Origin: Gammaproteobacteria bacterium
GTDB lineage: Bacteria > Pseudomonadota > Gammaproteobacteria > Steroidobacterales > Steroidobacteraceae
DNA: 40,312 nucleotides
Assembly: GCA_028870635.1 (NCBI GenBank)
Contig: JAGWPE010000251.1
Location: forward strand, 1 to 40,312
Direction: 5' to 3'
Shown here: piece after piece, positions 1 through 40,312 of the stretch
Numbering within the stretch: the first letter of the stretch is position 1
Layout of the letters: each line of letters begins with the position of its first letter
Made by a program: the position numbers and the translations under genes
Notes under the pieces: model-generated
Seen by the model: only the letters and a program-made list of their open reading frames with translations
Databases searched by the model: none
Told to the model about the DNA's origin: nothing

Positions 1-1985
1 ATCTGCTCGAGCCGCGAGCGCGCTTCGGCCGCGGGCAACTCGTCCAGACGAACGGCGAGCGCCGCGAGCTCGGCAACCTTGGGCCGCAGCGCGCGATGAC
101 TCACTGCGAGCCTCTGGGCGATACCGATCATTTCCGGCGAGCCCCGGATTCCAACCGCGCGGCCGCCCAGCGCACGCAAGGCGTTGAGGATTACCAGGAC
201 ATCGATGGCCTCCTGCAGCAGCGCGCCGTCGATGGGCGCAATGAGGCCGGCCGCGGCGAACCCCATGGCCACCAGCGAAAGAGCCATGCCGACCAGCACG
301 CTCTCGAGCGCAATACGGCGAGTGCGCTGCGATATCTGGATCGCTTCCGCGATACCCTGGAAGCGATCCGAAGTCAGCACCACGTCCGCCGCCTCCGAAG
401 CCGCGGTCGCACCGCGCGCCCCCATCGCAATACCGACATCCGCGAGCGCCAGTGCGGGTGCATCGTTGATGCCGTCTCCAACCATCGCGGTAACGCCTTC
501 GGTGCGAACGAGACGCACGACTTCCACCTTTTCCTCGGGCGCCCGCTCGGCAAAAACTCTGTCGACGCCGAGCGCGTCTCCCACGAGCTCGGCGACATCA
601 GGGTGATCCCCGGTCACCAGATGGATGTGCCTCACGCCGATTGTCCGCAGCAATCGCAGCGCCCGCGGGGCTTCCGGACGAATCGGATCCTGGAGGATCA
701 GAACGCCTGCGAGCCTGCCGTCGATCGCGACAAAGACACTGGATGACCCGTCCGCAGCGGTGCGCAGCTCTACGGAACGCAGCTGGGTCGTTCGCTCCGC
801 GCCTGGCGCCACGAAGTCGCGCTGCCCCACGGCGACGCGGCGGCCGCCGACCTCCCCGGAAATTCCCGTGCCCATCTGTTCCCGCACCCCCGACGGAAAC
901 GCAAGCACCAGGTTCCTGCTGCGTGCTTCCGCCAGGATCGCCGGCGCGTATGGATGAACCGAGAGCTGCTCCAGCGATGCCGCGCAGCGAACGATCTCGT
1001 CCGAAGACCCCGTGCCGATGGTCTCCACCGCCACGACCTCAGGGCGAGCGGATGTCGCGGTTCCGGTCTTGTCGAGCAACAACACACGGGTGCGTGCAAG
1101 CGTCTCGAGGGGCGCGCCGCCCTTGATGATGATTCCGTGCTTTGCGGCGCGCGAGACGCCCGCGACGATGGCAGCCGGCGCCGCGAGGATGAGCGGACAG
1201 GGTGTCGCGACGACGAGAACCGCCAGGGCGCGAATCGCGCTTCCCTCGAGGATCCAAGCCAGCATCGCCAGCGTCAGCGTCAACACCAGGAAGAGCAGCG
1301 CGTAGCGATCCGCGAGCCGCACCATCGGCGCCTTCGAAGCCTCCGCGGCCTGCACGAGGCGGATGATTCCGGCATAAGTGCTCTGGGCGGCCGTCGCGGT
1401 CACGCGCAGCTCGAAGGGCGCGCCCGAATTGCTGCCGCCGCTGCGAACCGGCATGCCGGCCTCGAGATTCACGGGCCGCGACTCCCCCGTGAGTGAGGAC
1501 TCGTCGAGTACCGCGCTGCCGCGGCTGACGATCCCATCGACGGGCACCACTTCGCCGGGCTTCACGATGAGCACTTCCCCCAGGGACACTTCCTCCACGG
1601 GGACATCGACGAAGGCTTCCCCTTGCCGGCGATGCGCGATCCTCGGTGCCCGCGAGATCAGCGCGCTCAACTCGCGTCGCGCCCGCCCGATCGCGTATTG
1701 CTCCAGCGCGGAGCCGCCGGTCAACATGACTGCAATGACCGCCCCCGCGAGGTACTCCCCGAGCAGCAGCGCCCCCGCCATCGCCAGCAGTGCGATCACA
1801 TCGACGCCGAGCTCTGCGCGCATCAGGCGATGGGCGGCCGAGACGGTGGCTGAGAGAAGCACCAGGCTGGTGACGGCCGCGAAGGCAATGCGGCTCGGAA
1901 CCTGAGCATCGAAGGCGCGCATCAGCAGCCCTGCCGCAAGGCCCGCCAAAGCCGCCCAGAGCAGGAAGAACCTCCGATACGACAT
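1..1985 (-). CDS. Heavy-metal translocating P-type (P1B) ATPase, C-terminus cut by window edge
   Basis: Absent from the ORF track because no stop lies in the window. Reverse-strand translation from ATG at 1985 (MSYRRFFLLWAALAGLAAGLLMRAFD...) contains LTGES, VVATPCPLILAAP, LLLDKTGTAT, and MVGDGINDAPALALADVGIAMG. Confidence 0.93.
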   Translation of the reverse strand, partial: MSYRRFFLLWAALAGLAAGLLMRAFDAQVPSRIAFAAVTSLVLLSATVSAAHRLMRAELGVDVIALLAMAGALLLGEYLAGAVIAVMLTGGSALEQYAIGRARRELSALISRAPRIAHRRQGEAFVDVPVEEVSLGEVLIVKPGEVVPVDGIVSRGSAVLDESSLTGESRPVNLEAGMPVRSGGSNSGAPFELRVTATAAQSTYAGIIRLVQAAEASKAPMVRLADRYALLFLVLTLTLAMLAWILEGSAIRALAVLVVATPCPLILAAPAAIVAGVSRAAKHGIIIKGGAPLETLARTRVLLLDKTGTATSARPEVVAVETIGTGSSDEIVRCAASLEQLSVHPYAPAILAEARSRNLVLAFPSGVREQMGTGISGEVGGRRVAVGQRDFVAPGAERTTQLRSVELRTAADGSSSVFVAIDGRLAGVLILQDPIRPEAPRALRLLRTIGVRHIHLVTGDHPDVAELVGDALGVDRVFAERAPEEKVEVVRLVRTEGVTAMVGDGINDAPALALADVGIAMGARGATAASEAADVVLTSDRFQGIAEAIQISQRTRRIALESVLVGMALSLVAMGFAAAGLIAPIDGALLQEAIDVLVILNALRALGGRAVGIRGSPEMIGIAQRLAVSHRALRPKVAELAALAVRLDELPAAEARSRLEQ

Positions 1986-2046
1986 CGAGCCGCTCCACGC
2001 AGCCGCCGGCCGGTCGAAAAGCTAAACCTCCCCGCTTGCGCATCCC

Positions 2047-2064
2047 ATCCGCAGATCTCCCTAT
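2047..2064. promoter_or_regulatory. 18-bp motif copy (P-type ATPase / ABC divergent region)
   Basis: ATCCGCAGATCTCCCTAT; 15/18 identical to the copy at 12052. Confidence 0.4.
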
Positions 2065-2103
2065 GCCGTCGTGCTACCGGCCGAGGCACAATGCTCGTGC
2101 GCA

Positions 2104-2823
2104 ATGAGCACTTCCTTTGCCGAGCCGGTCATGCGGGTCCGAGGCGTGAGCAAGACCTACCGCCTGGGGGAAGTCGATGTGCATGCGCTGCGCGGGATCG
2201 ACCTCGAGCTGCAGGCCGGCGAGCTCGTCGTCATTCTCGGCGCATCCGGCAGCGGCAAATCGACGCTGCTCAACATTCTCGGCGGCCTCGACACTCCGAC
2301 GCATGGCGAGGTGCGCTATCGGGATCACCTCCTCTCCACCGCGACCGATCGCGAATTGACCCGCTATCGGCGCGAGCACGTCGGGTTCGTGTTCCAGTTC
2401 TTCAATCTGCTGCCGAGCCTCACCGCCCTCGAGAACGTCGAGCTCGTGACGGAAATCGCGGTCAACGCTCTTGCGCCGCGCGAGGTCCTCGGGCGCGTCG
2501 GGCTCGCGGACCGCCTGCACCACTTCCCCTCCCAGCTCTCCGGCGGCGAGCAGCAGCGCGTCGCCATCGCGCGCGCGCTCGCCAAGCGGCCGGATGTTCT
2601 CTTCTGCGACGAGCCCACGGGCTCGCTCGACTACCCGACCGGCAAGCGGGTCCTCGAGGTTCTCGAGCACGCCAATCGCGAGCTCGGAACGCTCGTCGTC
2701 CTGATCACCCACAACGCGGCGATTGCCGCAATGGCGAACCGCGTCGTGCGCATGAGCAGCGGCAGCATCGCCGAGGTACACGTCAACCCCACCCAGGCTG
2801 CGGCGGAGGCGATATCCTGGTGA
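2104..2823 (+). CDS. ABC transporter ATP-binding protein (LolD/MacB-type)
   Basis: Walker [13 protein letters not shown], signature [15 protein letters not shown], Walker [13 protein letters not shown]; start chosen at MSTSFAEP (2104) inside ORF 2071..2823. Confidence 0.93.
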
Positions 2824-5189
2824 GCCGGCTGCATCGAGCGCTGCTGCGGGACCTCTGGCACCTGCGCGGACAGGTGATCGCCACCGCGCTCGTCGTCGGC
2901 GTGGGGATCGCCGCATTCGTGACGATGGTGAGCACATATCAGTCGCTGGCCCGGGCGCGGGTGGAGTATTACTCGGCGTATCGATTTGCCGATGTCTTCG
3001 CGAGTCTCAAACGCGCCCCGGACTCCGTGGCCGCCGCCCTGCGGCTGATTCCCGGGGTCGCAGCCGTTGAGACGCGCGTGGCCGAAGACATCATCCTGAG
3101 TGTGCCGGGCCTCGCCGAGCCCGCCACCGCACGGCTGATATCGCTCCCCGGCGCCGAGCGGCGCGGGCAGAGTCTCAACGTTCTCCATCTGACATCGGGT
3201 CGATATCCCTCTCCTCGAAGCGATGACGAAGTCGTGGCAAGCGAGACCTTCGCCGCCGCCAACTCCCTCGCCCTCGGAAGCCGCATCGGGGCAATTCTCA
3301 ATGGAAGGTGGAAGATTCTGCGGGTCGTCGGGCTCGCCCTCTCGCCCGAGTACGTCTACGAAGTCAGTCCGGCGATGGTCATTCCGGACAACAAACGCTT
3401 CGGCGTGCTCTGGATGAATGCCGAAGGGCTCGCCACCGCGTTCAACATGAAGGGGGCCTTCAATGACGTGACTCTCTCCCTGGCCCGAGGCGCCTCCCTG
3501 AGCGATGTGACCGCCAGCATCGACCGCCTGCTCGCCCCCTATGGCGGCTTCAGGGCGTATGGCCGCGCCGATCAGCCATCGGACCGCTTCCTCACCGACG
3601 AGCTCGGCGAGATCGAGGTGAACGCCACCTACATTCCCGCGATATTCCTGGCCGTCGCCGCCTTTCTCGTCTATACGCTGCTCGCCAGGCTGATCACGAT
3701 CCAGCGCAGCCAGATCGCGCTCCTGAAGTCCTTCGGTTACTCCGATGTCCGCATCGGCATGCATTACCTCGAGTTCGCGCTGCTCATCGTCGGTCTCGGG
3801 CTCATCGCCGGCGCGGGGCTGGGCGGCTACCTGGGCGCCGGCCTGATCGGCGTCTATCAGAGTTACTTTCACTTCCCCGTATTGCAGTACCGTCTGAGCG
3901 CTTCCATCCTCCTGCTTGCCGCCGCCATCGCCCTCACCGCCGCCGTAGGCGGGTCGCTTACGGCCGTCGCCCGGGCGGTCCGGCTTGCGCCCGCGGAGGC
4001 AATGCGCCCGCAGCCGCCGCGAAGCTTTCAGTCGGGAGCGCTCGATCGCCTGGGGCTCATGCGCCGGCTCGATACGGTCACCAGGGCAATTCTGCGCAAC
4101 CTCGCCCGGCGCCCGTGGCGGGCGGCTCTCTCCGCCATCGCGATCGCAGCCGCCGTGGCAACCGTGGTGGTTGGCCGCTTCATGTTCGATGCCGTGAACG
4201 CGTTGTTGGCAGTGCATTTTGATGCCGCGCAGCGCGAGGACGTCACGGTGACGTTCAACGAGACCCGCTCTCACAGCGCAGTCACGAGTCTTCGGGAGCT
4301 GCCCGGGGTCTTGCGCGTAGAGCCCTTCCGGGCGATTCCGGCCCTGATTCGCGCTGGGCATCGTGAAAAGCGCGCGTCGATCCTGGCGTTGTCGCCCACA
4401 GGCACGCTGCGACAGCTCATCGATGCCCGCAGAGAGCGGATCGAAGTGCCGCCCAAAGGCCTGGTGCTGACCCGAAAGCTGGCGCGGATCCTCGCCGTCC
4501 GCGAGGGCGATCACGTCCTGGTGGAGCAGCTCGATGGCCGCAGGCGGCAATTCGTCGCCAGCGTCAGCCGGCTCTCGGATGAGCCGGTCGGAATGAGCGG
4601 CTACATCGACGCGGACGCCCTGGCGGCGCTGCTCGGCGAGGATGCGCCCATTTCCGGAGCGGTCCTGCAGGTGGACAAGAGCCGCGAGCCGGCCCTCTAC
4701 GCCTCTCTGAAACGCACACCCGCCGTGGCCTCCGTGTCGATTCGCGCCGCCACGCTGCAGACGATCCGGGAGATGATGAACCGCAGCTTCATCCTCATGA
4801 CAATCGTCATGACGAGCTTCGGTATCGTGCTCGTGGCCGGCGTGGTCTACAACAGCGTGCGCATCTCGCTCTCGGAGCGCGGCAACGAGCTCGCCAGCCT
4901 GCGCGTATTGGGATTCACGCGCGTCGAAGTGGGTCAGCTTCTTCTGGGAGAGCAGACGGTGCTGACGATCATCGCCATACCGGCGGGGTGCGCCCTCGGC
5001 GCCCTGATCTGCCGGCTGCTCGTGCCGTCCTTCGACCGGGAGGTCTTCCGCCTGCCCTTCGTTCTGACACGCGCCACTTTCGGGTTCGCCTCCATCGTGA
5101 CCCTGGGGTCTGCCGCATTGGCTGCCTGCCTCGTCGCCGGCCGCATTGCCCGGCTCGATCTGATAGCGGTCCTGAAAGCGAGGGAGTAG
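2820..5189 (+). CDS. FtsX/MacB-family ABC transporter permease
   Basis: Probable GTG start at 2820 overlapping the upstream stop (TGGTGA); two FtsX-like segments ([66 protein letters not shown]). Confidence 0.9.
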
Positions 5190-5191
5190 CC

Positions 5192-6370
5192 GTGAGAATC
5201 AGGCGCGGTACGCTCTGGCTGGCAATCGCCGTCGCAACCCTCCTCGCTCTCTCGATCGTCGCGCTTCTGCCGCGGCCGGTCGTCATCGAAGCAGGGACGG
5301 TGCGTTTTGGCCCGCTGCAAGTGACGGAGGAAGATCAGGCCGAGACTCGCTCTCATGACCGGTACGTCGTAGCGGCGCCGGTCGCCGGGCGGCTGCTTCG
5401 CGTGCTCCTGCGAGATGGTGACAGCGTAATGACCGGACAGGCCGTTGCCGCTCTCGCACCGGTACCGCTCAGTGCGCGCGAGCGGGACGAGGCAGCTGCC
5501 CGGGTGGACGCCGCGGCGGCGGCCGAGCGCGGCGCTCGAGCCCAGTTGCAGCATGCCATCGAAGACCTGGCGCAAGCACGCCGCGAGGATGGCAGATTGC
5601 GGGCCCTCGTCGCGCAAGGTCTGGCGTCCATACAGGCACTCGATCAGTCTCGTAACGCGGTCGTGACGCTCGGCATGGAGGTCACGGCGGCGCGCAACCG
5701 GGCCACATCGGCCGACGCCGAATTGCGAGGCGCGCGTGCGGCCCTCGCCGCGCTGTCCGGTGCGCGCCCCGCCGATGGAACGTTTTTGACGGTTTACTCG
5801 CCGGCTGCAGGACGGGTCCTGCGCGTGCTCGAGCCGAGCGAGCGCGTGATCCCCGCCGGAACCCCGATCCTGACCATCGGGGACCTCGCCCATCTCGAGG
5901 TCGTCATGGAAATGCTCTCCTCTCAGGCCGTACGGGTCTCACCTGGCATGCCGGCGCTCCTCCTCGGATGGGGCGGAGATCAGCCGCTGCGGGCGCGCGT
6001 GCGATTGGTCGAGCCGTACGGCTTCACCAAGATCTCGGCGCTCGGCGTGGAGGAAAAGCGGACGAACGTCATCCTGGACTTCGTCGACCCTCCAGGCTCG
6101 CTGGGCGACGGATACCGCGTCATCGCACGAATCATCACGTGGAGCTCGCCGCACGTGCTTCAGGCCCCATTATCGGCGATCTTTCGCTGCGGCTCGGACT
6201 GGTGCGTGTTTGCCCTGGAAGGCGGTCGCGCGCGGACCCGCCGCGTTCGCATCGGGCATCAGAGCGATGAATCGGTCGAGATCCTCTCAGGTCTGAAAGA
6301 CGGCGATGAGGTCGTCAAGTACCCGCCGAATGAGCTCGCCGATGGCGCCCGCGTCTCCGTGCAGTCCTAG
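5192..6370 (+). CDS. HlyD-family periplasmic adaptor (membrane fusion protein)
   Basis: Probable GTG start 5192 (MRIRRGTLWLAIAVATLLALSIVALLPRPVVIEAGTV); biotinyl-lipoyl like VAAPVAGRLLRVLLRDGDSV and coiled-coil region; directly follows the permease. Confidence 0.88.
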   Translation: MRIRRGTLWLAIAVATLLALSIVALLPRPVVIEAGTVRFGPLQVTEEDQAETRSHDRYVVAAPVAGRLLRVLLRDGDSVMTGQAVAALAPVPLSARERDEAAARVDAAAAAERGARAQLQHAIEDLAQARREDGRLRALVAQGLASIQALDQSRNAVVTLGMEVTAARNRATSADAELRGARAALAALSGARPADGTFLTVYSPAAGRVLRVLEPSERVIPAGTPILTIGDLAHLEVVMEMLSSQAVRVSPGMPALLLGWGGDQPLRARVRLVEPYGFTKISALGVEEKRTNVILDFVDPPGSLGDGYRVIARIITWSSPHVLQAPLSAIFRCGSDWCVFALEGGRARTRRVRIGHQSDESVEILSGLKDGDEVVKYPPNELADGARVSVQS

Positions 6371-6382
6371 CCGGCATCGTTC

Positions 6383-8503
6383 TCACTCATACCGCAGCGC
6401 CTCGATGGGATTGAGCGCAGCGGCCTTTCTCGCCGGATAGAAGCCGAAGAAGATTCCCACCGCGGCGGAGAATACGAAGCCCCCGAGCATCGCGAGGGCG
6501 GAGATCGCGATGGGCCAGCCGGCGACGGCGGAGACGAGCTCCGAGGCGGCAACACCCATCAGGATGCCCGCCGTGCCGCCTGCCGCGCTGAGGAACACCG
6601 ACTCCGCGAGGAACTGCAGCAGTACGTGCGTGCGGCGCGCGCCGAGGGCCATGCGCAGCCCTATCTCGCGCGTGCGCTCGGTGACGGAGACCAGCAGAAT
6701 GTTCATGATCCCGATGCCGCCGACGAGCAGAGAGATGGACGCCACTGTCGCCAGCAGAAGCGCCATGACCCTGCTGCTGCCCTCGGCGGCGGTGGCGATT
6801 TGACTCAGATTCCGTACGCTGAAGTCGTCCGTGTCGCTCATATGGATGTTATGCCGCCGCCGCAGCGTCGCTGTCACCTGGTCGATCGCGTGGTTGACGA
6901 GCGTAGCGCTCGCCGCCTGCACGTAGATCACGTTCACATAGCCGGTGAGCCTCGGCTGCATCCCGAAGGGGTTCGGTGGAGGCGGATACACGGTTCCGGC
7001 GGCCTGCGCCCCGAGCTGCGTCGGCGCAGCGACGCCGAGCACCTTGCGCTCGGCGGTGGTGAACGGCATCGTCACGAGATCATCCTGATCCTGACCCATC
7101 GGGGATTGTCCCTTGGCCTGATAGAGCCCGATCACTTTCAGCGGAACGCCTTTGACCAGAACCGTCGCACCGACCGGGTTCTCGTATGGCTCGAACAGCT
7201 CCCGATACACCGTCTGGCCGATGACGGCGACCAGCGCTGCCGAGCTCACATCATCGGACGAAATTCCCCGTCCCGCCGCAATCCGCCAGTTCGTTATCTC
7301 GTCGTAATTCGCAGTCACCCCGAAAAGGCCGGTGCCCCAGTTTTGATTGCGATACTGCACCTGGCCGACCTGGCGGATCATGTACCCCACCTGAGCGACG
7401 GCAGGATCATCCCGCCGCAGCGAGGCGGCATCGGCGGTAGTGAGCGTCGAAGCACTGCCGAATCCCGCCCGCACGCCGCCGGCCGTGGTCGCCCCCGGGA
7501 GCACGATCAGCATGTTCGTGCCGAGACTCTGGATCAGCTCGCCCACGGCCCTGTTGGCGCCCTGCCCCACGGCCACCATCGCAATGAGCGCGGCGACCCC
7601 GATCAGCACGCCGAGCGTGGTCAGGCCGGAGCGCATCTTGTTGCGGGCGATGGCCTGGATCGCGCTCGATACGGTCATGCGCCAGAAAGGCCAGGAGCGC
7701 GGGCCGGCCGCCGCGCCTTCCCGCCCTCCCATTGCGCGAACGGCGCCGCCCGAAGCCGGTGCCTGCGCTTGCGCCTCGACGGCCTTCCCCGGCATGAGCG
7801 GCGCCCGGTTGCGCTCGTCGGCGATCACGGCTCCGTCGCGCATGGTCACCACGCGGTCGGCATAGGCAGCGATGTCGGACTCGTGCGTGACCACGACCAC
7901 AGTCACGCCGCTCTGCCGATTGAGCCTGACCAGCGTCTCCATGAGCTCGTGGGAATTGCGCGTATCGAGGTTGCCCGTCGGCTCATCGGCCAATACCACG
8001 GCGGGCGCGTTGATCAGCGCGCGCGCGATCGCGACGCGCTGCTGCTCGCCGCCCGAGAGCTGCGCCGGGGTATTGCGCTCGCGTCCGGCGAGGCCGACCA
8101 GCTTTAGCGCCGCGCCGGCACGGGCACTTCGCTCCGCAGCACTGATGGCGCCTCGCGGATCGTAGTAGAGCGGCAGCGCCACATTCTCCAGCGCGCTCGT
8201 GCGCGGGAGGAGATTGAAGCTCTGGAATACGAAACCGAGGCGCTCGCTGCGAATGCGCGCGAGCTCGGGCTCCTTCAGCGCCGAGACATCCGCGCCCTCG
8301 AGCAGATACCGGCCGCCGCTCGGCCGGTCGAGGCAACCGAGCAATGCCATCAGCGTCGACTTGCCCGAACCCGACGATCCCATGATCGCGACGAGCTCGC
8401 CGCGCCGGATCGCGAGGCTGACGCCGGCGAGCGCGTGCACTTCGACGGAGCCGGTGCGATATACGCGCCGCAGGTCCTCGGTCTGGATGACGATGTCACC
8501 CAC
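6383..8503 (-). CDS. MacB-like ABC transporter ATPase/permease fusion
   Basis: N-terminal ABC domain ([50 protein letters not shown]) fused to FtsX permease ([26 protein letters not shown]). Confidence 0.93.
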
Positions 8504-8514
8504 GTCTGGCGCCG

Positions 8515-9783
8515 TTACATGAAGGGCGAGCGTGGCCGATTCGCCGCGGCGGAACGGCTCGGCGATTCTCCGCCCGAGCGCTCACCGATGACGACGGAAT
8601 CTCCCGGAGAGAGAGCACCCTGCTTGATCTGCGCATACGTATCGTCGCTGAGGCCCACGACGACGGGAACGGCAATGGGCCTCCCGTCCCGCAGCGCCCA
8701 TACGCGGGACGGCGCCGAGCCGTCCTGCACCGGCTTCGACATCCTTTCCGGCGAATACCGCAGCGCTTCCAGCGGGACGCGAAGCGCATCGGCGGCCTGC
8801 GCCGTGATGATCCGCACGTCCGCCGTCATACCAGGCTTCAACAGCAAGTCCGGGTTGTTCGCCTGCAGCACTACATCGTACGTGACTACGTTCTGAATGG
8901 TCTGCGGTGATTGACGCACCTGCACGACGCTGCCGTGGAAGATACGCCGCGGGAAGGCCTCAACGGTGAAGGACGCCGGATTGCCCTGCTTTATGCTCCC
9001 GATATCGGACTCGCTGACGCTGGCGTCGACCTGCATGTGCGTGAGATCCGTGGCGATCAGAAAGAGCGTCGGCGTCTGAAAGCTCGCCGCGACCGTCTGC
9101 CCCTGGGTGATGTTGCGAGACACGACCGTGCCATCGACGGGCGACGTGATGTTGGTGTATCCCAGGTTGACCCTGCCGGCATCGAGATCCGCCTGCCGCT
9201 GCACGACAGTGGCCGCATCCAGGCCGACCTGGGCGCGTGCCTGGTCATAGGAGCTGCGGGCCAGGTCCACCGCATCTTTCGAGGCCAGGCTCTCCGCGAC
9301 GAGCTTGATCTGCCGCTCGTAATTGAGCCTCGCGTAGGTGAGATTCGCCTGATCCTTCACGAGCTGGGCCCTCGCGGCGGCGAGCGCCGCGGTGTCCTGA
9401 TCGACGACGACCTGGTACGGCCTCGGGTCGATCCTGGCGCAGAGCTGTCCGGCCTTTACCCGCGTGTTGAAGTCGCAGTAGAGCTCCTGGATGACTCCTG
9501 AGACATATGTTCCAACTTGTATGGTCACCACCGGATTGACGCTGCCGCTCGCCGTGACGTACGGGGAGACTGCCCCGCGGCTGACCTGGGCGGACACATA
9601 CGCGACTTCTTCAGCCGGTTTGAGGTACCACCAGCTGCCTGCTCCCGCGACGAGAGCGAGCACCACCATGGCCACAGCCGCTCGGCTCGGCCGGCGCAGC
9701 CATTGCAATCGCGCCCCTTGGCGTACCTGGTGAGGCTCCCCAGCGTCATGGCCTATGACTTGCGTGTCCACCTGCGGCTTCAT
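8515..9783 (-). CDS. MacA-like efflux periplasmic adaptor
   Basis: Single N-terminal TM, VTASGSVNPVVTIQVGTYVSGVIQELYCDFNTRVKAGQLCARIDPRPY; immediately upstream of the MacB-like gene in the same direction. Confidence 0.9.
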   Translation of the reverse strand: MKPQVDTQVIGHDAGEPHQVRQGARLQWLRRPSRAAVAMVVLALVAGAGSWWYLKPAEEVAYVSAQVSRGAVSPYVTASGSVNPVVTIQVGTYVSGVIQELYCDFNTRVKAGQLCARIDPRPYQVVVDQDTAALAAARAQLVKDQANLTYARLNYERQIKLVAESLASKDAVDLARSSYDQARAQVGLDAATVVQRQADLDAGRVNLGYTNITSPVDGTVVSRNITQGQTVAASFQTPTLFLIATDLTHMQVDASVSESDIGSIKQGNPASFTVEAFPRRIFHGSVVQVRQSPQTIQNVVTYDVVLQANNPDLLLKPGMTADVRIITAQAADALRVPLEALRYSPERMSKPVQDGSAPSRVWALRDGRPIAVPVVVGLSDDTYAQIKQGALSPGDSVVIGERSGGESPSRSAAANRPRSPFM

Positions 9784-10373
9784 CCGGGCGGAAATTTCGC
9801 GAGCACCGCATCGGCCGCCTCCCGAATCGACTGCCCCGACTGCTCCATGTCCCTGCGTGTGAGCGCCTTCTTGGCCCAGCCGTGCCAGACCGGCTTGTGC
9901 GTCCTGGCGTCGAAGGCATCGACCGCGAGGACTCCCTCACGATACTGATGCACATCGATGCCGGTTCCCCAGTAGGGATAGCCCCACCAGCGCGGCCCAT
10001 ACCAGTACCAACCGCTCCCGTACGGCTGGGGGTACGTGTGAATGTCCGTCCGGTCATGAGCGCCAATCGTGAAGTCGACGGCGAAGTCCGCGGCCGCTGG
10101 ATCGCTCGTATACGTGTACCCCTTCTGCTGCAGGCGCGCCTGAATGGCCTCGCGCGCCCGCTCGACCACGAGCGGATTGCGGACCCCGTATTCCTCGCGG
10201 GGCAGCCAGGTGAAGGAGTGATAGTTGGTGAAGTCCGCGGTCCGATCGTAGTCGCTGCCGACGCGCATGGTTTCGCAAGCCGCCAGACCCAGCGCGAGAG
10301 CCAGGACACATGCGTAGCTGATCAGGATGGCAACGCGTCCGCGCGAAGAATCGTTCTGCAATTTGGCGTTCAT
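9780..10373 (-). CDS. DUF4136-type lipoprotein
   Basis: Lipobox-like LALGLAACET; GSDYDRTADFTNYHSFTW; start MNAKLQND at 10373 within ORF 9780..10403. Confidence 0.8.
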   Translation of the reverse strand: MNAKLQNDSSRGRVAILISYACVLALALGLAACETMRVGSDYDRTADFTNYHSFTWLPREEYGVRNPLVVERAREAIQARLQQKGYTYTSDPAAADFAVDFTIGAHDRTDIHTYPQPYGSGWYWYGPRWWGYPYWGTGIDVHQYREGVLAVDAFDARTHKPVWHGWAKKALTRRDMEQSGQSIREAADAVLAKFPPG

Positions 10374-10444
10374 GGCGAAATCACCTCCGAGCGCAGGCAC
10401 CACGAATCACGCAAGCAGGATGCATCGCCGTACCGGCCTGACCA

Positions 10445-10462
10445 ATCCGTAGTTTTACGGGT
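10445..10462. promoter_or_regulatory. 18-bp motif copy (DUF4136 / UrcA divergent region)
   Basis: ATCCGTAGTTTTACGGGT, near-perfect inverted repeat. Confidence 0.5.
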
Positions 10463-10547
10463 CCTGGAGCCGTTGCAAGTGCGTATGTACACCGCCCGGC
10501 TCGCGCCTACCATTTTCCCGACTCAAAACCACTTCGAGGACTGACAG

Positions 10548-10952
10548 ATGAACGCCAGACGAATCCTGCAAAAGTTTGCTCCGATCGCTCTCGCCGCCGG
10601 GTTGTGCTTCACGGGCCCGGCCCTTGCGGATGAGCTGCCGACGATCACGATCGGAGCCGCCGTTACGACGAAGACCACGATCGGCCACTCCTCCTCCGGC
10701 ATTCCCATGGAGCAGGTGACCATCACACATCGAGTCAGCTATGCCGATCTCGATCTTGCAACGCAAGCGGGCGCCGCGGAGCTGCAGCGCCGCGTGAAGG
10801 AGACGGCCCGCGCAGCCTGCAAGCAGCTCGATGAGCTCTATCCGCTGGAAGTGAAGAACGCGTCGGAGTGCACGAAGATGTCCGTGGCGCAGGCATCCAC
10901 CCAGGTCGAGAAGGCGATCGCGGCATCCAGGAGAGAGGCGAAAGCCCAGTGA
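10548..10952 (+). CDS. UrcA family protein (secreted)
   Basis: Signal peptide MNARRILQKFAPIALAAGLCFTGPALA; VSYADLDLATQAGAAELQRRVKETARAAC is typical of UrcA. Confidence 0.8.
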   Translation: MNARRILQKFAPIALAAGLCFTGPALADELPTITIGAAVTTKTTIGHSSSGIPMEQVTITHRVSYADLDLATQAGAAELQRRVKETARAACKQLDELYPLEVKNASECTKMSVAQASTQVEKAIAASRREAKAQ

Positions 10953-10978
10953 CCCGCAAGGGGCCGCGTGCGGACGAG

Positions 10979-11011
10979 GCGCTGCGCTTCTCCTGAGGGG
11001 AAGCGCAGCGC
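10979..11011. terminator. Strong hairpin between convergent urcA-like (+) and YXWGXW (-) genes
   Basis: GCGCTGCGCTTC-TCCTGAGGG-GAAGCGCAGCGC: perfect 12-bp stem, extendable through the loop with one G-U pair. No clear T-run. Confidence 0.55.
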
Positions 11012-11041
11012 GGGGGACGGAGGCGGCGGATCGTCGCCCGC

Positions 11042-11977
11042 TCAGCCGGGCGGCCGCTGATTCTGGCGGTGCTCGTTCCCCCTCTGCCCGTGCGGCTGCC
11101 TTTGATCGCCCTGCTGCTGCCCCGGCGGACGCCCGGAGTTGTCACGCTCTTCACGCTGCCGCGGAGGTTGGGCGGCGGGCCGCCGGCTCACATCGGGCCT
11201 GGGCTGCCCGCTGCGGGCGGGCGGCCGATTGAAGCCCGGCTGCTGTATCGCGCGCTGCTGCTCCGCGCCGGGCGGCGTTCGATGAGCTTGCGGCGGCGCT
11301 TCGGGACGGCGCTGCTGCGGAGCGGGCCGGCCGGGCTGAGGCGCGAGGCGCTGCCCCATCTGTGGCGCCGGCAACCGAGAGCGGTCCCTCGGCTCGCGGG
11401 GCGAATACCGATAATAGCGATTCTCGAGCGTCCGCTGACGATCGACATCGGGATAGCGGCCGCGCGGATACTGGCGCTGAAATCCAGGCAGCGGCGCACG
11501 CGGCGGCACCGCGGCACGATTCCAGCGATCCCAACCCGGACGACGTTGCTCCCAGGCATGCCCCCAGTGCTCGCCCCAGCGGGGCGGGCCTTCCCGGCTC
11601 CAATGGAGAAAGTACGGAGGCGGACGCCGGTAGTAGCGGATCGGCACCCGCAGTAAGAAGTCGGGAACGAGCTCGGGCTCCACGAGGTACCAGGGCCCGT
11701 CGTACCAGGAGCTGTAATACCAGCTGTCGCCGGCATAGGTCCAATAGAGTCCATCGTAGAAGAAGAGATTCACGCCCAGCTGCGGGGCGTAATAGACGGG
11801 GTATCCGGGTATGGGAACGAGCTGCGGGTACGAGGGGACGTTGATCCCGATGCTCAAGCCGGGCACCGCGATACCGACACCCACCCGAACCTGACCGATC
11901 GCAGCCGTGTTGGTGCCGAGGAGGACGCAGACCGCGAGTAAGGTCCACAAATGACGCTTGCCGCTTCGCTCGAGCAT
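11042..11977 (-). CDS. Secreted YXWGXW-repeat-like protein with Pro/Arg/Gln-rich C-terminus
   Basis: Signal peptide then FFYDGLYWTYAGDSWYYSSWYDGPWYLVEPELVPDFLLRVPIRYYRRPPPYF; low-complexity tail; start MLERSGKRH at 11977. Confidence 0.75.
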   Translation of the reverse strand: MLERSGKRHLWTLLAVCVLLGTNTAAIGQVRVGVGIAVPGLSIGINVPSYPQLVPIPGYPVYYAPQLGVNLFFYDGLYWTYAGDSWYYSSWYDGPWYLVEPELVPDFLLRVPIRYYRRPPPYFLHWSREGPPRWGEHWGHAWEQRRPGWDRWNRAAVPPRAPLPGFQRQYPRGRYPDVDRQRTLENRYYRYSPREPRDRSRLPAPQMGQRLAPQPGRPAPQQRRPEAPPQAHRTPPGAEQQRAIQQPGFNRPPARSGQPRPDVSRRPAAQPPRQREERDNSGRPPGQQQGDQRQPHGQRGNEHRQNQRPPG

Positions 11978-12051
11978 ATGATCCCGCCCTTTCGCCGACA
12001 CGCCGCTCGGAATGAGCGCGCGAATGGTCGCACTCGGGCGGCGCACCCGGC

Positions 12052-12069
12052 ATCCGAAGATCTACCTAC
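12052..12069. promoter_or_regulatory. 18-bp motif copy upstream of YXWGXW gene
   Basis: ATCCGAAGATCTACCTAC. Confidence 0.4.
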
Positions 12070-12101
12070 CGCACGATGTCCGGCGTCTTTCGGCGATCCT
12101 C

Positions 12102-13148
12102 CTACCGAGCAAGCAGGTTTCCCGGCGTGGGCGGCAGGCGCGGCATGGTCTGCTTGGGGAACGGCCCGGTCAGCGACTGGAGGAAGGCCGTGATGTCGCC
12201 GACCTGCTGTGCTGTCAGCGTGCGGTTGAGCTGCGCCGAGGCCATGACCCGGACCGCTTCCGGCAGCGACTTGACCGAGCCGTTGTGCATGTATGGCGCC
12301 GTGTAGGCGAGATTGCGCAGACCCGGAACCCGCCAGAGGTTCCTGTCGGCCGGATTGTGCGTCGCCTCGTATCGTCCCGAATCCTTCATGAGGTCGTACT
12401 TGGCCACGTACGGGCTCTGCGGGTAGACGGGGAATTTCATGAAGAACCCCTGGCTGGTGGGCAGCGCGGGACCGCTGAGGTTCGGGCCCTGGTGACAGCT
12501 CGCGCAGCCCACCGCCGCGAAAGTGCTCATCCCCCGAACCTGCTGCGCCGTGAGCGCAGTGTGATCGCCCTCGACGTACCGGTCATAGGCGCTGCCCGGC
12601 GTGATGAGCGTGCGCTCATAGGCGGCAATCGCCTTCGCGGCATTGTCCATCGTCACCACATCCCCCGAGCCGAAGGCCTGCTCGAAGTAAGGGCGGTAGC
12701 CCGGAATGCGCTGAATCCGGTAGATGACCTCGGTCAACCCCTTCATGCCCATCTCGATCGGATTCACCGGCGGCCCCTTCGCCTGATCCTCCAAAGTGGC
12801 CGCCCTGCCGTCCCAGAACTGCACGGAAAGGAATGCCGCATTGAACACCGTCGGAGCGTTCCGCCCTCCCCGCTGCGCCTCGACACCGATGGATACCGGC
12901 CGGTGATCATCGCCACCCTCCATGACGTTGTGGCACGAGAAGCACGAGACAGTGCCCGTCGAGGAAAAGCGCGGATCGAAGAACAGCATCTTTCCGAGAC
13001 GGACTTTCGCCTGCGTGGTCGGATTGTCGGCCGGAGCGGGCGCGGCGGACGGCAGCGACTGCCACTGGACGGCACCCTGAGCCCCGGCCGCACCGCTGAG
13101 GAGTGTGCCGGCGACCAGGATCGCCATACGCGTACGGAGAACGTTCAT
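12102..13148 (-). CDS. Dihaem cytochrome c peroxidase (CcpA/MauG family)
   Basis: Two CXXCH motifs (CFSCH, CASCH), LGKMLFFDPRFSSTGTVSC, RNAPTVFNAAF...FWDGRAATLEDQAKGP, VPGLRNLAYTAPYMHNGS; start MNVLRTRM at 13148. Confidence 0.92.
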   Translation of the reverse strand: MNVLRTRMAILVAGTLLSGAAGAQGAVQWQSLPSAAPAPADNPTTQAKVRLGKMLFFDPRFSSTGTVSCFSCHNVMEGGDDHRPVSIGVEAQRGGRNAPTVFNAAFLSVQFWDGRAATLEDQAKGPPVNPIEMGMKGLTEVIYRIQRIPGYRPYFEQAFGSGDVVTMDNAAKAIAAYERTLITPGSAYDRYVEGDHTALTAQQVRGMSTFAAVGCASCHQGPNLSGPALPTSQGFFMKFPVYPQSPYVAKYDLMKDSGRYEATHNPADRNLWRVPGLRNLAYTAPYMHNGSVKSLPEAVRVMASAQLNRTLTAQQVGDITAFLQSLTGPFPKQTMPRLPPTPGNLLAR

Positions 13149-13253
13149 GACTGATGCCCTCTCATGATCGGCACTCACGGGAGCGGCTGATTTCCCGCTC
13201 GGTTCGCGAGAGTTCTACTCCCGCCGCCGGGAAGCGGAAATCAGGGCTGATAC

Positions 13254-14027
13254 CTAGGGGTTGCGCGCAGGATGATGCGAGTGAGCGAACGCCGGCGAGA
13301 CTGCGACAGGCTCGGCCGCGAGCCGTTCCTTGAGGATCTGCAAGGCCGCCGCGGGCTCGTCCGCGAACTGGAAAAGATCCAGATCGCCGGCATCGATCAT
13401 GCCGTGGCGGGCCAGCGCCTCGAAGTTGAGGATCTCCCGCCAATAGGTCGAGCCGTAAAGAATGACCGGAATGTCGCGCGAGAGCTTGCGCGTCTGGGCG
13501 AGTGTCAGGATCTCCGTCACCTCATCGAGGGTGCCGAATCCGCCCGGAAAAGCGATCAGCGCCCTGGCGAGGTGCGCGAACCAGAGCTTGCGCATGAAGA
13601 AGTAGTGGAATTCGAAGAGCAGATCGTGGGTCACATAAGGGTTGCGGCGCTGCTCGCGCGGCAGGCTGACATTGAGGCCGATGGTCTTGCCTCCAGCCTC
13701 CGAGGCACCCCGGTTGGCAGCTTCCATGATGCCGGCTCCCCCGCCTGAGCAGATGACGTAACGATGCGCGTGGGACGGCAGCGACTTCGACCACTCGGTG
13801 ACGAGCCGCGCGAGCTCGCGCGCCTCCTCGTAGTAGCGCCCCAGCGGGTCGTCCATTCTGAGGCGCGCCGAGCCGAAGAATACGATCGTGTCATGCACGC
13901 CCGTCCGCCGGAAGCGCTCGAGCGGCTCGAGATACTCCGCCAGGATTCGCAGGGGCCGCGCCTCCTCACTCTCGAGGAACGACGGCTGCTCGTACGCAGG
14001 CCGTGGATGCGAGGGGTCATCGAGCAT
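13254..14027 (-). CDS. LOG-family (TIGR00730-like) Rossmann-fold protein
   Basis: SGGGAGIMEAANRGA and PGGFGTLDEVTEIL motifs. Confidence 0.88.
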   Translation of the reverse strand: MLDDPSHPRPAYEQPSFLESEEARPLRILAEYLEPLERFRRTGVHDTIVFFGSARLRMDDPLGRYYEEARELARLVTEWSKSLPSHAHRYVICSGGGAGIMEAANRGASEAGGKTIGLNVSLPREQRRNPYVTHDLLFEFHYFFMRKLWFAHLARALIAFPGGFGTLDEVTEILTLAQTRKLSRDIPVILYGSTYWREILNFEALARHGMIDAGDLDLFQFADEPAAALQILKERLAAEPVAVSPAFAHSHHPARNP

Positions 14028-14033
14028 TGGCTG

Positions 14034-14162
14034 TCAGGCAACGTCCTGGCGCTGTCCCGTCTTCTGCTGCTCGCGCATCTCGTACCACATGGCATTGAGC
14101 ACGCCGAAGGCGAGCGCGAGTCCGGTGCCGAGGACCCAACTGAAGTACCACATGGTGCTCAT
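14034..14162 (-). CDS. cydX: Cytochrome bd oxidase small subunit CydX (42 aa)
   Basis: MSTMWYFSWVLGTGLALAFGVLNAMWYEMREQQ; immediately downstream of cydB. The ORF track shows it only inside a longer ORF in the same frame. Confidence 0.9.
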   Translation of the reverse strand: MSTMWYFSWVLGTGLALAFGVLNAMWYEMREQQKTGQRQDVA

Positions 14163-14176
14163 CCCCTTCGCAAGGA

Positions 14177-15313
14177 TCAGTAGAAACCCGCATGCCGCCG
14201 GATCTCCTCCAGCGTCACACGACCCTTCAATACCCGGAAAACCCAGACCGTGTAGCCGAGCACGATGGGGAGGAAGACCGCCACCGCGACCAGCATGATC
14301 GAGAGCGTGCGGGCGCTGCTCGAGGCATCCCAGATCGTCAGCCCCTGGGAGGGCTCCGTCGAGGAGGGCATCAGGAACGGGAACAAGCCGATGCCCGCGG
14401 TCAGGATGACACCTGCCTGAGTAAGGCAGCTCGTGATGAATGCGGCGCCGTGGCGGCGGGCACCGACCAGATTCCACGTGAGCAGCGCCGCCCCGACGGC
14501 CAGCAGCGGCGCGAGCCAGAGGATGGGATGCTGCCGGTAGTGATCGAGCCAGCCGCCGGGCAACAGGACGACGAGCTTGTGCAGGGGATCCGACGGACCG
14601 TCCGGATTCGCCCCCGAGACGATCCGCTGCCCCTCGAGCACGCGGGCCACCCACAGGCCCGCGGTGAGGAAGCTCGAGAGAAAAATCGCCACCGCCGCCC
14701 TGCCGACCGCGGCGGCCCGCGAGGCCATGGGCTCGCCCACTTTCAACGCCGCGTACGCCGCACCGTGCGCCACCAGCATCGACAGGCTCACTACCCCGGC
14801 AAGCAGCGCGAAGGGCCGCAGAAGTCCGAAGAATCCGCCGGTGAACACCGGCCGCGCGAGCGCATCGAAGTGGAACGGGAGTCCGAGGAAGAGATTCCCC
14901 ATGGCGACGCCGAAGAGCAGCGCCGGCACCGCGCCGCCGACGAACAGCATCCAGTCCCATGCCTCCCGCCAGCGCCGATCGGCGAGCCGGTTGCGGAACG
15001 TGAAGCCCACGGGACGCAGAATGAGGGATACCAACAGCAGCAGCATCGCCAGATAGAGCCCGGAGAACGACGCCGCATAGAGCAGCGGCCAGGCGGCGAA
15101 TACCGCCCCGCCGGCGAGAATGAACCAGACCTGGTTCCCGTCCCAGACGGGCTCGATCGAGCCGAGCAGCGCCCTGCGCTCCTCATCCGTTCGCCCGATG
15201 AAGCGGAAGATCGCGCCGACTCCGAGATCGAAGCCGTCCATCACCGCGAATCCCACGAGGAGCGTGCCGAGGATCAGCCACCAGATGAAGCGCAAGGTTG
15301 CATAATCGAGCAT
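14177..15313 (-). CDS. cydB: Cytochrome bd ubiquinol oxidase subunit II
   Basis: WWLILGTLLVGFAVMDGFDLGVGAIFRFIGRTDEERRALLGSIEPVWDGNQVWFILAGGAVFAAWP. Confidence 0.96.
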   Translation of the reverse strand: MLDYATLRFIWWLILGTLLVGFAVMDGFDLGVGAIFRFIGRTDEERRALLGSIEPVWDGNQVWFILAGGAVFAAWPLLYAASFSGLYLAMLLLLVSLILRPVGFTFRNRLADRRWREAWDWMLFVGGAVPALLFGVAMGNLFLGLPFHFDALARPVFTGGFFGLLRPFALLAGVVSLSMLVAHGAAYAALKVGEPMASRAAAVGRAAVAIFLSSFLTAGLWVARVLEGQRIVSGANPDGPSDPLHKLVVLLPGGWLDHYRQHPILWLAPLLAVGAALLTWNLVGARRHGAAFITSCLTQAGVILTAGIGLFPFLMPSSTEPSQGLTIWDASSSARTLSIMLVAVAVFLPIVLGYTVWVFRVLKGRVTLEEIRRHAGFY

Positions 15314-15317
15314 GGTT

Positions 15318-16946
15318 TCAGTCCTCGAGAGGCGGCTCGCCCGCTCGCCCGGCCGGCGGCGTCGTCGCGGCGGCCGGCCCGACCAGCGCTGCGGCAGGGC
15401 TCACCTCCAGGAGCGGCGGCCAGTAGCCGAGCCCGTCCGGGCCGCGCCGGATGGTGCGCACCATCAGGTAGACATCCACCACAGCCAGTGCCGAATAGAA
15501 GATGAGGAAGCCGGCGAGCGACAGCGCGATGTTGGACGCCGGCGTCACCGACACTCCGAGAAACGTCGGCAGCACCCCGTCGATCGACCAGGGCTGGCGG
15601 CCGTACTCCGCCACTACCCACCCGAGCTCCGCGGCGATCCAGGGCAGCGGCAGGCTGGCGACCGCGATCCTCAGGAACCGCCGGCTGCGCTCGAGACGAT
15701 GGCGCGTTGCCAGATAGAAGCCCGTTGCGAAGAGCGCGATGAGGAAGAAACCGAGCGCCACCATGATGCGGAAGCACCAGAAGAGCACCGGGACATCGGG
15801 CACGGTCGACCAGGCAGCCGCGTCGATCTGAGCGGAGGTCGCGGCGGCCGGATTGGCCGTATAGCGCAACAGCAGCAGTCCGTAACCCAGATCCGACTGA
15901 TGCTGCGCGAGCAGCGCCTTGGCGGCCGCATCCTGCGGATCGGCGCGCAGCCGCTCGAGCGCGGAATGGGCGATGACACCGCTCACGATGCGCGCGCGCG
16001 CGCGGGCGACCAGGTCCTCGATCCCCAGCACCGGCTCGTCCGTCGAGCGCGTGGCGATCAGCCCGAGCGCCCAGGGCACCATGATGGCTGCATGAGTAGT
16101 GCGATTTCTCACGTCAGGGAAGCCGAAGGCCGTGAATGCTGCCGGCGGGGGCTCCGTGCGCCACTCCGCTTCGATCGCCGCCACCTTCATCTTCTGGTTC
16201 TCGCTCGCGAGATAACCGGACTCATCGCCCAACACCACGACCGAGAGCGCGCAGGCGAGCCCGAAGCTCGCCGCCACGGCCATCGAACGCTTCGCGACCT
16301 CGACGTTGCGGCCGCGCAGCAGATACCAGGCGCTGATTGCGAGCACGAACACCGAGCCCACCACGTATCCGGCCGCCACGGTGTGCACGAATTTCGCCTG
16401 GGCGACGGGATTGAGGATGACCGTGGCGAACGAGGACAGCTCCATGCGCATGGTCTGGTAATTGAAGTGCGCACCGACCGGATTCTGCATCCAGCCGTTC
16501 GCGATGAGGATCCAGAGCGCCGAGAGGCTCGAGCCGAGCGCGGTGAGCGCCGTGACCACGAGGTGCCCCACCTTGGAAAGCCGGTCCCAGCCGAAGAAGA
16601 AGAGCCCGACGAAGGTCGACTCCAGGAAGAAGGCCATCAGGCCCTCGATCGCCAGCGGCGCGCCGAATATGTCGCCGACGTAATGCGAGTAGTAAGCCCA
16701 GTTGGTCCCGAACTGGAATTCCATCGTGATGCCCGTGGCCACGCCCATCGCGAAGTTGATGCCGAACAGCGTCCCCCAGAAGCGGGTCATGTGCTTCCAG
16801 ATCTCCCGGCCGGTCATGACGTACACCGACTCCATGATCACCAGGATCATGGAGAGGCCGATCGTCAGCGGGACGAAGAGAAAGTGATAGAGCGCCGTCA
16901 GCGCGAATTGCAGACGCGAAAGATCGACGACCGTGAGATCAGCCAC
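15318..16946 (-). CDS. cydA: Cytochrome bd ubiquinol oxidase subunit I
   Basis: LSRLQFALTALYHFLFVPLTIGLS, WGTLFGINFAMGVATGITMEFQFGTNWAYYSHYVGDIFGAPLAIEGLMAFFLESTFVG, GWVVAEYGRQPW. Confidence 0.97.
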   Translation of the reverse strand: MADLTVVDLSRLQFALTALYHFLFVPLTIGLSMILVIMESVYVMTGREIWKHMTRFWGTLFGINFAMGVATGITMEFQFGTNWAYYSHYVGDIFGAPLAIEGLMAFFLESTFVGLFFFGWDRLSKVGHLVVTALTALGSSLSALWILIANGWMQNPVGAHFNYQTMRMELSSFATVILNPVAQAKFVHTVAAGYVVGSVFVLAISAWYLLRGRNVEVAKRSMAVAASFGLACALSVVVLGDESGYLASENQKMKVAAIEAEWRTEPPPAAFTAFGFPDVRNRTTHAAIMVPWALGLIATRSTDEPVLGIEDLVARARARIVSGVIAHSALERLRADPQDAAAKALLAQHQSDLGYGLLLLRYTANPAAATSAQIDAAAWSTVPDVPVLFWCFRIMVALGFFLIALFATGFYLATRHRLERSRRFLRIAVASLPLPWIAAELGWVVAEYGRQPWSIDGVLPTFLGVSVTPASNIALSLAGFLIFYSALAVVDVYLMVRTIRRGPDGLGYWPPLLEVSPAAALVGPAAATTPPAGRAGEPPLED

Positions 16947-17181
16947 GGGTCATCTCCTTCATGGAAGCTGCCGGCACGGATCGCGACGATGCGGGCGGCT
17001 GCACGATCCCGAGCTGGCGGCTCACGGAATTTCCGTCCGGAGGCGCCCGGTCGGCCGCGGAGAAGAACAACAGCCACAGCAGCGTCAGCGCCGCGAGCTT
17101 CAGGAGAAAGATCCAGAGGAGCTCCGCGCGCATGCGCCGCCGCCAGTCCCGGCGGTCACCGGCAAGGCTCGCGATCTTCAT
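16939..17181 (-). CDS. cydP: CydP-like small single-TM protein preceding cydA
   Basis: 80 aa; RRRMRAELLWIFLLKLAALTLLWLLFFS; overlaps the cydA start; matches what I recall of the CydP small subunit. Confidence 0.7.
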   Translation of the reverse strand: MKIASLAGDRRDWRRRMRAELLWIFLLKLAALTLLWLLFFSAADRAPPDGNSVSRQLGIVQPPASSRSVPAASMKEMTRG

Positions 17182-17216
17182 GGCGGAGATTCTGCCGCGC
17201 GCGGCCCGACGGGCCG

Positions 17217-17246
17217 ATCGTGGGAACTACCTACTCGGAGCAGGTA
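17217..17246. promoter_or_regulatory. Candidate operator upstream of cydPABX
   Basis: ATCGTGGGAACTACCTAC (weak copy of the window's 18-bp motif) overlapping the 19-bp imperfect palindrome TACCTACTCGGAGCAGGTA (17228-17246), about 45-60 bp upstream of the cydP start. Confidence 0.4.
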
Positions 17247-17249
17247 TAT

Positions 17250-18038
17250 CTACGCGAAGTGGCCGAGCCCCCTGGCAATCACGTAGAGTCCCACGACCGC
17301 GACGACCATACTGAAGGTGACCGCCAACATGCGCTTGCGCTCCGCAAGCGCCTTCGCTGCCTCGATCCCCGCGTATCCGCCCGCGAGCCCGCCGACGATG
17401 AACAGTCCGGCGACACGCCATTCGACCAGTCCGGATGCCGCGTAACTCACCGCCGTCGTCGCCCCGAATGTGGCAACCGACACGAGCGAGGAGCCGATCG
17501 CATTCAGCAGCGGCATTGCGGTCGCCGATATCAGCCCCGGCACGATGAGAAAGCCGCCGCCGATCCCGAAGAACCCCGAGAGCGCACCTGCCGCCAGGCC
17601 GGTCCCGGCCAGTGGCGGCAGCAGGCGCGCAGCGGATACCCGCGTCAGCCGCACGTCAGGATCGTGTCCGTCCCGCCGGGGCCGCAGCATCAGAGCCGCA
17701 ACGGCGATCATCAGCACGCCGAATGCCGCGAGCAACGCCTGGCCATCGACCCGCTTGCCGATCTGCGCCCCGATGGCGGCCCCCGCCACTCCTGAGACCG
17801 CAAACACGAGCGCACACGGCCACTTCACCGTGCGCGCGCGCGCGTGCCCTCCAAGGTTGGCGAGCGCGCTCGCCGCCACTGCGACCGCGCTCGTGCCGAT
17901 GGCGGCATGAGGCGGTAGACCCACGACATACGCCATCAGCGGCACGGCCAGGATGGAGCCGCCGCCGCCGATGAGTCCGAGCGACAAACCCACCAGACTC
18001 CCGCAGAGAATGGAGAGGACGGCAGTCGCGGCGGTCAT
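17250..18038 (-). CDS. TSUP (TauE/SafE) family permease
   Basis: GLSLGLIGGGGSILAVPLMAYVVGLPPHAAIGTSAVAVAASA; GFFGIGGGFLIVPGL. Confidence 0.92.
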   Translation of the reverse strand: MTAATAVLSILCGSLVGLSLGLIGGGGSILAVPLMAYVVGLPPHAAIGTSAVAVAASALANLGGHARARTVKWPCALVFAVSGVAGAAIGAQIGKRVDGQALLAAFGVLMIAVAALMLRPRRDGHDPDVRLTRVSAARLLPPLAGTGLAAGALSGFFGIGGGFLIVPGLISATAMPLLNAIGSSLVSVATFGATTAVSYAASGLVEWRVAGLFIVGGLAGGYAGIEAAKALAERKRMLAVTFSMVVAVVGLYVIARGLGHFA

Positions 18039-18062
18039 CGCTTCTCCCGCCGAAATGACGAC

Positions 18063-18449
18063 TCAGAGATGGCGCTGATGCGGGCGGCCGGTACCGGCAT
18101 CCAGGCTGGTGAGCGGCAGTCCCGCCTCCTTCCATGCCTTGAGGCCCCCCGCGAGGTGGGACGCTTCGTGGCTGCCGCCATCGAGCACCCGCTGTGCAGC
18201 CATGGCCGAGCGCCGGCCGGTGCCGCACTGGAATATGATCCGCTTGGAGCCGTCGAGCGGCAGGCTCGCGGGGTCGAATCCCGAGAGCGGGAAGAGCAGC
18301 GCCCCGGGGATGCGCTCGGCCTCGAACTCCGGGGGCTCGCGCACATCGATCAGCACGGCCTGGTGGCTGCGAAGCAACGCGTGCACCTGCGCGGCGTCGA
18401 GCTCGTGCAGCACACCCCGGTTACGATGAAGGTGATGACTCTCGGACAT
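18063..18449 (-). CDS. Single-domain rhodanese (sulfurtransferase)
   Basis: VLIDVREPPEFEAERIPGALLFPLSGF and active-site loop FQCGTGRRSAMAA; start MSESHHLH at 18449. Confidence 0.92.
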   Translation of the reverse strand: MSESHHLHRNRGVLHELDAAQVHALLRSHQAVLIDVREPPEFEAERIPGALLFPLSGFDPASLPLDGSKRIIFQCGTGRRSAMAAQRVLDGGSHEASHLAGGLKAWKEAGLPLTSLDAGTGRPHQRHL

Positions 18450-18472
18450 GCTCTTCTCCTCTCTCACCAAAG

Positions 18473-18530
18473 CTCTGATATTCACCATCTCTGATATTCA
18501 CCATCGCGAATATCAGCAGTCTCTAATATT
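18473..18530. promoter_or_regulatory. Putative BigR/SqrR-type operator array between tolC and rhodanese
   Basis: Perfect 16-bp tandem repeat CTCTGATATTCACCAT (18473-18488, 18489-18504); TGATATTC-N8-GAATATCA (18492-18515); AATATCAG-N6-CTAATATT (18509-18530). Confidence 0.65.
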
Positions 18531-18571
18531 ATGGCAAGCACGGAGGTCATGAGCCGTGCGGTTGCGGCGGC

Positions 18572-19885
18572 TCAGAGCGCTCCGACCGCGTACTCGAGCT
18601 CCATGCCCGCCAGCGACTCATCGAGCATGGCATTGTCGTGGTCATTGGTCGCCTGAACCTGCAGGGTCACGGCATCGAGGACCTGGGTGTTGGAGGCGAG
18701 ACCCGCGCCGTAGAGCTCGCGCGAGATGCGCAGGTTCTCCGCCGCCTGCGCAGTGGCTTCGCGCGAAGCAGCTACTCGGGCGTGCGCCGCCCTGACCGCG
18801 AGCCACGCCTGGCGTACCTGAAGCTCGACCTGCGATCTCTGATCCGCGAGGCGCCGGCCGGCCGCGCGGCTCTCGCTGCGCAGAGAATCGGCCTCATCGC
18901 GAGCCACCCCGCCGTCGAAGAGGCGCCAGGTGAAGCCGACGCCAACCATCGAGAAGTTCTGCCGATCGAGGATCTGGTTGTCGAAATGCGTGTAGCCGCC
19001 CGTCAAGGCGACTTGCGGCAGCCGGCTGCCCGTGGCCGCGCGGGCCTGCGCTGCGAGCGCACTGGATTGCGCGGCGAGTCCTTTGAGCTCCCCGCGCGCG
19101 GCGAGCGCTCGTCTCACGAGGGAGCCCACAGCCTCCGTGGCCAGCGCCGGGGCGATGTCCAGCCGACCCTCGAGGCGAGGCGCCCGCTCGAGCGGCTCGC
19201 CGAGCAGTCGGTTGTAGTCCGCGAGTGCGATTTGCACGCCGTTCGCGGCGCTGACCTGGCGCTCCTCGGCGACGGCAAGAGCCACCTGGGCAGCCAGCAA
19301 ATCGCTCTTGGCCACCAGCTGCCGCTGGAACATGCTTTTGGCATCACTCACATGCGCTCTCAGGCTCGCGACGCTGGAATCGGCCACTGCGAGCTCGCTG
19401 CGCGCCCGCAGCACGCCCACGTAGGCTTCGGCGACGGCCAGCTTCAGGTCCGACAGGGCGGCCTGCTCCTGTGCCGAGACTCCAGTCAGTGACTCTCGCG
19501 CGGCGCGGATGCCGGCAGTGATACGCCCTCCTGCGTAGAGAGGCACCTTCACCTGCACGGTGCCGCTGACGTACTGATCGTCCTTGAAGATCGGCCCCGA
19601 GCGGAATGTGAAGCCCGGCGTCACGACATCGAGTTGCGGAGCGGCATTCAGGCGCGTGTAACCGACGCTGGTGTCGACTGTCGGCCAGCGGCCGCCGCGC
19701 GCCGCCCGCTCCTTCGCTCGCGCGCCTTCCACCTCGTCGTGGGCCGCGGCCAGCGCCTGGTTGTTCGCGATGGCCATCTGCCACGCCTGCCCGAGTGTCT
19801 CCGCCGCAGCGCCACGTGTCACGAGCGCCGCGGCCGCCAGGGCCAGCAACGGAACTCTCCAGCGCGATGGCAGCGTCGCTCTCAT
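18572..19885 (-). CDS. TolC-family outer membrane efflux protein
   Basis: ETLGQAWQMAIANNQALAAAHDEVEGARAKERAARGGRWPTVDTSVGYTRLN; start MRATLPSRW at 19885, overlapping the upstream stop (ATGA). Confidence 0.9.
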   Translation of the reverse strand: MRATLPSRWRVPLLALAAAALVTRGAAAETLGQAWQMAIANNQALAAAHDEVEGARAKERAARGGRWPTVDTSVGYTRLNAAPQLDVVTPGFTFRSGPIFKDDQYVSGTVQVKVPLYAGGRITAGIRAARESLTGVSAQEQAALSDLKLAVAEAYVGVLRARSELAVADSSVASLRAHVSDAKSMFQRQLVAKSDLLAAQVALAVAEERQVSAANGVQIALADYNRLLGEPLERAPRLEGRLDIAPALATEAVGSLVRRALAARGELKGLAAQSSALAAQARAATGSRLPQVALTGGYTHFDNQILDRQNFSMVGVGFTWRLFDGGVARDEADSLRSESRAAGRRLADQRSQVELQVRQAWLAVRAAHARVAASREATAQAAENLRISRELYGAGLASNTQVLDAVTLQVQATNDHDNAMLDESLAGMELEYAVGAL

Positions 19886-21162
19886 CACCCGGTCCGCTTG
19901 AGTGAGGCGATCCCCAGGGCCTTGAGCACATACCTCTCGTACACCGGCGTCACCGAGCCCGTACGGACCTTGCGCAGAAAGTACTTCTCGAAGGCCACCT
20001 TGGCGAGGTGCACCCACTTGCCGACACCGGTCCATGTCACGTTGCGCGGCGGGATCTCCGGCAACGCCACGAATGCGGCACCCGTGTCTCCGAAGTCGGC
20101 CAGGCAGACCGCATTCCACGTCGCCCGCGCGGCCGCGGGGCGACCCTCGAGCTCGGCCGCGATGTTCTCGCTGATCGCCGCCACCATCGACTCGATCATG
20201 TAGCCGGTCTTGGGCGCGCCGGTCGGCACGGGCGTCACTTCCACGGGCGGAATCGCCACGCACACGCCCGCGGAAAAGATGTTGGGGTATTGCTTCGAGC
20301 GCTGATGCTCGTCGATCAGCACGAAGCCGCGGGGATTGCACAGGCCGGGAACGGCCGCCACGGCATCGACGCCCTTGAACGCCGGCAGCACCATGGCATA
20401 GCGGAAGTCCAGATGGTGCTCCTTCCTGGGCTTTCCCTCCTCATCGTGCTCCACGACCGCCATGGAGGTCGGCGCGACACCGGCGATCTTGGCGTTGGTG
20501 ATCCACTTGATGTGGCGCTTGCGCAGCTCCGATTCCATCAGGCCCTTGCTGTCACCGACGCCGCCCAGGCCCATGTGTCCGATGTAAGGCTCGCTGGTCA
20601 CCAGCGTGATCGGCACCCGGTCGCGCAACTTGCGCTTGCGCAGATCGGCATCGACGATCATCGCGAACTCGTACATCGGGCCGAAGCAGCTCGCGCCCTG
20701 AGCGGCGCCGATGACGACGGCTCCGGGCTCGCGCAGGAACTCCTGATACTTCTCCCAGGCCCGTACGGCATGATCCTGGGTACATACCGACTCGGTATGG
20801 CCTTCGGGCCCGAGACCCGGGACCTCCTCGAATGCCAGCTTCGGGCCGGTGGTGATGACCAGGTAGTCGTAATCGACGGTGCGCCCGTCATCCAGCGTGA
20901 GGCGCCGCTGCTGCGCCTCGATCGCCCTCACCGGATGATCGATCCATTCGATGTCCTTCGCCTGCAGCGGATGGTGCAGCAGCACGCGGGTCTGCTCACG
21001 GTCGCGCCAGCCGACAGCCACCCAGGGGTTCGAAGGAGTGAACTCGAAATACGGCGCAGCGCCGATCAGGGTTACCCGATGGGATTTGCCGAGACGCTTG
21101 CGCAGCTCGTAGGCGCAGGGTACCCCGCCCACGCCCGCTCCGATGACGACTATATTTGCCAT
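19885..21162 (-). CDS. sqr: Sulfide:quinone oxidoreductase (type I-like)
   Basis: FAD-binding IVVIGAGVGGVPCAYELRKRLG; three cysteines at SVCTQDHA (C127), GASCFGPMYEF (C159), NAVCLADFGD (C353), in the same sequence contexts as the catalytic Cys of A. ferrooxidans SQR; AIPPVEVTPVPTGAPKTGYMIE and FEKYFLRKVRTG. Confidence 0.9.
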   Translation of the reverse strand: MANIVVIGAGVGGVPCAYELRKRLGKSHRVTLIGAAPYFEFTPSNPWVAVGWRDREQTRVLLHHPLQAKDIEWIDHPVRAIEAQQRRLTLDDGRTVDYDYLVITTGPKLAFEEVPGLGPEGHTESVCTQDHAVRAWEKYQEFLREPGAVVIGAAQGASCFGPMYEFAMIVDADLRKRKLRDRVPITLVTSEPYIGHMGLGGVGDSKGLMESELRKRHIKWITNAKIAGVAPTSMAVVEHDEEGKPRKEHHLDFRYAMVLPAFKGVDAVAAVPGLCNPRGFVLIDEHQRSKQYPNIFSAGVCVAIPPVEVTPVPTGAPKTGYMIESMVAAISENIAAELEGRPAAARATWNAVCLADFGDTGAAFVALPEIPPRNVTWTGVGKWVHLAKVAFEKYFLRKVRTGSVTPVYERYVLKALGIASLKRTG

Positions 21163-21192
21163 GACAGTCTCCGGGAGAGCCTCTCTGCGCCC

Positions 21193-24100
21193 TCACTCAT
21201 GGACCAGCACTCCGGCGGTGCGCTCGGCCCGGGTCTCCTTGCGCTTGAGGTATGCGTAATAGAGGACCGGGATCACGAGCAGCGTGAGCACCGTCGACAC
21301 GAAAATGCCGAAAAGGAGCGAGACGGCGAGCCCGTTGAAGATGGGATCGTCGAGAATGAAGAGCGCCCCGAGCATCGCCGCGGCCGCGGTGAGGGCGATC
21401 GGCTTGGCGCGGATGGCGCCGGCGCGGACCACCGCCTCCTCGAGCGCGAATCCTTCGCGCACCGCCCCGTCGATGAAGTCGACGAGCAGGATCGAGTTGC
21501 GCACGATGATGCCGGCGAGCGCGATCATCCCGATCATCGAGGTCGCGGTGAACTGCGCCCCAAGGAGCGCGTGACCCGGCATCACCCCGATGATGGTGAG
21601 CGGAATCGGCGCCATGATGATGAAAGGCACGAAGTACGAGCCGAACTGGCCGACGATGAGCAGGTAGATCAGTACCAGGCCTACCGAGTACGCCAGGCCC
21701 ATGTCGCGGAAGGTCTCGTACGTGATCTGCCATTCTCCGCCCCACTTGATGGCGAAGCTGTTGGCGCTGGCGGGCGGGCGGATGAAGTACTGACCGACCG
21801 GCGTGCCGCCCGGGGGCGCATGCCGCAGGCGCGAGACGATCTCGAACATGCCGTAGAGCGGACTGTCGAGCCGGCCGGCCATGTCTCCCATCACGTAGGT
21901 CACCGGCAGCAGGTCTTTGTGATAGATCGGGGCATCCCAGACGCCGCGGCGCACGTGCACCAGCTCGGAAATCGGCACGAGCGCGCCGCTCGCCGAGCGC
22001 ACATCGAGATCGAGCAGCCTGTCGATCGACGCCTGATCCGCAGGGGGCAGCTCGAGTCTCACCGGAATCGGGTTGCGCTCGCGGCCGATGTGCGCGTAGG
22101 TGGCATCGAGCCCGGAGAGGCCGAGCGCCAGCGTGCTCGTGATCTGCTCCTGTGAGATCCCGAGCAGCGCCGCCTTCTGCCGGTCGACAGCGACGATGAG
22201 CCGCGGCGACGGCGCTGTCAGGCTGTCGTCCACATCGATGACATCGCGCGTGCTGTCGAAGACCTTGCGGACCTCCCGCGCGAGGCGCTCCTGCCCGGCG
22301 TACTGCGGGCCGTAGATCTCCGCGACGATCGGCGCCTGGACAGGCGGGCCCGGCGGCACCTCGACCACCTGCAGGGAAGCGTGATAGCGCCGGGCGATGG
22401 CGGCGAGCGCCGGCCGGACCGCGAGCGCGATCGCATGGCTCTCGCGGCGGCGCTTCTCCTTCGGCACGAGCTGCACCTCGATCTCGCCGAGCTCCGGGCT
22501 CTCGCGCAGGTAATACTGCCGCACGAGTCCGTTGAAGTTGGCCGGCGCGGCGGTGCCCGCGTACACCTCGTAGTCGCTGACCTCCGGCACCCGCGCGATG
22601 ACCTGCGAGAGGTCATCGAGCAGCCGCGCGGTCGTCTCCACCGTGCTGCCGGCGGGCAGGTTCGCCACCACCTCGAATTCCGACTTGTTGTCGAAGGGCA
22701 GCATCTTCAGCACCACCACCCTCGCCACGACGAGCCCCACGGCCACGAGGATCGCAGCGAGGATTCCCCAGTAGAGACGATGGCGGCGGATGCGGCCCTT
22801 CGCTCCGGCAAGATATGGGCTCACGAGGCGTTGAAACAGGGGCAGCAGCGGTGGCGCCTTGCTCTGCTCCACCGCGGGAACGTGCGTCTCACCCAGGAGC
22901 TTTCTGCACAGCCAGGGCGTGAACATGAGCGCCACGCCGAGCGAGATCAGCATTCCGGTGCTGGCGTTGATCGGTATGGGACTCATGTAGGGTCCCATCA
23001 GACCGCTCACGAACGCCATCGGCAAGAGCGCCGCGATCACGGTGAATGTGGCGAGGATCGTCGGCCCGCCGACCTCGTCGACCGCCCGCGGAATGAGCTC
23101 GCTCAGCGTTCCTCCGCCCATCTGCGCGTGGCGATGGACGTTCTCGACGACGACGATCGCATCGTCCACCAGGATTCCGATGGAGAAGATCAGCGCAAAC
23201 AGCGACACACGGTTTATGGTGAAGCCCCACGCCCAGGAGGCGAACAGGGTTGCCGCGAGAGTCACGGTCACCGCGGTGCCGACCACCACGGCCTCCCTTC
23301 TTCCCATCGTAAGGAGGACGAGAAGCACGACGGAGACGGTTGCGAAAACCAGCTTCTCGATGAGCTTCATCGCCTTCTGGTCCGCCGTGACTCCGTAGTT
23401 GCGGGTGACGGTGACGTGCACGCCGGCGGGAATGTAAGTGCCGCGCAGCTCCTCGATCCGCCGGGTGACCTGGCGCGCCACCGCGATGGCATTGGTTCCC
23501 GGCTTCTTCGCGATCGCGATGGTGACCGCCGGAGCGTGCGCGACCGGCGGCAGGCCGACCGCCGCCGCGCCCGCGCCGCTGCCGAGCCAGACGTACGAGG
23601 CCGGAGGATCCGGTTGCAGCGACACGTCCGCGACGTCGGACAGGTAGACGGGCCTGCCCTCGTGGACGCCCACGACCAGATTCGCCACCTCGTCGCGGCC
23701 GGCGAGGAAGGTGCCCGCCTTCACCGGAACCACCTCGTCATTGCCGATCAGCGAGCCCGCCTGGCGCACGAAGTTGGCGGCCTCGAGCGAGCGGGAGAGC
23801 CCGAGGACGGTCAGTCCGTAGCCGGCGAGCTTCTGCGGATCGAGCTGCACGCGCACGATGCTCTCGGGTGCGCCGATGGTGTAGACCTTGCGCGTATCCG
23901 GGACACGCTTGAGCTCCGTCTCGATCGACCGAGCCACCTGTCCGAGCTGGTACGAGCCGCGCGCCGGATCGCTGGTCCACAGGGTCAGGGTGACGATCGG
24001 TACATCGTCGATCCCCATGGGCCGGATGAGCGGCGGGAGTATGCCGGCGCCCGGCGGCCGCCAGTCCTGGTGAGAATAGATGGCGTTGTAGAGCCGCACG

Positions 24101-24441
24101 ATGGCCTGCGTGTGCGGCTGCCCGACCTCGTATTCCACGGTGAGGACCGCCATACCCGGCCGCGATACCGAGTAGATGTGCTTGATCCCCTCGATCTCCC
24201 CGAGCAGCTGCTCCATGGGCGATGTGACCTGGGCCTCCACCTGGCCGGAAGAAGCGCCGGGAAACGGAATGAAGATGTTGGCGAAGGTGACATTGATGTC
24301 GGGATCTTCCTCCCGGGGCGTGATCGCCAGCGCGAATACGCCCATCGCGAGCGCGGCGATCGCCAGAAGCGGCGTCAGCTGGCTGTGCAGGAAGCGAAGC
24401 GCCAGGCGCCCGCTGAAGCCGAGATTACCGTTACCGCTCAT
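21193..24441 (-). CDS. RND efflux permease (AcrB/HAE-type)
   Basis: 1082 aa; TPREEDPDINVTFANIFIPFPGASSGQVEAQVTSPMEQLLGEIEGIKHIYSVS; ILVDDAIVVVENVHRH; IALAGIIVRNSILLVDFID. Confidence 0.95.
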   Translation of the reverse strand: MSGNGNLGFSGRLALRFLHSQLTPLLAIAALAMGVFALAITPREEDPDINVTFANIFIPFPGASSGQVEAQVTSPMEQLLGEIEGIKHIYSVSRPGMAVLTVEYEVGQPHTQAIVRLYNAIYSHQDWRPPGAGILPPLIRPMGIDDVPIVTLTLWTSDPARGSYQLGQVARSIETELKRVPDTRKVYTIGAPESIVRVQLDPQKLAGYGLTVLGLSRSLEAANFVRQAGSLIGNDEVVPVKAGTFLAGRDEVANLVVGVHEGRPVYLSDVADVSLQPDPPASYVWLGSGAGAAAVGLPPVAHAPAVTIAIAKKPGTNAIAVARQVTRRIEELRGTYIPAGVHVTVTRNYGVTADQKAMKLIEKLVFATVSVVLLVLLTMGRREAVVVGTAVTVTLAATLFASWAWGFTINRVSLFALIFSIGILVDDAIVVVENVHRHAQMGGGTLSELIPRAVDEVGGPTILATFTVIAALLPMAFVSGLMGPYMSPIPINASTGMLISLGVALMFTPWLCRKLLGETHVPAVEQSKAPPLLPLFQRLVSPYLAGAKGRIRRHRLYWGILAAILVAVGLVVARVVVLKMLPFDNKSEFEVVANLPAGSTVETTARLLDDLSQVIARVPEVSDYEVYAGTAAPANFNGLVRQYYLRESPELGEIEVQLVPKEKRRRESHAIALAVRPALAAIARRYHASLQVVEVPPGPPVQAPIVAEIYGPQYAGQERLAREVRKVFDSTRDVIDVDDSLTAPSPRLIVAVDRQKAALLGISQEQITSTLALGLSGLDATYAHIGRERNPIPVRLELPPADQASIDRLLDLDVRSASGALVPISELVHVRRGVWDAPIYHKDLLPVTYVMGDMAGRLDSPLYGMFEIVSRLRHAPPGGTPVGQYFIRPPASANSFAIKWGGEWQITYETFRDMGLAYSVGLVLIYLLIVGQFGSYFVPFIIMAPIPLTIIGVMPGHALLGAQFTATSMIGMIALAGIIVRNSILLVDFIDGAVREGFALEEAVVRAGAIRAKPIALTAAAAMLGALFILDDPIFNGLAVSLLFGIFVSTVLTLLVIPVLYYAYLKRKETRAERTAGVLVHE

Positions 24442-24466
24442 GCAACATCCCTTCGGATGGCGCGGC

Positions 24467-25546
24467 TCATCGTCCGGCGCTCACGCCGGCAGAGGACGCC
24501 TCGAGCCGCTGCATCGCGGCAAGCGGATCCTCCGCAACCCGATCGCCGGCCATGAGGCCTGAGAGCACCTCGACCTGATCCGCGAAGGGGTCACCGAGGC
24601 GCACTTGCTGCAGCGTCGTGCTGCCGTCCGGACGCACGAGATAGACGGCGGTCACCTCACTGCGGCGCACGATCGCCCTCGCCGGCACGAGCAGCCTCGT
24701 CCGCTCGCCGACCACGAAGCCCACCTTCACGAGCATGCCGGGGGAGAGCCCGGGGGTGTTCTCGGGAAGGTCGAGCCACGCGCGGAAAGTGTTCGAGGGA
24801 GTCGAGGCAACCGGAAAGACCGTCACCTGCGCCGCTTCGATCCGGCGGCCGTCGAAGTAGACCGCGCCTTTGAGGATCCTGCGAACCGTATCGACGATGG
24901 ATTGCGGGATGTCGGCCACCACGCGCAGATGCTGCAGTGATACACCGCTCATCAGCGGCGTGCCCGGGACTACCGTCTCCCCGCGCTGTACGAGCCGCTG
25001 GGTCACCACTCCTGCGTAAGGAGCGCGAATCTCCGTGTAACCGACACCCTGCCTCGCGCTGAGGACCGCGGCGCGCGCCGCCGCCAGCCGCGCCGCTGCC
25101 GCGTCCCGATCGGCCGCGGCCTGGTCGTAGGCCGCCTTCGGGACGACCTGCCGGTCGTACATGTCGCGGATCCGTTGGTAGCGCGTTTCGGCTTCCGAAG
25201 CGCGGGCCTGTGCTTCCCGCAGCGCGGCCTGCGCCGCGGCCAATCCGGCATGCTGCTCGGTCGCGCGCAATCGGATGATCACGGCGCCCGCGGGCACGTA
25301 GTCGCCCACATCGAAGTTGACAGCAGCAACGCGCCCGGATGTCTGGGCGGCCACGGTGGCGTGATTGACCGCCTCCACGACTCCGTCCAAACGCCGCTCG
25401 GCCGGCGTGCTCACCGGCGACACCAAGACCGACACGAGCGGCGGGTGCGCGGGTCGGGCGGTTGGCACGGAGCCGGGCCTGCCGCCGCACGCCGTAAGAA
25501 GCAGCGCCCCGGCGGCACAGACAGAAATGCTCCAGGCCGGTTTCAT
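24467..25546 (-). CDS. RND efflux periplasmic adaptor (lipoprotein)
   Basis: Start MKPAWSISVCAAGALLLTACGG (lipobox); AAQTSGRVAAVNFDVGDYVPAGAVIIRL; adjacent to the RND permease. Confidence 0.92.
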   Translation of the reverse strand: MKPAWSISVCAAGALLLTACGGRPGSVPTARPAHPPLVSVLVSPVSTPAERRLDGVVEAVNHATVAAQTSGRVAAVNFDVGDYVPAGAVIIRLRATEQHAGLAAAQAALREAQARASEAETRYQRIRDMYDRQVVPKAAYDQAAADRDAAAARLAAARAAVLSARQGVGYTEIRAPYAGVVTQRLVQRGETVVPGTPLMSGVSLQHLRVVADIPQSIVDTVRRILKGAVYFDGRRIEAAQVTVFPVASTPSNTFRAWLDLPENTPGLSPGMLVKVGFVVGERTRLLVPARAIVRRSEVTAVYLVRPDGSTTLQQVRLGDPFADQVEVLSGLMAGDRVAEDPLAAMQRLEASSAGVSAGR

Positions 25547-25640
25547 GAATGAATCGCTCCCGGGACGGTGCCCGCCAGTGGCAGTTTCGGAACTTCGGCG
25601 CGGCCGCCGCATCCGTATCTTACGCAACGGGCGCGTCTGC

Positions 25641-25844
25641 TCAGCAGAACGCGGCACCGGCCTTGACGCCCAAGCTCTTCAGGATCCGCGCGAGCGGACA
25701 GAAGCCGGTGAAGGCGGACTGCAGGAGATTCACGCCCACGAAGGCCGTGAGCAGCAGCCACCAGGGGTTGACGAGAGCTCCGAGTGTCAGGCCGAGCAGC
25801 ACGACGGCCCCGGCGAAGGCGAGCACGATACGATCGATGGTCAT
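25641..25844 (-). CDS. DUF2892 / YgaP-like transmembrane protein
   Basis: MTIDRIVLAFAGAVVLLGLTLGALVNPWWLLLTAFVGVNLLQSAFTGFCPLARILKSLG. Confidence 0.9.
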   Translation of the reverse strand: MTIDRIVLAFAGAVVLLGLTLGALVNPWWLLLTAFVGVNLLQSAFTGFCPLARILKSLGVKAGAAFC

Positions 25845-25901
25845 GGGGCTACTCCGCAGCCGGCCGAGGTGCCGGCCGGCATGTCATGGGCGCGATCTTA
25901 T

Positions 25902-25917
25902 ATTAGTATTTTCTAAT
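25902..25917. promoter_or_regulatory. Putative ArsR(BigR/SqrR)-type operator in the divergent promoter
   Basis: ATTAG-TATTTT-CTAAT inverted repeat in an unusually AT-rich stretch between DUF2892 (-) and arsR (+). Confidence 0.65.
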
Positions 25918-25957
25918 TTAGCAATAGGCGATTATACTGACCGCACCAGACCCAGCC

Positions 25958-26353
25958 ATGGCGCAGGAGCCCGCCTCGATGACGCGCGCACCCGAGACCG
26001 GCATTTCACCCGGCGCGCTCACGCGCGCGGCCCGGGAGCTGTCCCCGCATGCCGCGGAAGCGGCAAGCCTCCTGCGGGCGCTCGCCAATGAGCAGCGGCT
26101 GATGATCCTCTGCAACCTCGTGCCCGGCCCGCTCACGGTGGGCGAGCTCAACGGGCGTGTGCCCTTGAGCCAATCGGCCCTCTCGCAGCACCTCGCGGTA
26201 CTGCGCGATTCGGGAATCGTGCAGGCGCAGCGCCGGGCGCAGAGCGTGCACTACTCGCTGCCGCCGGGGCTGGTCACGCGGCTCCTCGGTGTGCTGCACG
26301 AGGAGTACTGCAATGCGCCACGCTCGAGCACGCGGCCGCGGCGATCCTCCTGA
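25958..26353 (+). CDS. ArsR-family regulator, BigR/SqrR/YgaV-like persulfide sensor
   Basis: LLRALANEQRLMILCNLVPGPLTVGELNGRVPLSQSALSQHLAVLRDSGIVQAQRRAQSVHYSL; C52 and C118 (spacing 66) positioned as in BigR (42/108) and SqrR (41/107). Confidence 0.88.
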   Translation: MAQEPASMTRAPETGISPGALTRAARELSPHAAEAASLLRALANEQRLMILCNLVPGPLTVGELNGRVPLSQSALSQHLAVLRDSGIVQAQRRAQSVHYSLPPGLVTRLLGVLHEEYCNAPRSSTRPRRSS

Positions 26354-26366
26354 CTGCCGCCGTCCC

Positions 26367-28727
26367 CTATTGCATCTGCAGCGACCGGCTCATCGAGGCC
26401 TTCACCGCATCGAGAATGAATGCCAGCGCGACCGATGCGCCGAGCACGAGCCCGAGGAGCACGGCGGGCACCGCAGCCATGAGGAGGCCTTGCGTGGCGA
26501 GCACGGTGATGATGAGCACGTCGGCCACGGAAGAGACGAGAATCCAGCCGCTCGGTCGCGAGCTCCACAGCCTGCGGCGGTCGCGCACCACGTAGAAGGT
26601 GGCCTGGCCGACGAAGACCAGCGTCACCGCGGCCAGCGTCCGAAGCTCCGGTCGCGGGAGGCCGAGCCGGAAGTAACCTACCGCCACCACGGCCGTGCAA
26701 AAGGTAACGTTGCAGAGCGCCAGCACGACGCCGAGGAGGGTCACGTTGTTGACATGCCATGCATTCGGACGCCCCGACGGGCGTACATTGTCCGTCGTCG
26801 CTGACATTGCGAGAAAATCGCCGGTGATCATGAGTATTGCCATCAGACGCGGCGTGAGTACCGCATGCCCCGTCATGGCGAGCCCCGTGACGAGCAGGAG
26901 CATCTGACTCAACTTCTGCGTCAGCGATCGCAGTGTGTAAGTGAGGGTGCGCTGAAAAGCAACGCGGCCCTCGCGCACCGCGCTCACGATGCCGCCGAGC
27001 CCGGGCTCGGTGAGGACGATTCCGGCGGCGGACTTCGCGACATCGGTGGCGGTGGCAACCGCGATTCCCATCTGCGCCTGCCGCAGCGCCGGCGCATCGT
27101 TGGCGCCGTCGCCGCACATGCCGACCGTGTGGCCGCCCTGCTGAAACGCCTTGACGATGTGAAACTTGTCCTCCGGGAACACGCCCGCAAAGACCGCGAA
27201 GTCCTCCGGATGGACGCTCGCCGGCGGCGCTCCGGCCGGACAGACGGGTCCCTCGAGTCCCACTGCCCGGGCAATCACGGCGGCCGTAGCGGGGGCATCT
27301 CCCGTCACCATCACCGTGCGGACCCCGAGCGAGCGAAGCTCTGCGATCAGCCTGGCGGAATCGGCCCGCGGTGGATCGCTCAGGGCAATGAGCCCGGCGA
27401 GCTCCAGGGGCGGTGAGGCTCGGGGAGCCGAGTCGACGCCGCGTGCGCTGACCGCTACCGCGAGCACGCGAAAACCCTGCGCCGCGAGCTCATCTGCGAT
27501 CCCCGGGGCGCGCTCCGGAACGGCGGCGAGCTGAGAGAGCGTGCGGAATGCTCCCTTCACGATACGGATCGCGCCGCCGCCGGGAGCCCGGACGATCGCC
27601 TCCGCCGTCTTGCTCCCCGGATCGAACGGTATGAAGCGCGAGACGGCCATGGCGGTGACGTCATCGTCCGTCCCGGCTCCGCCGGCGCTCCGGGATGCCG
27701 CAGCACGAATGGCCCCATCCACAGGGTCCTGTCCCCCCTCCGAGCTCGCGAGCGCCGCGAGCGCGAGGACCCGCGCCTCGCCATATCCGGGCATCGGGCG
27801 TACGGCGGTGACCTCGAGCGCATTGCGGGTGAGCGTGCCGGTCTTGTCCGAGCAGAGCACATCCAGGGTCGCCGCATCCTCGACTGCGGACAGACGCGTC
27901 GGCAGAATGCCCCGTTCCGCAAGGGAGCGGGCGCCGAGTGCGCTCGCGAGCGTGAAGGTTGCCGGGAGCGCCACCGGGATGGCGGCAAGGATGGCGGTCA
28001 GCGTGAGCGGGATGAGCTCGTGGGTGGGCAGCCCCGAGGCGACCCCATACGCCACCTGCGCGAGCACGATCGCGCCGTTGAACACGGCAAGGTTGCGCAC
28101 GACCCGTAACACAGTCGTCTGCTGCGAGCTCGTTCCATGCGCGGTGCGCACGAGCTCCGCCGTGCGGCCGAATCGCGTGCGCGGTCCGGTCGCAGTGACC
28201 TCCGCCATCGCCTCGCCGCGGCGCACCAGCGCGCCGGCATATATCGCGCGCCCCACCCCACCCTCGACCGGCAACGATTCCCCCGTCAGCATCGACTGAT
28301 CGAGCAGCACCTCGCCCGCGAGCAGACGGGCATCGGCCGGCACGATGCCGCCGAGAGTCAGCTTGATGAGATCGCCCGGAACCAGTTGCTCGGCGGGGAG
28401 TATCATCCAGGCGCCGTCGCGGCGGGCCGACGCGCTCAGCGCCAGACGGGATTTGAGCGCCCGCAGAGTGCTCTGCGCCCTCCCCTCCTGCAGGAAGCCC
28501 AGCGCCGCGTTGAAGAGCAGGAGCACCGCGATGACTGCCGCCTCGACGCGCTCGCCGACGGTGAGCTGCAGCACGATTGCCGCTTCCAGCATCCACGGCA
28601 CCGGCGCCCAGAACTTCTCGAGGAGGCGGCGCCACGGCCGAGCCTCCTCCTCCGGGCTTGCGTTCGCTCCCCACTCACGCAGACGCCTGCGAGCCTCATC
28701 GCTCGTGAGACCCAGGGGCGCACCCAT
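26367..28727 (-). CDS. P-type (type III-like) H+-exporting ATPase
   Basis: SMLTGESLPVE, DVLCSDKTGTLTRN, MCGDGANDAPALRQAQMGIAVATATDVAKSAAGIVL; start MGAPLGLTSDEARRRL at 28727 overlapping the mgtA stop. Confidence 0.88.
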   Translation of the reverse strand: MGAPLGLTSDEARRRLREWGANASPEEEARPWRRLLEKFWAPVPWMLEAAIVLQLTVGERVEAAVIAVLLLFNAALGFLQEGRAQSTLRALKSRLALSASARRDGAWMILPAEQLVPGDLIKLTLGGIVPADARLLAGEVLLDQSMLTGESLPVEGGVGRAIYAGALVRRGEAMAEVTATGPRTRFGRTAELVRTAHGTSSQQTTVLRVVRNLAVFNGAIVLAQVAYGVASGLPTHELIPLTLTAILAAIPVALPATFTLASALGARSLAERGILPTRLSAVEDAATLDVLCSDKTGTLTRNALEVTAVRPMPGYGEARVLALAALASSEGGQDPVDGAIRAAASRSAGGAGTDDDVTAMAVSRFIPFDPGSKTAEAIVRAPGGGAIRIVKGAFRTLSQLAAVPERAPGIADELAAQGFRVLAVAVSARGVDSAPRASPPLELAGLIALSDPPRADSARLIAELRSLGVRTVMVTGDAPATAAVIARAVGLEGPVCPAGAPPASVHPEDFAVFAGVFPEDKFHIVKAFQQGGHTVGMCGDGANDAPALRQAQMGIAVATATDVAKSAAGIVLTEPGLGGIVSAVREGRVAFQRTLTYTLRSLTQKLSQMLLLVTGLAMTGHAVLTPRLMAILMITGDFLAMSATTDNVRPSGRPNAWHVNNVTLLGVVLALCNVTFCTAVVAVGYFRLGLPRPELRTLAAVTLVFVGQATFYVVRDRRRLWSSRPSGWILVSSVADVLIITVLATQGLLMAAVPAVLLGLVLGASVALAFILDAVKASMSRSLQMQ

Positions 28728-31387
28728 CAGTCGAGCCCGAACCGCCGGTGGAACCAGACCTTCATCACATGCGTGAGAGCGAGGTAAGCGAGCACCATCA
28801 GCGCGAGAATCGGCCAGTAAAGCGGCGGCAGCGGCACGAAGCCGAGCGCGCCTGCGAACGGGGAGTATGGCAGCATCCCACCCACGGCGCACACGCCGAG
28901 GCTCGTCAGCATGAGCGGCGCGCTGGCACGGCTCTCGATGAAGGCCAGCCGGCTGGTGCGGATGACATGGATGATGAGCGTCTGGGAAATGATCGACTCG
29001 ACGAACCACCCGGTCTGGAAGAGCGCGGCCCGGGCGGGCGCTCTCGCATCGAAGAGAAAGTACATCGTGCAATAGGTGGCGTAGTCGAACAGCGAGCTGA
29101 TCGGCCCGATCGTCAGCATGAACCGGCCGATGTTGCCGATCTCCCAGCGCCGCGGCCGCGCGAGATACTCCTCGTCCACCGCATCCGTCGGAATGGCGGT
29201 CTGCGAGAAATCATAGAGCAGGTTGTTGGTGAGCACCTGGACGGGCGCCATCGGCAGGAAAGGCAGCCAGGCGCTCGCGCCGATGACGCTGAACATGTTG
29301 CCGAAGTTGGAGCTCGCGCCCATGCGGATGTACTTCACCACGTTGCCGAACACCTTGCGCCCTTCGATGACACCGTCATCGAGGACCAGCAGACTCTTCT
29401 CGAGCAGGATCAGGTCCGCGGATTCCTTGGCGATGTCCACCGCCGAGTCGACCGAGATGCCGACATCGGCGGCCTTCAGGGCGGCCCCGTCGTTGATCCC
29501 GTCGCCGAGGAAGCCCACCACGTGCCCGTTTCTTTGCAGGGCGGCGATCACGCCCGCCTTCTGGGCGGGTGAGAGCCTCGCGAACACCTGCGTCCGCTCG
29601 ATGAGCGCCGCCGCCTCCGCTTCCATCAGGCCCTCGAGCTCGGCGCCGCTCATGATACGGTCCGCAGGCAGGCCCACCTCGCGGCAGATCTTGCGCGTGA
29701 CCGCCTCGTTGTCGCCGGTCAGCACTTTGACCGCGACGCCGTGCGCGGCGAGGGCCGCTATGGCGCGGGCGGCGCTCTCCTTGGGGGGATCGAGAAAGGC
29801 GATGTAGCCGACGAGCAGCAGATCGGACTCATCGCTCAGGCTGCATGCGTCCTGGGCCGCGGGCAGCTCCTTCACGGCCACGGCGATCACGCGAAAGCCG
29901 TCTGCGTTGAGCTCATCCACGCTGCGGCGCAATGCCGTGAGATGAGAGTCATCGAGCGCAAACGAGTCACCGCCCGCGCGTCCGTGAGAGGAGACCGCGA
30001 ATACCTCCTCGACGGCGCCCTTGCAGATGAGGACCCGCCGGCCTCCCCCCTCCAGGGCAACCGACATCCGGCGCCGCTCGAAGTCGAACGGCACCTCGTC
30101 GAATCTGCGGTAGGCGCGCGCGGCGGCCTCGAGCTGCCGCGCCTGCGCGTGCCGCAGCACCGCCACATCGAGCAGGTTCTTCAGGCCCGACTGGTAGTAG
30201 CTGTTGAGGTAGGCGTACTCGAGCACCTCCTGGCTGTCGCCGCCATCGAGGTCGAGCGCCTTCTGCAGGATGACGCGGTCCTGCGTGAGCGTGCCGGTCT
30301 TGTCGGTGCAGAGGACGTCCATCGCCCCGAAGTTCTGGATGGCGCTCAGGCGCTTGACGACGACCTTGGCCTGCGACATCGCGATCGCACCCTTCGCAAG
30401 GTTCACGGTCACGATCATGGGCAGCATCTCCGGCGTCAGGCCCACGGCCACCGCGGTGGCGAAGAGCAGCGCCTGCACCCAATCGCCTTTCGTGAGGCCG
30501 TTGATGAGGAACACGAGCGGCGCCATGACCAGAATGAAGCGGATCATCAGCCACGCGAAGCGGTCGACGCCCCTGTCGAAGCTGGTCGGCGCGCGCTCCC
30601 CGGCGATCTTCTCCGCGAGACCGCCGAAGCAGGCGCGCCGCCCGGTGAGGGCGACCACGCCCGTCGCACTGCCGCTCACTACCGTGGTGCCCATGAAGCA
30701 GATGTTGCCCATTGCGCCGATCACCGCCGCGGCGCCGGCGCCGGCCGGCGCCGCGTGCTTCTCCACGGGCAGCGATTCGCCGGTGAGACTCGCCTGGTTG
30801 ACGAACAGATCCTTGGCGGCGATGAGCCGCAGGTCCGCCGGGACCATGTCGCCGGCCGAGAGGTGCACAATGTCGCCCGGCACCAGCTCCTCGATCGGAA
30901 CCTCGGCGGCCTGCTCCGCAGTCACCGTGCGCCCGCCCTCCTCCGCCGCGCGCAGGACCGCCGCCGTCGTATGCACCATCTCCCGCAGCCGCTGCGCCGC
31001 CCGGCTCGAGCGGCGCTCCTGCACGGTCGCCAGAGTCAGGCTGAGGATCACCATCACGGCGATGATGAGCGCGGCGCGGCTATCGCCCATGCCCGCCGAC
31101 ACTGCGGCGAGCGCGATCAGCAGCAGGTTCAGCGGATTGGCGAGCCGCCGCAGTACCTGGCGAACGAGCGGCTCGCGCCGCTCGTGGGCGACCCTGTTGG
31201 CGCCCCACTGCTCCTGGCGCTGCCGCACCTGCGCCGCGGACAGGCCGCCCTCCGAGGCTCCCAACCGTGCGAGCGCGGCCGGCACGCCAAGGAGCGCAAT
31301 CTCCGCGAGCAGCGCAGGCGCCTCCTCCCGCCGCTCGCGTCCGTGCTCACGGCTGCGCGCAGCCTTTGCCGCCAAATGATCCTTCAA
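28727..31387 (-). CDS. mgtA: Magnesium-translocating P-type ATPase
   Basis: SLTGESLPVEK, DVLCTDKTGTLTQDRVIL, GDGINDGAALKAADVGISVDSAVDIAKESADLILLEKSLLVLDDGVIEGRKVFGNVVKYIRMGASSNFGNMFSV. Confidence 0.94.
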   Translation of the reverse strand: MKDHLAAKAARSREHGRERREEAPALLAEIALLGVPAALARLGASEGGLSAAQVRQRQEQWGANRVAHERREPLVRQVLRRLANPLNLLLIALAAVSAGMGDSRAALIIAVMVILSLTLATVQERRSSRAAQRLREMVHTTAAVLRAAEEGGRTVTAEQAAEVPIEELVPGDIVHLSAGDMVPADLRLIAAKDLFVNQASLTGESLPVEKHAAPAGAGAAAVIGAMGNICFMGTTVVSGSATGVVALTGRRACFGGLAEKIAGERAPTSFDRGVDRFAWLMIRFILVMAPLVFLINGLTKGDWVQALLFATAVAVGLTPEMLPMIVTVNLAKGAIAMSQAKVVVKRLSAIQNFGAMDVLCTDKTGTLTQDRVILQKALDLDGGDSQEVLEYAYLNSYYQSGLKNLLDVAVLRHAQARQLEAAARAYRRFDEVPFDFERRRMSVALEGGGRRVLICKGAVEEVFAVSSHGRAGGDSFALDDSHLTALRRSVDELNADGFRVIAVAVKELPAAQDACSLSDESDLLLVGYIAFLDPPKESAARAIAALAAHGVAVKVLTGDNEAVTRKICREVGLPADRIMSGAELEGLMEAEAAALIERTQVFARLSPAQKAGVIAALQRNGHVVGFLGDGINDGAALKAADVGISVDSAVDIAKESADLILLEKSLLVLDDGVIEGRKVFGNVVKYIRMGASSNFGNMFSVIGASAWLPFLPMAPVQVLTNNLLYDFSQTAIPTDAVDEEYLARPRRWEIGNIGRFMLTIGPISSLFDYATYCTMYFLFDARAPARAALFQTGWFVESIISQTLIIHVIRTSRLAFIESRASAPLMLTSLGVCAVGGMLPYSPFAGALGFVPLPPLYWPILALMVLAYLALTHVMKVWFHRRFGLD

Positions 31388-31824
31388 TCGCGCTCGACCC
31401 GCCGCTGCCAGCCGACGATTTCCGCCAGCCCCACGAGCTTGCGGGCAATGTGCGTGAGCAGATCATCGGCCGATATGAGACCGATCACCGTGCCGTCGAG
31501 CGCGACGACCGGTGCGCGCCGGACGCCGCGCGCCCGCAGATTCGCGATCGCGCCGTCCACCGACTCCTCCTCGCCGATCACCAGCGGGTTTCGGGTCATC
31601 ACCTCACCCGCGGACAAACGCGACAGGTCGGCGGACCGCTCGAGCTGCGCACGAACGATATCGCGGTCGGTGATCATACCGATGGCCCGAAGTCGCTGCG
31701 GGCTGCCATCCGTCACGATGACCGCCCCGACGTGTCGATCCTGCATCAGGCGCGCGACATCGCAAATCGGAGCGCCCGTGGAGACCGATACCGGGCGCTG
31801 ACTGCAGAGGCTTCCGACTAACAT
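31384..31824 (-). CDS. CBS-domain protein
   Basis: Two CBS motifs (MITDRDIVRAQLERSADL...VMTRNPLVI; GVRRAPVVALDGTVIGLISADDLL); start MLVGSLCS at 31824; 4-bp overlap with the mgtA start. Confidence 0.9.
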   Translation of the reverse strand: MLVGSLCSQRPVSVSTGAPICDVARLMQDRHVGAVIVTDGSPQRLRAIGMITDRDIVRAQLERSADLSRLSAGEVMTRNPLVIGEEESVDGAIANLRARGVRRAPVVALDGTVIGLISADDLLTHIARKLVGLAEIVGWQRRVERD

Positions 31825-31897
31825 GTGAGCTCGCTTGGCCGGGCTGCGGCCGCTTGGACGGTCGCCGCGATGAAGCCACAGGCCGGCGGGCGCCGCC

Positions 31898-31915
31898 ATC
31901 CGTAACTATGCGGAG
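31898..31915. promoter_or_regulatory. Palindromic operator candidate 1 between divergent CBS genes
   Basis: ATCCGTAACTATGCGGAG. Confidence 0.5.
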
Positions 31916-31922
31916 CAGGATC

Positions 31923-31940
31923 ATCCGTATGAATGCGGAT
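31923..31940. promoter_or_regulatory. Palindromic operator candidate 2 between divergent CBS genes
   Basis: ATCCGTATGAATGCGGAT; 25 bp from copy 1, same orientation. Confidence 0.55.
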
Positions 31941-32022
31941 GCGTCCGGGCCTCGGCACGCCTACCTTGCGGCTGAGAAGACGGCAGAAGACGAGCCCTGC
32001 TCGGCTGCACGGAGAAATGCTC

Positions 32023-32472
32023 ATGCGAGTTCAAGACCTCTACAGTCCGGGTGCGCAAGTGGCGCGTCCCGACCAGGCCCTCGCCGAGGCGGCGCGCACC
32101 ATGCTGCAGAGCCACGTCGGCTCCCTCGTCGTCGTGCAGACCCGCGGCGCGGACCGCAGGCCGGTCGGTATCCTCACCGACCGCGACATCGTGCGCGGAC
32201 AACTGCGTCTCAGCGCGGACCTCTTCTGTCTCACGGTGGGCGATGTGATGACGCCCGACCCGCTCACCATAGACGCCAGCGCCGGTGTGACCGAGGCCAT
32301 CGAGAGTCTGCACACGCGTGGCGTACGCCGCGCGCCCGTCGTGGACGGCACCGGCAACCTTCTGGGAATCGTCACCCTGGATGACCTCTTGCCGGCGGTT
32401 GCGCGCGAGCTCGAGGAGCTGGCAACCCTGCTCGGTACGCAGGCCCGTCACGAGCGCAAGCTCACGGCGTGA
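32023..32472 (+). CDS. CBS-domain protein (divergent paralogue)
   Basis: ILTDRDIVRGQLRLSADLFCLTVGDVMTPDPLTI...GVRRAPVVDGTGNLLGIVTLDDLL; GGAGA ribosome-binding site at 32011 ahead of ATG 32023. Confidence 0.9.
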   Translation: MRVQDLYSPGAQVARPDQALAEAARTMLQSHVGSLVVVQTRGADRRPVGILTDRDIVRGQLRLSADLFCLTVGDVMTPDPLTIDASAGVTEAIESLHTRGVRRAPVVDGTGNLLGIVTLDDLLPAVARELEELATLLGTQARHERKLTA

Positions 32473-32485
32473 GAGGAGCACGATC

Positions 32486-34918
32486 ATGCAGGCCCAACCC
32501 CGATTCATCCGCCTCTTCGAGGAGATCTCCGCCGCAGATGTGGCGCTCGTCGGAGGCAAGACGGCTTCCCTCGGGGAGATGTACCGTGCGCTGCGGCCAC
32601 GGGGGGTGACCGTGCCCAACGGGTTCGCGGTCACAGCCGACGCCTACCGGTACGTCCTCACGCAGGCAAACGCCTGGGAGGAGCTGCACGCCGCGCTCGA
32701 CGGTGTGAGCGTCGATGACATGGAGGATCTCACGCGGCGCGGCAGCCGCGCGCGCGAGATCGTTTACGCTGCGGGAATACCCAAGGACCTGGAGACAGAG
32801 ATCCTCAGCGCCTATCGCGCGCTGCAACGTGAGTACGGCCCGCAATCGAGCGTCGCGGTCCGCAGCTCCGCGACAGCGGAGGACCTGCCGACGGCGAGCT
32901 TCGCCGGGCAGCAGGAGTCGTTTCTCAACGTGAGGGGCGAGGAAGCGCTCCTCGATGCCTGCCGCCGCTGCTTTGCGAGCCTGTTCACCGATCGCGCGAT
33001 CCACTATCGGGTCGATGTCGGCTTCGATCACTTCAAGGTGGCGCTGTCGATCGCCGTGATGAAGATGGTGCGCGCAGATCTCGCCGCGAGCGGTGTGATA
33101 TTCACCATGGATACCGAGAGCGGCTTTCGCGACGTCGTGCTCATCACCGGCAGCTACGGGCTGGGCGAGAACGTCGTGCAGGGTGCCGTCGAGCCGGACG
33201 AGCTGATGGTGTTCAAACCCACCCTGCTCACCGGGCATCGGGCGGTCCTGCGCCGCTCCCTCGGCAGCAAGAAGATCATGATGGTCTATGGCGAGAGCGG
33301 CACGCGCGAGTCCACCTGCAACGTTCCTACGCCGCTCGCCGATCGCGAGCGCTTTTGCCTGAGCGACGAGGAGGCCTTGAGCCTCGCGGACCAGGCCATC
33401 GAGATCGAGCGGCACTACAGCGCCCGGGCGGGGACACCCCAGCCGATGGACATCGAATGGGCGAAGGACGGACTCGACCAGTGCCTCTACATCGTGCAGG
33501 CGCGGCCGGTCACGGGTGTGGCCCCACAGCACGGCGCGGTGCTCCAGGAGTACGTGCTGACCGAAAGGAGCCGGGTCCTCGCGAGCGGCCGCTCCGTCGG
33601 CGCACGCATCGCCAGCGGCTCGGTACGCCTGATCTCGAGCAGCGCGCAGGCGGCCGAGTTCGCCAGCGGCGAGGTGCTGGTGACTGACAGCACCACGCCG
33701 GACTGGGAGCCGATCATGCGCCGCGCCGCGGCGATCGTCACCAACCGCGGCGGCCGCACCTGTCACGCGGCAATCGTCGCCCGCGAGTTCGGGATTCCCG
33801 CAGTGGTCGGTGCCGGGAATGCGACCGAGCGGCTCTCGACGGGACAGAAGGTGACCGTCTCCTGCGCCGAAGGCGATGTCGGCAACGTGTACGAAGGCTG
33901 GCTGCACTATGACGTCCGGCGCACGGACGTCGCGCGTTTAACGCGCCCGCGGACGCAGATCATGCTCATCGCCGGCAATCCGGAGCTCGCCTTTCAGCAG
34001 AGCTCGCTGCCGAACGATGGAGTGGGACTCGCGCGCATGGAGTTCATCATCACCGAGCACATCAAGGCCCATCCGATGGCGCTGCTGCACCCGGAGCGGG
34101 TCGCGGACGAGGCCGAGCGGCGCATGCTCGAGGCGCTGGCGCGAGGCTATCGGCAGCCCGGCGACTTCTTCGTGGAAAAGTTGGCGGAGGGCGTGGGCAC
34201 CATCGCGGCCGCCTTCTACCCGAAGCCGGTGATCGTGCGCATGTCCGACTTCAAGACGAACGAGTACGCCGGGCTTCTCGGCGGACGCTGGTTCGAGCCC
34301 CGCGAGGAAAACCCCATGCTCGGATTCCGCGGCGCGTCCCGGTACGCGCACCCGGCGTACGCGGAGGGCTTCGCGCTCGAGTGCGCCGCCATGAGACGGG
34401 CGCGCGAGACGATGGGTCTCAGCAACATCAAGCTCATGATCCCCTTCTGCCGCCGCGTGGAGGAAGCCAGAGCCGTCCTCTCTCACATGAAGAGCCTCGG
34501 CCTGGAACGCGGCAAGAACGGCCTGGAGATCTACATGATGTGCGAGATCCCGAACAACGTGCTGCTCATCGCGGAGTTCAGCGAGCTGTTCGACGGCTTC
34601 TCCATCGGCTCCAACGATCTCACCCAGCTCACGCTCGGCGTCGACCGTGATTCCGCGACCGTCGCTTTCGATTTTGACGAGCGTGATCCGGGCATGCAGA
34701 AGATGTTGCGGCTCGCGGTCGAGGGATGCCGCCATAACGGTGTGCACTCGGGCATCTGCGGGCAGGCCCCTTCCGACTACCCCGAGATCGCCGCCGAGCT
34801 CGTGAGACTCGGGATCGACTCGATCAGCGTCAATCCGGACACGGTGGTGAGCACGACACTCGCGGTGCTCGAGGTCGAGCGCCAGCTCGCGGCCCAAGTG
34901 CGCCGCGACGTGGCCTGA
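32486..34918 (+). CDS. ppsA: Phosphoenolpyruvate synthase
   Basis: GGKTASLGEMYR, VAVRSSATAEDLPTASFAGQQESFLNV, NRGGRTCHAAIVAREFGIPAVVG, SIGSNDLTQLTLGVDRDS; start MQAQPRFIRLFEEIS. Confidence 0.96.
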   Translation: MQAQPRFIRLFEEISAADVALVGGKTASLGEMYRALRPRGVTVPNGFAVTADAYRYVLTQANAWEELHAALDGVSVDDMEDLTRRGSRAREIVYAAGIPKDLETEILSAYRALQREYGPQSSVAVRSSATAEDLPTASFAGQQESFLNVRGEEALLDACRRCFASLFTDRAIHYRVDVGFDHFKVALSIAVMKMVRADLAASGVIFTMDTESGFRDVVLITGSYGLGENVVQGAVEPDELMVFKPTLLTGHRAVLRRSLGSKKIMMVYGESGTRESTCNVPTPLADRERFCLSDEEALSLADQAIEIERHYSARAGTPQPMDIEWAKDGLDQCLYIVQARPVTGVAPQHGAVLQEYVLTERSRVLASGRSVGARIASGSVRLISSSAQAAEFASGEVLVTDSTTPDWEPIMRRAAAIVTNRGGRTCHAAIVAREFGIPAVVGAGNATERLSTGQKVTVSCAEGDVGNVYEGWLHYDVRRTDVARLTRPRTQIMLIAGNPELAFQQSSLPNDGVGLARMEFIITEHIKAHPMALLHPERVADEAERRMLEALARGYRQPGDFFVEKLAEGVGTIAAAFYPKPVIVRMSDFKTNEYAGLLGGRWFEPREENPMLGFRGASRYAHPAYAEGFALECAAMRRARETMGLSNIKLMIPFCRRVEEARAVLSHMKSLGLERGKNGLEIYMMCEIPNNVLLIAEFSELFDGFSIGSNDLTQLTLGVDRDSATVAFDFDERDPGMQKMLRLAVEGCRHNGVHSGICGQAPSDYPEIAAELVRLGIDSISVNPDTVVSTTLAVLEVERQLAAQVRRDVA

Positions 34919-34945
34919 AGGCATTCACAGAGCCGAGGAGCGAAC

Positions 34946-35431
34946 ATGCGAGTCAGAATCGTGGTGGCGGATCAGAGTGAAGCGGATTTCTACGAGCTCG
35001 AGCAGCGCGACATGCCGCCGCAGCTCGTACAGCGTCTCGAGGACGCGGATGCGCATCTGCATGACCGGGACCTGAAGTCCGACAGGCCCGGCCGCGTCTT
35101 CGACCACGCCCCGGCCCCGGGCGCCAGGCGGGGCGCAGTCGGACACCATGCTACGGGCGGCGAGCGCAATCCCCGCAAGGTGGAGGCCGAGCGCTTCGCG
35201 CGGCGCGTGGCCGACGCGCTCGAGGAGGAGCAGCGGCGGGACCGCTACGACCGCCTCATCATCATGGCTCCGCCGGCATTCCTCGGACTGCTGCGCGAGC
35301 AGATGCCCGCGGCCGTGCAGGCCACCGTGGCCGCCGAGATCAGCAAGGACCTGGTTCACGAGCCGCCGGCGGCCTTGAGCGCGTACCTGCCTGCGGACAC
35401 CTTCACCCGCCATCCCATCGCCCGGGACTGA
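34946..35431 (+). CDS. Host-attachment-type protein (PF10116-like)
   Basis: VRIVVADQSEADFYEL...VFDHAPAPGARRGAVGHHATGGERNPRKVEAERFARRVADALEEEQRRDRYDRLIIMAPPAFLGLLREQM...EISKDLVHEPPAALSAYLP. Confidence 0.82.
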   Translation: MRVRIVVADQSEADFYELEQRDMPPQLVQRLEDADAHLHDRDLKSDRPGRVFDHAPAPGARRGAVGHHATGGERNPRKVEAERFARRVADALEEEQRRDRYDRLIIMAPPAFLGLLREQMPAAVQATVAAEISKDLVHEPPAALSAYLPADTFTRHPIARD

Positions 35432-35624
35432 CCCGGCCCGGCGCCGCCCGCAACGCGAAGAAAGGCTCACGGCACGGTGTATGTTGCAGCCTTCAGGCGT
35501 TGCCAGGGGGTTCGGCGAGCGCCTGAGCGACCGCCACCGTGCCGCGAGAAGAAACCACGCGGATATTGCGACCCGCGTCCCGCCACGCGAAATACGTAGA
35601 TGTGCCTACCGTCGCGTCCCCGGA

Positions 35625-35642
35625 TTAGGTGAATGTACGGAT
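35625..35642. promoter_or_regulatory. 18-bp motif copy upstream of the cytochrome-porin gene
   Basis: Plus strand TTAGGTGAATGTACGGAT, i.e. ATCCGTACATTCACCTAA on the minus strand; centre about 94 bp from the start codon. Confidence 0.4.
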
Positions 35643-35727
35643 AGTGGGCACCGGCCGTCCCGGCGAGCATCTGCACCTGAGCATTGGCTCATCAACAACA
35701 CTCTGAACGTATCGCGGGAGGTTCGCC

Positions 35728-37167
35728 GTGAGATCCTGGTGCACTTCGAGACTCGTCCGGCCCGCCTGGAGGGCGGGATTCTGCGCTCTGCTCATGCTCG
35801 GCGGAACCGCGCCCGCGTGGGCCGTGCCGAGCTTCGCCCGGCAGACCGGCATGGCATGCGCAGCCTGCCACACGGTATTTCCGGAGCTCACGCACTTCGG
35901 GCGTGTGTTCAAGGCCAACGGCTATGTGCTCGACAACCTGCAGCAGGTTCAGGCGGTGAGCAGCACTCGCCAGGAGATGCTCGAGCTCGCCAAGACCCCG
36001 GCGCTCTCGATCATGGCCCAGGTCTCGTACACACAGCTCAAGACCCGCCTGCCGGATGTGAGCAACCCGGACGCGCCGGGACTCACCCAGAACGGCACCG
36101 CCGGATTCCCGCAACAGCTGAGCCTCTTCTACGCGGGCAAGATCGCGCCGCACTTCGGCGCCTTCGCGCAGCTCACCTACGCCAATGACAGCGGCACGAT
36201 CGCCATCGACAATACCGACCTGCGCTTCGCCAATATGATCATCCTGCCGCGCAAGCAGAGCCTGATCTACGGCATTTCGCTCAACAACAACCCGTCCGTG
36301 CAGGACCTCTGGAACAGCACGCCCGCCTTCGGATTCCCGTATGCGGCGAGCAATGCGAACGTCTCGCCGCTCGCGTCGACCGAGATCGACGGCACGCTCG
36401 CGCAGGACGTCGGCGGCCTCAGCGCCTACGCCTTCTGGAACGAGTCGCTCTATCTCGAGGCCGGGGTGTACCGCTCGGCGAAACAGGGACAGACGAACGT
36501 CCTCACCGGCGCCGCCGGACCGCTGGACGGCTCCGCATCCAACGTCATAGAGGGAGGCGCGCCGTACTGGCGCGCGGCCTACGAGTACGACTGGGGCGCC
36601 AACAACCTCGAAGCCGGCATCTATGGCGCGGAGTTCAAGCTGCAGCCGGGCGGCGGCACGCCCCTGCAGGGACCGGACAACCGGTTCAACGACGTGGCGG
36701 AGGACTTCCAGTACCAGTATGTAGGGGAAGAGCATATCTTCTCGGTGGAAGGCACCCGCATCCACGAGAAGATGACCCTCGATGCAAGCGTCGGCGGCGG
36801 TACCAACGCCACCGATGACCTCACCACCGACAGGCTCTGGGCCACCTACTACTATCGGCGCCAGCTCGGAGGCACGGTGGGCTGGTTCTCGACGACCGGC
36901 AGCACGGATACGGGGCTCTATCCCGCAACGGTAACCCTGCCGAGCGGCAGCGTCTGTGCCTGTGGCGTCGTGACCAGCGCCAACGGCTCGCCGGACACCC
37001 GCGGCCTCATCGGGGAGGTGAACTATCTTCCGTGGCTCAATGTGAAGCTCTCGCTCCAATACACCCACTACACCAAGTTCAACGGTGGCAGCACGAATTA
37101 CGACGGTTTCGGGCGCAACGCGTCCGACAATGACACCCTGTATCTCGTACTGTGGTTTGCATACTGA
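35728..37167 (+). CDS. Single-haem cytochrome fused to outer-membrane beta-barrel (cytochrome-porin)
   Basis: Probable GTG start; signal peptide; RQTGMACAACHTVFPELTHFGRVFKANGY, then about 400 aa of alternating amphipathic beta-strands ending in aromatic ...DTLYLVLWFAY. Confidence 0.78.
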   Translation: MRSWCTSRLVRPAWRAGFCALLMLGGTAPAWAVPSFARQTGMACAACHTVFPELTHFGRVFKANGYVLDNLQQVQAVSSTRQEMLELAKTPALSIMAQVSYTQLKTRLPDVSNPDAPGLTQNGTAGFPQQLSLFYAGKIAPHFGAFAQLTYANDSGTIAIDNTDLRFANMIILPRKQSLIYGISLNNNPSVQDLWNSTPAFGFPYAASNANVSPLASTEIDGTLAQDVGGLSAYAFWNESLYLEAGVYRSAKQGQTNVLTGAAGPLDGSASNVIEGGAPYWRAAYEYDWGANNLEAGIYGAEFKLQPGGGTPLQGPDNRFNDVAEDFQYQYVGEEHIFSVEGTRIHEKMTLDASVGGGTNATDDLTTDRLWATYYYRRQLGGTVGWFSTTGSTDTGLYPATVTLPSGSVCACGVVTSANGSPDTRGLIGEVNYLPWLNVKLSLQYTHYTKFNGGSTNYDGFGRNASDNDTLYLVLWFAY

Positions 37168-37179
37168 GGCCGGAAACCC

Positions 37180-37830
37180 ATGAGCAGCATTGATCGACGC
37201 ATGACTCGACTCGCACCGGCGCTTGCCGCCATAGGGGCGCTGACTTTGACGCTCGCAGGCGCGCCTGCCGGCGCGCAGGAGCAGGCCGCGGTGACCCAAC
37301 AGGCCGAGGACACGGCAATCGGTGTCTGCGGCACCTGCCACGGTCCCGAAGGCAACAGCATCAATCCCATGTTCCCCCGCCTCGCCGGGCAGCACGCGGG
37401 CTACCTCGTCCGCCAGCTGAAATCCTTCAAGGAGCAGACCCGGGGCGACCCCTACGCGATCGCCTACATGTGGGGCATGGCCAGCGGGCTCTCCGATGAC
37501 ACCATCGACGCGCTGGCGCAGTACTATGCCGCGCAGAAGACCGGTCCCGGAAGGAGCCACGATCCGGCGACGATCGCGCGCGGGCGCGATATCTTCGAGC
37601 ACGGCATTCCCGCGCAGGGGGTGCCGGCCTGCGCCGCCTGCCACGGTCCGGATGCGTTGGGGAGCGATGCCTACCCGCGCCTCGCCGGTCAGCACGCGGA
37701 GTACATCCTGAAGCAGCTCGGCTCCTTCCAGAGCAACATGCGCAAGATCGCGGTCATGCACGGCGTGGCGCAGAACCTGCGCACGCCGGAGATGCAGGCG
37801 GTGGCGGACTACCTGGAGTCTTTGCCATAA
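37180..37830 (+). CDS. Dihaem cytochrome c4
   Basis: Signal peptide; CGTCHGPEGNSINPMFPRLAGQHAGYLVRQLKSFK and CAACHGPDALGSDAYPRLAGQHAEYILKQLGSFQ. Confidence 0.93.
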   Translation: MSSIDRRMTRLAPALAAIGALTLTLAGAPAGAQEQAAVTQQAEDTAIGVCGTCHGPEGNSINPMFPRLAGQHAGYLVRQLKSFKEQTRGDPYAIAYMWGMASGLSDDTIDALAQYYAAQKTGPGRSHDPATIARGRDIFEHGIPAQGVPACAACHGPDALGSDAYPRLAGQHAEYILKQLGSFQSNMRKIAVMHGVAQNLRTPEMQAVADYLESLP

Positions 37831-37851
37831 CGGACGCGGGAGGACATCGTC

Positions 37852-39471
<1,620 letters not shown>

Positions 39472-39530
39472 CACCAGGAGTAAGGACAACTGCGGATTCG
39501 CATCCGCGGTCCGCGCAGTAGGGTCCGATC

Positions 39531-40312
<782 letters not shown>

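Follow-up and report, generated by a model that had tools for sequence, protein, structure and literature searches.

A candidate sulfide-response operon combining sulfide:quinone oxidoreductase, cytochrome bd and an RND-TolC efflux pump in a Steroidobacteraceae bacterium

The stretch of DNA analysed here (the window) comprises 40,312 nucleotides of contig JAGWPE010000251.1 from a gammaproteobacterium of the Steroidobacteraceae (assembly GCA_028870635.1) and carries a run of minus-strand genes next to a divergent arsR gene (Table 1). All genes that an earlier note on this DNA had named, namely those for DUF2892, the RND adaptor, the RND permease, SQR, TolC, rhodanese and TSUP as well as ArsR, were found where it had placed them. 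The junction between SQR and TolC, which it had read as ATGA, is GTGATG; here the TolC start codon, GTG or ATG, overlaps the TGA that terminates SQR. The minus-strand run further extends beyond position 17250 into cydP-cydA-cydB-cydX, which is absent from the earlier note, and the cytochrome bd gene set is complete at the locus with CydA, CydB and a small subunit. Likewise, a tripartite HAE-type pump is complete in one gene run, consisting of the adaptor, a permease with paired aspartates in TM4 and TolC. The order ArsR-DUF2892-MFP-RND-SQR-TolC is conserved across the genus of the window. In congeners, TolC is followed by a gene of about 5 kb for a sortilin/BNR-repeat protein, which looks unrelated.

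Table 1. Positions of genes and predicted regulatory elements in the window.
Feature	Position	Strand	Remarks
cydX small subunit	14034..14183	-	PF08173 1.4e-14
cydB, cytochrome bd subunit II	14177..15313	-	TIGR00203 5.3e-133
cydA, cytochrome bd subunit I	15318..16946	-	PF01654 1.4e-167
cydP, cytochrome oxidase putative small subunit	16939..17181	-	NF045611, 34.1 bits vs cut-off 29.6
TauE/SafE (TSUP) exporter gene	17250..18038	-	PF01925 1.7e-48
Single-domain rhodanese	18063..18488	-	active loop CGTGRR
TolC-type outer membrane channel	18572..19888	-	start overlaps SQR stop (GTGATG)
Type I sulfide:quinone oxidoreductase (SQR)	19885..21162	-	3sz0 match 4.4e-165
RND permease, HAE-like, clade II	21193..24441	-	relay aspartates D426/D427
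RND periplasmic adaptor (MFP)	24467..25546	-	lipoprotein-like start LLLTACGG; TIGR01730 5e-57
DUF2892/YgaP-like transmembrane protein	25641..25844	-	PF11127 4.8e-13
Putative promoter	25897..25924	-	-35 TTGCTA / -10 TATAAG, 16-bp spacer
Putative operator, ATTAG-N6-CTAAT palindrome	25902..25917		between arsR and DUF2892
arsR, ArsR/SmtB regulator of HlyU/SqrR/BigR/YgaV type	25958..26353	+	Cys52 and Cys118

The ArsR protein matches the structures of HlyU (4k2e, 3.9e-23), the 6o8l group (5.1e-18), BigR (3pqj, 7e-17) and YgaV (3cuo, 4.9e-16). The C-N65-C arrangement described earlier was borne out, as the two cysteines are residues 52 and 118, about 65 apart as in helices alpha2 and alpha5 of persulfide-sensing ArsR proteins. 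The protein misses the strict cut-off of the BigR equivalog family (NF040642; 77.6 vs 155 bits) and is, as judged by such profiles, a relative of BigR and not NCBI's BigR. Among 59 ArsR proteins neighbouring RND loci, the first cysteine is missing in 13. The AT-rich palindrome over the target promoter that is expected of a persulfide-sensing ArsR is present, namely as a putative operator lying between and over the -35 and -10 elements of the putative promoter. Its ATTAG-N6-CTAAT motif occurs just once across all 3.5 Mb of the assembly, and 15 loci retain it within a TTGCTA/TATAnT promoter pattern; in the congener G018, the sole other copy is found 54 bp upstream of the start of dsrE in a dsrE-hdrC-hdrB (sHdr) cluster. 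The assignment to the BigR/SqrR type hence holds for a dithiol ArsR with one dedicated putative operator in front of DUF2892-MFP-RND-SQR-TolC. A predicted response of the operon to sulfane sulfur is well supported by these features, and regulation by sulfide appears very probable.

The catalytic cysteines Cys128, Cys160 and Cys356 of the Acidithiobacillus ferrooxidans enzyme all have aligned counterparts in the SQR, within the segments SVCTQDH, GASCFGP and WNAVCLAD, and the alignment to 3sz0 reaches residue 423 and covers the C-terminal membrane region. Its prediction as a true type I sulfide:quinone oxidoreductase is thereby supported. In DUF2892 a Cys-Pro pair is invariant, with the cysteine present in 76/76 sequences. 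The genes cydAB also adjoin 4 of 20 SQRs that have no RND linkage. At the present locus, SQR, a sulfide-tolerant terminal oxidase and efflux are candidates for one joint transcription unit.

Whether the proximity of SQR and the pump carries meaning can be judged from the RND phylogeny, in which the permease falls into a clade (clade II) with a sister clade I of 80 loci. In the 67 clade II loci that remain once the window's genus is left out, DUF2892 is found near the RND gene in 57 (0/80 in the sister clade), ArsR in 34 (2/80) and SQR in 24 (2/80), whereas a paralogue clade B, taken regardless of SQR, gave 0/20. The other 43 non-genus loci, some of them on cut contigs, have no SQR nearby, and two genera of the same family possess an ArsR-regulated MFP-RND-TolC set without SQR. 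Where a genome holds this SQR, it is placed beside the RND gene in 21/27 cases in clade II, as opposed to 2/39 for sister clade I (Fisher test with 21/6 vs 2/40 as input, p ~2e-10). DUF2892, ArsR and SQR recur with the clade II RND in at least six gene orders, with no fewer than six placements of SQR among the other genes. The SQR-RND linkage, without whose conservation the earlier proposal would fall, is conserved and repeatedly assembled; in the course of evolution, pumps of this type have joined sulfide-oxidation genes time and again. One could argue that SQR and RND became neighbours by chance, or that a single accident was passed on vertically and the operon is a patchwork, as within the window's genus all of these genes descend together as one unit. 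However, this explanation is highly improbable in view of the 23 state changes for SQR linkage on the RND tree, the spread of RND-linked SQRs over several lineages (five changes on the SQR tree), the co-location counts and the one operator in the genome, and it was rejected on the first three of these grounds. Since the order is kept in the genus and the parts recur together elsewhere, the gene arrangement is non-random.

The permease itself reaches no named NCBIfam RND permease family (best RND_permease_2, 440.9 vs a cut-off of 1250), and its plasmid relatives are all more distant (<60% identity). A comparison of clade II with clade I for residues indicative of a sulfur substrate yielded no conserved cysteine and only two conservative clade-diagnostic columns. 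Because neither a cysteine nor a residue pattern separates clade II from a clade free of sulfur neighbours, the pump carries no visible specialisation. Its ordinary HAE relay residues and the lack of clade-specific residues are compatible with a pump for general envelope or drug efflux, brought under persulfide control within a broader stress response and with a cargo that is not a sulfur compound. So is the situation in sister clade I, where this pump sits at a locus of housekeeping type that is devoid of sulfur genes. Sulfane sulfur sensors have been tied to multidrug regulators (PMC9495516), and a parallel exists in MexAB-OprM and antibiotic tolerance under a sulfane-sulfur-sensing MexR or YgaV. 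However, SQR, DUF2892 and dioxygenase have repeatedly been recruited beside the clade in many gene orders, which exceeds what shared regulation of a drug pump would need, and we regard this reading as rather unlikely.

Other genes near clade II RNDs encode a Blh/SdoA-type dioxygenase (6 loci), TrxC (7), OsmC (6), an AhpD-like protein (6) and a CsoR-family regulator (5). The TrxC, OsmC and AhpD-like proteins point also to thiol or peroxide stress, and the RND profile scores, which are of the HAE and not of the metal type, favour an organic cargo. As such, the pump might clear another sulfide-linked toxicant, for instance thiol or quinone adducts, polysulfide-damaged membrane lipids or metal-thiol complexes, instead of the SQR product. 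The most specific enzyme of the neighbourhood is SQR, however, and we regard this possibility as improbable.

No Blh/ETHE1 sulfur dioxygenase was found beside the operon genes, from which the earlier note had derived that the pump may export the sulfur instead of its being oxidised. This step is not supported: a persulfide dioxygenase-rhodanese fusion is encoded on another contig of the same assembly, and the six Blh/SdoA-type genes mentioned above lie close to clade II RNDs. As the genome has a persulfide dioxygenase, export is not needed by default. A downstream sHdr route was not found in the window's genome, the assembly of which is 83% complete.

From our point of view, the locus is best read as a sulfide-response operon with the tripartite RND pump as an integral output, an explanation that we hold, as a whole, with a probability of about 0.5. 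ArsR bound to ATTAG-N6-CTAAT would block transcription, as suggested by the position and conservation of the motif; upon exposure to sulfide, increased cellular sulfane sulfur would cause a poly- or disulfide bridge between the two cysteines and hence release of ArsR, by analogy with the characterised HlyU/SqrR/BigR relatives. SQR, with its catalytic residues in place, would convert H2S to sulfane sulfur, as is the function of its family, and deliver the electrons to quinone. The quinol may be re-oxidised by the adjacent cytochrome bd, an oxidase that is sulfide-resistant in known cases, and thiosulfate or sulfite would be dealt with by rhodanese and TauE. MFP-RND-TolC could take up an SQR-linked sulfane-sulfur product (polysulfide, a low-molecular-weight persulfide or hydrophobic sulfur) in the periplasm or at the outer leaflet of the inner membrane and expel it from the cell, in parallel to and not in place of oxidation by the dioxygenase encoded elsewhere. 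A functional tie of the pump to sulfide stress is likely, and a sulfane-sulfur species as its substrate is conceivable at somewhat less than even odds, with export of polysulfide or persulfide being the leading, unproven guess. Tentatively, one could speculate that clade II RNDs are exporters dedicated to sulfane sulfur, which they would collect at the membrane or in the periplasm as SQR-made polysulfide or hydrophobic zero-valent sulfur and discharge beyond the outer membrane.

To our knowledge, it is not understood how sulfane sulfur exits across two membranes, and we know of no identified exporter. If clade II pumps do export it, many Proteobacteria could dispose of sulfide in a third way, next to oxidation and the formation of sulfur globules. 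With sulfide oxidation, a terminal oxidase tolerant of sulfide and efflux brought together in one candidate transcription unit, efflux pumps may be sulfide-inducible. The question of export becomes testable, since the pump clade is delimited, a control clade free of sulfur genes exists, an operator is predicted and some carriers can be cultivated. Loci with a clade II RND and SQR include those of Luteimonas wenzhouensis, Oleiagrimonas citrea, Derxia gummosa and Ideonella aquatica.

The closest RND structure in the PDB, 6vej, is likewise an HAE-type permease of a tripartite pump, with low similarity (249 bits over 1082 aa); it is presumably TriC of P. aeruginosa, for which we know of no sulfur context. 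With the SqrR regulon of Rhodobacter capsulatus the locus shares an SQR gene controlled by a dithiol ArsR, whereas the predicted operator here is ATTAG-N6-CTAAT and SqrR is not known to us to have an RND pump among its core targets. In common with the bigR operon of Xylella and Agrobacterium (BigR-Blh-TauE; PMC5823870) are a dithiol ArsR repressor over the -10 element, sulfide detoxification, a TauE exporter and a sulfur-transferase function, but the present locus lacks the Blh/ETHE1 dioxygenase and possesses, in addition, SQR, cytochrome bd and all components of an RND-TolC pump. The FisR (PDO1-SQR-TauE) and BigR operons of Acinetobacter baumannii also combine SQR with TauE under persulfide control, yet they include the dioxygenase and no RND pump (PMC7315123). 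Our literature search on persulfide or polysulfide export and on SQR with RND revealed no characterised case and no named exporter, and one on a V. cholerae HlyU/VexLM link nothing useful. The novelty of the earlier proposal is nevertheless reduced, as the idea was partly anticipated in 2025 by a paper on Hyphomicrobium sHdrR, which noted RND pumps beside sulfane-sulfur-responsive, SqrR-type ArsR regulators and suggested transport of sulfur compounds (PMC12423496). That survey draws the same context-based inference, namely that the targets of these ArsR proteins include RND pumps in addition to sqr, pdo, rhd and TauE genes; it is centred on the regulator, whereas the present analysis delimits the clade of the pump, sets a control clade against it and contributes evidence from gene order as well as a putative operator.

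The genes from which the earlier note had assembled an RND-TolC efflux operon containing sulfide:quinone oxidoreductase (SQR) are all present at its positions, in the minus-strand order DUF2892-adaptor-RND-SQR-TolC-rhodanese-TauE and with arsR divergent, but the SQR/TolC junction, taken there for an ATGA overlap, is actually GTGATG.

Genes of the SQR-RND-TolC run in the window
Gene	Position	Strand	Transcription order
DUF2892	25641-25844	minus	first
RND adaptor	24467-25546	minus	second
RND permease	21193-24441	minus	third
SQR	19885-21162	minus	fourth
TolC	18572-19888	minus	fifth
rhodanese	18063-18488	minus	sixth
TauE/TSUP	17250-18038	minus	seventh
arsR	25958-26353	divergent from DUF2892 run	

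Beyond TauE/TSUP the minus-strand run extends into cydP, cydA, cydB and cydX, with 68 bases between the TauE stop and the cydP ATG. Since cytochrome bd is a sulfide-tolerant quinol oxidase in many bacteria, SQR and a suitable oxidase stand near each other here. This pairing is recurrent, as cytochrome bd genes also adjoin 4 of 20 SQR genes without RND linkage (L266, L270, L271, L272). Two large minus-strand P-type ATPase genes (26367-31387), one of them for a Mg2+-transporting type (1154 bits to TIGR01524), run up to the arsR 3' end and seem not to belong to the operon.

The window's genus retains ArsR-DUF2892-MFP-RND-SQR-TolC as a block (MFP, the RND periplasmic adaptor), the arrangement whose conservation the earlier note had proposed to check; one congener (G001, locus L039) differs, its genes showing low identities and running ArsR-MFP-RND-DUF2892-TolC-SQR-rhodanese. 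Across most of the genus, a sortilin/BNR-repeat protein of about 1670 aa follows TolC (L024:11894-16915 and nine congeners), a place taken in the window by rhodanese, TauE and cyd.

To get beyond common descent, 276 class-level genomes were searched and 80 named GTDB loci were included, picked among the listed matches for their resemblance to an RND alignment. The RND tree, rooted on a paralogue of 45% identity, comprises two large sister groups, clade I and clade II, the latter with the window's pump, split with moderate support (86-95 on fasttree nodes). Clade I (80 loci among those listed) has a bare MFP-RND pair, often adjoining LysR, AI-2E-transporter-like, PhoH, AhpC/TSA, ACT-domain or dapA-like genes. 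Among the loci listed, DUF2892, ArsR and SQR accompany 69, 46 and 39 of 82 clade-II pumps (57, 34 and 24 of 67 without the window's genus) versus 0, 2 and 2 of 80 in clade I; throughout, the loose threshold lets other ArsR types into the ArsR counts, and absences are undercounted since many contigs are short. Basal family members in Vibrio and Shewanella (L182, L185, L170 and other basal loci) adjoin DUF2892, in Vibrio also an HlyU-like ArsR, which could make the ArsR-DUF2892-RND link an ancestral feature that clade I has lost.

Conservation of the SQR-RND association, set beforehand as a refuting test, holds in clade II: a type I SQR (identity 59% or more) occurs in 27 of the 50 genomes searched and adjoins the RND gene in 21 of these 27, versus 2 of 39 clade-I genomes of the class sample with both genes, the two coming from one family. 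Fisher's test, with counts entered as 21/6 versus 2/40 (nearly the observed), gives p ~2e-10, the true significance being weaker owing to relatedness among genomes. SQR follows the RND, a downstream DUF2892 or TolC at some loci, and at others it precedes DUF2892, stands between MFP and RND or is divergent; its presence requires 23 changes on the RND tree, and when 20 unlinked controls are included in an SQR tree, the RND-linked SQRs fall into several groups (5 changes). The pairing thus arose, or survived reshuffling, several times. No SQR of at least 50% identity was found at 20 paralogue loci sampled regardless of SQR; at an extra one, fetched because SQR is present (L201, G193:C14), a 54%-identical SQR lies about 4 kb from the paralogue-clade RND, possibly a separate recruitment.

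Unsupervised clustering of neighbourhoods yielded further genes near clade-II RNDs, namely a persulfide dioxygenase of Blh/SdoA type (6 loci, at distances of 2-7.5 kb and in some cases on the other strand), TrxC (7), OsmC (6), AhpD-like (6) and, at 5 loci, a regulator of the CsoR family with the cysteine pair C-x23-C. These sulfur or thiol-redox functions are in line with a role in sulfide stress. The CsoR loci (L163, L168, L178, L179, L180) are clade-II RND-DUF2892 loci of Rhodoferax, Hydrogenophaga and Limnohabitans relatives. CstR, of the same family, is a known persulfide sensor with a different cysteine spacing, so that a new sensor subtype is possible.

The SQR closely resembles that of Acidithiobacillus ferrooxidans (E 4e-165) and retains the full set of three catalytic cysteines, and DUF2892 is a YgaP-type membrane domain whose Cys-Pro is shared by all 76 of the 76 copies close to these pumps. 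Of the proposed BigR/SqrR-type regulator, the kinship stands, the closest relatives being HlyU, SqrR, BigR and YgaV and the cysteines lying at Cys52 and Cys118, but the score is well below the NCBI BigR cut-off; we therefore count it, by sequence, as a putative member of the broader set of persulfide sensors. The interval separating arsR from DUF2892 contains a putative operator, the palindrome ATTAG-N6-CTAAT (25902-25917); WTTAGN6CTAAW occurs only once in the entire 3.5-Mb assembly. The window, 11 congeners, two genera of the same family and one distant locus, 15 loci in all, share the half-sites and differ in the six spacer bases. In most of them a TTGCTA...TATAnT-like promoter encloses the palindrome, with one element deviating in L025, L035, L073 and L114. 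Congener G018 has one further, perfect copy (G018:C5:4578-4593; L192, L236), 54 bp upstream of the dsrE start in a dsrE-hdrC-hdrB cluster followed by more sHdr-like genes, an sHdr-type system that oxidises sulfane sulfur in the cytoplasm. This second, independent putative target ties the regulator to sulfane sulfur, suggesting that in G018 a single ArsR could control sHdr sulfur oxidation along with the RND-SQR operon. It is a single case, as the putative operator was not seen upstream of the G029 sHdr genes; the second copy in G030 lies where no sulfur gene is apparent.

The earlier note had proposed possible export of (per/poly)sulfide or a sulfur adduct instead of oxidation, a reading weakened by contig C389 of the same assembly: it encodes a 343-aa metallo-beta-lactamase/rhodanese fusion resembling BpPRF, in which persulfide dioxygenase and rhodanese are fused (174 bits), so that persulfide oxidation is probably available. 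Export by RND-TolC would be an additional route beside it. The permease is HAE-like, matches no named RND family at family cut-off and has 6vej as its closest solved structure, at low similarity. Conserved cysteines are absent from the pump, and almost no alignment columns tell clade-II from clade-I permeases, so it may have the same range of substrates as the bare pump of clade I.

The idea of ArsR proteins of this kind acting on RND pumps has been published as a neighbourhood observation (PMC12423496), and we found no open-access paper in which an RND pump is described as exporting persulfide or polysulfide. New are the definition of the clade-II pump group together with its control clade I, the SQR-RND linkage in reshuffled gene orders, the single putative operator inside the promoter, the sHdr genes as a second putative target and the extension of the gene run into cyd.
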